Shown here piece after piece: positions 1 to 43,760 of a stretch of 43,760 nucleotides of DNA. The notes under the pieces are model-generated. The model was not told the DNA's origin. It ran no database searches and saw only the letters and a program-made list of their open reading frames with translations. Location of the stretch: the IMG/VR virus record IMGVR_UViG_3300009068_000067, positions 1 through 43,760 of that record; one strand, given 5' to 3'. This DNA is from a virus. A program made the translations under genes and the position numbers. Each line of letters begins with the position of its first letter. Positions within the stretch are counted from its first letter, which is position 1.

Positions 1-579
1 ATGACTATTGAAAAAACCAAAGCCACCGACGTAGTCTCTAGTGGCCTGACCTGTAACACCAAAGCCAGTGAGGACGCAAAGGCGACCGGGCTATTTGAGA
101 TCAAATGCCATGACAAAGACGGCAACTTGAAGTGGGAAGCGCAGTCTAAAAACTTGGTAGTCAATGTGGGTCTGGCTTACATGGCTGGCACTGCTTTAAC
201 TTCTGTAGCTCAAATTACCACTTGGTATCTTGGTCTGTACGGTGCGGCGTCTTCTAACAATCCTGCGGCGGCGGATACCATGTCTTCTCACGCTGGTTGG
301 ACTGAGGTTGTGGCTTATAGCAATGCAACCCGTGTGGCTGCTACATTTGTAACAGCAACGACTGCCAACCCATCAGTGGTGACTAACTCAGCTTCTCCTG
401 CTACGTTTAACATCAACGGTACAACAACTGTGGGCGGGGCGTTCCTGACCAGCGGTAGTGCTAAGAGTGGTACAGCAGGAACATTGTTCTCTGCGGCTGA
501 CTTTGGCTCACCGGGTGACCGTTCTGTGGTGAACAGCGATACTTTGTCTGTAACTTACACATTCAGCTTGGCAGGATAA
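1..579 (+). CDS. Virion structural protein, probable tail appendage component
   Basis: The product is 192 aa and starts at the first base of the window, so nothing upstream can be judged. The first 50 residues are mixed and charged (CHDKDGNLKWEAQSKN at about 36-51). The rest is rich in Ala, Ser, Thr and Gly, with WYLGLYG at 75-81 and alternating small and hydrophobic residues typical of beta-structured phage appendage proteins. There is no signal peptide or membrane segment. The next gene begins one base after the stop, and the following genes are fibre-like, which supports a structural role. I recall proteins of this shape near tail genes of uncultured phages, but I know of no assigned function. 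The structural role is inference from composition and context. Confidence 0.55.
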   Translation: MTIEKTKATDVVSSGLTCNTKASEDAKATGLFEIKCHDKDGNLKWEAQSKNLVVNVGLAYMAGTALTSVAQITTWYLGLYGAASSNNPAAADTMSSHAGWTEVVAYSNATRVAATFVTATTANPSVVTNSASPATFNINGTTTVGGAFLTSGSAKSGTAGTLFSAADFGSPGDRSVVNSDTLSVTYTFSLAG

Positions 580-580
580 T

Positions 581-1621
581 ATGGCCGCGTGGGGTTCCGG
601 CACATGGGGCGACAGTGGTTGGGGCGGCTTTGTCGCTTACGCCAGCACCGTGGACGAAACCTCTACCGGCACAGACGCGGTTACATCGGCAGTTAGTGTT
701 GGGGCTTCAGTTAGTGAAACGGGTACAGGTACAGATGAAATTGCAGCAGGCAAGGTATTTACCTCAGACATAACGGAAACGTCAACGGGTACAGATGCTG
801 TAGAAGCAGCGCCTTTATACCCTGCTTCGGTAACGGAGACTGCCACAGGAACAGACGCGATTTCTTCGGTTATAGCTGTAGGCGCGGCAATTATTGAGAC
901 TGCTACGGGCACAGATGCAGTAGTAGGCGGGGAAGTTTATGATGCGTCAGTAGCTGGCACAGGTTGGGGCGAAAGTCCGTGGGGTTATAACTCGTGGGGC
1001 GGCATAGGCGAGATAGCTATTGCAACAGATGCAGTAATTTCAACGTTGGCAATTAGTGTATCTGTGTCAGAAACGGCAACAGGAACAGACGCAGTTTTAG
1101 CAGGGTCAGCGTTTGGGGCGGTAGTTACTGAAACAAGTACGGGTAGCGATGCAATAACGGCAGTACCAACGTACCCTGCATCAGTTGCTGAAACGGCTAC
1201 AGGAACGGATGATGTATCTAGTGTTGCGGGATTTAAATCAACTGTAAGCGAGACTGCAACAGGCACAGATGCGGTAACAAGCAGTTTTGTGTTGTTTGGG
1301 GCTATCACAGAGACTGCAACAGGTACAGATGCAGTAGTAAGTAGTTTATTGGTCAGTGCGGCAGTTACAGAGAGCGCAACGGGAGCCGATGTGGTTGCGG
1401 CAAAGGCAACTTTTGTAGGAACAATAGCAGAAACTGCAACAAGTGCAGATACATTAACGGCAGCGGCGGCGTTTATCGCCTCCATTAACGAGTTGGCAAC
1501 TGGCACAGATTCAATCACAGCACGGCCTTTCTGGGATGTAATAGATGACACGCAGACCGCAAACTGGCAGAATATCGGTAACACGCAAACAGCGGCTTGG
1601 ACTGCTGTTTCAACGAACTAG
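581..1621 (+). CDS. Tandem-repeat (ETATGTDAV) virion/tail protein
   Basis: The product is 346 aa. It opens with a Trp-Gly motif (AAWGSGTWGDSGWGG) and then consists mainly of about 14 copies of a 20-residue unit with core (S/T)ETATGTDAV, residues about 22-325. A second Trp-Gly segment (GWGESPWGYNSWGG) interrupts the array near residue 130. The C-terminus has two short repeats, TANWQNI and TAAWTAV, also seen at ends of phage tail proteins. There are no cysteines, signal peptide or membrane segment. The start one base after the previous stop, preceded by a weak AGGA, makes translational coupling likely. The repeats look like a fibrous beta stalk or spacer. Copy number could vary by slippage or recombination. 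Function is inferred from repeat architecture and position among fibre genes. Confidence 0.7.
   Translation: MAAWGSGTWGDSGWGGFVAYASTVDETSTGTDAVTSAVSVGASVSETGTGTDEIAAGKVFTSDITETSTGTDAVEAAPLYPASVTETATGTDAISSVIAVGAAIIETATGTDAVVGGEVYDASVAGTGWGESPWGYNSWGGIGEIAIATDAVISTLAISVSVSETATGTDAVLAGSAFGAVVTETSTGSDAITAVPTYPASVAETATGTDDVSSVAGFKSTVSETATGTDAVTSSFVLFGAITETATGTDAVVSSLLVSAAVTESATGADVVAAKATFVGTIAETATSADTLTAAAAFIASINELATGTDSITARPFWDVIDDTQTANWQNIGNTQTAAWTAVSTN
640..1530 (+). repeat. 60-bp in-frame tandem repeat array
   Basis: The coding sequence repeats with a 60-base period; each unit encodes a variant of ETATGTDAV plus an 11-residue variable spacer. About 14 units are visible, with one longer interruption near 957-1030 carrying the Trp-Gly segment. 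Third-codon positions differ between units, so the array is diverged rather than recently amplified. The same periodicity creates long open frames on the opposite strand that are not genes. Confidence 0.9.
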
Positions 1622-1631
1622 GAGCATTTAA

Positions 1632-2837
1632 ATGGCAGCAACGACGACTCTTTTGGGCTTAGTTACCCCCACACAGGGAACGCTCTCTGGTACATGGGGC
1701 GACACAGTCAACTACGGTATTTCTGATTACCTTGATATTGCCATTGCAGGCACATTATCTTTTGCAGGTGATGGCGCTATTACTCTGGCTAACACTACGG
1801 GTAGCTCGTCAGGAAACGCAATAACTTCTACCACAGCCCAGTACATGGTGATCCGTATCACCGGCACACAAACTGTTACCAAGGTCATCACAGGCCCCAG
1901 CTACAGCAAGCTATACATGGTGGATCACGCAGGCGCTACAAGCGCAGTAACGTTTAAAGCTTCCGGTCAGACGGGTGTTTCTATTGCCGTAGGCGAAAAA
2001 GCCTTTGTGTACTACAACGGTACTGACTACGTAAAGATTGCTACCAGCACGGCTGGGACAGGATCAGTCACAAGCGTAGCGGCATCAGTTCCAAGCATTT
2101 TCAGCATTGCAGGTTCGCCAATCACTACATCTGGTACATTGGCAATGACTTACTCTGGCACTGCTTTACCGGTAGCTAACGGCGGTACAGGTTTAACAGC
2201 AGGGACTTCTGGCGGCGTACTGGCCTACACAGCATCCGGCACATTGGCCTCTTCCGCAGCATTAACAGCAAACGCATTAGTAATAGGCGGCGGCGCTGGC
2301 GCAGCGCCATCAACAACTACAACAGGCACGGGAGTTTTAACTTTTCTTGGGACTCCTTCTAGTGCCAACCTTGCGTCAGTAGTAACGGATGAAACGGGTT
2401 CTGGATCTCTTGTTTTTGCAACATCCCCCACACTCGTAACTCCCGTACTTGGTACTCCATCATCCGGCACATTGTCATCTTGTACAGTTGACGGAACTGA
2501 CGCAGTTGGATTTAGAAACATTCCTATTAATAGTAAATCTACTGCTTACACAACAGTGTTGGCAGACTCAGGTAAGGTGATTTTTCACCCATCTACTGAT
2601 GCAAGTACAAGAACTTTTACAATTGATTCAAATGCAAATGTAGCCTACCCACTTGGAACAGCAATCACGTTTATCAACATGACTTCAAATGTGGTAACAA
2701 TTGCCATTACGTCTGACACAATGTATTTGTCTTCTGCGGGTACAACTGGTTCACGTTCTCTAGCGCAGTACGGTTCAGCAACGGCAATCAAAATGACTTC
2801 AACAACTTGGTTAATTTCAGGGAGCGGATTAACATGA
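1632..2837 (+). CDS. Tail fibre protein (PVANGGTG type)
   Basis: The product is 401 aa. Residues 1-30 carry TPTQGTLSGTWGDTVNYG, an N-terminal motif I associate with phage fibre or appendage proteins. The middle contains ALPVANGGTG (about 178-187) and the FATSPTLVTPVLGTPSSG type of segment (about 258-280), both recurrent in tail fibre shafts of many phages. The C-terminal 100 residues form a Thr/Ser/Val-rich beta domain. An AGGAG sits seven bases before the ATG, directly after the upstream stop. The stop overlaps the next start (ATGA at 2834-2837), so the fibre genes look translationally coupled. Role in host attachment is inferred from these motifs; receptor specificity cannot be read from the sequence. 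Confidence 0.75.
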   Translation: MAATTTLLGLVTPTQGTLSGTWGDTVNYGISDYLDIAIAGTLSFAGDGAITLANTTGSSSGNAITSTTAQYMVIRITGTQTVTKVITGPSYSKLYMVDHAGATSAVTFKASGQTGVSIAVGEKAFVYYNGTDYVKIATSTAGTGSVTSVAASVPSIFSIAGSPITTSGTLAMTYSGTALPVANGGTGLTAGTSGGVLAYTASGTLASSAALTANALVIGGGAGAAPSTTTTGTGVLTFLGTPSSANLASVVTDETGSGSLVFATSPTLVTPVLGTPSSGTLSSCTVDGTDAVGFRNIPINSKSTAYTTVLADSGKVIFHPSTDASTRTFTIDSNANVAYPLGTAITFINMTSNVVTIAITSDTMYLSSAGTTGSRSLAQYGSATAIKMTSTTWLISGSGLT

Positions 2838-3757
2838 GCGGTGCACTACAAGCTGTCTTTCAAAACCAACGATCTTTTAGCCCACCGCCGGGTCAAACTG
2901 CTTATGTATCTGCTGGTACGTACTCGTTTGTAGCGCCTACTGGTATAACTTCAGTAGCAGTTGTTGCTGTTGGTGGCGGTGGCGGTGGACACTATCAAGG
3001 CTGCGGCGCTGGTGGCGGCGGTTTAGGTTACAAAAATAATTACTCTGTAAACCCCGGATGTTCGTATACCGTAGTTGTAGGTGGAGGAGGTTCTGGGGGT
3101 ACTCAATGCGGAAATATTTGCGTAGGTATAACTGCTAGTGCAAATCCGACTGTGGGCGGTTGTTCTTATTTTGTTACTACGGCTGTCGTCAAAGGTGGTG
3201 GCGGTAAAACCGCAACTTCTGGTTGTAGGGCAGGGGGAACTACTACAGGTGATGGTGGCGGTTCTGGTGGTATAGGACAGCCTACTGCTTGCGGCCTTTC
3301 TAAAATGTCAGGCGGCGGCGGCGCTGGTGGTTACTCTGGTACAGGCGGTGCTGGTGGTAAATATTGCGGGTTCCCGGGTTCCCCATACGTATTACCAACT
3401 GCGGGTAGCGGAGGCGGCGGAGGCGGCGGTGGTAGTGGTTGCGGCACACCTAGAGGCGGCGGTGGTGGTGGGGGTGTAGGCTTACTGGGCCAAGGCTCAA
3501 ACGGTACAGCCCCGGGCAATGGTTCAAACTCTGCTGGTGGTGGTGGTGGTTCCAGCGGTACTAGTGGCGGTACTCCAAGTTCAAATACTGTTCCCGGTGG
3601 CGCGGGCGGTACTTACGGCGGTGGCGGCGGCGGCGCAAACTTTAATTCATACGCTAACTACAATCGTATGGGTGGCGCAGGTGGCTCTGGTGCTGTGCGT
3701 ATCATATATCCCGGCACAACCAGATCATTTCCTTCAACTTGCACAGGTAATTTGTAA
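2834..3757 (+). CDS. Glycine-rich tail fibre / adhesin-like protein
   Basis: The product is 307 aa from the ATG at 2834, chosen because GGGAGCGG lies just upstream and the ATG overlaps the previous stop; an in-frame start nine codons earlier is less likely. A beta segment (SAGTYSFVAPTGITSVAVVAV, about 26-45) leads into a polyglycine region with runs of four to eight Gly from about residue 48 to 295, then a C-terminal VRIIYPG segment. Cysteines are scattered between the Gly runs (GCGAGGG, CGNICVG, GCGTPRGGG), which is unusual for an intracellular phage protein. Gly-rich domains of this type occur in phage receptor-binding tips, where they pack as polyglycine-II helices. A receptor-binding role is inference. 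Confidence 0.65.
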   Translation: MSGALQAVFQNQRSFSPPPGQTAYVSAGTYSFVAPTGITSVAVVAVGGGGGGHYQGCGAGGGGLGYKNNYSVNPGCSYTVVVGGGGSGGTQCGNICVGITASANPTVGGCSYFVTTAVVKGGGGKTATSGCRAGGTTTGDGGGSGGIGQPTACGLSKMSGGGGAGGYSGTGGAGGKYCGFPGSPYVLPTAGSGGGGGGGGSGCGTPRGGGGGGGVGLLGQGSNGTAPGNGSNSAGGGGGSSGTSGGTPSSNTVPGGAGGTYGGGGGGANFNSYANYNRMGGAGGSGAVRIIYPGTTRSFPSTCTGNL

Positions 3758-4257
3758 TGGACTTATTTATCCGCATTAAAGATGGTCAACCTTTTGAACA
3801 TCCCATTCTTAGTGACAATTTTTGCCAAGCATTTCCTGATGTGGATTTAGATAACTTGCCACCAGAGTTTGCTCGGTTTGAACGTGTTGAACGACCAACT
3901 TTAGCTGTTTACGAAATTATGGTTTCAGACCAACCAACTTATGAATTGGTTGATGGCATTTATAAAGATGTGTGGCACAAGCGCGACATGACTGTGGAAG
4001 AAAAGACTGCAAAACAACAAGCCGTTATTACTGCATTTAATTCTCGTGAGCAAGTATCTAATTGGTCTGCATGGACGTTTGATGAAGCTACTTGCGCAAT
4101 GGTTTCCCCAATCCCACGACCAGAACCAATTGAAGGTGTGTTAGTAGTGTGGTGCGGTGCTGACAACAACTGGAAAGAAACTCCAGCCCGTCCCGTTGAT
4201 GAGAGTCAATATAAGTTTGATTTTCTTTCTTGGCAGTGGGTTCAGGTTGTAAACTGA
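3757..4257 (+). CDS. Tail-fibre-associated protein, possible fibre assembly factor
   Basis: The product is 166 aa; its start codon shares one base with the previous stop (TAATG). It is acidic and Trp-rich, with conserved-looking blocks FNSREQVSNWSAWTFDE (about 94-110) and VVWCGADNNWKETP (about 130-143), and no membrane segment or signal. Small proteins immediately after fibre genes in tailed phages are often fibre assembly chaperones or short fibre tips, and the tryptophan-rich C-terminal half resembles that class loosely. I do not recognise a specific family. The call rests mainly on position at the end of the coupled fibre operon. Confidence 0.4.
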   Translation: MDLFIRIKDGQPFEHPILSDNFCQAFPDVDLDNLPPEFARFERVERPTLAVYEIMVSDQPTYELVDGIYKDVWHKRDMTVEEKTAKQQAVITAFNSREQVSNWSAWTFDEATCAMVSPIPRPEPIEGVLVVWCGADNNWKETPARPVDESQYKFDFLSWQWVQVVN

Positions 4258-4282
4258 TAGCCCAACCAACAAGGAGAAAGCT

Positions 4283-4999
4283 ATGGTCAAGACCGCCACA
4301 AAGAAGTCAAAACAAAAAGTATGCAAAGCTGCTGAGTCAGTGGCCCAAGTTGTGCAAGATACGCAAATTCAAGTTGCATACCATTTCCCCTGCCCAATCT
4401 ACATTATTGAGCGCCCTGATTTTTTAGAAACGGTAAACGCTATCTCTGAAGAATTCTTAGCAATTCAGCCTACAGAACAAACTCTAGATGAAATGTATCC
4501 GGTACGTCAAAGTGGCAATTATTTTGGTGATTCTCGCATGGCTGGATTCTCCGAGTTTGTAGGCGCTACTGCTTGGAACATTCTCAACGAGCAGGGCTAT
4601 GCCATGCAGGACAAAGCGGTTCAGTTTACAGAAATGTGGACACAAGAGCACCATAAACACTCTGCAATGGACGCACACGTTCACGGGTTTGGTTCACAGA
4701 TTGTGGGTTTTTATTTTCTTGAAACGCCAAAAGATTGTTCTCGTGTAGTGTTTCACGATCCCCGTGCCGCTAAAGTGCAGATTGACTTGCCAGAGCAAGA
4801 CATGAACATAGCAACACCTGCCAGTAAAGCAATTAACTTTACGCCAAAACCCGGCATGATGATTTTTGCAAACTCATGGTTGATGCACTCATTTACGCGC
4901 CATGCCGCTGACCTGCCAATTAAGTTTGTGCATTTCAATTTAACAGTTATTTACCAGCCTCAAGTTTGCGCAGTTCCACCAGCGGTTGAAATTGTATGA
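4283..4999 (+). CDS. 2OG-Fe(II) oxygenase family protein
   Basis: The product is 238 aa, with AAGGAG about six bases before the ATG. The first 25 residues are Lys-rich. The rest matches the layout of 2-oxoglutarate/Fe(II) dioxygenases of the phage 2OG-FeII_Oxy_5 type: a proximal HVH (H132, H134) before the strand GSQIVGFYFLE, a VVFHDPR segment (about 155-161), and a distal GMMIFANSWLMHSF (about 191-204; H202) followed by IKFVHFNL where the family usually has an Arg for 2OG. Known members hydroxylate proteins, nucleotides or small molecules using O2 and 2OG. The substrate is unknown. The gene is coupled (ATGA) to a second oxygenase gene. Likely target classes are virion proteins, host proteins or DNA bases; the sequence does not decide. 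Confidence 0.75.
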   Translation: MVKTATKKSKQKVCKAAESVAQVVQDTQIQVAYHFPCPIYIIERPDFLETVNAISEEFLAIQPTEQTLDEMYPVRQSGNYFGDSRMAGFSEFVGATAWNILNEQGYAMQDKAVQFTEMWTQEHHKHSAMDAHVHGFGSQIVGFYFLETPKDCSRVVFHDPRAAKVQIDLPEQDMNIATPASKAINFTPKPGMMIFANSWLMHSFTRHAADLPIKFVHFNLTVIYQPQVCAVPPAVEIV

Positions 5000-5862
5000 A
5001 CACGTATCAGATCCGGTTTAATAAAACCCGGGGTCAAGAGGGCCGGGGGTCAATAGATCACGCTTGGCGTGTATTTGAAGGGGATAAAGAATATCTATTT
5101 AAAAATTTAGATATAACTGTTCCTGTTAAAAGTGAAAAAGATGCTAATGGGGTTGACTACAACATCACCTGTAAAGGTGTGTTAAATATAGATAAAGAAA
5201 CATCAACTGCTGTCATCACCGCAGAGAATCAAGAGTTTGTTAAACCTGTGAGCATTAACCCAACACAGGTAAAAGATTTATTTCCAACACCTCTAGGTAT
5301 TTTTAAATTAAATCGTGAAGTGTCTAAAACGGAACTAGATTATTTACGTAAACTTGAGATTAAAAAAAATATTGGAAATTTTGCAAGCGCAGATACAACC
5401 GTATTAGATAGTAAAAAACTTGCTTTAATACAGGCGTTTGCGGAGTCGTCGTTACAAACGTACTTTGAAACTGTTTATAAACCTAAGAACAATGTGTCTT
5501 TGCGCATTACGCAATCTTGGGCAAATTACACAAAACCGGGGCAGTATCACCACAAACATGCGCATCAAAATTCTTTTGTATCTGGCGTGTTTTATGCCCA
5601 AGTAAAAGATACCGATAGTATTAGTTTCCATAAAAATACGTACAATTTAATTACCATTTCACCCCGAGAGGAAGGGTTGTATAACACAACCAACAGTTCA
5701 ATAAACGTTGAAAACGGTATGTTATTAATATTTCCGTCGTCTTTAATGCATATGGTAGATGATGTACAGGGTGCACATACTAGAATTAGTGTGGCGTTTA
5801 ATGCTTTTCCAAAAGGGGTACTTGGTGATGAAGCAAGCTTAAACAGCTTAGAATTGGGCTGA
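4996..5862 (+). CDS. 2OG-Fe(II) oxygenase with an N-terminal extension
   Basis: The product is 288 aa; the start overlaps the previous stop (ATGA). Residues 1-90 form a separate domain (GSIDHAWRVFEGDKEYLF at 18-35, then NITCKGVLNI) of unknown role. Residues 94-275 are a clear 2OG-FeII_Oxy_5-type oxygenase: FPTPLGIFKL, SWANYTKPGQYHHKHAH (174-190; H188 and H190 candidate iron ligand region), NSFVSGVFYA, then GMLLIFPSSLMHMV (H252) and TRISVAFNAF with R263 as the expected 2OG-binding Arg. The motif set is more canonical than in the upstream paralogue. Two adjacent, diverged oxygenases may act sequentially or as a heterodimer, but that is inference. Composition is more AT-rich than neighbouring fibre genes, consistent with separate acquisition. 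Confidence 0.82.
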   Translation: MNTYQIRFNKTRGQEGRGSIDHAWRVFEGDKEYLFKNLDITVPVKSEKDANGVDYNITCKGVLNIDKETSTAVITAENQEFVKPVSINPTQVKDLFPTPLGIFKLNREVSKTELDYLRKLEIKKNIGNFASADTTVLDSKKLALIQAFAESSLQTYFETVYKPKNNVSLRITQSWANYTKPGQYHHKHAHQNSFVSGVFYAQVKDTDSISFHKNTYNLITISPREEGLYNTTNSSINVENGMLLIFPSSLMHMVDDVQGAHTRISVAFNAFPKGVLGDEASLNSLELG

Positions 5863-5864
5863 CC

Positions 5865-5957
5865 ATGTGGGACTGGGCTGAAGCAATTATTGCCGCAGCC
5901 TGTATAGCGGCCTTCGTCATTTTTGGCACATATATGATTGCATGGAGTGTGGTGTGA
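5865..5957 (+). CDS. 30-aa single-pass membrane peptide
   Basis: A 31-codon frame starts two bases after the oxygenase stop and ends three bases before the next start. It encodes MWDWAEAIIAAACIAAF followed by VIFGTYMIAWSVV: a short charged N-terminus and one hydrophobic helix of about 22 residues. The tight fit between flanking genes and the clean membrane profile argue that it is real, though no strong ribosome site is visible and coupling to the upstream stop is the likely initiation route. Position at the head of the lysis block suggests a holin-type, antiholin-type or other membrane-modulating role. This is inference. Confidence 0.55.
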   Translation: MWDWAEAIIAAACIAAFVIFGTYMIAWSVV

Positions 5958-5960
5958 TAA

Positions 5961-6248
5961 ATGCGTTGGCTCATACTGTTACTGTTATTGGGGCTAGTTG
6001 GAGCCACAGCCAAGAACGGATGCCACGTGCGCGAGTTCTGGTCAATTGCTTGGACAATCCACAACCCTTCAGAGCGCCATCAGCAGATGTCCGTGTGGTT
6101 AACAAACAATGCAAAGTTTTGCCGAAGCCAAGATTATGTGGCGATATGGAACAACTTGTCAGAGTGGGCGGGCACAGCAGATTCAGCAGAACTCAGAACT
6201 AAAGTCATACATGGATACAAAGATGCACTTGAGCGAGAGAAGAAATGA
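5961..6248 (+). CDS. Small secreted or membrane-anchored protein in the lysis region
   Basis: The product is 95 aa. Residues 1-17 (MRWLILLLLLGLVGATA) are a textbook signal peptide or N-terminal anchor with likely cleavage after ATA. The mature part has two cysteines (C21, and another near 52) that could form a periplasmic disulfide, plus Trp-rich segments REFWSIAWTIHNPSER and YVAIWNNLSEWAG. There is no lipobox, so an outer-membrane spanin lipoprotein is not supported. The gene lies between a 30-aa membrane peptide and further small proteins leading to the endolysin. An overlapping longer frame from 5942 lacks these features and is taken as a shadow. A role in lysis or periplasm modification is inferred from position and export signal only. 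Confidence 0.65.
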   Translation: MRWLILLLLLGLVGATAKNGCHVREFWSIAWTIHNPSERHQQMSVWLTNNAKFCRSQDYVAIWNNLSEWAGTADSAELRTKVIHGYKDALEREKK

Positions 6249-6481
6249 TCGACACTATTAAGTTATTTCCGACCGTTCAGCCGTCTGGGTATCCAGACAA
6301 GCATGACCTTGCCCAGAAGAAGCTGGAAAAACAGCATGAAATGAACAAGGCAAATGAGTTGGCCAAGAAACAGCAGACTCAGTTGCAGGACATAGGGTTT
6401 GAGATTTACTGTAAGAAGACAGTTCAAGACCGGCTCCGTATGGAGATATTTCAGAATCGTAAACTGGATATTTATGTATGA
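6245..6481 (+). CDS. Small charged phage protein, helical
   Basis: The product is 78 aa, coupled to its neighbours by ATGA overlaps at both ends. It has no signal peptide or membrane segment. Residues about 20-50 are a Lys/Gln/Glu-rich helix (KKLEKQHEMNKANELAKKQQ) likely to form a coiled coil. The C-terminus VQDRLRMEIFQNRKLDIYV resembles a block I recall from small proteins in the same position of uncultured aquatic phages. No function is known to me. It could be a soluble lysis regulator or a minor virion protein; the tight packing with holin-like and endolysin genes is the only clue. Confidence 0.6.
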   Translation: MIDTIKLFPTVQPSGYPDKHDLAQKKLEKQHEMNKANELAKKQQTQLQDIGFEIYCKKTVQDRLRMEIFQNRKLDIYV

Positions 6482-6747
6482 CCAAGAAACCAATACCCAA
6501 GCCAGCAATGGACACCAAAGACAAACTGACGATTTGGGTGACGCTCATGGTCAGCATCACATTGTGCATCTCGGTACTGGCTATGGTGTTTGCTTTCCTG
6601 CTCGGATTATGGGCAAAAGAAGTGGACAATCACGAAATATTCAAAATGATTTCACCCGCTTTTTCTACTCTTATCGGCGGCATGATTGGGTTCCTGAGTG
6701 GTATCAAACTCATGCAGAATGAAGACAAAAAGGATCACAAATGTTAG
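6478..6747 (+). CDS. Two-helix membrane protein, holin candidate
   Basis: The product is 89 aa and overlaps the previous stop (ATGA). After a short positively charged N-terminus (MTKKPIPKPAMDTKDK) come two hydrophobic helices, about residues 17-43 (WVTLMVSITLCISVLAMVFA onward) and 57-75 (SPAFSTLIGGMIGFLSGIKL), separated by an acidic loop, and a charged tail ending in DKKDHKC. Size and topology (two helices, both ends cytoplasmic) fit class II holins, but many phages carry similar small membrane proteins beside the real holin. The next gene also has hydrophobic helices and a better family match, so the two may form a holin/antiholin pair. This is inferred from topology and context. Confidence 0.55.
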   Translation: MTKKPIPKPAMDTKDKLTIWVTLMVSITLCISVLAMVFAFLLGLWAKEVDNHEIFKMISPAFSTLIGGMIGFLSGIKLMQNEDKKDHKC

Positions 6748-7235
6748 ACATATTCACAGGCGGTATTTTTGGCTCCTTGCTTGGCGGGGTGTTTAGGCTT
6801 GCCCCAGAAGTCCTGAAGTTCATGGACAAAGGCAATGAGCGCAAACATGAGCTTGATATGTTCAAGTTCCAATGTGATTTAGAAGCCCAGCGCGGTGCTC
6901 AAAAGTTGTCTGAAATTGGCGCACAAAGAGAAGCGGCTGTTGACGTCGGCGTAATGGATGCGTTTAACGCCGCCATCGTATCTCAAGGTGAGATGGCAAA
7001 AGCGGCTGGTGGTTGGGCGGCGGCTGTATCTGCAAGCGTTCGTCCAGTGGTGACTTACTGGATATTGTTTGTCTGGAGCTTTGTCCACGTATGGTTTGCG
7101 TACAACTCATGGTCTGCTGGCGCTCCTCCCGCAGAAGTGTTCAAGATGATGATGTCTCCTGACTTCTCAGCCTTGTTAGCTGGCACAATAAATTTCTGGT
7201 TTTTGGATCGTACTTTAGCTAAACGTGGGCTATGA
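6741..7235 (+). CDS. Holin-like protein of the 3TM (GTA holin) type
   Basis: The product is 164 aa, with AAGGA seven bases before the ATG, which overlaps the previous stop. An N-terminal hydrophobic stretch (about 4-20) is followed by a charged helical middle (about 30-70, KHELDMFKFQCDLEAQRG) and two strong membrane helices: VRPVVTYWILFVWSFVHVWF (about 103-122) and FSALLAGTINFWFLDRTL (about 142-159). The Arg-Pro before a membrane helix and the overall order resemble the 3TM holin family described for gene transfer agents (PF11351); I could not run a profile search. The gene directly precedes the endolysin, with which it overlaps by four bases. Expected role: permeabilise the inner membrane to release endolysin at a timed point. 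Confidence 0.6.
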   Translation: MLDIFTGGIFGSLLGGVFRLAPEVLKFMDKGNERKHELDMFKFQCDLEAQRGAQKLSEIGAQREAAVDVGVMDAFNAAIVSQGEMAKAAGGWAAAVSASVRPVVTYWILFVWSFVHVWFAYNSWSAGAPPAEVFKMMMSPDFSALLAGTINFWFLDRTLAKRGL

Positions 7236-7675
7236 ACCTAGAACTAGCCGCTGAACTGTGCCGCCGGTATGAAGGGTATCGGGCCAAGCCCTACCTTTGT
7301 CCGGCTGGCGTAGCTACGATTGGCTATGGTTCTACTTACTACGCAGATAAACGCAAGGTGACTTTAGAAGACCCACCGATGGATGAACCTACGGCACGGG
7401 CGCTTTTGATGATTGAGCTTGAGCATACGTACCTACCCGGTGTTCTGCGTAACTGCCCCGGCTTAATTACGGACGTTCGTAAGTGCAATGCCATCGTAGA
7501 TTTCTGCTACAACCTAGGCACAGGACGCTTGCAAACATCTACGTTAAAGAGGAAAATCAATGCCAATGATTGGGATGGGGCAAAAGAACAACTGATGCTC
7601 TGGACTAAAGGTGGCGGTCGGGTACTGCCGGGGCTATTAAAACGACGCACGGCTGAGTGCGCCCTACTGGATTGA
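7232..7675 (+). CDS. Endolysin, GH24 phage-type lysozyme
   Basis: The product is 147 aa. It cleaves the N-acetylmuramic acid to N-acetylglucosamine bond of peptidoglycan. The catalytic pattern Glu-8 aa-(Asp/Cys)-5 aa-Thr of P22-type lysozymes is present as E14, C23 and T29 in RYEGYRAKPYLCPAGVATIGYG; this is the Cys variant. IVDFCYNLGTG (about 87-97) matches the family's second conserved block, and the C-terminal GLLKRRTAECALL matches the usual RRxxE end. Length is normal for a single-domain enzyme. There is no signal peptide or signal-anchor helix, so release depends on a holin, consistent with the membrane proteins just upstream. The ATG overlaps the previous stop (ATGA). Confidence 0.93.
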   Translation: MNLELAAELCRRYEGYRAKPYLCPAGVATIGYGSTYYADKRKVTLEDPPMDEPTARALLMIELEHTYLPGVLRNCPGLITDVRKCNAIVDFCYNLGTGRLQTSTLKRKINANDWDGAKEQLMLWTKGGGRVLPGLLKRRTAECALLD

Positions 7676-7678
7676 CCG

Positions 7679-9814
7679 ATGCCATTACAAAAAGTTCTGT
7701 TCAAGCCGGGTGTAAATAAAGAAAATACCCGCTACACCAATGAAGGTGGCTGGTACGAGTGCGACAAGGTACGTTTCCGTCAAGGCACTCCAGAAGTTAT
7801 TGGTGGATGGCAACCTTTGTCTGCTTCTACGTACCAAGGCGTATGCCGGTCTTTGTGGAACTGGGCACAGCTTAACGGCAACAATCTAATTGGTGTTGGT
7901 ACAAACCTTAAGTTCTACATCAACCAAGGCGGCGCGTACAACGACATTACGCCTATCCGTGCGTCTAGCACAATCAACAACAACCCGTTTGCAGCTACAA
8001 ACGGTTCCGCCACAATCACAGTAACAGACACAAGTCATGGCGCTATTACGGGTGACTTTGTTACGTTCAGTGGGGCTGTTAGCCTTGGCGGGAATATCAC
8101 AGCTACGGTATTAAATGCGCAGTATCAGATTACAGTCCTCACTGCAAACACATATACATTCACCGCGTCAGCTACAGCCAATGCTACGGATGCTTCTGGT
8201 TCTCCCGGTGGTGGTGCTTCTGTTGTAGCCGCATACCAGATCAGTGTTGGCCCAGCTATTCCTTCTCCGCTTATAGGTTGGGGTGCTGGTGCTTGGGGTA
8301 GTCCTCCTCCGGCATCTGGAACTATTGGCACATGGGGCTACGGCCTTACATCCACATCTGCTTTGCGTTTGTGGAACCAAATTAACTACGGCCAAGACTT
8401 AATCTATGGCCCACGCGGATACGAAATTTACTACTGGACTGCTAATAACGGCGTGAATACACGGGGCGTTTTATTGAACTCTCTTGGTGGTAATGTGTCT
8501 TTTACCAACGCTTCTCCCACAGTTGTTACTTCAACCATTGAATACACAGAAGGCGCAGCCCTTCAGTTTGCCGCCACTACATCTTTACCCACAGGCATTT
8601 CCGCAGCTACAACATACTACGCATACAGTGTAAGCGGCTTAACCTTTAAGTTGCTTGACTCAGCGGGGGCAGCAGTCAATACGTCTTCCACAGGCACGGG
8701 GGTATACGTTTCTTTAATTGTAGATGTGCCTACAATTCAAAATAATATTACAGTATCGGACAGTTCGCGTTTTGTAATGATATTTGGTTGCAACGACTAT
8801 GGGCTATCAACAGTTGACCCCATGCTAATTCGCTGGTCTGGGCAAAACGATCCTTACAACTGGACACCTGATCCTACTAATCAGGCAGGGTTTACCCGAC
8901 TATCTCACGGCTCACAGATTGTGACCACCGTTCAGACCCGTCAAGAGATTGTGGTATTTACGGATTCCAGTTTGTACTCACTCCAATACCTTGGCCCTCC
9001 TTACGTCTGGGCACCACAACTGCTTGGTGACAACATCTCTATCATGAGTCCTAACGCGGCTGTAATTGCATCGGGTGTTATTTACTGGATGGGTGTGGAC
9101 AAGTTCTATGCTTACGATGGCCGCGTGCAAACGCTTAACTGTGACCTACGTCGTTTTGTATTTCAAGACTTAAACCAAGAACAAGCGTTGCAAGTTTTCT
9201 GCGGTACAAACGAGGGCTTCAACGAAGTCTGGTGGTTCTATTGTTCTGCTGGCAACACGGCAATAGATAAGTACGTTATCTACAACTACCTTGAAAAAGT
9301 CTGGTACTACGGCACGATGAACCGCACAGCGTGGTTGGACTCTGGCTTACTACAGTTTCCAATTGCCGCAAATTACACCAGTACAACCCTTACAGGCAAC
9401 ATTGTCTACCATGAGGACGGAATCAATGACAATACGACTGGCACGAACGCGGCCATTTCTGCTTACATTAGCTCGTCTGAGTTTGATATTGGTGACGGCC
9501 ACAATTTTGGTTTTGTCTGGCGGGTGTTGCCAGATTTAACTTTTGGTGATTCTACAGACAGCCCTACCAATGTTGCGCCCAAAGTAACCATGACGTTGTA
9601 TGGTTTGACTAACTCAGGTTCTGGAACCACAAGCAGTGCTAACGGCACCGTTACAAAAGGTAGCACGTACGTGATTACCGAAGAATTCACAGGGCAAATC
9701 TTCACCCGTATGCGTGGGCGTCAGATGATTTTTAAAGTTGAGTCAAACCAAATTAACACAGCTTGGCAACTGGGCGCACCCCGTATTGACATTCGCCCTG
9801 ATGGTAGGAGATAA
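7679..9814 (+). CDS. Large beta-rich virion protein, probable tail component
   Basis: The product is 711 aa. The N-terminus KPGVNKENTRYTNEGGWYEC and RFRQGTPEVIGGW (residues 9-44) is a signature I recall from many uncultured aquatic phages, always among structural genes and unnamed. Residues about 100-170 read like an Ig-like or bacterial adhesin repeat (TVTDTSHGAITGDFVTFSGA), and a second similar segment lies near 270-345. A Trp-Gly-rich linker (GWGAGAWGSPPP, TWGYG) at about 200-225 resembles the motif in the protein at 581-1621. The second half is rich in aromatic beta strands (GVDKFYAYDGRVQTL). There is no membrane segment. A tail hub, nozzle or tubular role is possible by size and context, but not shown. 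Confidence 0.7.
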   Translation: MPLQKVLFKPGVNKENTRYTNEGGWYECDKVRFRQGTPEVIGGWQPLSASTYQGVCRSLWNWAQLNGNNLIGVGTNLKFYINQGGAYNDITPIRASSTINNNPFAATNGSATITVTDTSHGAITGDFVTFSGAVSLGGNITATVLNAQYQITVLTANTYTFTASATANATDASGSPGGGASVVAAYQISVGPAIPSPLIGWGAGAWGSPPPASGTIGTWGYGLTSTSALRLWNQINYGQDLIYGPRGYEIYYWTANNGVNTRGVLLNSLGGNVSFTNASPTVVTSTIEYTEGAALQFAATTSLPTGISAATTYYAYSVSGLTFKLLDSAGAAVNTSSTGTGVYVSLIVDVPTIQNNITVSDSSRFVMIFGCNDYGLSTVDPMLIRWSGQNDPYNWTPDPTNQAGFTRLSHGSQIVTTVQTRQEIVVFTDSSLYSLQYLGPPYVWAPQLLGDNISIMSPNAAVIASGVIYWMGVDKFYAYDGRVQTLNCDLRRFVFQDLNQEQALQVFCGTNEGFNEVWWFYCSAGNTAIDKYVIYNYLEKVWYYGTMNRTAWLDSGLLQFPIAANYTSTTLTGNIVYHEDGINDNTTGTNAAISAYISSSEFDIGDGHNFGFVWRVLPDLTFGDSTDSPTNVAPKVTMTLYGLTNSGSGTTSSANGTVTKGSTYVITEEFTGQIFTRMRGRQMIFKVESNQINTAWQLGAPRIDIRPDGRR

Positions 9815-9816
9815 AC

Positions 9817-10068
9817 GTGTCACAAACCAACGTAGTTGCACCCAGCTTACCGCTTGCTCCGGTAGAATACGATCGTCAGTACATGGACAAGCTAACCAAC
9901 GTGTTGCGTCTGTACTTTAATCAACTGGACACCCCCGGCCCACTGGCTGGGTCAAGCATTAACTTGAACATAACTACCTTGCCAACTCAGGCTGATTTAG
10001 CTAACCTTCGGGTAGGAGATGTTTACCGTGACACAACAGCAGCAAATGCTTTAAAGATAAAGGTCTGA
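9817..10068 (+). CDS. Small virion-cluster protein
   Basis: The product is 83 aa and starts at GTG 9817; GGTAGGAG lies just upstream inside the end of the previous gene, which supports this non-ATG start. It is Leu- and Thr-rich with YMDKLTNVLRLYFNQLDTPG (helix, about 24-43) followed by LPTQADLANLRVGDVYRD (about 55-72), a short strand-turn segment I recall from small proteins next to structural genes in uncultured phages. It has no cysteines, membrane segment or signal. It probably belongs to the same transcription unit as the 711-aa protein and may be its partner. No function is known to me. Confidence 0.6.
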   Translation: MSQTNVVAPSLPLAPVEYDRQYMDKLTNVLRLYFNQLDTPGPLAGSSINLNITTLPTQADLANLRVGDVYRDTTAANALKIKV

Positions 10069-10069
10069 C

Positions 10070-12868
10070 ATGAGCCTGCATAAGTTTGCCGAACAAGTAG
10101 CATCGCAAGGCCGCGGTGACGATTCTTTACTTGTACACATGACGCCGGACGAAGTCCAGCGCCTACAAAAGTTTGCCCAAGCTAATGGCACATCATTGAC
10201 CATTAACCCTACTACGGGTTTACCCGAAGCTGGCATGCTGTCTGATTTATTCAAAGCCATTGCCCCTATCGCCCTTGGCGCGTTCCTTGGCCCTGCTGGT
10301 GCGGCTATTGGCGGCGGTTTTATGTCTGCGGGTATGGCAGGTTTAGCTGTGGGCGGTATTACTACTTTAGCTACCGGCAGTCTGTCTCGCGGCCTCATGG
10401 CCGGACTGGGTGCGTATGGTGGAGCAGGTCTTGGCGCTAGTTTAATGGGTGGCGGTACGGCGGCTATTGGCTCAGCCGCTGAAGGTATTCAAGGGCCGGT
10501 TGGTTCTTCTGAAAGTGGCTTTAGTGCAAGTCAAGCAATTTCTGCCGCCCCTAAAGCAGACGTACTGTCTGCTGGATACAACGCGGCTACGGCAAACCCT
10601 GCCGCTATGGGTGCTTTTGCCAAGCAAAACCTTGGTAACTTGGCTTACGCCGCCGCACCAATTGCCGCAGGCTTGATGGTGCCTACAACCACAAAATTAC
10701 CTGACCCAAAAGACACTGGTTACATCCGCCAAATGGCGTACAACATCAACCCAGACACAGGCAGGCCCGATCCCCTATATGGCAGAGTCGAGATGGCTCC
10801 TGTCAAAGCCAGTGAGTTTGGAAACAAAACATTCCAAGGTCAGCGCAATCTGTTCTACCAACAGAACCAAAATCAAAATCAGAACCCGTACGAACTTGGG
10901 GTGGGGTCTTTAAATCAGCCACCACAGCCAGTAAAACCTATGGCAAGCGGTGGTAGCGCGGGTATCGTAGCTTTGGCTGATGGTGGGGATGTAATTCGTA
11001 TGGCTAACGGTACGCCCCCTAAGATGTTGTCAGACGAAGAGTTATATCAAGCATCGGGGCTTTCTGGACAAGCCGGTTGGGAAGCTGCGGCCAAAGCACG
11101 CGACGCTCAAAACGCCGCCATGAATCAATACTACAGCCCGATTGCTACCGACTATGTAAATACTGCGGCAACTAATCCAAAAATAACAGCTTCTGATTTT
11201 ATTACCGGTGCTAACACAGCAGGTTTTGGATTAACGCAACCCCTTACAACAGCCCTTCAAGGTTCTGGCCTGTCCGCAGCTGACCAGTATGCGCTTACGC
11301 ATAGACTAGATGATGCGGCAGGTATAGCAACGGCCCCGAAAGCAGCACAAGATTTTTACAACAACATGGGTTACATCGCTGGTGCTTTGCCCGGCGACCA
11401 AGGTGGCTTGTCAGGACTGTACGCCAACATCAACTACTCTGCAAAAGGTCTACAAGATGAAATTAACGCAGGAAAAATATCTGTAGACGATGCTAAAAAA
11501 CTTGCGCGGGGTGAAATGACTCGCGTGGGTGTTAATGATAGAGATATTAAAAATGCAACAGGCGTTGACTTTAATAATTTGTTTACGCCCAAGACTGTTG
11601 TAACCCCACCACCAGACCCGTTTGTATCTGTAACTCCCGGAGAAGTAAAACTTCCAACAGCCACAACTTACACTAACGGTGCGTTTGGCAACTATGGATC
11701 CGGCCCTGCTACTGGCGTTGACTCAAACGGCAAAACCGTTTCTATTGCCACTCCCGGCGACATCATTTCAAACCCTGACGGCACACGCACAGTTGTGCCA
11801 AACATCCCCGGTCGTCCGTACGGCGGATTCACAGGTATGGATCCGGTTAAAAGTGCGTACACCGCTGGTGGCGGTAGTCTGGGCTACACCGCCCCAGTGC
11901 CTAAAACTGCGGCTGAACATAACGCTACATACAACAAGATGACGGATGACTCGTTAGATGCATATAACTTTCTGATGGGCAAGGGTAAAAACTTAACTCA
12001 ACGTAAAGCAGAGACACAAAATAGACCCGTAATGCAACGGTATGACGAGGCTATACTAGGTAAAAAAATGGGGAAACCTGTAGCTACAACAGCCGGTACA
12101 GATAAAGTTACAACGGTTGTGGGAGTCCCCGGTAACCCACAATCTTACTTTGACGAAAAAGCATACCTTGCCGCGCATCCGGATGTACAGGCAGAGTTGA
12201 CAACGGGCAAGTCTGTGTCAGGTAAACCTGTGCAGTTCTCTTCTGGTTACGAGCATTGGCTCAAGTATGGACAACCCGCTGGTTGGGCTTTCTCTGGTGA
12301 CTATACAGGCTACAAAACTGCCGCAGCCTTGGCTACTTCAGGCGGCGCAACAGGCGCAAGCGGTGGGCCTGGAGGCACGTCTAGCACATCGGGTAATAAT
12401 TCTGGAACAATTTCTGGCCTTACACCCGCACCAGCAAATGACAGTATTGCGGATACCGCCATGAGTCCTGATTCTGATAACGGTGTTGATGCTGAAGGCG
12501 GGTATTACTCCCGTGGCAAACTGAACTACGGTTCTAAAAATATGGCGATGGGCGGATACGCCATGGGTGGCGGTCTGGGTTCACTTGGTTCTTACTCTGA
12601 TGGCGGTCGATTACTCAAAGGCCCCGGAGATGGTGTATCTGATAGCATCCCTGCAACCATTGGCGCTAAGAGTCAGCCCGCACGCCTTGCCGATGGTGAG
12701 TTTGTAGTGCCTGCGCGTATCGTGTCTGAACTAGGCAACGGCTCAACAGATGCAGGAGCCAAGAAGCTTTACGCCATGCTGGATCGTGTACAACGTGCAC
12801 GGGGCAAGACCACAGGCAAAGACAGAGTAGCGGCAAACAGTCGCTCTGATAAATATCTTCCCGCGTAA
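10070..12868 (+). CDS. Large Gly/Ala-rich virion protein, probable internal or ejected protein
   Basis: The product is 932 aa. Residues about 60-150 are a Gly/Ala-rich hydrophobic block (IAPIALGAFLGPAGAAIGGG and on) of the kind that inserts in membranes. ADGGDVIRMANG lies near 304-315. A segment near 690-745 (SYFDEKAYLAAHPDVQAEL, then SSGYEHWLKYGQ) matches a repeat type I know from large exported and phage proteins. The C-terminal GPGDGVSDSIPA, RLADGEFVVPARIVSELGNG and AKKLYAMLDRVQRARG (about 845-915) form a block recurrent in phage structural proteins. A weak AAGG precedes the ATG, which comes one base after the previous stop. It heads a run of four very large virion-type genes, so delivery with the DNA is plausible. 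That role is inferred. Confidence 0.65.
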   Translation: MSLHKFAEQVASQGRGDDSLLVHMTPDEVQRLQKFAQANGTSLTINPTTGLPEAGMLSDLFKAIAPIALGAFLGPAGAAIGGGFMSAGMAGLAVGGITTLATGSLSRGLMAGLGAYGGAGLGASLMGGGTAAIGSAAEGIQGPVGSSESGFSASQAISAAPKADVLSAGYNAATANPAAMGAFAKQNLGNLAYAAAPIAAGLMVPTTTKLPDPKDTGYIRQMAYNINPDTGRPDPLYGRVEMAPVKASEFGNKTFQGQRNLFYQQNQNQNQNPYELGVGSLNQPPQPVKPMASGGSAGIVALADGGDVIRMANGTPPKMLSDEELYQASGLSGQAGWEAAAKARDAQNAAMNQYYSPIATDYVNTAATNPKITASDFITGANTAGFGLTQPLTTALQGSGLSAADQYALTHRLDDAAGIATAPKAAQDFYNNMGYIAGALPGDQGGLSGLYANINYSAKGLQDEINAGKISVDDAKKLARGEMTRVGVNDRDIKNATGVDFNNLFTPKTVVTPPPDPFVSVTPGEVKLPTATTYTNGAFGNYGSGPATGVDSNGKTVSIATPGDIISNPDGTRTVVPNIPGRPYGGFTGMDPVKSAYTAGGGSLGYTAPVPKTAAEHNATYNKMTDDSLDAYNFLMGKGKNLTQRKAETQNRPVMQRYDEAILGKKMGKPVATTAGTDKVTTVVGVPGNPQSYFDEKAYLAAHPDVQAELTTGKSVSGKPVQFSSGYEHWLKYGQPAGWAFSGDYTGYKTAAALATSGGATGASGGPGGTSSTSGNNSGTISGLTPAPANDSIADTAMSPDSDNGVDAEGGYYSRGKLNYGSKNMAMGGYAMGGGLGSLGSYSDGGRLLKGPGDGVSDSIPATIGAKSQPARLADGEFVVPARIVSELGNGSTDAGAKKLYAMLDRVQRARGKTTGKDRVAANSRSDKYLPA

Positions 12869-12878
12869 GGAATAGATC

Positions 12879-13913
12879 ATGGCAACGACCCCAATACCAA
12901 CACAAGTACAAGAATATCAAACAGGCTTTGCGCCTGTTATTGAACCGTTTGCAACAAAACTGCTAGGCGACGCACAGTTACTAACTGATACTGACCAAAC
13001 CCCGTACATGCAGTACATGCGGGATCGTCAAGCGCAGTTTACGCCTTTACAGCAACAGTCGTTTGAGAACGCAGGGTTAATGCAGACTGCCCCTCAATTG
13101 GGCGATGCCACCGCTATGGCGGGCATGGCAGGTCTTGGCGCACTCAATACGCAGTACACGTTTAACCCATACCAGACACAACAGTTCACGGGAAACAACG
13201 TACAAGCGTACATGTCCCCCTACATGCAAAATGTGGTGGAGCGCCAGCAACAAGATGCTGAACGACAGTCTAAAATTGCAGGGCAAGCACAAGATGCCCA
13301 AGCCGCCCGTTCAGGTGCGTTTGGTGGTAGCGGTAACTATCTTATGCGTGGTCAAGCCGCAGGTAACTTAGCCCGTCAAAAGGGTGACATCCAAGCTCAA
13401 GGATTGCAAAACGCTTACCAGCAAGCCATGGGTCAGTTTAACCAATCGCAGGCTCAAAACCTAGCAGGCCAGCAACTCAACGCACAACAGCAACAGTATG
13501 GCGCGGGACTAGGACTTCAAGGTCTACAGACAGCCGGAACAATGGCTAATAACTTAGCCAACATCGGTCAGACACAGTACGGTCAAAACCTTGGTCTCTT
13601 GGACGTTCAGAATAAGTTTGGCGCACAGCAGCAAGGCCAAATGCAGAACCAACTGAATACCGAGTACCAAGACTTTTTAAACTACCAAAACTACCCTTAC
13701 AAGCAATTGGGTTTTATGTCTGACATGATTCGTGGTTTGCCTTTGACTCAGCAGTCTCAGACCATGTATGCACAACCCCCATCAATGATTCAACAAGCTG
13801 CCGGTTTAGGCATTACAGGTAAAGCATTGGGCGCGTTTGCAGGTGGCGGTGCTGTTGGCGATCGTCCTGCTGGTCTGGCAGACTTGGCAATCTACAGAAT
13901 GGGTCAGGATTAA
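12879..13913 (+). CDS. Gln-rich helical virion protein, probable internal core protein
   Basis: The product is 344 aa, with AAGGA eight bases before the ATG. It is extremely Gln/Ala/Asn-rich: YMSPYMQNVVERQQQDAERQ (about 108-127), AARSGAFGGSGNY (about 141-153), then long Gln-rich helices to residue 280. The C-terminus FAGGGAVGDRPAGLADLAIY echoes the Gly-Gly/LAD motifs of both neighbours. There are no cysteines, signal or membrane helices. Composition and position between a Gly/Ala-rich protein and a transglycosylase protein resemble the internal virion (ejection) cassette of short-tailed phages, where a small helical protein accompanies two large ones. Assignment is by analogy of gene order, not by a recognised domain. 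Confidence 0.6.
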   Translation: MATTPIPTQVQEYQTGFAPVIEPFATKLLGDAQLLTDTDQTPYMQYMRDRQAQFTPLQQQSFENAGLMQTAPQLGDATAMAGMAGLGALNTQYTFNPYQTQQFTGNNVQAYMSPYMQNVVERQQQDAERQSKIAGQAQDAQAARSGAFGGSGNYLMRGQAAGNLARQKGDIQAQGLQNAYQQAMGQFNQSQAQNLAGQQLNAQQQQYGAGLGLQGLQTAGTMANNLANIGQTQYGQNLGLLDVQNKFGAQQQGQMQNQLNTEYQDFLNYQNYPYKQLGFMSDMIRGLPLTQQSQTMYAQPPSMIQQAAGLGITGKALGAFAGGGAVGDRPAGLADLAIYRMGQD

Positions 13914-13916
13914 ATC

Positions 13917-16199
13917 ATGCAATTAGAAGAACTATCTAATATCTCTGACAATCTGGCCATGATGCCAGACCCTGCGTTGCAGCAGTTTGCGCAGATGCAC
14001 AAGACTGACCCCTACATGGTGTCTCTGGCGCTAAGCGAAAGCAACCGCCGCAAAGCATTACGTACAGCGTCTCAAGGGCAAGCCGGTGCCGCACCTCAAC
14101 CCAAAGTAGTTGACGCGGCTATTCAAGGCATGCGGCCTACTCCCGTTGCGGCCCCTATGGTTGCTCAAACACAGCTACCAGAAAACCAAGGCATAGCACG
14201 TATTCCTGCACCCAACATGCGGCACTTGGCTGATGGCGGTATTGCAGGGTTTGACGAAAGTTCAAATTCCCCCATGTCCCGCGAAAACTTAAACAACATG
14301 GGCAACACCGGTGGTATGTTTAATTACGCCCAAGACGGTGGTGGTGTGGTGCGTATGTCTGGCGGGGGCGTTCCCGGCTATGCAAAAGGCGATAAGGTGG
14401 TGGATTACCGCCAAGCCATCATTGACGAAGCTCAAATGCAAGGCGTGCCTGCGGCTGTAGCTTTACAAATTTCTGGTGTTGAAAGTAACTTTGACCCTAA
14501 AGCCAGACCTATTGATCCAAGGACTGGTAAACCACGCTCTTCTGCTACAAGTTTTTTCCAAGTAGTAGATGACACGTTTAAAGGCTTGGGCGGTGATCCT
14601 AAGAAACGTAACGACCCTATGGAAAATATCCGTGTGGGCGTTAAGTCTCTTGCACAAAACCAAGCCGCATTGACAAAAAAACTGGGACGCGCACCTCAAC
14701 CACAAGAACTGTACACAACTCATTTCTTGGGCACAGATACAGGGTCTAAACTTTTATCTGCCGACCCCAACACACCTGTTAGCGCGTTCTTGGATAAAGC
14801 CGATCCTAAAAACAAAGAGAAAATTCTTACTGCCAATCCAGAAGTGCTAGGCGGTAAGAAGACCGTTGGTGATGTGCTTGCATGGACGCAAAAGAAAATG
14901 GCGCCTGTATTAACAGCGGCTATGCCTATTGGTACTGCGCAAGCCGGAGAGCCGCCAAAAATGCAAGCCGCAGCCCCTGTCGATACTAGCTTGGCCGCAC
15001 AGATTCCCGGCCAGTCTGCACAAGCGCCTGCGTCTAACTATGACCAAACCAACTCGTTCTTTGGGCGAATGGCTGACAAGATGGGCATTCCTTTGGAAGC
15101 TCAACGTCAAATTAGTACAACATTAAACGCCCCCACACCGCTGGCTCCTGTAGTTGGCTCAGCTAAATCTGGTTCTGGCATTGTTGCTTTGGGTGAAAAA
15201 CTTGGTGACAAACTTGGGTTTTTGCAAGGGCCTAAAGGCCGTATGTCGGCGCAAGAAATTGCTGCATTGCAAAAAGAGTCTGGCGGTTTAAAGGCACTCG
15301 AAGCATCACAACAAGTTACAAAAGACGCACAAGCCGCTGGCGCTACATTGGAAGAGCAAGAGTATCTACGTAAGATGATTGAAGCTAATCGGGCCAAAGA
15401 AGCGGCAGACAAATACAGCAAGGCTTCTAATATTGCAGAAGCTTCGCAGTTACGAGAAGCTGGAGATGTTGCTACGGCTCAACGTTTATCCCAGACTGGC
15501 CAACAAGCTCAAACCGCAGGCCGTGCGGAGTCGCTTGCAAACACAGTGTTACCTACTAATAATGCAGCACCTGCGGCTGGTGTAGCGCCGGGAGCAATTC
15601 CGTTTAAAGGTATTGACAAGAATGAACTTGAGCGCATGCAGGAGGCTAACCAAGCTCCAATGACGCGTGACGATATTGTCAAAGCCGCTGAAGACGTAAC
15701 GCCTGTTAAAGAACGCAAAGGCTTTAGCAACGACGATTTGTTAACTTTAGGTTTAAGTCTGCTTGCAAGCAAATCTCCAAACTTTATGACTGCGCTTGGC
15801 GAAGCCGGATTGGCTACCGTTGCTGGTAAGAAAGAACGTGAGAAGACTGAGCGCGAAGCGACTAAGTCTGGAGTTGAACTAGATTACATGAAGGCACGCA
15901 CCAAAGAAGCTGAAGCAACTGCCGCGCTTATTGAGCGTGGTGGTAAAGAGAAGAAGATGGAGTTGGAAGCTGAGAAGATGATCCAAAGCCATATGACTGA
16001 TTGGATGAAGAGTATGGAAGGCAAGATGGGTGCGTTGGGTGCGGAAGGGCCTTTGGCTAAACAACGTGAAGAAGATCGTGTTCGCACAGCCATCTATGCA
16101 AGCTTGGGACTTAAGAATATAATGCCTTCAACATCCGCTTCTTCGGGTGTAGGGTTGTCAGCCTCTGACTCCGCACTAATCAATAAATATCTTAGGTAA
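13917..16199 (+). CDS. Internal virion protein with lytic transglycosylase (SLT) domain
   Basis: The product is 760 aa. Residues about 165-300 are an SLT-type lytic transglycosylase: QAIIDEAQMQGVPAAVALQI, then GVESNFDP with catalytic E189, SSATSFFQVVDDTF (208-221) in place of the usual GLMQ block, and YTTHFLG (266-272). Such domains cleave peptidoglycan glycan strands so that phage DNA can cross the wall during entry. Before it lie LADGGIAGF (104-112) and VVRMSGGGVPGYAKGD (144-159), motifs shared with neighbouring virion proteins. After it comes a long Ala/Lys/Glu-rich helical region to the C-terminus. There is no signal peptide, as expected for a protein packaged in the capsid. It lies immediately upstream of the giant virion gene. 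Confidence 0.78.
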   Translation: MQLEELSNISDNLAMMPDPALQQFAQMHKTDPYMVSLALSESNRRKALRTASQGQAGAAPQPKVVDAAIQGMRPTPVAAPMVAQTQLPENQGIARIPAPNMRHLADGGIAGFDESSNSPMSRENLNNMGNTGGMFNYAQDGGGVVRMSGGGVPGYAKGDKVVDYRQAIIDEAQMQGVPAAVALQISGVESNFDPKARPIDPRTGKPRSSATSFFQVVDDTFKGLGGDPKKRNDPMENIRVGVKSLAQNQAALTKKLGRAPQPQELYTTHFLGTDTGSKLLSADPNTPVSAFLDKADPKNKEKILTANPEVLGGKKTVGDVLAWTQKKMAPVLTAAMPIGTAQAGEPPKMQAAAPVDTSLAAQIPGQSAQAPASNYDQTNSFFGRMADKMGIPLEAQRQISTTLNAPTPLAPVVGSAKSGSGIVALGEKLGDKLGFLQGPKGRMSAQEIAALQKESGGLKALEASQQVTKDAQAAGATLEEQEYLRKMIEANRAKEAADKYSKASNIAEASQLREAGDVATAQRLSQTGQQAQTAGRAESLANTVLPTNNAAPAAGVAPGAIPFKGIDKNELERMQEANQAPMTRDDIVKAAEDVTPVKERKGFSNDDLLTLGLSLLASKSPNFMTALGEAGLATVAGKKEREKTEREATKSGVELDYMKARTKEAEATAALIERGGKEKKMELEAEKMIQSHMTDWMKSMEGKMGALGAEGPLAKQREEDRVRTAIYASLGLKNIMPSTSASSGVGLSASDSALINKYLR

Positions 16200-16204
16200 C
16201 CGCC

Positions 16205-19200
16205 ATGGAAATCCGCCAAGTCCTTGAAGCCCTCCGCAACGCAGATGCAGCAGGTGATAAGGAGGCGGCAAGGCGACTGGCTGAGATAGCTAGCCAAATG
16301 ATGGGGGGCGCAAAGTCCCCCAAAGACACGCCCAAAGAAGAAACTTTGCTTGGCAGTGCTACCCGTGGGCTTAAGTCCATGATAGGTAGTGAGCAAACGG
16401 GCCTTGCCTCTTTGCTTGACGCTAACAAAGCCGCTGAAGAAGGTCTAGCACGGCAAAAGAAAATTGCCGAAGAGCACCCATCCGAAGACGCATGGGAAAG
16501 CGTTAAAAAAGTTTACCAAGAAAAAGGTGTTCTACCCGCCGCAGCCGAATACGTTCGGCAAGTCCCTTACGCTATTGCCGGACAAACCCCACAATTAGCG
16601 CAAAGCATGGCAGGCGCCCGTATTGGTGCCGCCCTTCCTGTGCCCGGAGGAACGATTGCTGGTGCATTTGTTCCTTCTTTTGCTCAACAGTATGGCGGTT
16701 TTCTTGAAGCGCAAGCCAAAGAACAACAAGCCCGTGGCGAACCTGTTGACGTAAGCCGTTTGAAAGCTGCAGCCGCAGCAATTCCAGCTGCTGCTATTGA
16801 CGTTGCCGAAACGCTCATTCCTATGGGCCGAGGCATGATTAAGTCTATTTTTGGCCCCGGCGTTGAAAAACTTCTTGCTCGTGGCGCTACCGAAGAAGCT
16901 GAAAAATTAGCACGCAGTGCGCTGTCTAAAGAAGGTTTTTTAAAGACGGCGGCCAAAGGTACAGCGCGTGGTGCTGCATTTGAAGTTCCCGGTGAAGTTA
17001 TACAACAAGTGCTTGAAAGGGCGCAGTCTGGCCAAACTTTATTAGATGAAGACGCAATTGCAGACTATGGACGCACAGCTTTTCAAACCACGCAATTAGG
17101 CCCATTAGGCGCAGTTGGTAGGTTTCAAAATAAATCCGCGGCGCGAAAAGAAATTGCCCAGCAACAGGAAGTAGCGCGTCAAGAAGATCAAATGCGTCAG
17201 TTGCAACAGCAAGAGATGCAAGAAGAACAAGACCGTGTAGCCAAAGAAATTGAGAAACAGCAGGCTGAAACCGCTAAACAACAAGCCATTGCCGCTAAAG
17301 CAGAAGAAAAGCGTCTAACCCAAGCTAGAAAACTAGGTACGCCTGAGTTGTTGGCGCAGATGGGCGATGAAACAATAGTTGATTACAACAACAAAGGCGT
17401 TAGTAAATACTCACTGCTCCCTGACGCAGAGCGTGCGCGTACTGAACAGCTTAATAGCATAGCCAAACAAATGGGCTATACCGATGCCGAGGTAGCTGAT
17501 AAACCGTTTGACACTCTTCACGGCATGCTTCGTGAGCGCGCTACTACGGACTTGGAACAAGCTAAACGTGTTGTGCCGGACTTGTTAAACCAATTGCAAG
17601 ACGCTAGGGCCAAGCAGGACATGCAACGGGTTATCTCACTGTCCAAACAGCTTGAGAAAATGGTGCCGGCAGAGGAGAGCCTCAAAGGTACGCTTAAACA
17701 TTTAGATAAACTAACCCCTGCCGAAGCCGATCTAGGTTCGGTACGCAAAGCGTTGGATAAAGCATTGGACAACGGCGACTTCGCCAAAGCCCAAACACTA
17801 GCCGCACAGTTAGAAAAACTACAGACCACGCAGACTGGGCTTGAGCGTAAAACACCCAGCGTTTCGTTTCCGGGCGAAGTCAAGGCACTGCCCACCGAAC
17901 AACTGGACATGTTTGCCCCCGGTTTTGAGGAGCGCTTTAAACAAGAAGACATTGAAGAACTGCAGAACCGTGGCGCTTCTGTAAGCGCTCAACCCAGCGT
18001 TGAAACAGCCGCGCAAAAGAAAGCCGCCGAGCAACAGACTGCGTTGTTTGAAAGCGGACAAGAATACGAAGAAGTTATTAAAACTAAAGAAGAGGGTAAG
18101 AAAAAAGCCCTCACTCCTGAAGAGTATGCAGACTCACTGAGCCGCGGTATTGACCCTGACTTTGTTGGCCCTGAAGCAAGTACTGGCAAAGCGGCACCTA
18201 AAGTTCTGTACCGCGAAGTACCCAAAGAGCGTGCACCCACGGACATTGGAACGCTTACATCTACACCAGCCGCAGGCAAACTGCCTACTGGCCCCACTGT
18301 ACGCATACCCTACACCGTTGACGAAAAGGGTGTCAGCCGTGACCTGACAGAGAAAGAGGCCAAGGATCTTTTAGAACAAGAGCCCAAGGTTGCCAAGACG
18401 GGCGTAGACGAAGCCATTGACTCAGGCATTATCAATTCAGAAGTCAAAGACATTCTCGGTCTTAAAGGCGTTGGCAACAGAAAGCTAGACCTTAACGTAA
18501 CCGCAGACGCAGAGTTTGTCGAAGGTAAATTGCGTGCCAAGCTGGATGCCAGCAAACAGAAAGCGCAAGAGCTACTAGATCAGTACATGGCGGATCCGTT
18601 TGCAGAAAACAATCTGTACGACACAGAAGGCAACCTGTCCGAAAAAGCCAAGGAAATCCTGTGGCGTGACATGCAGGCGCAGGAACTTGAGCGCCTACTT
18701 AAGCATATTGAAGAAGGTAAACGTGGCCGCCGTACTGCGGCTGGAGAAGAACGCCTTGCCGAGAAGGTAGTTGCCGCACCAGAACGTAAAGCAACTATTG
18801 ACACTACGCTATCACCCATCGAGAAGATGGACGCCAAAGATGCCAATGAGTTGGCACAGGTCATGGGCGTGAGCGGCATTGCAGAACTTAAAGCCGTAAA
18901 CAACGAAGAGATCAGCGCACAGCGCCATACGCTGGAAGCTAGACGTCAAAAACAAGCTAAAGACAATGCTTACGACAAGTTGCTCGAAGCGTTAGAAACC
19001 AAACGCAAAGCCAAAGATGCGCCACACAAATACGATTTAATGTATTTGTCTAAGCTGCGTACCCAGTATGTACAAGCGGCATTGAAAGAAGCGGCACATT
19101 TGCGTGCGGCTCAGAGACAGTCACCCCTGTCTAGCGCCCAGATTCTGCAAGCTACCAACGACATGTACGACTCGCTCAAAGAGTTGAGCACTCGGTATAT

Positions 19201-22200
19201 AGCAAAGCCTGTTAAAGAAACTGTTGTTACCAGCGTCAACAAACTGGAGAAGATGCAAGAGGCGTTGGCTGAGTTAAGTAAAAAAGACTATGCAAAATCT
19301 CCTGCGTTAACTGCAAAACGTGAGGCTCTGATAGCTAATATTAACAAGCTAGTTGAGAGCCAGCAGAAGCCAATTCGCAACAAGATTAAAGCCAAGCAAC
19401 AGGAGTTGATGCGTCTACGCGATCAAATGGAGCGCTATCGTCGTGAAGATTTAGAGCCTGCTCGTCAAAAATGGCTGGCCATGCCAGAGGGCCCAGTCGG
19501 TAGTCAAGCATATATTGCTCGCGATCAAATGCAGGGCCGTTATTTGTTGCGTAAAAAGAAGTTTGACGACTACGCAGATCACGATTCAAGAGTTACGCAA
19601 GACATTACAGACCTGATGAAGCGTCTGGACGAGCCTAGGCTCACCAAAGGCAGGAAAGAAAAAGACATACGTCCCACAAGCCAGCGCCCATTTGCTGACC
19701 GCCAAAAAGCAATTGAGACAATTAAAGAACAGTTGGAAGCGGCTGAAGCCAAGTTGTTGGCTAAGCCTGAGCGCAAGCGTGTAGAAGTGTCTGAGATTGA
19801 GCGCCGTCAGGGATTGCTGGCGCAGATCAAACAAAAGCAAGACAAGCTTGACTCGTTGAAAAGCAAGCAAGGTGAAACCGAAAACCGTGAAAGACTGGCT
19901 AAAGAAATTCAAGGACTGACTGCACGCTACAACAAACAGCAAGCAGAACTTGGTGAGCGCCAGAAAGCGCCTGAGACACCGCTTAACTTTAAAGAACGAC
20001 GCGACGAAGCCGCTGAATTGGAAACGCAGATCAAGGAAGCGTTTGCCGATAAGAGTTTAGCAACGCAGCTTAAAGAAAAGCAACGCCAGTTAGACGACAT
20101 AAAAGATCAGCCCGGTGCCGAAGAAGCCCGTAAAAAATTGACTGCAGAAGTTGATGCGCTAAATGTTCGTTTAAATAAACAATACGAGAATATTTCTAGA
20201 TTGCTGGCACGTATGCAGCAGTTGGATTTGGGTGAAGACTTAGCGTCTGAGCTTGGCACTGATCTTGAGTACAACCAGCGGGTGTTGGAGCGTGCCATCA
20301 GAGACACGCAAGGCGAACTTGACGCGCTTGTGGGTATTGCCCCCGGTAAAGAAGTTAAAGTTGGCGCAAAAGTCCCTCGCCGTGGGTTGTCTGAAGAGCA
20401 ACAACAGGAACTTAAGCGGCTCAACAAGCGCATGGAAGCGCTACAAAAGAGCCTTGCACAGAATCAAGCATCGCTTGACGACATTGGACTCTTTGCCGCA
20501 AAGGGTGCCGGTGCTGCTCAGTTTAAATTTGAAGGCCCTGAAGGACAAAAGCGTGCCGTGCAGGTGGAAACACCCGACTTGTTTGCGCCTAGTGAAGAAC
20601 AAGGCGTTATCTTTGAGACGCCCGAACAGTTCTTGGGTTCTTCCAAATACGGCAAGATTGCCAAGCTGCGTAAAGAAGTTAACCGCCTTGCCAGCATCAT
20701 GCCTGTGCGGTTTGAAGATTTGCAGAAAGCGCGTACTGATTACGTGACTGCCCTTGGTGCACTAGAAAATCTACGCAAACGACCTGAAGCTACGCAGTTT
20801 AATTACTACGCCGTGTTGTCAGGACAGTACACGTTTCAAGCGGACAGGATGCGTAATAAATCCAAAGAGTCTTACGCTTCTGGCAACAAACGTATACGTT
20901 CTCAATGGACAATGCAAGACGCAGAAGCCAAGCGTTTGCAAGAAAAGGCTGACCTGTACGAAAAAATGGCTAACAGCGAACAGTTGTTGCAGATTAGCAA
21001 ATACTCTACGGAACTTCAACAAATTGTTGTTGAAGCCAAACTTCAAGGTTTGAACGTAGAAGAAGACAGTCGCGAAATTGGTTTGTCTTTAGCGCAGAAA
21101 AATGTCGAGCGTTTAAAAACCGCCATGAATGACATGGACGAGTTGGCACGCAAAAATGGCACGACTGAGCCAATCATAAAAGAAAAACCAGAAGACCTTC
21201 CCGAAGGCGACGCGCTACAAAAACAAATCGGTTCTACTAACAAACAAATTGCGGCTATACGTAACCGCATGAAATTGGAAGAGCCAGATCAACGTACACA
21301 ATCTGAGTACGAAATTCAAGGACTGCTTGGCTATCGCCGTGATTTAGAGACAGAACAGTTTATGCGCACGGCTGAAGGCCATTTATTTCAGTTAAAGCAA
21401 AACTTTTTAAAAGAGTACAGCACTGACGTTAATCCCGCAGATCCGTTAAAAACGGCTTTGGGCCGTGCTAGGGCTAAATCGCGTGAGTACATTCCTGAGA
21501 CTGCAACCAAGGATGCTGCAGAGTTGGAAGAGTTGTTGAAGTCGCAAAAAGAAGTTTCAGACGCTTTAGCCAAGTACAAAGCTGCCGCACCATCTGATGA
21601 AGATGTAGCAAAGAATTACTGGATGGGTCGTTTTGAAGTTGCAAAACTTGAAGCAGATTTAGCCAAGCTTAGCGACAACGTTGCTGAAGCACAAGCAAAG
21701 ATTACTGCTGCTCAAGATGCAGAAGTTCAAATGCTTCGACGTGCAGACACTGCACTTAAAGACGCATGGGCTAAGCTTAAAGAAGCTGAACAAGCCCTTA
21801 CGTATAAAGACGAAAAACAAGCTGTAGATTTGGCTAAGCGCAGGAAAGCGCTTATTTTGACTCAAAAAACTCTAGACGATGCCAAAGAAACTTCTCGTCT
21901 AAAAGCCAAAGCACAGCAAGAGCGCATCCAAACAGGTGCGGGCATACCCAGCACCAAGGTCACCCGCGTCAAAGCACTGAGCGAAGAAGGCCGTAAGGCA
22001 GCTTACGCTTCTGGTAGGTTTGGCGTGTCTCGTGAAGTTCAAACTATGAACGCTGGCTGGACTGTGGAGTACACAACCGACGGCCCCGTCTTTAACTACA
22101 ACCCTAAAGACGACGCAGAAGCTGATGAGAAAGATAGAAAACGTAAGAACGTTACGGCTAAGAAAGCGTACGACTCGCTTAAGAAAGCTCGCAAAGCGTA

Positions 22201-25200
22201 CAGAAATGCGCTTACAACACTAGACCAGCGCCGTATTGACGTAACCAAGGAAAAACTGGATGCCCAAGAACTTTTTATGGAAGACTTGGCAGGCGCTCGG
22301 TTTGTATCTGTAAAAGAAGTGGTTGGTTCTACGCCCACAGAACTGGATACTAAATGGCAGGTTTCTCAAGAAATTAACCGCCTGCCCAAGAAAGAAATCA
22401 CTACGTACACCAATGCGCGTGCTGAGCAAGAAAAGCTACGCAAAGAAATTGAGCATGTACGCACGCTTAAAGGGCAGACAGAGATTAGCCAGCAACGTAC
22501 TGCTGTGCGTAATGCCCAAAACCAATACGACAAGATTGCTTACGAGTTGTCTGAAGTTAAGCGTAAGCAAGAGTACGACATCAGCACGCTTAGCGAGTCG
22601 GCTTACGACCGCCGTGTTAAAGATTTAACGCAACAACTTGACAAGACTAATGCTCGGTTGACTGAATTATTAACACGTTTGAAACCAATGGAGGTTAAGA
22701 ACGAGGAGCGCCTTGCTGACCTGACTAAGCGTTACTTTGCGGTTAAGAAGACTGCTGACGAAATTTTGCTGGGCAAACCAGAAGAAGATACAAAGGGTGC
22801 TACTCGTGCCCCTGTTGCAGAGAACGTTAAAGACATGAAGGGTGCCATGCGCACACTGGCGCGTGACGAGAAGAACTCAGACATTAAACCGTTGATTAAG
22901 CAAAACCAAAAGCTTAAGAGTGCGTCGTCTGAGGAACAGCGTATGCGTAAAGCCGCCGAAGGTTTTGCCAAGAAAGACCGTTTGGTGACCATGTACTCTG
23001 AAGGTTCGCCTGAGTACAACAAGGCTTTGAAAGAAGTTACTGGCGGTTATGTCAAGCGCTTGATTGACAGTTCTGATGACACAGACGGCACAGTGTTTCG
23101 TGTGGAAGCGGAGCCGGTTCTAAATCCTATAGCCGAAGCAGAAGGTAAAGCTATTGCAGACAAGTTTGCAAGCAAACTACCAAAAGACGTAAAGTTTATT
23201 TACGCTCCGACACTTAGTCAGGCGCCAGTTAAATATTTGAAAGCGTTAGCTAACGCTGGTGTAAACGTAGAAACGTCAGCAGTCAAAGGTGCGGTGTTAC
23301 CTGACGGTACGATTGTTGTTATTGGCGATCAGCACACCGATGCGCTGGACTTAGAAAAGACTTTAATTCACGAAGCCATAGGTCACTACGGTGTGGACGT
23401 GGTGCTCGGCCCCCAAGGCATGATGGACTTGACCAAAGCCATCCGCACTACGGAAGGCGGCATTTTTGGCATGGCTAAAGCTTTGGGCGTTGAGGAAGAT
23501 GTGTTGGCATCAGCCACTGCATGGGAGCAACGCGCTGTTGAGGCTGAACAAAAGGGCGATGTAGAGACTGCGCAGAAGATCCGCCGTATGGGAGAAATCC
23601 AATCTGTGCGTGAGATGCTGGCGCACATGCAGGAAGCCACAGTCAACGAGACGTTTGTCCAGAAGGCTGGCCGGTATATTAAGATTGTGCTTGGCGCTCT
23701 GCGTCAATGGTTACGCAGTATGGGGATGACAAGCTTGTCGAATGTCAGTACAAATGATTTGTACTACACGATGTTCCAAGCCACCAAGCGTATGCAACAA
23801 GAGTTTGCAGGCACGTACAAGTCACCAACAGGTTTGATCTCTTTGGCGACTAAATGGGCCACGCCTGAGTTGGCTGCGGCAGGCTCTGTTGTTGACAAAA
23901 TGATTGCCAAAGACAAGAACCTGTACGACAAGATTAAAGCCAACGGCTCTGGTTTGGCGTTTGAGACGCAGATGGTTGACCGTTATGCCGGCTTTGAGCG
24001 TTTGGTCAGGGACAAAAATGTGGGCATGGACAAGCTTAAAGGTTTCCAAATGTTGTACTACTTACGTATGTACGACCAGCGCATGAACTTTGTGGCTCAA
24101 TCTGTTGGCAATGGTGCACTGCAACGGGTTGAAAAAATCCGTGCTGATGGCCGTAAAGAGTACATCATTGAGAGCGTCAAGGGGCCAAGCATCCGTAGCG
24201 TGGCAGAGATTCTTAAACGTGCCGCACCTTTAGTTGGCAGTCCAGATGGCGCAAGCCGTTTGTTTACTTTGTATTTGGCTGGCATTCGCGCTAAGAGGCC
24301 GGGCGTAGGCTTAGAAGCTTTAGGCTTTAACGGCAAGATTACACAGGCCGAACTTGATAGCGCTAACCGAGCTATTGAGAATACCCCCGGCCTTAAGGAT
24401 CTGTTTGACACGGCACGCGCTGAATACAACGCATACAACGAGGGGCTGGTTAGGTTTGCGGCTCAGACGCATGCGCTTCCACGCGCTGTTGTAGAGAAGC
24501 TACTTGCGTCCAAGGACTACATTCCGTACTACCGCCAGCGCAACGGCGTTGTGGAACTGTTAATTGGCGGAGAAAACCCAGTCAAGATTGGTAACATTAA
24601 AGAGCAGCCGTACTTGCAAGAGTTGGTTGGCGGCGATGCGCCCATCCTTGACTTCATGACCAGCGCTGTCCAAAACACAAACTTGTTGACGGACATGGCT
24701 TTGCGTAATCAGGCTACCAGCAACGCTGTTTTTGAGTTGGTGGACATGGGTCTGGCAACCATTACGCGTAAACCTATTGCGGGTACTAACGTGGTTCGTT
24801 TTAAAGTTGAGCCTGATCCTAAGAACGAGAAAGACAAAGACACAGGCGACCGTTATGCGCTGATTGCTACGGATAAAGCAGGCATTCCTGCGGACATTTT
24901 GGTCAAAGGCATGGAAGGTATCCCGTCTCAAATGCCGTTTGCCTTGCGTGCTATGGCTGCTCCCGCCACGTTTTTGCGTAAGGCTGTGACAGCATCGCCT
25001 TTGTATGCGGCCAAGCAGTTGTTCCGTGACTCTTTAGCCGCCCCGCTGTTGTCCGGTGCTGATTTTTTCCCTGTTACTGGAGCGCTTAAAGAAATTGGTA
25101 GCGCGACCAAGGGCACGTTAGAGAGCCGAGGCATCACAGGCGGTCAGGTGTTTACTGGCGGTAGCGCAGACTTGACTAAGATTTTGCGCGACATTACTGC

Positions 25201-26485
25201 TGGCCGAGGTGTGTTCTCTGAACTATTATCTAGGGCAGAAGCTATCTCTATGGAAGCTGATGCGCTTACGCGTCGCGCTCAATACAACAGCTACATCAAG
25301 CAGGGCTTGTCTGAGATGGAAGCCACGTACATGGCGCTTGAGTCCATGAACTTTAATAAGCGTGGTGCATCGCCTAGCATTCACTGGGCTAACGCACTGA
25401 TCCCATTCTTTAACGCACAGATTCAGTCGATGAACGTGCTGTACAAAGCCATGACAGGTAACCTGCCGTTTAATGAGCGCTTGAAGATACAGGAGAAGCT
25501 GTTAACTCGTGGCTTGATGATTGCCGCTGGTACGTTGGCATATGCTGCCGCAATGCAAGACGACGAGGCTTACAAGAACGCTACGCCCGATCAGAAGTAT
25601 GGCAATTGGTTTGTGCGTATTCCCGGCGTAGAAGAGCCGCTTCGCATACCGATTCCGTTTGAGATTGGCTACATCTTCAAGGCTTTGCCAGAGGCGCTTT
25701 ACAACTCCATGATGAACGAGCACGGCAGCGAAGAGGCGGTCAAGGCGTTTAACCAAATCTTGATACAGACTATTCCCGGCGGTACTAGCATGGCCACGGT
25801 GGACGTTGGTGGGTTTAAGATCCCTACGCTACTGCCCATACCGCAAGCCATGAAGCCTATCATCGAGACTTCGCTTGGCAAATCGTTTTACACAGGGCGC
25901 GACATTCTGTCCAAGGGTGAGCAACAATTGTTGCCAGAAGCGCAGTTCCGTGAGAACACTACCGAGATTGCCAAGGCGTATGGCTCTTTGGTTGGGGCGT
26001 CCCCCGTCAAGGTCGAGGCGTTTATTCAAGGTTACACAGGCACAATGGGCTTGGCATTCTTGCAAGCGGTTAGCTCACCATTCTCGTCCGAAGGTTCGCC
26101 TGAGAAGACTTACAAGCGCTTGTCTGAACGTGCAGTAATTGGCGGTGCGTTCCAACCTAACGATGCAGGCGAGATTATTAACAGCACGTTTGAGCGCATG
26201 AATGGGTTCTCTAAAGTCAAACAGACAGTGGACGACTACATCGAGCGTGGTGAGAAATCCAAGGCTATGGCGCTGATTAGCGAACGTGGCAAAGAGTACA
26301 TGCTGGGCGAAATCTCTGGCGACTTTACCAAGCAGATTGGCGAGTTGACCCAGTATGAGCGTGCCGTGCGTGCCTCAACGCTAACGCCAGAAGAGAAGCG
26401 CGAACGGTTGGCTGAGATACGGCAGATGAAAATCAAGCTGTCTTCAATGGTGCGCGGGGCAGTCGATAGAACATTACCCCAGTAA
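16205..26485 (+). CDS. Giant polyvalent virion protein with LPD38-like region
   Basis: The product is 3426 aa with no internal stop. Residues about 110-310 include a Gly/Ala/Pro-rich hydrophobic segment (GARIGAALPVPGGTIAGAF). From about 310 to 2300 it is almost continuous charged coiled coil (Lys/Glu/Gln/Ala). Near 2387-2396 is LIHEAIGHYG, a zincin-like HE-x-x-GH motif (H2389, E2390, H2394). From about 2680 to the end it resembles the 'large polyvalent protein associated' LPD38 type: RLFTLYLAGIRAKR, KDYIPYYRQRNG, and FNKRGASPSIHWANALIPFF (about 3050-3069). Polyvalent proteins are multi-domain phage proteins packaged and injected with DNA to condition the host. Packaging and proteolysis here are inferred. 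The last 53 bases overlap an antisense gene. The ATG follows the previous stop by five bases, with only a weak AGGT upstream. Confidence 0.8.
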   Translation: MEIRQVLEALRNADAAGDKEAARRLAEIASQMMGGAKSPKDTPKEETLLGSATRGLKSMIGSEQTGLASLLDANKAAEEGLARQKKIAEEHPSEDAWESVKKVYQEKGVLPAAAEYVRQVPYAIAGQTPQLAQSMAGARIGAALPVPGGTIAGAFVPSFAQQYGGFLEAQAKEQQARGEPVDVSRLKAAAAAIPAAAIDVAETLIPMGRGMIKSIFGPGVEKLLARGATEEAEKLARSALSKEGFLKTAAKGTARGAAFEVPGEVIQQVLERAQSGQTLLDEDAIADYGRTAFQTTQLGPLGAVGRFQNKSAARKEIAQQQEVARQEDQMRQLQQQEMQEEQDRVAKEIEKQQAETAKQQAIAAKAEEKRLTQARKLGTPELLAQMGDETIVDYNNKGVSKYSLLPDAERARTEQLNSIAKQMGYTDAEVADKPFDTLHGMLRERATTDLEQAKRVVPDLLNQLQDARAKQDMQRVISLSKQLEKMVPAEESLKGTLKHLDKLTPAEADLGSVRKALDKALDNGDFAKAQTLAAQLEKLQTTQTGLERKTPSVSFPGEVKALPTEQLDMFAPGFEERFKQEDIEELQNRGASVSAQPSVETAAQKKAAEQQTALFESGQEYEEVIKTKEEGKKKALTPEEYADSLSRGIDPDFVGPEASTGKAAPKVLYREVPKERAPTDIGTLTSTPAAGKLPTGPTVRIPYTVDEKGVSRDLTEKEAKDLLEQEPKVAKTGVDEAIDSGIINSEVKDILGLKGVGNRKLDLNVTADAEFVEGKLRAKLDASKQKAQELLDQYMADPFAENNLYDTEGNLSEKAKEILWRDMQAQELERLLKHIEEGKRGRRTAAGEERLAEKVVAAPERKATIDTTLSPIEKMDAKDANELAQVMGVSGIAELKAVNNEEISAQRHTLEARRQKQAKDNAYDKLLEALETKRKAKDAPHKYDLMYLSKLRTQYVQAALKEAAHLRAAQRQSPLSSAQILQATNDMYDSLKELSTRYIAKPVKETVVTSVNKLEKMQEALAELSKKDYAKSPALTAKREALIANINKLVESQQKPIRNKIKAKQQELMRLRDQMERYRREDLEPARQKWLAMPEGPVGSQAYIARDQMQGRYLLRKKKFDDYADHDSRVTQDITDLMKRLDEPRLTKGRKEKDIRPTSQRPFADRQKAIETIKEQLEAAEAKLLAKPERKRVEVSEIERRQGLLAQIKQKQDKLDSLKSKQGETENRERLAKEIQGLTARYNKQQAELGERQKAPETPLNFKERRDEAAELETQIKEAFADKSLATQLKEKQRQLDDIKDQPGAEEARKKLTAEVDALNVRLNKQYENISRLLARMQQLDLGEDLASELGTDLEYNQRVLERAIRDTQGELDALVGIAPGKEVKVGAKVPRRGLSEEQQQELKRLNKRMEALQKSLAQNQASLDDIGLFAAKGAGAAQFKFEGPEGQKRAVQVETPDLFAPSEEQGVIFETPEQFLGSSKYGKIAKLRKEVNRLASIMPVRFEDLQKARTDYVTALGALENLRKRPEATQFNYYAVLSGQYTFQADRMRNKSKESYASGNKRIRSQWTMQDAEAKRLQEKADLYEKMANSEQLLQISKYSTELQQIVVEAKLQGLNVEEDSREIGLSLAQKNVERLKTAMNDMDELARKNGTTEPIIKEKPEDLPEGDALQKQIGSTNKQIAAIRNRMKLEEPDQRTQSEYEIQGLLGYRRDLETEQFMRTAEGHLFQLKQNFLKEYSTDVNPADPLKTALGRARAKSREYIPETATKDAAELEELLKSQKEVSDALAKYKAAAPSDEDVAKNYWMGRFEVAKLEADLAKLSDNVAEAQAKITAAQDAEVQMLRRADTALKDAWAKLKEAEQALTYKDEKQAVDLAKRRKALILTQKTLDDAKETSRLKAKAQQERIQTGAGIPSTKVTRVKALSEEGRKAAYASGRFGVSREVQTMNAGWTVEYTTDGPVFNYNPKDDAEADEKDRKRKNVTAKKAYDSLKKARKAYRNALTTLDQRRIDVTKEKLDAQELFMEDLAGARFVSVKEVVGSTPTELDTKWQVSQEINRLPKKEITTYTNARAEQEKLRKEIEHVRTLKGQTEISQQRTAVRNAQNQYDKIAYELSEVKRKQEYDISTLSESAYDRRVKDLTQQLDKTNARLTELLTRLKPMEVKNEERLADLTKRYFAVKKTADEILLGKPEEDTKGATRAPVAENVKDMKGAMRTLARDEKNSDIKPLIKQNQKLKSASSEEQRMRKAAEGFAKKDRLVTMYSEGSPEYNKALKEVTGGYVKRLIDSSDDTDGTVFRVEAEPVLNPIAEAEGKAIADKFASKLPKDVKFIYAPTLSQAPVKYLKALANAGVNVETSAVKGAVLPDGTIVVIGDQHTDALDLEKTLIHEAIGHYGVDVVLGPQGMMDLTKAIRTTEGGIFGMAKALGVEEDVLASATAWEQRAVEAEQKGDVETAQKIRRMGEIQSVREMLAHMQEATVNETFVQKAGRYIKIVLGALRQWLRSMGMTSLSNVSTNDLYYTMFQATKRMQQEFAGTYKSPTGLISLATKWATPELAAAGSVVDKMIAKDKNLYDKIKANGSGLAFETQMVDRYAGFERLVRDKNVGMDKLKGFQMLYYLRMYDQRMNFVAQSVGNGALQRVEKIRADGRKEYIIESVKGPSIRSVAEILKRAAPLVGSPDGASRLFTLYLAGIRAKRPGVGLEALGFNGKITQAELDSANRAIENTPGLKDLFDTARAEYNAYNEGLVRFAAQTHALPRAVVEKLLASKDYIPYYRQRNGVVELLIGGENPVKIGNIKEQPYLQELVGGDAPILDFMTSAVQNTNLLTDMALRNQATSNAVFELVDMGLATITRKPIAGTNVVRFKVEPDPKNEKDKDTGDRYALIATDKAGIPADILVKGMEGIPSQMPFALRAMAAPATFLRKAVTASPLYAAKQLFRDSLAAPLLSGADFFPVTGALKEIGSATKGTLESRGITGGQVFTGGSADLTKILRDITAGRGVFSELLSRAEAISMEADALTRRAQYNSYIKQGLSEMEATYMALESMNFNKRGASPSIHWANALIPFFNAQIQSMNVLYKAMTGNLPFNERLKIQEKLLTRGLMIAAGTLAYAAAMQDDEAYKNATPDQKYGNWFVRIPGVEEPLRIPIPFEIGYIFKALPEALYNSMMNEHGSEEAVKAFNQILIQTIPGGTSMATVDVGGFKIPTLLPIPQAMKPIIETSLGKSFYTGRDILSKGEQQLLPEAQFRENTTEIAKAYGSLVGASPVKVEAFIQGYTGTMGLAFLQAVSSPFSSEGSPEKTYKRLSERAVIGGAFQPNDAGEIINSTFERMNGFSKVKQTVDDYIERGEKSKAMALISERGKEYMLGEISGDFTKQIGELTQYERAVRASTLTPEEKRERLAEIRQMKIKLSSMVRGAVDRTLPQ

Positions 26486-26648
26486 AGCCTTCGTAGATGC
26501 CCGTCTTAGCACGGGCATCTAGTACTCGGCACAGGACTGCCTTGCGCAGCCCTAGTTCTCGAACTTCGTCCGTATCTAGGCAGGGGATAAAGAACCCCTG
26601 CCCTTTGTCAAGCGTCTCCCACGGGAAGCGGATTGATGATACTTTCAT
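26433..26648 (-). CDS. Small phage protein antisense to the end of the giant gene
   Basis: The product is 71 aa, reading right to left. It overlaps the primase-helicase gene by 41 bases at its start and the opposite-strand giant gene by 53 bases at its end. The sequence FPWETLDKGQGFFIPCLDTD (about 8-27), then LDARAKTGIYEGFTGVMFYR (about 43-62), follows a pattern I recall from short proteins in other uncultured phages, where one or two strands carrying a GQGFF(V/I)PCLDT block are followed by a basic helix. That recurrence and the coupling to the upstream gene argue against it being a chance frame. A single cysteine and no membrane segment are seen. Function is unknown; possibly a replication accessory given its operon. 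Confidence 0.65.
   Translation of the reverse strand: MKVSSIRFPWETLDKGQGFFIPCLDTDEVRELGLRKAVLCRVLDARAKTGIYEGFTGVMFYRLPRAPLKTA
26494..26521. terminator. Perfect hairpin at the convergent gene junction, possible bidirectional terminator
   Basis: TAGATGCCCGT and ACGGGCATCTA form a perfect 11-bp stem with a 6-base loop (CTTAGC), nine bases after the stop of the giant gene and inside the coding sequence of the small antisense gene. No clear run of T follows on either strand, so it is not a classical intrinsic terminator. It may slow polymerase, protect 3' ends or work with Rho. The location between two convergent operons supports a transcription-ending role. Confidence 0.55.
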
Positions 26649-29499
26649 CTAGTTCGTCCATCTTTCGTCTAACGCGCATTGCTGGAACCCGCATGGCGGG
26701 GCCTTTGGTCTTGGAAGTCATGTTCTTCCTGAGATACTCAATCTGAAACGTGTCCTCAAGCTGGCGCTTAAACGAAGCGTACCCAAAACTCATAGAAGCG
26801 CAGTAGGACTTGAGTAGGGTTTCCTCAATGAAGTAGTCGATGTAGCCGGGTGTTATGCCGTGCTCCACACGCCCAAGAATCTTGTTGCGTGTAATCGTCT
26901 GGTCAATGATCTGACCGCTACCAAGCTCTGCCAACAAACCGCCTGTGCTTGGTTTAACTACCACAAAGCTGCCGTAGCTCTCTCTAGTGTAAGCGTTTAG
27001 CACATCCTCTGCGGTGCGCAAGCTGTGCTTCATACTGGAGCGCATGGATGTCACAACCTTCTTAAACGCGTTCAACACGGGGCGCAGGGGGATGTCCACA
27101 ATACCTGCCGCTTTGAAAGCATTACGCGCATGGACTGCGGTTCCAATACTGGCCATCCAAAAGCGCTCGTCATTGGTAGCGTTGAACTCCGTGTACATGG
27201 CGGCTACTGCCTCACGCACAGTCGTAGGGAACTCATCAGCATGCTCGACCATGTACTCGACTAGCTTGTAGCCAGCCACGCCATAGTTAGACTGCAAAGA
27301 CTTGATGATCTCAATCTCATGAGGCTCCCATGTCAGCGCTTCATCAAACGTAAACTCAAGCAGGCGGCGAAGCTCGCCCTCTGATGAGTGGTTACGCCCA
27401 CCGGTCAAGTAGTCCACAACGTGCGTGTTGGATGACATCAAGCACACAGTCATCCATGTAGAGAGGTTTAGGCGTTCCTTGTTGGAGCCAGACTCCATAC
27501 GCTCCTTGCCCCTGCCCTCAGTCATATCCAAGAGGAACTCAGGTAACCACTCAGGGGCGGCTCTGTTCTTGGCGGTGATCTCATCCGTGATAAGCGGGTG
27601 GCTGTTAAGAAGTCCAAGGCGCTGTTGCATAGCGACAGGAGAAGTGCTCTTGCCTGTGCGGTAATGCGTTGGGTGACCCCAGACTGATGCGGCGGCTTCA
27701 AGAGACAACGTCTTGCCTGTACCCGACTCGGTACTAGCGCAGTGGTATGTCATCCCGTAGATGCCTGTATAGCGCATGAATGGTGCGCCAGCACCGGCAA
27801 GGATTATGGCTATGTGCCCCCACATTTTCTTGGCGATCAACATGTTCATGAAGTCACGCCAAGCCTCAATGGTTCCCTTGGGTTCGGTGTTTACTGTGAT
27901 GTTCTCCAGACCCGGCATTGGAACCTTGACTGGGGGTTTACCCTTACTGAAGATACGCCCTGCGTATACGTAAGTGTTGTCTGCCTGCCAGCCGTAGCTG
28001 TCAGGAACCTTTATAGCAGGTCTGCTTGTGCTTGCTTCTTCCACGGATGCCCTCACATATTCAAATAGGTTTTTGTCATTGTTAGCGCCAAAAGCAGCCA
28101 CAATATTTTGGTTTGCTAGCGCCTTCACCGTTTCGTCTTTGCTAACCACCGCCTTTTGAGGCATGGTTACGTTCACTGCACCATCAGGCTTGAGAGCGAT
28201 CATGTGCACTGTGTGATCCCCGTTGCTGTTGAGAATGTCAACAACAAACAGTTCGTAAGGCAGTAGCATGACTTGCTTCTTGGACTTAACACCCTCGTCA
28301 TTCTCTACCGTGCGTTCCATGAACGTGCCGCCGTTGGCTCCATAGGAGTAGCCGCGTGGCGGTGTTGGGCGCATCACCTTGATGGTTTCAGTCGCAGTGA
28401 CATTGCTATCACTCGAAAGCTTTACCTCAATTTCTTTCTCCTCGACCTCGACAGCCAACTCACGACCTAAGATCAGTGGGTTGGTAATCTTGCCCCAGTG
28501 TGTACATGATGGGCATATACCGGGGTTCTCGGAGTCCATCTTGGTGCAGGGGTATGGGCCTTTGATGCTCTGAAGCTTTTGATTCATGCGCTCAGGCTCA
28601 TACGGGTGCATCTTGCTGAGCCACACCGCCGCCTTATTGCCATCCTCACAGACCTTCGTCCACGACAGCAGTCCCCTCCAGATCGGCTCCATGCCGTCCT
28701 CGGCGGCATGCTCCACGTAGTTGGCCAACTGACCACAACCGCGGTCATTCTGCGTAGCAAGCCAGATCGGTTTGAACTTGGTGATGCTGTTCTCGTACAG
28801 CTTAACTGTCGTAGCCGAGGGCGTTGCCTTGGTTGGGCGCTGTCCGGGCAAGTCAAGTGCGGGCATAGCCACAGGCTCATATACTGAGCCTGTCAGTTTT
28901 TCTCTGATGAGAGAAGCCAGCCCCTCGAAGCTAAACAAATCGCCTTCAGTCAGTATGCGCACAGGGCGCGGCGTTGCGTACTTCTTCTTAAAGTTGGTGG
29001 TGTCTGGCACACGCAAGACACGGGCGGCGTCAGCCGTCACGGTCATGTCGATGGCCATGTTTTCCTGTCTACACAGGCGTTTAAAGTTCTCAGCCACGGG
29101 CTTCCAAGAGTCGATGGGTACAGCCTCAGTCAGTGGCCAGTAGCAGTGCAATCCGCCACCAGAACCAACGACATAGGGGTTGCCTAGGGCATCCATACCA
29201 GTCTTATCTAAAAACGCGCTGAGAGCTTGTGCCGCATCTTTCTTCGATGCGTAGCCATCCATGTCAATGAACAGGGATTTAACGTGCCTAGCGTTCACCG
29301 CTAGACGGTTGTCATCGTCGCCAAAGGTAGCCAAGGCAAAGTAAATATCGAACTTACTGTCGTGCCAACGTTTGATTGGCGCTGTGGTTTCTTCCAGAGT
29401 ATGCACAAAGGCATGCTCCTTCTTTGTAAGCTCTGCTACGCAGTACCGACCAAATTCTGGCGGCGGCAGAACAACCGCTAAAAACTCAAGCGGAGTCAT
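26608..29499 (-). CDS. DNA primase-helicase (AEP-type primase plus P-loop ATPase)
   Basis: The product is 963 aa. Residues about 40-200 fit an archaeo-eukaryotic-type primase: FIDMD (77-81; D79, D81), GSGGGLHCYW (112-121; H118) and AIDMTVTADAARVLRVPDTT (149-168; D151). A cysteine cluster (C319, C330, C333) may bind zinc. The C-terminal half has a P-loop ATPase of DUF927-like type: Walker A ESGTGKT (592-598), Walker B HPLITDE (635-641; D640, E641) and a sensor-like CLMSSNTH (687-694). It would unwind the fork and make primers. AAGGA sits about five bases before the ATG. It ends the replication operon, with its 3' end overlapping the next small gene. Order and motifs agree with phage primase-helicases; helicase family is less certain than primase. 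Confidence 0.85.
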   Translation of the reverse strand: MTPLEFLAVVLPPPEFGRYCVAELTKKEHAFVHTLEETTAPIKRWHDSKFDIYFALATFGDDDNRLAVNARHVKSLFIDMDGYASKKDAAQALSAFLDKTGMDALGNPYVVGSGGGLHCYWPLTEAVPIDSWKPVAENFKRLCRQENMAIDMTVTADAARVLRVPDTTNFKKKYATPRPVRILTEGDLFSFEGLASLIREKLTGSVYEPVAMPALDLPGQRPTKATPSATTVKLYENSITKFKPIWLATQNDRGCGQLANYVEHAAEDGMEPIWRGLLSWTKVCEDGNKAAVWLSKMHPYEPERMNQKLQSIKGPYPCTKMDSENPGICPSCTHWGKITNPLILGRELAVEVEEKEIEVKLSSDSNVTATETIKVMRPTPPRGYSYGANGGTFMERTVENDEGVKSKKQVMLLPYELFVVDILNSNGDHTVHMIALKPDGAVNVTMPQKAVVSKDETVKALANQNIVAAFGANNDKNLFEYVRASVEEASTSRPAIKVPDSYGWQADNTYVYAGRIFSKGKPPVKVPMPGLENITVNTEPKGTIEAWRDFMNMLIAKKMWGHIAIILAGAGAPFMRYTGIYGMTYHCASTESGTGKTLSLEAAASVWGHPTHYRTGKSTSPVAMQQRLGLLNSHPLITDEITAKNRAAPEWLPEFLLDMTEGRGKERMESGSNKERLNLSTWMTVCLMSSNTHVVDYLTGGRNHSSEGELRRLLEFTFDEALTWEPHEIEIIKSLQSNYGVAGYKLVEYMVEHADEFPTTVREAVAAMYTEFNATNDERFWMASIGTAVHARNAFKAAGIVDIPLRPVLNAFKKVVTSMRSSMKHSLRTAEDVLNAYTRESYGSFVVVKPSTGGLLAELGSGQIIDQTITRNKILGRVEHGITPGYIDYFIEETLLKSYCASMSFGYASFKRQLEDTFQIEYLRKNMTSKTKGPAMRVPAMRVRRKMDELDESIINPLPVGDA

Positions 29500-29513
29500 T
29501 AGAGTCCTTGCGG

Positions 29514-29696
29514 TCAGAAGAGTTCGAGTTGACGCGAATCTTTAGTCGTTGGGCGCTCCATGACGGGGTAACCCGCAAGGCGGCTGAGAAGCTCCATCTG
29601 CCAGTTCTTGGGCAAACCTTCTTTGGTATGTACCAAGTCTTCGGCGAAGCGAATCAACTCTTGCGTGGTGAGGGATCTAGGTTGTATTCCGTACAT
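29514..29696 (-). CDS. Small phage protein (MYGIQPRSL type)
   Basis: The product is 60 aa from the ATG at 29696, chosen because GGAG lies six bases before it; an upstream in-frame ATG at 29708 has no properly spaced ribosome site. The sequence MYGIQPRSLTTQELIRFAED, then LPKNWQMELLSRLAG and a terminal LELF, is a compact helical protein I recall from many uncultured phages, always in the replication region and never characterised. It overlaps the 3' end of the upstream HTH gene and lies 14 bases before the primase start. The terminal QLELF resembles clamp-binding peptides (QLxLF) used to contact the beta sliding clamp; that is a possible but untested role. Confidence 0.62.
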   Translation of the reverse strand: MYGIQPRSLTTQELIRFAEDLVHTKEGLPKNWQMELLSRLAGYPVMERPTTKDSRQLELF

Positions 29697-29947
29697 ATTT
29701 TTCTCCATGCCTCGTCTGCTGAGTGAGAGGTCTTCATTATGTGAGTTAAGAATTCGACGCGGTCACGATAGGCCACAAACACTTCCGTGCCTGTAAACCA
29801 GTTGTAGACAGTTTGTCGAGAGACGCCGAGAGCATAGGCAATCTTCGTGACGGGGAAGTCAAGATGAATCGCCCAACGCCCAAGCTGGTTGCCCAGAGAC
29901 TTGGGCGTCCTTGCTACTTCGTCAATGATTTTTTGAGAGTAAGCCAT
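29654..29947 (-). CDS. HTH DNA-binding protein
   Basis: The product is 97 aa. Residues about 30-53 form a helix-turn-helix, FPVTKIAYALGVSRQTVYNW, with GVSRQTVYNW as the recognition helix, in the style of Cro/XRE or transposase-type HTH domains. The rest is helical, ending in EYNLDPSPRKS. It has no cysteines or membrane segment. No clear ribosome site precedes the ATG at 29947. The 138 bases upstream are non-coding and separate it from the ssDNA-binding candidate, so it could have its own promoter, but I see no convincing -35/-10 pair there. Likely a transcription regulator for the primase end of the operon; target sites are unknown. Confidence 0.7.
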   Translation of the reverse strand: MAYSQKIIDEVARTPKSLGNQLGRWAIHLDFPVTKIAYALGVSRQTVYNWFTGTEVFVAYRDRVEFLTHIMKTSHSADEAWRKICTEYNLDPSPRKS

Positions 29948-30085
29948 AGTGGTTTTGTTAAGGCGCTAGGACACGCAGAACGGGAAACGCAGTCGTATGC
30001 ATGTTTGGTGTATCTGACGAGGTAACGTTTCAAAACCCCGGCACACGCACTGCAACCGCCGACTGCGGCCTAGCGAAACTTTTAA

Positions 30086-31075
30086 TTACTCATCGTCCCA
30101 ATCAGCAACGATGTCGGCCAGCTTGTTCTTCTTAGCTGGGGCGGCCTCAACCTTGGCAGGGGCTTTGCGAACTTCGGGTTCCTCTTCCGCTTCTGCTTCA
30201 ACAGCCTTGGCTTTCTTAGACTTGGCGGCTTTGGCACGCTCAGCCGCGATCGCGGCGTCTTCGTCTTCTTCCATCATCTCCCCCATAGGCTTAGCCGCAG
30301 GGCGCTTGCCTTCAATAGCCAGTGGTGCAGGGGCAGTAACGCCATCCACAGCGGCAGGGGTAGAAGATACAGCCTTCTCAGCATCCTTGGACGCGCCCTG
30401 TGTTTGCACAATCTCATACTCGTCATTGGTCAACCAACGCACAGGAGCAAAGATCAGCTTGGGTGACTCAGCCTTGGTGTCGAACTTCATGCGGGTCACT
30501 ATGGCATCTAAGTTAACTGGTGGGGTCTGAGCCGCCATAGCACGGGCGAAGGCTTGCAGTGGGCGCTTGTCGCCTTCTTCTTTACCGAAGATGGACGTAG
30601 CGGGCAGGGTTACCTGTAATACATCGCCTTCAGGGTTGTTAGCCAAGACTACGGCCAAGCGCTGTTGGTAGCGGCAAGCACGGCTATTACCGTTGCCTGA
30701 TCCTGCAATGTTCTGTGGGCAAGCCGCACAGGTAGAAGCCTGCGGATTCCTCACGCCTGCATCGGGTTTATCACCATCACCAGAGGTGCAGTCAGGGGGT
30801 GCAGCCGCCGCGTCCTTGTCGTAAGAGCCAGCGTAGAAAATACGGCTGACCTTGGGGGCAGCTTTAACTACGATTACATCTAAGAAGCGCTCGTCAATCG
30901 CGGCGATCTCCTTACCACCAGCAAGCAAGCGGAATACACCGCCCTTGATAGAGACGCGCTTCATGCCAGCACCGGCGTTAATACCGCCGGCCAAGGCCAA
31001 AGTAGTTGCAGATAGAGCCGCGTTCTTAGCGAACGACGGCACGTTTGAGGGGCTTAACATAGCAATATTGCTCAT
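30086..31075 (-). CDS. Probable single-stranded DNA-binding protein with Cys4 motif and acidic tail
   Basis: The product is 329 aa. Residues 40-215 contain a beta-rich core with four cysteines arranged C96, C116-x2-C119 and C134 (PDCTSGDG, CAACPQN, SRACRYQQR), a probable zinc site inserted in the fold. The C-terminal third is Ala/Lys/Glu-rich and disordered, ending in the acidic, aromatic tip IVADWDDE. A structured core followed by a flexible region and an acidic tail is the architecture of phage ssDNA-binding proteins, whose tails recruit polymerase and helicase. Here it lies between recombination and replication genes. I infer this role; the fold cannot be proven by eye. Only a weak GGAAA precedes the ATG. 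Confidence 0.6.
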   Translation of the reverse strand: MSNIAMLSPSNVPSFAKNAALSATTLALAGGINAGAGMKRVSIKGGVFRLLAGGKEIAAIDERFLDVIVVKAAPKVSRIFYAGSYDKDAAAAPPDCTSGDGDKPDAGVRNPQASTCAACPQNIAGSGNGNSRACRYQQRLAVVLANNPEGDVLQVTLPATSIFGKEEGDKRPLQAFARAMAAQTPPVNLDAIVTRMKFDTKAESPKLIFAPVRWLTNDEYEIVQTQGASKDAEKAVSSTPAAVDGVTAPAPLAIEGKRPAAKPMGEMMEEDEDAAIAAERAKAAKSKKAKAVEAEAEEEPEVRKAPAKVEAAPAKKNKLADIVADWDDE

Positions 31076-31087
31076 TTGTATTTCCGA

Positions 31088-31489
31088 TTAAGTTGGTTTG
31101 CGTACAGAGATATCGTACTCAGAGGCTGAGTTGAGTCCGGGCGGTACGACCCCGGGGTTTTCGTCCAAGAACTGCTTCATGTTGGTCTGCGCGATGCGCT
31201 TCTCCAAAAGCTCAATGGCTTCGTGAGCCAAGATGAACTTTTTAAATTCGTCCCAGTCTTGCGTGGAGTAACGCGTCTTCACAGACAGCACCACTGTGCC
31301 TTCTGGAGTTCGTACAGATGTAACGCCAAGCGCTTTCATCTGGTCTTTCATTGCGTTCTTGATCTCGTCCTGTTGCGCCTTGAGTACTTCGACTTGCGTG
31401 TCGTACTCTTGGGTTAGGTCGGCAATCTTGCCACGCAGTTTGCGGTAGATTTTTGCTAGTTTGTCTAGCGGTACTGAGTCTTCTGACAC
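31088..31489 (-). CDS. Coiled-coil phage protein of the replication operon
   Basis: The product is 133 aa with a GTG start at 31489, supported by AGGAG six bases upstream. Residues about 8-60 are a heptad-like helix (LAKIYRKLRGKIADLTQEYD, KAQQDEIKNAMKDQMKALG). A short beta segment follows (SVRTPEGTVVLSVKTRYSTQ, about 58-77), then DWDEFKKFILAHEAIELLEK and a Pro-rich end, NPGVVPPGLNSASEYDISVR. The layout recurs in phages of Burkholderiales and other hosts as I remember, with no established function. The EGTVVLSVKTR hairpin after a coiled coil loosely recalls phage Gam-like nuclease inhibitors. Position directly upstream of the ssDNA-binding candidate suggests a DNA-metabolism role. Confidence 0.65.
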   Translation of the reverse strand: MSEDSVPLDKLAKIYRKLRGKIADLTQEYDTQVEVLKAQQDEIKNAMKDQMKALGVTSVRTPEGTVVLSVKTRYSTQDWDEFKKFILAHEAIELLEKRIAQTNMKQFLDENPGVVPPGLNSASEYDISVRKPT

Positions 31490-31505
31490 TTGCTTCTCCT
31501 GTTTA

Positions 31506-31534
31506 ATTATTGTCTAAGGTTGGACAGTTTACAC
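31506..31534 (-). promoter_or_regulatory. Operator-like palindrome with a candidate -10 box
   Basis: TGTCTAAGGTTGGACA (31511-31526) is a near-perfect palindrome of two 7-base half-sites, TGTC(T/C)AA, separated by two bases. On the - strand AATAAT (31506-31511) just downstream could be a -10 box for the gene starting at 31489; the -35 position (around 31529-31534) is poor. A closely similar palindrome occurs at 39960-39975 inside a better promoter. Together they suggest a shared regulator binding site; the identity of the regulator is unknown. Confidence 0.4.
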
Positions 31535-31560
31535 GTAATTCAATTGGTTGCAACCCCCTT

Positions 31561-33120
31561 TCATGATTTAATTTCAGTCTCGAACATGTCGGTAAGAAGT
31601 AAGTTATCGCTAACTTTCCCTGCCAACGCACTAAACATCTTTCTCTCAATCGCGCTACCCTGAATGTGAATCACAGTAACTTTGTCTGAAGTTTGCCCCT
31701 TGCGGTCAGCACGGGCACAGCACTGGATGTACTGCTCTACGCTCATGAGTGGCCCATAAAACACCACAGTATCAGCGGCAGTCAGCGTGATGCCGTGGGC
31801 TGATGCCGCAGGCTGCATGACCAACACCCTAGGGTCAGCCTCAGTCTGGAAGCGATTGATCGTTTGCCCACGCTTGCTAGGCGTTACATCCCCGTGGATG
31901 CACTCATTGACAATGCCCTTCTTGGTGAGGTATGTGCTGATGGTGTCGATGGTGCTTCGGAACAGAGCGAAGATGATGACCTTGCGATCCGTCTCCTCCA
32001 GTATCTCCTCCAGTACCGCAAGCCTAGGCGCTGAGTCAAACTCCACGACTTCTTTGTCGTCTGTGTAAGCGGCTCCACAACTGATTTGCAAGAGCTTACT
32101 CACACCAGCGGCGGCATTGACTGCCGTGATGGTTTCCCCTGCGGCTAGCACAAGCATGCGCTCTTTGAGCATGTTGTAGTACTTGGCTTGCTGTGGTGTT
32201 AAAGCTACCTCACGCGTCATGGTAATGACAGGTGGTAAGTCAAGGCACTGCGCTTTGGTAAAGCGAATGGCAGGTTGCAACGCCTCGTGTACTCTCTCCT
32301 TGGCATCAATCTTTGGCGCCCACTTGAACAGCGTCACTTTGTTCATCACCTTGTCTCGCCACGCAGTAAAGAACCTAGGCACACCATCGGGGTTCACAAG
32401 TTTCGCCAAGCCGTACGCATCCACAGGTGACTGCGATGCCGGCGTTCCTGTCATCATCCACAGGTATGTAGTGGGCGTAAGGATCGAGTTAAGTGACTTC
32501 CATCTGCGTGTCGTGGGTGTCTTGTACGCGTTGGCTTCGTCAACAATCACCAAGTCAAACCGGCCATCGTTACGCACCTCGTTGGCGATCAAGTTAAGAC
32601 CTTCGTAATTCGTGATTACAATTTCGTAATCACGCTGAATCATCTCAATGCGCCGACTAGCCTGCGCATGGTGCGCGATAACGGCAGAGCGATGAATGAC
32701 GCTGTTGTTGATGTCGCCCATCCATGCGCTGTGCATGATAGACAAGGGGCACAGGACGAGAACCCTGCGCACTTTACCTAGCTTCATCAGGTAGTCAGCC
32801 GCCCAAAGAGCCGACAGCGTTTTGCCAGTGCCGGGTTCGGAGAACACGAACGCTCTCCTGTACATCGTCAAGAACGCTGATGTCTCAATCTGGTGAGCCA
32901 TAGGCGTGTAACGCCCCGGCCAGTCGTAGCGCCGAATGATCGGCGAAGGTACATCTTTTACACCTAGGTTACGCAAGACCCGCGCTTCATCAAGACCCCA
33001 GTACACAGCAACGTCGTAGCCTCCGTCTGCACGGGGCATGGCCTTGCTCTTAGGGATGATTGAGTATTTGTGCGGGTTCCTTGTTCGTAAAATAAGTGCT
33101 CTGTCTTCTAAGATTTCCAT
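31561..33120 (-). CDS. SNF2-type SF2 helicase / translocase
   Basis: The product is 519 aa. Clear SF2 motifs in order: Q-like YTPMAHQ (71-77), motif I SEPGTGKT (94-101), TNYEGL (170-175), motif II VDEAN (193-197, with Asn in place of the usual His or Asp), motif III MTGTP (223-227), the second RecA domain with KVIIFALFR, HGDVTPSKR, then motif VI QCCARADRKGQ (466-476). It lacks extra DNA-binding or nuclease domains and is short for a chromatin-type SNF2. Phage homologues remodel or unwind DNA during replication and recombination. GGAG lies five bases before the ATG. Neighbours are an HNH protein and a Cas4/RecB-like nuclease, so a recombination-dependent replication role is reasonable. Confidence 0.9.
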   Translation of the reverse strand: MEILEDRALILRTRNPHKYSIIPKSKAMPRADGGYDVAVYWGLDEARVLRNLGVKDVPSPIIRRYDWPGRYTPMAHQIETSAFLTMYRRAFVFSEPGTGKTLSALWAADYLMKLGKVRRVLVLCPLSIMHSAWMGDINNSVIHRSAVIAHHAQASRRIEMIQRDYEIVITNYEGLNLIANEVRNDGRFDLVIVDEANAYKTPTTRRWKSLNSILTPTTYLWMMTGTPASQSPVDAYGLAKLVNPDGVPRFFTAWRDKVMNKVTLFKWAPKIDAKERVHEALQPAIRFTKAQCLDLPPVITMTREVALTPQQAKYYNMLKERMLVLAAGETITAVNAAAGVSKLLQISCGAAYTDDKEVVEFDSAPRLAVLEEILEETDRKVIIFALFRSTIDTISTYLTKKGIVNECIHGDVTPSKRGQTINRFQTEADPRVLVMQPAASAHGITLTAADTVVFYGPLMSVEQYIQCCARADRKGQTSDKVTVIHIQGSAIERKMFSALAGKVSDNLLLTDMFETEIKS

Positions 33121-33135
33121 TGCTTCTCCAAGCTA

Positions 33136-33375
33136 TTATTTTCCGTTGTCGCTCTGATTGGCGCTCTTACTACGCAGGCGTGTATTGCCTGTTACTGACT
33201 TACCCCCTGCACGCAAGGGTTTGATGTGGTCGATGTCTTTGCCTGCGCGGTCAACACCTTTCTTGTCGTAGGCGCGGCGTGCTCTTTGACGTTCAACCTG
33301 ATCCTTTGTTTCTCCAGTAGTTTTCTGAAGCTTGTATGCATGTTTGTAGTCACGCTTGCCGTTGGTTTGTGTCAT
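33136..33375 (-). CDS. HNH-type endonuclease-like protein
   Basis: The product is 79 aa from the ATG at 33375, chosen because AAAGGAG lies eight bases upstream; a longer frame from 33405 would overlap the previous gene. The first 40 residues are basic and helical (DYKHAYKLQKTTGETKDQVE). The C-terminal half has the HNH pattern DIDHIKPLRAGGKSVTGN (47-64), then TRLRSKSANQS (65-75): D49/H50, N64 and N73 would be the H-N-N elements. Small HNH proteins of this kind are frequent in phage replication and packaging modules and nick or cut DNA with a divalent metal. No zinc-binding CxxC pairs are present. It lies between the SNF2 helicase and a small CxxC protein. Confidence 0.72.
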   Translation of the reverse strand: MTQTNGKRDYKHAYKLQKTTGETKDQVERQRARRAYDKKGVDRAGKDIDHIKPLRAGGKSVTGNTRLRSKSANQSDNGK

Positions 33376-33377
33376 GG

Positions 33378-33665
33378 TCAGAACTCCTTTAATTTTGCAT
33401 CGCATGATCGGCTTAAACTCACCACTACACGAGGCTCGTGTGCGCTACCTTTGTGATCCATTACGTCTGCAATCAAGCGCATCGCCAAGATCGTAGCGCA
33501 CTCTACGTGAAGTCCAATTGATCCATCGCTAGAAATTTCGTGATGCACAGGACGTACGTAACCGTCATGCAATACAGCGCTATCGCAAGCGCGTAGTGGG
33601 TCACCGCAAACATGGCATGTGTCTGGGTATGAGGGGTGAATATCATCTGGTTGTAAAAGAGACAT
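33378..33665 (-). CDS. Small CxxC protein of unknown function
   Basis: The product is 95 aa, with AAGGA seven bases before the ATG. Residues 17-20 are CHVC, followed by C27 and a His-rich segment (RPVHHEISSDGSIGLHVECA, about 38-57, including C56). The set CxxC...HH...H..C could bind one zinc ion. There is no membrane segment or signal. It lies between the Cas4-like nuclease and the HNH gene with gaps of only 2 and 8 bases, so it is probably co-transcribed and may help a nuclease bind DNA. I do not recognise a family. Function is unknown. Confidence 0.6.
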   Translation of the reverse strand: MSLLQPDDIHPSYPDTCHVCGDPLRACDSAVLHDGYVRPVHHEISSDGSIGLHVECATILAMRLIADVMDHKGSAHEPRVVVSLSRSCDAKLKEF

Positions 33666-33673
33666 AAATTTCC

Positions 33674-34339
33674 TTAGTGCTTAGGGTTAAACTCGCATCC
33701 GGTGACCTGACACCATCCGCATAGTGGGGTTTGATTGGGGTTCCATACGTCTGTCTCAAAACATGATTCAAGACGCGCAGTACGCTCACGATACTTCCAC
33801 CAAAAGGCTTCAGACTGATCGCGTGTCATCTGCATCTTGACCATATCATTTTTCACAATGAACAGCAACGCAGAGTTAACCTTGCGGATGTGTGGAAAGT
33901 GCTGGAACACCATGAGTGACATCAACACAAGCTGATCCCTGTCGGGGTACTTGTTGTTGCCAGTCTTCCAGTCTCCCACCCAAGCCGTAAGGTTCTCGTC
34001 GTCCACGATCAGAATGTCAGCGATGCCCCGCACCCAAACATCAGGTGCTTTCCAGTTAGTAGGTGTAAGGTCAGCGCGTAGCGCCATCTCATACTCTGCT
34101 AGCTTTCTTCCGGGCTTGTTGAGCATGGCATCCACGACAGGCTGGAACTGCTCGTACTCAGGCGGTATAGGCTTTTGATCCCTGATGTAGTGCTCAATAG
34201 CTTCATGTACCTGATTGCCGTAACGCGTGGCCTCAGTCTCTTGGAAGGGATACTTCTTTAAGACCTTGACCTCGTGATACCTGCGTTGGCAACCTTCAAA
34301 ATCTTTGAGGCTGCTGTGTGACCATGCTGGTTTTTTCAT
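33674..34339 (-). CDS. PD-(D/E)XK nuclease of Cas4/RecB type
   Basis: The product is 221 aa. The opening WSHSSLKDFEGCQRRY (6-21) is the typical start of PDDEXK_1 exonucleases. H45 (GNQVHEAIEHY) corresponds to the motif I His. GIADILIVDDEN (105-116; D108) and GDWKTG (122-127; D123, K125) form the catalytic D...D-x-K core, with Q136 as the usual following Gln. C17 plus C207, C210 and C215 (LCGWC, TGC) match the one-plus-three cysteines that hold a 4Fe-4S cluster in Cas4 and AddB. Such enzymes resect DNA ends for recombination. Size equals a stand-alone Cas4. No CRISPR array or cas genes are nearby, so phage recombination is the likely job. It overlaps the next upstream gene by four bases. Confidence 0.87.
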   Translation of the reverse strand: MKKPAWSHSSLKDFEGCQRRYHEVKVLKKYPFQETEATRYGNQVHEAIEHYIRDQKPIPPEYEQFQPVVDAMLNKPGRKLAEYEMALRADLTPTNWKAPDVWVRGIADILIVDDENLTAWVGDWKTGNNKYPDRDQLVLMSLMVFQHFPHIRKVNSALLFIVKNDMVKMQMTRDQSEAFWWKYRERTARLESCFETDVWNPNQTPLCGWCQVTGCEFNPKH

Positions 34340-34641
34340 TCAAACTTTGCGTGTTGTATAGCTTCTGTTAATCGGTTGGCAAACTTGGTGACAAACGCTT
34401 CGTTGGAGTTAAGGCGGTGCTCGCCCATGTCTTTGAGAATTGTGTGTACGACCTCATGCCAAAACGTGTCGGCAATTTGTTCTGGTCGGAACTCCTTGCC
34501 TGTGGTGTTACTCATGCGTCCTAGTTGTATGCGTCTACTGTCGTAGTGCACACGCCCAATGACTGCTTTGTCAAGCATGGCTTCCACCACCTCGACTGAG
34601 TACCACCGCCTACCTACTCTTATTTTTGTTGGTATCTTCAA
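34336..34641 (-). CDS. Mini HExxH metallopeptidase-like protein
   Basis: The product is 101 aa and starts at TTG 34641; GGAG eight bases upstream supports this rare start. The sequence has two short beta strands (IRVGRRWYSVEVVEAML), then FWHEVVHTILKDMGE (60-74) with the zinc motif H62-E63-x-x-H66 and a candidate third ligand E81 in NSNEAFVTKFANRL. This is the minimal core of a SprT- or ImmA-like zincin, common as a short protein in phages. Known larger relatives cleave repressors or DNA-protein crosslinks. Whether this one is catalytic is unknown. It sits between DNA polymerase and the Cas4-like nuclease, so a replication or repressor-cleaving role is conceivable. Confidence 0.68.
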   Translation of the reverse strand: MKIPTKIRVGRRWYSVEVVEAMLDKAVIGRVHYDSRRIQLGRMSNTTGKEFRPEQIADTFWHEVVHTILKDMGEHRLNSNEAFVTKFANRLTEAIQHAKFE

Positions 34642-34652
34642 TACTGCTTCTC

Positions 34653-36623
34653 CTAGTTTTTAGCTAACCCATAACGACGGTGCGCGCCACCGTCAGCGGA
34701 CAATGGTATGCCTTGCATATAGCTTGGCTCCATAGTCATCTGCGCCAAGACCCAAGTCTTAGCTTCCTCTACCTCGGCATCAGGCACAACAGCAATCAAT
34801 TCATCGTGCACCGTGCCTGCTATGAAGTATCTTTTAGATACCCGTAGCATTCCGTCAGTCATCACAATACGCGCCAACGCTTGCGTGACATTGTTGGTTA
34901 TCTTGCCTGCATACAACTTGGTTGCATCGGCGCCGTAAACCCACTGGTCTCTACCCTCTTCGTCCTTCTCTCGTCTCAGATCGGGGTAGTGCAAGCACAT
35001 TCCATTGGGTAATTCTATACGACCCTTGCGAAACGTCAAGCATTTATATGTGTACTCTGTGCCGTCGTACAACGCCGTCTCAATGAGCACTTCGCACAGC
35101 TTCCAAAAGGCCACAACAGGGTACGCTGTAGCTCTGTAGATGTCGATGATGCGCTTGCAAGCAATAGCGTGATACACCAACTCCTTTAAGCTACAGGTGT
35201 GCGGAATGTCGCGCATCTTGATTTCGGTATCCCGCCAATTGAGAAACTTGATAGCTTCCTTTTTTGTAGCACCTAGTGCAAGCGCAAAATCAACTTCATA
35301 CCTTACGGGCGGTGCGCCTAGGAACCCCGTAGTAAGTTGAGACGCAAACGAAGCCCAACCCAATCCATAGCCACACCCAAGGAGAGCAGACTTTGCCGAC
35401 TGCCTGAGATCAGGGTGAGACTCCTTACTGAGTCCGGGTATGTTAAACATCTGCGCACCGAACGCGGCATAAGGGTCACCGCCAGCCCTGAAGATGTCGA
35501 GCATGTCCTCGTAATCTGAAAGCCACGCGAGCACTCGCGGCTCAATCTGTGAGAGGTCACCCACAACAAGCTGATGCCCTTCGGGAGCCATTATCGCTTT
35601 GCGTAGGAACGAGCCTCGCTTGAGGTTCTGCATGTTGATGGCCGAACCCTTGCTTGCTGTCCACCGGCCAGTCTGCGCACCGTAGTACGAGAGAGGTACT
35701 GGTAGGGCGCCACGTTTACTAATGTCAAGGAACCGCTGAGCACGGGTACGCTCGGTAGTCGACTTAACCCTAAGACGCGCTTCACAAAGAAGGGCAACGT
35801 CCTCACGTTCACCGTTGAGCAACGCCTGAAAGAGGGCATCGCTCTTAGCCAGCGCAAGTGTTTCTTTCCCGGTAGTCTTACTGACTTTCTTTGGGGGAGC
35901 CACACCGAGGGTCTCAAGTAATGCTGCAAACTGTGGGTTCGACGCAAGTGCAGTTTCGTCCACGCCGAGCTTCTGTAATAGTGCTTCACGTTTTTCCTTC
36001 TCGTCTAGTATGGCGTCCGTCAGCATGTTGGGGTCAAGCTCAAGGCACGCACGGGTGTACATTTTCAGGGTCATATCGATGAGTCGAAGCTCCTTCGGTG
36101 GGTATCCTTTGCCCAGTCGATCAAAGATTCTTTCGCATAGATATACGTCGTGTTGGCAATAGTCCGATAGCTCAGATTCCAAGACCTTGTCCAACTCGGC
36201 CACACCATTGGTGCTGTGTACGGCTGTCCCTTTGGCGGGAAGACCAAAATCGATTGCAAGTTTGGCGAGACTGTTGCCAACCTCAACGCCTCTGAGAGCG
36301 CGCGCCATTGATAATGTATCGAAGATGAAGGCAGGTCTAGCACCGTAGACCCACTCCATAATGGATACATCGAACTGTGCGTTGTGTGCAAGTACTGCGG
36401 TTCGTCCCCAATCGACTCCAGAAAAGTATTCACGTAGTCCTTCTGCGCTAACCCATCTAATGTCGTCTCCGCTTCCGTATTCGTGAACGCAAACACCGAA
36501 CGCTTTAAATCTCTTATCACGTATGTACTCCTCGGTTGTCATCTTGGTGAGTGTGTAACCTTCCTTGGTGTCCCAGTAGGTCTCGAAGTCGATCGTAATG
36601 ATCTGTTTATATGGTGCGGTCAT
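34653..36623 (-). CDS. Family A DNA polymerase with 3'-5' exonuclease
   Basis: The product is 656 aa from the ATG at 36623, chosen because AAGGAG precedes it by four bases; an in-frame start 14 codons earlier overlaps more of the previous gene. Exonuclease residues: D12, E14 (IDFETY), D85 (HNAQFD), Y155 and D159 (DYCQHD). Polymerase motifs: TGRWTAS (318-324), motif A VVGDLSQIEPR (353-363; D356), motif B RQSAKSALLGCGYG (407-420; R407, K411, L415, Y419) and motif C VHDE (605-608; D607, E608). L415 aligns with E. coli Pol I residue 762. There is no 5' nuclease domain, as usual in phage PolA. It replicates the phage genome with the primase-helicase and the ssDNA-binding candidate downstream. Confidence 0.96.
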   Translation of the reverse strand: MTAPYKQIITIDFETYWDTKEGYTLTKMTTEEYIRDKRFKAFGVCVHEYGSGDDIRWVSAEGLREYFSGVDWGRTAVLAHNAQFDVSIMEWVYGARPAFIFDTLSMARALRGVEVGNSLAKLAIDFGLPAKGTAVHSTNGVAELDKVLESELSDYCQHDVYLCERIFDRLGKGYPPKELRLIDMTLKMYTRACLELDPNMLTDAILDEKEKREALLQKLGVDETALASNPQFAALLETLGVAPPKKVSKTTGKETLALAKSDALFQALLNGEREDVALLCEARLRVKSTTERTRAQRFLDISKRGALPVPLSYYGAQTGRWTASKGSAINMQNLKRGSFLRKAIMAPEGHQLVVGDLSQIEPRVLAWLSDYEDMLDIFRAGGDPYAAFGAQMFNIPGLSKESHPDLRQSAKSALLGCGYGLGWASFASQLTTGFLGAPPVRYEVDFALALGATKKEAIKFLNWRDTEIKMRDIPHTCSLKELVYHAIACKRIIDIYRATAYPVVAFWKLCEVLIETALYDGTEYTYKCLTFRKGRIELPNGMCLHYPDLRREKDEEGRDQWVYGADATKLYAGKITNNVTQALARIVMTDGMLRVSKRYFIAGTVHDELIAVVPDAEVEEAKTWVLAQMTMEPSYMQGIPLSADGGAHRRYGLAKN

Positions 36624-36849
36624 TTTTCTCCTTGAGTTTGGCTTCAATGGCTCTAGCATCTGCAAGTTTTGCGTAAGGGTTTACATCTGAGTCTGATGTT
36701 CCAATGCGACTAATGGTTGCCCAAATTTCCTCATCCGTCAGCCCAACCCATCCACGCTCAGGCAACGGATGCCCTGCTTGTCTGTAGGCTTCATCACGCC
36801 ACAGTTGTGCTCGTTTCCTGTGGTACTCACAGTTTGGGCAGTCAGTCAT
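36607..36849 (-). CDS. Small phage protein with N-terminal CxxC
   Basis: The product is 80 aa; the ATG overlaps the previous stop (ATGA) and its 3' end overlaps the polymerase gene by 17 bases. MTDCPNCEYHRKRAQLWRDE begins with a CxxC and then a basic helix, and the segment GWVGLTDEEIWATISRI (about 33-49) contains the LTDEEI motif frequent in short phage proteins. With only one Cys pair, zinc binding would need dimerisation or other ligands. There is no signal or membrane helix. Unknown function; its coupling to DNA polymerase suggests a replication accessory. Confidence 0.6.
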   Translation of the reverse strand: MTDCPNCEYHRKRAQLWRDEAYRQAGHPLPERGWVGLTDEEIWATISRIGTSDSDVNPYAKLADARAIEAKLKEKNDRTI

Positions 36850-37061
36850 GCTCGTCCCCTTGCTCGGATTTCGTTTGCTACTCCAGTCCTAGGCATACCA
36901 TTACTGTTCCAATTCTCAGCAATCTCGGCACACGCCTCACGCTCATGCTGTGCTACTAGTTTGCAAAAGGCTGTAACTTTTTCAAATGCTTCAGGGCTGA
37001 TGTATTGCAAATAATCCATACCAACCTGTCTAGCCATCTCAATGATTTCATCTTGTGTCAA
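36846..37061 (-). CDS. Small helical phage protein
   Basis: The product is 71 aa and begins at TTG 37061, which overlaps the previous stop (TTGA); GGAG about eight bases upstream supports this start, and the next Met is internal. The protein is helical: DEIIEMARQVGMDYLQYISP, then FCKLVAQHEREACAEIAENW and a C-terminal IRARGRA. The block around HEREACAE recurs in short proteins of many phages as I remember them, without known function. No motifs for catalysis, metal binding or membranes are seen. It is one of a chain of overlapping small genes upstream of the polymerase. Confidence 0.6.
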   Translation of the reverse strand: MTQDEIIEMARQVGMDYLQYISPEAFEKVTAFCKLVAQHEREACAEIAENWNSNGMPRTGVANEIRARGRA

Positions 37062-37354
37062 TTAAAGTTCTCCTTGGGTGGTGCGTCGAGGACGTTTAGA
37101 AAGCCGAAAAAATCGTTTGCCGCCAACATGAGTTGCGACGCCTCCATCTCGTCACAGTTTAGGGTGACGACTCCTGCAAGCGCATCTTCAGCGCGTCCAA
37201 TGATGACAATGCCCTGTGCCTTGCCTGTTCCGTAGCACATCACCAACTTGTGGATCAGTAGCCTAAAGTGCTCTTGCTCGTCGTCTGACATAGCCTCGAC
37301 TCTGCGGTGTAGCTCCTCGTCAGTCATTGCGAAGTCAGGTTCCACGTAACTCAT
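37058..37354 (-). CDS. Phage protein of unknown function, acidic
   Basis: The product is 98 aa with AAGGAG upstream of the ATG at 37354. The N-terminal half is acidic and helical (TDEELHRRVEAMSDDEQEHF, about 11-30). The C-terminal half looks like alternating strands and helices: GIVIIGRAEDALAGVVTLN (about 48-66), then EASQLMLAANDFFGFLNVL. That could be a small alpha/beta domain, but I do not recognise it. The start lies inside the end of the VRR-NUC gene (20-base overlap), and the stop overlaps the next start, so it is coupled on both sides. No export or metal motifs are visible. Confidence 0.58.
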   Translation of the reverse strand: MSYVEPDFAMTDEELHRRVEAMSDDEQEHFRLLIHKLVMCYGTGKAQGIVIIGRAEDALAGVVTLNCDEMEASQLMLAANDFFGFLNVLDAPPKENFN

Positions 37355-37646
37355 TTTGTTTCTCCTTCAGTAGTAGTTCTAGGTCTGGTATGTTGTGCTC
37401 ACGGGCAATGAACACAGTGCCCCCTGCATTGAGGATGGCGTTGAGTTCTCTGTCTTGCAGGGCTGTGGTCTGCCCCTTGCCAGCTTTGCACTCAATCGCA
37501 ATGAAGTGTCCGTCTATGCAAGCGACGATGTCAGGTATCCCTGCACGGCCAAAGCCGTTAGCAGGGGGCATGAAATGGTACGCGCCTAGCTTGTCAAGCA
37601 TCAGCCGTACCGCCCTCTTTACTTTCCACTCAGGTGTTTCTGCCAT
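37335..37646 (-). CDS. VRR-NUC domain endonuclease
   Basis: The product is 103 aa from the ATG at 37646, which has AAGGAG six bases before it; a longer in-frame start at 37748 would run through another gene and adds no domain sequence. It is a stand-alone VRR-NUC (PD-(D/E)XK) fold: TPEWKVKRAVRLML (4-17), GRAGIPDIVACIDG (33-46; D39), FIAIECKAGKGQTTALQ (48-64; E52, K54, and Q64 in the conserved position). Phage VRR-NUC proteins are holiday-junction or flap nucleases implicated in resolving replication intermediates; known ones act as dimers. Length is normal for the minimal family. It lies between a winged-helix protein and unknown small genes. Confidence 0.85.
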   Translation of the reverse strand: MAETPEWKVKRAVRLMLDKLGAYHFMPPANGFGRAGIPDIVACIDGHFIAIECKAGKGQTTALQDRELNAILNAGGTVFIAREHNIPDLELLLKEKQNELRGT

Positions 37647-37894
37647 TGCGATCTCCTTCCAGTGTTTTCTGGTTTTAGACAGTTTACAGGCACAACTACA
37701 ACCACCCAAATGGCGGCTAAAGTATTGCGGTATGTTGCTAACTCCCACCGATCAACATACACACCAAAGACACTCTCCAATGATTTGTTGACAGAGCGAA
37801 CGTCTATGCCAGTAAACTTGGCTATATCGCTTGACTTCAAACCATCGGGGTGTCGTTTGAGTAGCTCACGAATGATGTTGTGATTACTCCTCAC
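37619..37894 (-). CDS. Winged-helix DNA-binding protein
   Basis: The product is 91 aa with a GTG start at 37894 overlapping the previous stop (GTGA). Residues about 6-60 form a winged helix: NIIRELLKRHPDGLKSSDIA, then GIDVRSVNKSLESV as recognition helix and a wing ending in YVDRWELA. The C-terminal strand AAIWVVVVVPVNCLKPENTG matches the tail I recall in related phage proteins, which argues that this frame is real to near its end even though it overlaps the VRR-NUC start by 28 bases. Likely a small transcription regulator or DNA-binding accessory. No ligand-binding or oligomerisation domain is present. No strong ribosome site is visible. Confidence 0.66.
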   Translation of the reverse strand: MRSNHNIIRELLKRHPDGLKSSDIAKFTGIDVRSVNKSLESVFGVYVDRWELATYRNTLAAIWVVVVVPVNCLKPENTGRRSQWQKHLSGK

Positions 37895-38085
37895 GTTTTC
37901 ATGTCCCTCACATACGTAGCAAAGCTGTGGGCTGTGTCGCCAAAGGCAATGCGCATGGCATCGAACTCTAGCGCCACCTCTTCAAGCACAGCGTTGCGCA
38001 GGACTGGGTAGTTCTCTCTGATTTCGTTCTTGGGTATGCCAAAGATGCGGTCAAAGTCTTCTTTGTTAAAACTGATATCACTCAT
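37891..38085 (-). CDS. Small phage protein of unknown function
   Basis: The product is 64 aa; the ATG at 38085 overlaps the stop of the sigma-like gene (ATGA), so translation is probably coupled. MSDISFNKEDFDRIFGIPKN is followed by a helical half (LRNAVLEEVALEFDAMRIAF) and ends in DTAHSFATYVRDMKT. The FDAMRIAFGDTAHSFATY block resembles one I have seen in other uncultured phage proteins at the same place beside sigma- or HTH-type regulators. Coupling suggests a partner of the sigma-like protein, perhaps an inhibitor or cofactor, which is inference only. Confidence 0.55.
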   Translation of the reverse strand: MSDISFNKEDFDRIFGIPKNEIRENYPVLRNAVLEEVALEFDAMRIAFGDTAHSFATYVRDMKT

Positions 38086-38879
38086 AATGTTTCTTTCATA
38101 GGACGTACATACTTTTCACTTTTTTCGAGACGCTCTTTGCCAACACCGCAGTGAGCACACACAACTACTCGGTTTTGGTTTGTGTAGAACATATGCCCCC
38201 TATGTATGCCACACACAAGCTCCTTTGGTTTTTCTTTGAGATGCGAAGGTTTCTCGTAATCAGGCAGTAGCTGGCGTAACGTATCAGACCTTGATGGGTG
38301 CTTTAAGTGGCGTAAAGCCTTGGCCTCGATCTGCCGTATACGTTCTTTTGTTACATCAAACTTCTCACCAACTTCATCAAGCGTATGTTCCTCACAACCA
38401 ATGCCGTATCTCATGCGCAGTACCAAGGCTTCACGCGGTGTAAGGCTCTCAAGCTGTTCCTCTACAACGCTCACCATCTCATGCTTGAGCACGGCTTCGT
38501 CAGGGGCATCTGGCCTCATCAACTCAAGTAGTTCTTCAGCGTGCATACCCAATGCGGCACGCATACCTTCAGAACTTACGTCACGTTGTGCACTGTTGCG
38601 TTTAAGTTTCAGTGTCAGTTGCTCCGTTGTCCACAAATCGGTTGGCAATAAACACAACTCCTCCATGAGTGCTTTGGCATTATCACTGAACTCCCCACTT
38701 TGATTGATTGGGGGTTTACGCATGGCGATTAGTTCTGTTAATGCCGTTTTATGTATGTCCACAGAACGACAAAAATCTGACACGCTTTTATACCCCGCGG
38801 CCTCAATCGCATTTAAGATCAGGTTATTTCTAACTGTGACCTTGATGCGGTACTCGTTGACTGGTTCGTCTTCATACAT
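38082..38879 (-). CDS. Chimeric XRE-HTH / sigma70 region 4 / zinc-ribbon transcription factor
   Basis: The product is 265 aa with three parts. Residues about 17-95 are an XRE-type HTH (NNLILNAIEAAGYKSVSDFC, then KTALTELIAMRKPPIN and LPTDLW). Residues about 140-205 are a canonical sigma70 region 4: LTPREALVLRMRYGIG (146-161), HTLDEVGEKFDVTKERIRQI (165-184) and EAKALRHLKHPSRS, close to host RpoD and thus suited to the -35 box. Residues 223-244 hold C223, H226, H229, C241 and C244, a likely zinc ribbon. Region 2, needed for -10 melting, is absent, so it cannot act as a complete sigma factor. It probably redirects host RNA polymerase by contacting the beta flap or competing with RpoD. The start overlaps the previous stop by one base. 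Confidence 0.85.
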   Translation of the reverse strand: MYEDEPVNEYRIKVTVRNNLILNAIEAAGYKSVSDFCRSVDIHKTALTELIAMRKPPINQSGEFSDNAKALMEELCLLPTDLWTTEQLTLKLKRNSAQRDVSSEGMRAALGMHAEELLELMRPDAPDEAVLKHEMVSVVEEQLESLTPREALVLRMRYGIGCEEHTLDEVGEKFDVTKERIRQIEAKALRHLKHPSRSDTLRQLLPDYEKPSHLKEKPKELVCGIHRGHMFYTNQNRVVVCAHCGVGKERLEKSEKYVRPMKETL

Positions 38880-39073
38880 TATTTTTCCCTCTCTTTCAGC
38901 ATTTGATCTGCCATCATGTAGCTTGTTCTAGCCAGTCGTTCTTGCTCAGCGTCAGTCCAGCCTGTGCAAGCCGCTAACATCCCCTGCATAGCCTGTGCCG
39001 CAAAGTAATCGCGTATGCTGATGCCGCAATTGCCTTCGTCTGGAAACGCTTGGTGCATTAAATCTTCTCTCAT
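38879..39073 (-). CDS. Small phage protein (RDYFAAQAMQG type)
   Basis: The product is 64 aa from the ATG at 39073, selected because GGAGG precedes it by five bases; an upstream TTG lacks such a site. The sequence contains GISIRDYFAAQAMQGMLAAC (about 17-36), a block recognisable in many phage and prophage short proteins, and ends in SYMMADQMLKEREK. It is helical, soluble and has no metal-binding motif. Recurrence across phages suggests a conserved host-interaction or replication role, but none is known to me. Its stop shares one base with the sigma-like gene start. Confidence 0.68.
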   Translation of the reverse strand: MREDLMHQAFPDEGNCGISIRDYFAAQAMQGMLAACTGWTDAEQERLARTSYMMADQMLKEREK

Positions 39074-39074
39074 A

Positions 39075-39722
39075 TTAACCTCCAAACATTTGTTTCAAGT
39101 GATCGTACAACTCGCGTGCTTGATACACAGTCATGTCTTTCAACACATCCTGTGGTTCACGATTGCGCACGAGCGACACGAAGCGTTTGTTGACAGGCGT
39201 GCCCACGGAGAAAGCAGCAGAGGCATCCAATGCGGCTTCGTTAGGCTTAGCTTCAAGCTTTGCTTGTAGTAGTGCACCGATGCCTGTCACGTCACGCTTA
39301 GTGTACTTGCGCTTGGGTGGTGCTGGTGTCTGTTCCATCTTCTTCATCGCCTTAAGAGACTTGATTGGGCGGTACTCGGGTATGTCTGCATAATATGCGC
39401 CGTTTGTTTCGTGGATCATATTATTTCGACGCATCTGTGCTATCAGACTTGATGTTGACCCGCCTGCAAAGCCTTGATGGTCTAAGGCTTCAATGACCTC
39501 CTTGCGAGTCGAGCCGGGGTTGTTCTTGATGTAGTCGAAAGTTACACGAGAGATGTTGTTGGTTATGCCAAACATTTTCTTCATGGGGGTTTCCTGTGTG
39601 GGGTTGGTTGGTTGCAAAAAAGAGGTTGACACTGGTCGAACAGAGGGGGTCTCCCCCTCGTCGTCCCAATGAGCTAAGGTCTTAGTTAGTGCTTCTTTGA
39701 AAGCAGTTTGGATGTCAGGCAT
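39075..39722 (-). CDS. Winged-helix DNA-binding protein with long N-terminus
   Basis: The product is 215 aa, with AGGAGG eight bases before the ATG at 39722. Residues 1-46 are acidic and Pro/Thr-rich and look disordered. Residues about 55-115 form a winged helix: TFDYIKNNPGSTRKEVIEAL, GGSTSSLIAQMRRNNMI and a wing NGAYYADIPEYRP. A basic linker follows (PPKRKYTKRD), then a C-terminal helical region ending YQARELYDHLKQMFGG. An internal ATG at 39584 also has AGGA upstream and would give a 169-aa form lacking the disordered tail. Function is likely transcriptional or DNA-structural. It sits just upstream of the sigma-like and small genes, in the early part of the - strand operon. Confidence 0.68.
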   Translation of the reverse strand: MPDIQTAFKEALTKTLAHWDDEGETPSVRPVSTSFLQPTNPTQETPMKKMFGITNNISRVTFDYIKNNPGSTRKEVIEALDHQGFAGGSTSSLIAQMRRNNMIHETNGAYYADIPEYRPIKSLKAMKKMEQTPAPPKRKYTKRDVTGIGALLQAKLEAKPNEAALDASAAFSVGTPVNKRFVSLVRNREPQDVLKDMTVYQARELYDHLKQMFGG

Positions 39723-39933
39723 CTGAGGTTCCTCCTGTAATTAGCATGACGATAACGATGAAAGCAATAAGCCCAAGGGACTGTATTGTGGTGAGAAGTA
39801 GATCATCCATCCCTTGCCTATCTCCAAGCAATATGCCCTGTATCCAGTCGGATTCGTGCGTAGATTCAGGGGGCGGTGGTGTGTAGGTCAAGCCGATCTT
39901 GACCTTACCCGTGTCGTAAGGTGTGTATTTCAT
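39715..39933 (-). CDS. Small C-terminally anchored membrane protein
   Basis: The product is 72 aa with AAGGAG before the ATG at 39933. The N-terminal part, YTPYDTGKVKIGLTYTPPPP (3-22), is a motif I recall from small proteins in uncultured aquatic phages. A linker follows, then one hydrophobic helix at the C-terminus (SLGLIAFIVIVMLITGG, about 52-68), predicted to anchor the protein with its N-terminus in the cytoplasm. It is the first gene after the promoter-like element at 39954-39983, so it may be made early in infection. Possible roles are host membrane modification or superinfection exclusion; none is demonstrated. Confidence 0.65.
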   Translation of the reverse strand: MKYTPYDTGKVKIGLTYTPPPPESTHESDWIQGILLGDRQGMDDLLLTTIQSLGLIAFIVIVMLITGGTSDA

Positions 39934-39953
39934 TATTTCTCCTTGGGAGGTAC

Positions 39954-39983
39954 ATTATTTGTCCAAGAGTAGACAGTTGTCAA
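39954..39983 (-). promoter_or_regulatory. Sigma70-type promoter with palindrome in the spacer
   Basis: On the - strand TTGACA (39978-39983) is a perfect -35 box, followed after 18 bases by AATAAT (39954-39959), one change from TATAAT. The spacer holds the palindrome TGTCCAAGAGTAGACA (39960-39975), close to the one at 31511-31526. Transcription would start near 39947, giving a very short leader to the gene at 39933. A protein bound to the spacer could repress it. The -35 box overlaps the stop of the upstream membrane peptide gene. Confidence 0.62.
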
Positions 39984-40072
39984 TAGGGTCTCCAGTAGTA
40001 TAAATCGGTAATAAGTACTATTACTGCAACTAAAAGTACTACGCGTTCAAACTTTTCCCATGGTGTCATCAT
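39980..40072 (-). CDS. 30-aa membrane peptide
   Basis: A 31-codon frame from ATG 40072, preceded by AGGAG about seven bases upstream, encodes MMTPWEKFERVVLLVAV followed by IVLITDLYYWRPY. It has a charged N-terminus, one hydrophobic helix of about 16-18 residues and an aromatic C-terminus, the profile of a single-pass membrane peptide. Its ATG overlaps the stop of the upstream 49-aa gene, which supports real translation. It is too short for family assignment. The promoter for the next gene begins in its last codons. Possible roles are antiholin-like activity or modulation of a host membrane complex. Confidence 0.6.
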   Translation of the reverse strand: MMTPWEKFERVVLLVAVIVLITDLYYWRPY

Positions 40073-40218
40073 TGTTTTTCTCCTAAGTTGAGGTGTACCC
40101 ACTCGGTCATGCTTGCATCGACACACTCGATCTCGCGTATCTCATGGTCGTTGAAGGTGTACACCTCCGTCTCTGGGTCACACTGTTTCAAGTACCCAAT
40201 TAGTTCTTTAACTTTCAT
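40069..40218 (-). CDS. 49-aa small phage protein
   Basis: The product is 49 aa: MKVKELIGYLKQCDPETEVY, TFNDHEIREIECVDASMTEW, then VHLNLGEKQ. The start MKVKELIxxLKQCDPExEV is a recurring phage and bacterial small-protein beginning (a helix followed by a strand). The gene overlaps the 3' end of the 100-aa gene upstream by 11 bases, and its stop overlaps the next ATG. A GGAG lies about seven bases before the start at 40218. Function is unknown to me; it is probably a small alpha/beta protein acting in the early operon. Confidence 0.62.
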   Translation of the reverse strand: MKVKELIGYLKQCDPETEVYTFNDHEIREIECVDASMTEWVHLNLGEKQ

Positions 40219-40510
40219 CTTCGTGCTCCTTATCTACATAGGCGGGATTGCCTGTTTGGAATCGATACTCTTCGGCATCTTTCTCAGCGTCATGCTCGTT
40301 ATCAAACACACCAAGTACTGTGTGGTTGTGGTTTCTAACTACGTACTTCGCCTTGTCAATCAACTCAATAGCGTGAGACTCGCCCTCCCCGACATAGGCT
40401 TTAGTAATGTCAAACTCGTATACCGCCTTGCTTCCAGCGTCGGCACGGCTGTCGGCTTCGACCTCTACTGTTTGCCAGTAGGACATAACTACTTGTACTC
40501 TGTACTTCAT
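40208..40510 (-). CDS. Phage protein of unknown function
   Basis: The product is 100 aa with AAAGGAG seven bases before the ATG at 40510. It opens with strands YRVQVVMSYWQTVEVEADSR, then a helix DAGSKAVYEFDITKAYVGEG, and ends with a very acidic tail NEHDAEKDAEEYRF through DKEHEDES. The first half resembles DUF-type proteins that appear in phage early regions with an MKYRVxVxxxxxxTVEVEA start. No catalytic or metal motif is seen. It is the first gene after the terminator that follows the glutamine amidotransferase gene, so it may begin a new transcription unit, although no strong promoter is evident. Confidence 0.58.
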   Translation of the reverse strand: MKYRVQVVMSYWQTVEVEADSRADAGSKAVYEFDITKAYVGEGESHAIELIDKAKYVVRNHNHTVLGVFDNEHDAEKDAEEYRFQTGNPAYVDKEHEDES

Positions 40511-40529
40511 TTGCTTTCTCCTTTGGTTT

Positions 40530-40556
40530 AAAAATGCGGGGGTGATTAGCCCCCGC
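40530..40556 (-). terminator. Intrinsic terminator after the glutamine amidotransferase gene
   Basis: On the - strand GCGGGGG, a 7-base loop (CTAATCA) and CCCCCGC form a strong GC-rich stem, followed by A and five T (40530-40534). It lies six bases beyond the stop of the amidotransferase gene, in the right orientation to end that transcript. It is the clearest intrinsic terminator in the window. Confidence 0.85.
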
Positions 40557-40562
40557 TACACA

Positions 40563-41672
40563 TTAAGTCAGTAGTGCAGGCAGTACTGGCTTGAACGACA
40601 CAGGCGCGCGCACATCCCATTGTAGGTAGTAGCAGACGACCTCGGCAATGATGCCCGATGTGCTGTACGACTTAGTGATTGCGCTGATAAGACCAGACGC
40701 ATCACCATCCATCAGCATGTCGTAGAAGACCTGCTCACTGGCACACAAGTCCACACGATGCGTGTAGCTGAGAGGCGAAGCCTCGAAAGCGTGCAGTAGC
40801 GTCGTGATCGTATACGCAGGCATCTCGTCAAGCCACATCTCCATCGTATCAATGTCAGCATCGGCTAGAACAGTAGCAAGCTCATCAAGCTCAGGGCGAA
40901 TAAAGCCACTCTCATCATCGGGAAAGTCATACGCCGCCTCATCGTAAGCAGCACTGTGTGCGCTGATACTGCGAGGCTGGATGCCGAAGCTTGCGTTGTA
41001 GTCTTGCATCTCGTCATACTCGTCATCCATGTAGCTGCCATACTTACTTGTGTAGTCGTATGTCTTGTACGCCGTCGTACTTTTATAGCTTGGTATAAGA
41101 CGTGAGGGAACCCACGCATAGGTATTGCTGAACCATAGACCATCATGCTCAACACCCTGATCGAAGTTGACGTGTTGCATACGACCCTCGCCATTCATAA
41201 AGACAAAGCGATTGTTGCCGATGAACTCTTCGAGCATAGCCACGAAGCCTGCGTCATACACAAGGTCAGGTGACGCAGACACAGCAGTGTGCAAGTAGTC
41301 ATTGATGAAGTGCCATGTATCCGACTTATCCTTGTCAGCAGTATTGCCTGTGTGCAGGATGCCGTTGTGCATCATGGCAATGTAGCCCGGAATCACATCG
41401 TACGGATGGCAGTTAACCATGTCAGTCTTGCCGTGCGTAGTCCAGCGGAAGTGAATGGCAATCTCACGATCGTCATTGGGTATACGCTGAATGAATGCAT
41501 TGGCATCACCGAGATTCTTAGGCAGAGTCTTGGTAACCTTCAGTCCCTTGGCAGTGCCGTACATAAAGCCGATGCCGTCAGGATTGGAGGTAAAGATATC
41601 GCTCATCAGCCCGTGTGTTTCGAGCAGGGTTGAACGAACCTTGGAAGACTTGCCAGTAATAATTAGACACAT
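40563..41672 (-). CDS. Class II glutamine amidotransferase domain protein
   Basis: The product is 369 aa. It begins MCLIITGKSS, so Cys2 would be the N-terminal nucleophile of an Ntn-hydrolase after Met removal. Further class II motifs: NPDGIGF (30-36), HFRWTTHG (74-81, with R76), NCHP (87-90), MHNGIL (101-106, N103/G104) and SDTWHF (117-122, D118). These match the glutaminase domain that binds Gln and releases ammonia. Residues about 180-369 are unrelated, Tyr/Asp-rich and end with a helical segment; no partner synthase domain is recognisable. AAGGA lies about nine bases before the ATG. An amidoligase gene lies just upstream, so ammonia or an amide is likely passed to that enzyme. Substrate is unknown. 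Confidence 0.85.
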   Translation of the reverse strand: MCLIITGKSSKVRSTLLETHGLMSDIFTSNPDGIGFMYGTAKGLKVTKTLPKNLGDANAFIQRIPNDDREIAIHFRWTTHGKTDMVNCHPYDVIPGYIAMMHNGILHTGNTADKDKSDTWHFINDYLHTAVSASPDLVYDAGFVAMLEEFIGNNRFVFMNGEGRMQHVNFDQGVEHDGLWFSNTYAWVPSRLIPSYKSTTAYKTYDYTSKYGSYMDDEYDEMQDYNASFGIQPRSISAHSAAYDEAAYDFPDDESGFIRPELDELATVLADADIDTMEMWLDEMPAYTITTLLHAFEASPLSYTHRVDLCASEQVFYDMLMDGDASGLISAITKSYSTSGIIAEVVCYYLQWDVRAPVSFKPVLPALLT

Positions 41673-41690
41673 AATAAATTTCCTTGATGT

Positions 41691-41714
41691 AAAAGATCGG
41701 GGACAGCGTCCCCG
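41691..41714 (-). terminator. Intrinsic terminator after the amidoligase gene
   Basis: On the - strand CGGGGAC, a 3-base loop (GCT) and GTCCCCG form a perfect 7-bp stem, followed by ATC and TTTT. It lies 17 bases past the amidoligase stop and 19 bases before the amidotransferase start. The T run is short and the loop tight, so some read-through is likely. Confidence 0.7.
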
Positions 41715-41730
41715 TTTGGTTGTTGTTGAA

Positions 41731-43755
41731 TTAAACAGGCTGTGCTTCAGACACTATGTATGCAGAGCGCAACAGCGAAGCAGCAAACTCCTCGTTCATC
41801 AGAACCCACAGTTCACCGACACGCATATAGATAACGTCCTCACGGCTTATGCGATCTAGGTCGCCCCCGTATGGGAAGTACACATACTCAGAGCCTGCGT
41901 AGGTAGCGAAGCGGAAGTACAGACCATTACGCAGTACCCACGTTCTCAGCGTCTCGGCCTCGTTGTCGTAGGGTATGTGCATGGGGTAGATATGGTCATG
42001 CCTATCCTCCGTATGCTCAGGTGTCCACGGCGCAGGAGGCACAGCATCCGTACAAGTGTCCATAGCTGGCGCTATGACTGTCGGTGTGGATGTGTGTACG
42101 TTGCGTACGCCGTACCACTTGACTAGCGCAGGGTACTGACCCGCCACAGTCTTGAGCCACTTGACGAACGATGTGCCGTTGAGATCACGCCACGATGCGA
42201 CACGGCAGAACATGACAGACGCATGAGTGAACTCGATCTGTGCAAGCAGTCTCTCCTTCTTGAGTGATGCACGGAAGATGCGAAGCTCGACAGTGTTGTA
42301 CTTGCCGTTGTAGCTGTTGTCCATGCTAAGCCCAAGACGCTTAGCCTCACGAGCACCCAAGTTCTGCATATTGACCATGCGATAGCGCTCACTTGACTTA
42401 CCCTTGACCGCAGTCTTGGGGTTGGCAAGTATGGACTGGTGCTCAGCGGCGCAGTAGCTACGGGCTTGGTCATCGACAGATGGATGACGACCTGCAATCT
42501 TGCGAATGAAGTCGACATTGCCTGAGCTATTGATGAACATGAGGAACTTACCCAGCGTCAACTGCGTGAAGCCACGAGAGTCAATGTGCACGTGAGTGCC
42601 GCACTTGCCCGTGTTCCATGCACGATATGCAGGATCGATCTCCCATGCCTTGAACTTCTCGATGTGCTTAGCCAGACCTTGCGGTGAGGTCACAACCTCG
42701 AAGCCATTGTCAGGAAGCGAGCCGTCACTCTTGATGATGCAGTAGTCGGTACCCAAACGGCTACGCACAAGCTCAGCGGCTTCGTTGCTGTCGTGATCGC
42801 CAGAGGTCATCTCAAGCTCGATGCCCATCGTGAACTCACCGAAGTGCGAAGACGTGATGCCAGACGGGTAGTCAAGCACATGAAGCACGTTGGTAGAGTA
42901 CGACATGATCGGCTGGTTACGATCGTTGTCCCTGTCGTAGTCATCATTGTCATCATCGTTGTCATCGTCCTCGTCACGATCGTACGTGTAGTAGGCATCA
43001 CGAGACTCAGAGTAGTACGCATCGTCACGAGGCCAGTACTCGCCATTGTCCTCACAGTACACAGCATCGTCATCGAAGCACGAGTCGCACCACGTATCGT
43101 TACGCACATCGTGTGTGTTGTTCTCATCCTCGTAGTGACCGCAGTCGCAATGCACAATGTCCATGTCACCCATACCCTCAATGGCATTGAATGCATTCTC
43201 GATATGGCTAGTGGCATCGCTATAACGACCAGACAAGTCAAAGAACGAAGAGCGAAGATCATCGTTAGTGATCGACTCATCGCCTGCCTTGGCACGAGCA
43301 ACAAGGTGACCGAAGTCACGATAGGTCTTACGAGCAAGAGCGAAGGGAAGAACGCTGCTTCCGTAGTACCACGAGCCTTTGAATTGAGCGCATGGGTTAG
43401 GCGGTGATTCAGTCGTAGAGTCATGCTTTCTTGCATACCCATCGATGACACTGTCGACCCTTCGGCTCAACAAGTTGCGCTCATGTCGATCAAGCCTGAC
43501 ATCGTTCAGGCTAGCTGGCGTCACCAACCTACGCATCATCTGATGTATATCGTAGCGATCACGACTCTCGTCAACAGCCTCTCGATAGGTCATAGCACGG
43601 GGTGCAAGATTCTCATCGGGGTTGACACGATAGCGTGAGGTACGAGTCCATACAGACAGGTTGCTGGTCGTGATCAGATCCAATGGCGCTTGCCCCGCAT
43701 CCATGTGCTGTAACTCGGAGTAGACAAGACGCCTACGAGTGGCGTTGTATACCAT
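41731..43755 (-). CDS. Amidoligase_2 family COOH-NH2 ligase with Cys/Asp-rich N-terminal half
   Basis: The product is 674 aa from the ATG at 43755; only five bases remain upstream in the window, so the true start could be further right. Residues about 303-520 match the amidoligase_2 (glutamine-synthetase-like) family: FTMGIELEM (308-316; E313, E315), KSDGSLPDNGFEVVTSP (342-358; E353), CGTHVHID (385-392; H388, H390), RYRMVNMQ (457-464) and NTVELRIFR (487-495; E490, R492). These enzymes use ATP to join a carboxylate to an amine. Residues 203-234 hold C203, C205, C223, C226 and C234, a likely zinc site, and residues about 252-280 are almost all Asp/Asn/Arg/Tyr. The C-terminal 120 residues are unassigned. 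An intrinsic terminator follows, then a glutamine amidotransferase gene. Confidence 0.85.
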   Translation of the reverse strand: MVYNATRRRLVYSELQHMDAGQAPLDLITTSNLSVWTRTSRYRVNPDENLAPRAMTYREAVDESRDRYDIHQMMRRLVTPASLNDVRLDRHERNLLSRRVDSVIDGYARKHDSTTESPPNPCAQFKGSWYYGSSVLPFALARKTYRDFGHLVARAKAGDESITNDDLRSSFFDLSGRYSDATSHIENAFNAIEGMGDMDIVHCDCGHYEDENNTHDVRNDTWCDSCFDDDAVYCEDNGEYWPRDDAYYSESRDAYYTYDRDEDDDNDDDNDDYDRDNDRNQPIMSYSTNVLHVLDYPSGITSSHFGEFTMGIELEMTSGDHDSNEAAELVRSRLGTDYCIIKSDGSLPDNGFEVVTSPQGLAKHIEKFKAWEIDPAYRAWNTGKCGTHVHIDSRGFTQLTLGKFLMFINSSGNVDFIRKIAGRHPSVDDQARSYCAAEHQSILANPKTAVKGKSSERYRMVNMQNLGAREAKRLGLSMDNSYNGKYNTVELRIFRASLKKERLLAQIEFTHASVMFCRVASWRDLNGTSFVKWLKTVAGQYPALVKWYGVRNVHTSTPTVIAPAMDTCTDAVPPAPWTPEHTEDRHDHIYPMHIPYDNEAETLRTWVLRNGLYFRFATYAGSEYVYFPYGGDLDRISREDVIYMRVGELWVLMNEEFAASLLRSAYIVSEAQPV
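42917..42987 (-). repeat. Low-complexity Asp-coding tract
   Basis: A run of GAT/GAC codons with interspersed AAT/AAC and TAC inside the amidoligase gene encodes an almost continuous acidic linker (residues about 257-280) between the Cys-rich segment and the ligase domain. On the + strand it reads as repeating TCATCA/TCGTC triplets. Such triplet tracts can change length by slippage. Confidence 0.7.
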
Positions 43756-43760
43756 GTACC

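Follow-up and report, generated by a model that had tools for sequence, protein, structure and literature searches.

The window analysed here (the whole stretch of DNA under study, 43,760 nucleotides of an IMG/VR virus record) carries a rightward virion module whose last gene, a single uninterrupted ATG frame of 3,426 codons, encodes a protein of 3,426 aa, hereafter the giant. The frame of 10.3 kb and 3426 residues described in a previous sequence-only reading of this DNA is thereby borne out. That reading also placed almost a quarter of the window within this frame, which holds for the length of the record; the record itself is probably a fragment of a virus genome, because it lacks a PF03237 terminase match, present in 16 of the 19 records searched of the phage group, and because relatives reach 57-68 kb. 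The model phrog_2, also tried for the terminase, matched 0/19 records and was set aside as the wrong model. The parts of the giant and its neighbours are listed in Table 1. Elsewhere in the window, a 2OG-Fe(II) oxygenase-type gene lies within the virion module (4283-4999; phrog_81, E 5.1e-16), a 674-aa amidoligase-like gene runs to the record edge (41731-43755; PF12224, E 2.5e-6), and three virion-type proteins encoded before the giant (10070-16199) share Gly-rich stretches ('LADGG', 'GGGVVRM', 'AGGGAVGD'). Between the giant gene and its convergent neighbour, two perfect hairpins with 10-bp and 7-bp stems (26495-26520 and 26580-26601), without a clear T run, represent a candidate bidirectional terminator.

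Table 1. Features of the giant gene and its neighbours (window coordinates; residues are those of the giant)
Feature	Position	Strand	Evidence
344-aa protein, PHROG 4287 'DNA ejection protein', two genes upstream of the giant	12879..13913	+	E 3e-15
760-aa SLT transglycosylase-domain protein, directly upstream	13917..16199	+	PF01464, E 8.4e-8
Giant ejection-type protein gene, whole	16205..26485	+	Intact frame; 56 single-frame relatives; codon-position pattern
N-cap, residues 1-340, Ala/Gly-rich, fastest-diverging among close relatives	16205..17224	+	blastp 31/56; iterated HMM 46/57; 54% vs 94% chassis (L002)
Middle, residues 341-2239, charged helical, patchy heptad-like periodicity, no recognised enzyme domain	17225..22921	+	Pfam; alignment in 5-7/56; periodicity
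Small block, residues 948-1005, middle piece common to several other middle clusters	19046..19219	+	hhalign, up to 98.6% probability (L026); lower in L025, L039 and L045 clusters
Putative zincin-like metallopeptidase domain, residues 2240-2543	22922..23833	+	Alignment A3; AlphaFold core pLDDT about 80; viral structure matches
HEAIGH (HExxxH) motif, residues 2389-2394	23369..23386	+	HExx(x)H in 57/57 family proteins
C-terminal chassis, residues 2544-3426	23834..26482	+	Conserved in 56/56 full-length relatives
Chassis core, residues about 3005-3093, aligning with the extreme C-terminus of N4-type vRNAPs	25217..25483	+	hhalign 74.3, P 2.7e-5, best of 66 tile comparisons
LPD38 (PF18857), residues 3120-3303	25562..26113	+	Pfam, E 1.2e-30
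DUF927 primase/helicase-type gene, convergent, marks the end of the virion module	26608..29499	-	Profile matches

Related loci were numerous in IMG/VR (79 in total), and 56 relatives whose single frame is intact (2,248-3,363 aa) were retained, frames running off contig ends being left out; together with the window protein they make up 57 proteins, 48 of which are distinct in sequence. When compared with the window protein by blastp, residues ~2581-3426 aligned in 55-56 of the 56 relatives, except for the last few residues, and the start of the chassis (2544-2580) aligned in fewer; residues ~61-300 aligned in 31, and the middle in just 5-7. An iterated HMM recovered the N-cap in 46 of the 57 proteins, query included, and an all-against-all comparison sorted the middles into 15 clusters that have some pieces in common. 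Since alignment coverage is split in this manner along the relatives, and the middles fall into separate clusters, the giant combines, at the sequence level, a rear end that stays constant, a front with looser conservation and a middle that varies. Amino acid identity with the close relative L002 was 54% in the N-cap, 83% in the middle, 95% in the zincin domain and 94% in the chassis. Giants are the rule in this family, and equivalents of 2,197-4,515 aa are found in N4-type phages, phiARM81mr, CF418P1, PTXU04 and JC1, contrary to the earlier claim that proteins of this size are rare in phages with genomes in this range.

The chassis, which displays 49-95% identity in alignment A2, includes the LPD38 domain, and this was the sole match at a credible E-value when the whole protein was searched against Pfam, PHROG and NCBIfam. 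With 107.4 bits against a curated cut-off of 27 bits, and model positions 1-183 of 189 covered, the LPD38-like C-terminus proposed from sequence was correct. The giant belongs to a known kind, the LPD38 phage polyvalent-type proteins, and its conserved unit extends beyond LPD38. A tblastn search with the window C-terminus matched 151 phage records, from which 14 chassis proteins were preselected for testing. The chassis HMM recognized the first seven of these (7/7), namely PTXU04 gp25 (E 9.3e-47) and the proteins of phiARM81mr, CF418P1, Pag-Yong1, Vibrio 1.232.O, HTVC034P and Page, whose hosts belong to Aeromonas, Vibrio, Achromobacter, Planktothrix, Bacillus and Pelagibacter. A broader chassis profile recognized the remaining seven (7/7), from BA3, VvAW1, HTVC033P, DC1, 45A6, BS-TP4 and the archaeal virus MetMV, the phage hosts being Thalassomonas, Vibrio, Pelagibacter, Burkholderia, Ruegeria and Bacteroides. 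The chassis protein of the 64-kb Bacteroides phage BS-TP4 reaches ~5,390 aa (record positions 1511-17686), and that of the Methanosarcina virus MetMV ~3,000 aa. Regarding structure, a search of PDB sequences with the C-terminal alignment returned just a designed bundle (E 0.45), and a poor AlphaFold model of 1,087 aa (mean pLDDT 62) gave nothing usable with Foldseek and VIA-align, with no significant PDB match.

Upstream of the chassis, an HExxH/HExxxH motif was found in 57/57 family proteins, as compared with a mean of 0.6 and a maximum of 3 in shuffled sequences; it lies at most 420 residues before the chassis in 46 of the 57, and further upstream in the other 11. The motif is absent from the chassis proteins of HTVC034P and Page. 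Alignment A3 displays invariant H150, E151 and H155 plus a downstream E231, and the AlphaFold model of the domain, which is good in the core only (pLDDT about 80), consists of strands 92-95, 120-125 and 131-134, a motif helix (141-156) and a later helix (214-238) carrying E231. The window protein thus presents the combination that we used to recognize a zincin, i.e., an HEXXH/HEXXXH helix and a glutamate on the next conserved helix, and PMC5512222 describes, for polyvalent proteins, an HEXXXH class of zincin with the glutamate on a later helix. The model matched no PDB structure at E<=0.001; among viral structure models, 6 matches were obtained at that threshold, the named ones being polyvalent-type, MuF, gp88-domain or helicase proteins. 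From these features, the domain would be proteolytic. The sequence-only reading had overlooked both the motif and the extent of the conserved chassis, which is much larger than LPD38.

The N-terminus had been credited with a hydrophobic segment, which in the transmembrane sense was not confirmed: in 19-residue windows, the Kyte-Doolittle mean peaks at 1.42, and no clear transmembrane segment was found. The fast divergence of the N-cap suggests a host-dependent contact or recombination. The middle is highly charged and helix-favouring, and amphipathic periodicity of 3.5-3.6 residues exceeds that of shuffled sequences in patches (about 950-1230, 1345-1570, 1625-1850 and 2070-2240); what remains of the proposed coiled-coil core of ~2000 residues is therefore a series of periodic patches in a charged, helix-favouring sequence, rather than a continuous coiled coil. 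Pfam searches revealed nothing at a credible E-value in the middle of the window protein, and no enzyme domain in 23 representative N-cap-plus-middle regions spanning all 14 other middle clusters, in which the weak and unconvincing matches were TPR_Edg1 in two, Mtf2 in one and DUF1843 in one. These results do not support the suggestion that the middle may hide several unnamed effector domains; regarding the segments named for them, residues 2240-2330 do lead into the zincin domain, and nothing was recognized at 640-720 and 1960-2010. Full-length hhalign comparisons among middle clusters yielded secondary matches that were mostly meaningless. The pentapeptide QLDMF at residue 566 resembles a beta-clamp-binding motif; strict motifs occur in 13 of the 57 proteins versus 4.8 expected by shuffling. 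A looser motif, [QG]Q..LF, often followed by PE, occurs 46 times versus 8.7 in shuffled sequences, in the middles of 39/57 giants; it apparently belongs to a conserved block, and the clamp idea was set aside.

The SLT transglycosylase gene lies directly upstream of the giant in 39 of the 45 loci with room for it, and the convergent primase lies downstream in 75/75. The upstream neighbours fit an ejection operon, and the gene order resembles that of N4: in the schitovirus records fetched, the virion RNA polymerase (vRNAP) gene is followed by convergent SSB, primase and exonuclease genes, and in schitovirus Zuri the gene before it is annotated as a lytic transglycosylase. In HTVC034P, the gene of the 1,229-aa chassis protein follows those for tail tubular A/B and an internal-virion-protein-B-like product and precedes the tail fibre, which is the place of T7 gp16; the likeness is one of position alone, in the corresponding slot of a T7-like gene order. 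A T7-type RNA polymerase (PF00940) was found in 0/19 records, with a positive N4 control (9.6e-15), and gave no match in PTXU04, phiARM81mr and HTVC034P, although this model matched only one place in N4 and would miss a vRNAP. The N4-type capsid model TIGR04387 matched 0/19 records, but its control likewise gave no match. Since no T7-type polymerase was found in these records and the window carries a sigma-factor-like gene (38082-38879; phrog_351, E 3.7e-20), early transcription probably uses the host enzyme, and a polymerase within the giant would therefore not be needed.

A resemblance between window residues ~3005-3093 and the last ~150 residues of N4 gp50 was first noted by eye. For its evaluation, a deep chassis profile of 29 diverse proteins (the family thinned to 15 of 54 sequences, plus 7+7 from named phages and viruses) was compared with 33 tiles from 13 vRNAPs, forward and reversed. 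The C-terminal vRNAP tile was the best, with a score of 42.0 (P 2.7e-5) and the next at 26.7. The same tile ranked first with each of three choices of block (probabilities of 60-74% and P values of 2.7e-5 to 8.4e-5, the runner-up tile having a P of about 0.006-0.01), in each half of the vRNAP set when split in two (P 2.2e-4 and 1.1e-4), and with a shallower first block profile (probability 18.8%). With block HMMs, the best match was collinear and C-terminal in 10 of the 11 vRNAPs reported (13 searched), and two vRNAPs outscored all 510 decoys reported. The match spans ~85 residues, and its block was picked once an initial whole-length hhalign run, whose single match at the vRNAP C-terminus had a probability of just 1.8%, and the by-eye resemblance were already known; the match depends on profile depth, as a reciprocal search with a shallow 8-sequence window cluster missed the correct place. 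The zincin part of the chassis HMM also matched N4 residues 2186-2410 (E 4.4e-6). Regarding the front of the protein, the best forward tile of the N4 N-terminal domain (301-600) scored at decoy level against the N-cap (21.6 vs 18-23), and a likeness of the N-cap to PTXU04, CF418P1 and Page seen by eye was dropped, the N-cap HMM having no match to them at E<=10. Taken together, the chassis core is likely homologous to the C-terminus of N4-type vRNAPs, the rest of the N4 helical C2 module being unmatched. Because no single-subunit RNA polymerase domain was detected in the giant (phmmer against PDB sequences, 0 at E<=0.01; no Pfam RNAP match), it is not classed as a vRNAP on sequence grounds. We found no paper tying LPD38 to the N4 C-terminus in a search with limited reach into subscription journals, and the link is new here.

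In the reading that we favour, and which we judge probable, the giant would be an ejection protein resembling N4 gp50 but lacking the polymerase, and the largest such protein of a podovirus-like phage. As the product of the last gene of the ejection operon, it would be packed in the head and expelled through a conduit built by the smaller ejection proteins. Its layout would follow that of N4 gp50, for which the order N-terminal domain, polymerase, zincin and helical C2 is given in PMC12633501: an N-terminal cap, an exchangeable middle, a zincin metallopeptidase and a C-terminal helical module, with a long middle, mostly helical and variable in sequence, standing in for the polymerase. The chassis would most likely bring the protein into the head, as reported for the N4 C-terminal domain; PMC5512222 gives the C-terminal region of the N4 vRNAP as needed for encapsidation and the N-terminal one for injection, and PMC4496689 cites unpublished data on these roles. 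The zincin would most likely cut the chain, its own or that of a head partner, around ejection, and the N-cap would be the likeliest membrane or ejectosome contact. Packaging and ejection of the window protein itself, and the role of each part, are inferred. The sequence-only reading had likewise proposed a protein carried within the capsid and passed on into the host, and this gains support from relatives, through the ejection-type and transglycosylase neighbours, the vRNAP C-terminus match, the essentiality of PTXU04 gp25 (PMC11879866), and the 4,515-aa JC1 gp69, reported in CsCl-purified virions with 51 unique peptides and the second-highest score (PMC9144972); JC1 gp69 is connected to the chassis via DC1 gp67, which was tested, and Bcep22 gp75, which both the DC1 record and PMC9144972 name, rather than by its own sequence. 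A point against this reading is that peptide fingerprinting assigned the PTXU04 virion bands to gp7, gp10, gp11 and gp12, and not to gp25, in the account of PMC6563267.

Unlikely, though the best placed among the alternatives, is that the giant carries effectors, its middle containing domains against host defence or for host modification that escaped detection, as in DarB-like relatives. Domains of this sort are indeed present in LPD38 relatives from isolates (MTase and ddrB-ParB in phiARM81mr, InPase and LPD3 in CF418P1), and the middle is the variable part of the family; conversely, neither the window protein nor the representatives of the other middle clusters displayed an enzyme domain, and the HTVC034P protein has just 1,229 aa. 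Moreover, PTXU04 gp25, with LPD38 as its sole Pfam match, is essential in a laboratory host according to PMC11879866, where its knockdown led to a large plating drop, which is more than an accessory effector would predict; the same source lists gp25 with the genes that, when expressed, were toxic or disturbed infection. We consider it more doubtful still that the giant serves as a scaffold in head assembly or in the inner core, its helices filling or organising the head and the protein itself never entering the cell. Such a role would suit the late-operon position, the long helical middle, the abundance of the JC1 protein in virions and the essentiality in PTXU04; however, ejection is the better fit for the zincin motif present throughout the family, for a gene position behind ejection-type and transglycosylase neighbours, and for the resemblance of the C-terminus to that of an ejected protein. 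That the long frame is a product of assembly, fusion or a missed frameshift has a negligible probability, as no supporting point was found and it is refuted by the 56 intact relatives from other assemblies; third-position codon differences from L002, L003 and L008 also outnumber those at the first and second positions in each of the four regions. The sequence-only reading had named a programmed frameshift or a sequencing artefact as grounds for its own refutation. The giant is a genuine virion-type protein and not a peculiarity of the window genome.

The proposed link of the chassis to the N4 C-terminus would supply a function hypothesis for LPD38, a domain known only by number. A 2025 preprint describes N4 C2 as a new fold without structural relatives, of unknown early role, possibly in transcription (PMC12633501). 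If the shared core is true, the first job of C2 would more likely be packaging or ejection, because the chassis occurs in giants without any recognised polymerase, and what marks a protein of 3,500 residues for the head could be tested via chassis swaps between coliphages. In a wider proposal, to which we give an even chance, the N4 vRNAP would be one case of a general and old ejection platform (N-cap, exchangeable middle, zincin and packaging chassis) present in phages of proteobacteria, including SAR11, of cyanobacteria, Bacillus and Bacteroides, and in a Methanosarcina virus; the middle of the window protein would then be a mechanical helical element, neither polymerase nor enzyme, and the chassis the packaging signal common to all.

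Among known systems, PTXU04 gp25 (2,197 aa), from an Escherichia podovirus, shares with the window protein the chassis, a zincin motif (HEIIVH) and the position as the last large gene of the virion module, and differs in its shorter length, a chassis identity of ~22% and a middle with no detected similarity. The 'DarB-like' giants of the Bcep22-like phages (JC1 gp69, DC1 gp67) resemble it in the chassis (DC1, E 1.8e-44) and in closing the virion module, JC1 gp69 being a virion component as described above; in contrast, the DC1 record annotates the chain of gp67 with transglycosylase, helicase and methylase domains as well. The LPD38 polyvalent proteins, as described by Iyer et al. 2017 (PMC5512222), have in common with it the C-terminal LPD38, the large size, the HExxxH zincin and the phage-only context. 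As in polyvalent proteins, which are encoded with phage packaging or virion genes, the giant has virion-type neighbours, with a terminase in 16/19 records, the window record not being one of the 16; these proteins also join at least two disparate activities per chain, whereas the zincin and LPD38 alone were recognized in the window protein, with no second biochemical activity recognized, though further domains may have escaped detection, and its conserved unit is a chassis of 880 residues, LPD38 accounting for 184. Finally, the giant differs from N4 gp50 (Schitoviridae) by the lack of a recognised polymerase domain and by the additional LPD38 and tail beyond the shared core, and the window differs from N4 in its sigma-factor-like gene and in that no T7-type polymerase was found; conversely, both proteins are alike in length, in their place in the ejection operon, in a zincin ahead of a helical C-terminal module, and in the chassis-core match.

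Follow-up and report, generated by a model that had tools for sequence, protein, structure and literature searches.

The window, by which we mean the whole 43,760-nucleotide stretch of DNA that was analysed, comes from an aquatic phage and contains a two-gene unit on the minus strand, in which an amidoligase gene is followed by a glutamine amidotransferase (GAT) gene. The amidoligase ORF (43755..41731, minus strand) encodes a 674-aa protein of the Amidoligase_2 type (GS-like carboxylate-amine ligase), and its ATG sits 5 bases from the contig end. The GAT ORF (41672..40563, minus strand) lies 58 bp downstream and encodes a 369-aa class II (Ntn) glutamine amidotransferase, or predicted gamma-glutamyl amidohydrolase. 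Both ORFs were found exactly where a previous sequence-only reading of this DNA had placed them on the minus strand. Both genes are under purifying selection, since differences from close relatives cluster at third codon positions; between the GAT gene and that of the relative L003, these differences number 51, 22 and 111 at codon positions 1, 2 and 3, respectively. A DNA-level search of the phage collection yielded no match. Members of the window clade carry the two-gene core only, and the pair is located among early/replication genes.

An intergenic hairpin (41698..41714, minus strand; CGGGGAC-GCT-GTCCCCG followed by ATCTTTTA) is found just 5' of the GAT ribosome-binding site and is the sole motif of its sort in the window. 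It covaries among relatives, which exhibit 18 distinct versions having an inner pair of C-G (9), G-C (5) or A-T (4), and it could possibly function as an attenuator. A terminator-like hairpin (40536..40556, minus strand), composed of 7 G-C pairs and then ATTTTT, is located immediately 3' of the GAT stop codon and likely marks where the two-gene unit stops. Past this second hairpin lie the small genes (39980-40510) that had been suggested as sources of a carrier peptide; those encoding 100 aa and 72 aa have homologs in close viral relatives only, with 0 found in the distant viral or bacterial loci encoding the pair. The carrier proposal was consequently dropped, since these genes are not conserved alongside the pair. 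A role in DNA base modification was also rejected, as Pfam/PHROG scans of a subset of the ORFs, including part of the small ones, matched no known modification enzyme.

The classification of the first protein as an amidoligase_2-type ligase is corroborated by Pfam, in which it passes the curated cut-off of PF12224 (28 vs 22 bits, E=2.5e-6), by matches to two PHROGs named 'amidoligase enzyme' (phrog_7469/2443, 6e-7), and by its predicted fold. The protein (41731..43755, minus strand) comprises an N-terminal helical region, a cysteine cluster, and a catalytic domain. The GS-like catalytic domain (42112..42840, minus strand; aa ~306-548) contains GIELE, DGS, E353, CGxHVH, RY..N, and TVELR; in alignments of 10 to 62 amidoligases, GxExE (311-315), DGS (344-346), E353, GxHxH (386-390), RY..N (457-462), and TxExR (488-492) are each invariant or near-invariant. 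As read from the sequence, the cysteine cluster (42988..43149, minus strand; aa ~203-256; CDCG...WCDSC...YC, followed by a D/E/N-rich stretch) appears zinc-ribbon-like, and its Cys205 is near-invariant among 62 aligned amidoligases. A sequence search of PDB structures with the amidoligase profile recovered no Amidoligase_2 relative, only noise and weak LIM-like matches, including one to the cysteine cluster (E 0.35). Bacterial matches to the amidoligase begin around residue 199-223. The best PDB matches of its AF2 model (pLDDT 81) are GS (3.5e-4), GMAS (1e-3), and YbdK (1.9e-3), with a TM of at most 0.35. This weak but consistent set of matches suggests a GS-like fold, and these closest folds (GS, gamma-glutamylmethylamide synthetase, and YbdK) all form gamma-glutamyl amides.

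The second protein had been recognized as a class II amidotransferase, with which fold, profile, and invariant residues all agree, even though the single protein scores below the Pfam cut-offs (GATase_4 12.9/23 bits, GATase_6 12.5/27), which are score thresholds and not biological features. The bacterial partner GATs exceed the GATase_6 cut-off. The window GAT matches GlmS in NCBIfam (9e-7), and a PDB search with its family profile again recovers GlmS (2e-11). Together with the similarity of its AF2 model to the GlmS glutaminase (1.4e-6) and to EgtC (1.7e-5), these hits point to a predicted Ntn GAT fold. The protein (40563..41672, minus strand) has a catalytic domain at aa 1-185 and a helical C-terminal part at aa 262-354. 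Catalytic Cys2 follows the start Met, and the Arg, Asn-Gly, and Asp for glutamine/gamma-Glu binding are all present; an alignment of 13 divergent GATs shows no variation at Cys2, Arg76, His102-Asn103-Gly104, or Asp118-Thr119, and C2, R76, and H102-N103-G104 are likewise invariant across 66 GAT sequences. In both proteins, the motifs quoted in the sequence-only reading are genuine and catalytic and are conserved from phages to bacteria. Since inspection by eye revealed no apparent signal peptide or membrane segment in either protein, the reaction is probably cytoplasmic.

The association of the two genes extends well beyond the window. Among 160 distinct viral GAT genes, 139 come immediately after an amidoligase gene, and cut contigs account for roughly half of the viral GATs without an upstream amidoligase. 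A bacterial scan seeded with the amidoligase alone identified a GAT in the next-gene cluster at 69/79 loci, with a typical pair spacing of -4 to +3 bp, while 5 of the 10 loci without an adjacent GAT end within 192 bp. This neighbourhood survey bears out the conserved pairing envisaged earlier and makes a strong case that the amidoligase and GAT are functionally paired. Fusions between them were absent among 377 loci. The same gene order also occurs in ctgrD200, an Acinetobacter phage, and a Christensenellales phage, with the last having four short genes between or beside the amidoligase and GAT. In Clostridia, the pair adjoins resolvase, relaxase-like, and MobC-like genes, and a phage-only purpose is therefore unlikely. 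DUF960 is frequent upstream in bacterial loci only (27/79).

The window pair is one more member of an already described amidoligase–GAT system, and its novelty is accordingly lower than had been implied, as the pair is already known in other phages. LUZ24 (gp18-gp19) and phiEco32 (gp84-gp83) both encode a homologous amidoligase followed by a homologous GAT within their early regions, in the same order and strand as the window (profile E 2.8e-6/9.7e-13 for gp18/gp19 and 4.2e-10/6.1e-13 for gp84/gp83). Unlike the window, the LUZ24 and phiEco32 cassettes additionally carry COOH-NH2 ligase, ATP-grasp, and GGCT genes. A downstream ATP-grasp gene was found in 0/166 window-group loci with room for one, compared with 30/71 in another phage group examined in the same scan. 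GGCT is absent from 12 long related records for which the controls were positive, although the window is a contig end and a copy could be present elsewhere in the genome. Likewise, a homology search using the LUZ24 and phiEco32 COOH-NH2 ligases, which find each other and thus provide a built-in control, detected this gene in 0 fetched loci, the window again being a contig end. The OM43 (Methylophilales) phages MEP401/402 contain homologs of both genes side by side, ordered as in the window, but belong to another phage lineage and share ~25% protein identity with the window pair; PF12224 and a GATase have been reported in both as well as in >30 metagenomic genomes (PMC10580990). Despite its annotation in many phages, we found no demonstrated chemistry for amidoligase-GAT pairs in the literature searched.

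The gene occupying the slot after the amidoligase provides a clue to this chemistry. Among PF12224 loci selected blind to the partner gene, GGCT follows 47 canonical amidoligases, Peptidase_C26 follows 9, and GAT-II follows 8 of the window type, and no mixed partners (GGCT or Peptidase_C26 together with GAT) were found among the loci sampled. GAT-II, gamma-glutamyl cyclotransferase, and PuuD-like Peptidase_C26 have unrelated folds, and their common activity is the breaking of gamma-glutamyl amides. Because these unrelated partners all share this activity, a gamma-glutamyl ligase and hydrolase are favoured over an ammonia donor. Since LUZ24 and phiEco32 have both GAT and GGCT, these partners are not necessarily equivalent. 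The Amidoligase_2 and AIG2/GGCT genes of Firmicutes and Tn6164 are comparable to the window pair in ligase superfamily and in having the partner immediately downstream (for Tn6164, PMC3485107), but the partner is a cyclotransferase with a fold unrelated to GAT, and the cysteine cluster present at the N-terminus of the window amidoligase is missing from their ligase.

We favour, with confidence that is evenly divided, a unit of two genes that would "make and cleave" gamma-glutamyl amides, resembling EgtA/EgtC or PuuA/PuuD. The two genes would be cotranscribed, amidoligase first, and the GS-fold amidoligase would spend ATP joining a gamma-carboxyl, presumably that of glutamate, to a putative amine acceptor, which might be a polyamine, an amino sugar, a peptide, or a protein. 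Acting after the amidoligase, in the manner of EgtC following EgtA or PuuD following PuuA, the GAT would employ Cys2 and its glutamate-binding Arg/Asp to hydrolyse or transfer the gamma-glutamyl group, with no supply of ammonia. Such a probably cytoplasmic reaction might act, for example, on envelope precursors or a host amine. The sequences themselves show the family membership, the intact active sites, the conserved pairing and order, and the exchange of partners, whereas the direction of the chemistry, the substrate, and the gain for the phage are inferred. In ergothioneine biosynthesis, EgtC is a stand-alone class II GAT that takes off the glutamyl residue added by the gamma-glutamylcysteine ligase EgtA (PMC9103826), as proposed here, and EgtC is among the top fold matches of the window GAT; however, EgtA/EgtC act within a pathway of five genes whose substrate is known, and their likeness to the window pair may be by analogy, rather than by common descent as a pair. 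The Dug2p-Dug3p complex, also a class II GAT, cleaves glutathione to Glu and Cys-Gly and transfers the gamma-glutamyl group (PMC13398684, PMC6508711). PuuA/PuuD of putrescine catabolism similarly combine a GS-like ligase with a gamma-glutamyl hydrolase, and a PuuD-like Peptidase_C26 follows Amidoligase_2 in Pseudomonadota, but PuuD has a class I GAT fold and PuuA is from another ligase family. As counterpoints, GlmS, which is an ammonia donor, is as near in fold to the window GAT as EgtC or nearer, the glutamate-binding residues suit both roles, and the fold similarity of the ligase is weak. Partner exchange, with GAT-II, GGCT, or Peptidase_C26 occupying a single slot, yields a concrete testable prediction of bond type, for which the two-gene version in the window is the smallest test system.

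A tentative alternative is a two-subunit glutamine-dependent amidating enzyme, in which the GAT would free ammonia and the amidoligase, with ATP, would amidate a carboxylate on a peptidoglycan stem peptide, protein, or metabolite. MurT/GatD perform amidation by a comparable two-subunit scheme using other folds, and the strict one-to-one pairing, short spacing, intact glutamine-binding residues of the GAT, and its top fold match to the GlmS glutaminase would all suit such an enzyme. The families, catalytic residues, and pairing underlying this scheme, as advanced in the sequence-only reading, stand, whereas the ammonia feeding itself is weakened because GGCT or Peptidase_C26 holds the same slot in other amidoligase operons, and we know of no ammonia-donor role for GGCT. 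The lack of any fusion among the 377 loci and the ability of a GS-fold ligase to take free ammonium also argue against it. Superinfection exclusion, in which the pair would alter peptidoglycan or a surface molecule to block other phages, is a statement of role compatible with either chemistry, and as the benefit to the phage we consider it somewhat doubtful. It has been suggested, along with cell-wall modification, for phiEco32 and its relatives and for RIO-1-like phages, as a proposal only (PMC10580990, PMC5498523), and the location of the pair among early/replication genes would be in agreement. Conversely, we found no experimental test in the literature searched, neither protein appears to be exported or membrane-bound, and the Clostridial pairs reside beside resolvase, relaxase-like, and MobC-like genes.

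An auxiliary role in nitrogen or glutathione metabolism, aiding ammonium assimilation or the making or degrading of gamma-glutamyl peptides during infection, seems improbable. Phage-ZRK32 encodes an amidoligase, GAT, glutathione synthase, and GGCT and reportedly promotes host growth with nitrate or ammonium, but its authors inferred the link without gene-level tests (PMC10945688), and ATP-grasp and GGCT genes are missing from the window clade. Even less probable is Pup-like tagging, in which the amidoligase would attach a small carrier peptide or protein for later removal by the GAT. The fold of the Pup ligase PafA distantly matches that of the amidoligase (E 5.7e-3), and the cysteine cluster could bind a macromolecule; however, the pair has no conserved small-protein partner, given that the 100-aa and 72-aa genes have homologs in close relatives only and DUF960 is common only in the bacterial loci. 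Slightly less remote than either, though still unlikely, would be the reversible gamma-glutamyl tagging of a macromolecule, either a nucleic acid or a protein of host or phage origin, by the cysteine-cluster amidoligase and GAT. The N-terminus of the amidoligase would do the targeting, and such a system, common to phages and conjugative or mobilisable elements, might shut down a defence or other process of the host. That the pair occurs in phages as well as in Clostridial loci linked to resolvase, relaxase, and MobC extends the question beyond phage exclusion to mobile elements generally.

The right end of the window, a virus record of 43,760 bases, encodes, on its minus strand, a 674-aa amidoligase (43755..41731) and, 58 bp from it, a 369-aa class II glutamine amidotransferase (GAT; 41672..40563), with a terminator-like hairpin directly past the GAT gene. 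The amidoligase start lies five bases from the contig end, which places its promoter and any upstream gene beyond the window. The family assignments proposed in the sequence-only reading were upheld: the amidoligase exceeds the Pfam Amidoligase_2 cut-off and its model is weakly similar to glutamine synthetase, gamma-glutamylmethylamide synthetase, and YbdK, while the GAT, which is too diverged to reach the Pfam GATase cut-offs, matches GlmS (2e-11) and PurF when its family profile is compared to the PDB, and in an AF2 model (pLDDT 84) resembles the GlmS glutaminase domain as well as EgtC. The catalytic residues of both proteins, described as intact in the same reading, are indeed invariant or nearly so across divergent relatives. 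This enzyme pair is real, conserved, and probably active. N-terminal to the amidoligase catalytic domain is a cysteine cluster, common to bacterial relatives, which appears to resemble a zinc ribbon.

The neighborhood survey likewise confirmed the expected pairing, as a same-strand amidoligase precedes 139 of 160 distinct viral GAT genes and the next-gene cluster is GAT at 69 of 79 bacterial loci, although these counts describe a sample, given that each collection search took the best 80 loci; the sampled genomes are also related to one another. Among the 21 viral GAT genes without a preceding amidoligase call, 10 begin no more than 35 bases from the edge of their contig, and an eleventh has just 350 bases available. 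The other ten comprise L228, a tandem array of four copies in L287, L291–L294, and L296; in L296 the profile missed an upstream amidoligase-like protein (judged by eye). The tandem copies (L287:4310-7481) and the GATs of L291, L292, and L294 (near position 5001) represent a clade without an adjoining amidoligase; in L291, L292, and L294, thymidylate-synthase- and DHFR-like genes adjoin the GAT (by eye). No amidoligase-GAT fusion was seen among 377 loci. The bacterial scan was seeded with amidoligase motifs alone and returned mostly Clostridia; where GAT is present, the two genes usually overlap by 1–4 bases or are separated by a few; at five of the ten loci lacking GAT, the sequence ends within 192 bases of the amidoligase. 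Serine resolvase, integrase, relaxase-like, and MobC-like proteins could be read from the neighboring sequences, and the pair is therefore also carried by mobile elements. At 27 of the bacterial loci, the pair is preceded by DUF960 (~300–500 bases upstream of the amidoligase in L298–L375), a possible third partner in Gram positive mobile elements.

When loci were chosen by PF12224 alone and partners were counted with a simple ORF caller and profiles that we built ourselves, gamma-glutamyl cyclotransferase (GGCT) followed the canonical amidoligases of Clostridia and Bacteroidota (47 loci), Peptidase_C26 (PuuD family) those of Pseudomonadota (at least 9 loci, L430–L450), and class II GAT the window-type amidoligases (8 loci). 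None of these loci mixed the three partners and 25 had none of them. The Pfam entry reportedly already mentions AIG2 and thiol-peptidase neighbors, and this partner swap is at most partly new. The order of amidoligase followed by GGCT is also printed for Tn6164 (PMC3485107). The three partners have unrelated folds, and by established knowledge, what they have in common is action on a gamma-glutamyl amide. For PuuD, the substrate is gamma-glutamyl-GABA. GGCT acts upon gamma-glutamyl peptides (PMC7340319), and the class II GATs EgtC and Dug3p also have gamma-glutamyl substrates (PMC9103826, PMC13398684, PMC6508711). Due to this shared action, we prefer to view the pair as a ligase and a gamma-glutamyl hydrolase, to which we assign roughly an even chance. 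The sequence-only reading had implied a GAT that takes ammonia from glutamine for use by the ligase. Both families required for this chemistry hold, but the partner swap favors gamma-glutamyl hydrolysis, and ammonia transfer now seems rather unlikely. Envelope modification, nitrogen metabolism, and tagging are candidate roles, each compatible with either chemistry; as they overlap with the chemistries, the confidences do not sum to one.

Homologs of the pair occur in the same order in LUZ24 (gp18/gp19) and phiEco32 (gp84/gp83) and are adjacent in MEP401/402. PF12224 and GATase have been described in MEP401/402 and >30 metagenomic genomes, in a paper restating the idea that wall modification may act against superinfection (PMC10580990), and RIO-1-like phages encode a larger cassette (PMC5498523). 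A gradation is evident: ATP-grasp is found in 0/166 window-group loci, which have the two-gene core, and in 0/48 bacterial loci, while 30/71 loci from a different group of phages have the core plus ATP-grasp. The full cassette, at the top step, consists of the core plus ATP-grasp, COOH-NH2 ligase, and GGCT. In the intermediate cassette, a homolog of LUZ24 gp21/phiEco32 gp80 ATP-grasp directly follows GAT (L241–L278, e.g. L268:5924-6673). GGCT was detected in 0/12 long related records, with positive controls. Two outcomes are useful: a different chemistry has become the most likely one, and the core common to these systems is shown to be just the two genes. The small genes past GAT, previously suggested as carrier candidates, are kept only in close viral relatives and were therefore ruled out.

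Between the two genes (41714..41698, minus strand) is a hairpin of the form GGGGA-X...X'-TCCCC, after which come a U-rich tract and the GAT ribosome-binding site. It occurs once in the window, is conserved in close relatives, and is missing from most of the more distant ones. Across its 18 distinct versions, X and X' form C-G (9), G-C (5), or A-T (4), and the stem is thus maintained by paired changes. Most likely, the hairpin serves as a partial terminator setting the ligase-to-GAT ratio; together with the U-rich tract, it could possibly form an attenuator.

The window probably represents part of a ~60-kb podovirus-like genome: related contigs reach 60 kb, and one of its structural proteins is matched best by phage DSL-LC04 (61.5 kb), Roseobacter phage CRP-901, and Pelagibacter phage HTVC023P. 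Near the pair, a poorly conserved sigma-70 region 4 domain protein (38082..38879, minus strand) has homologs in only two fetched loci. On the plus strand, two adjacent 2OG-Fe(II) oxygenases (PF13759; 4283..5862) lie within the structural-gene strand, and a single ORF of 3426 aa (16205..26485) occupies nearly a quarter of the window amid the virion genes.
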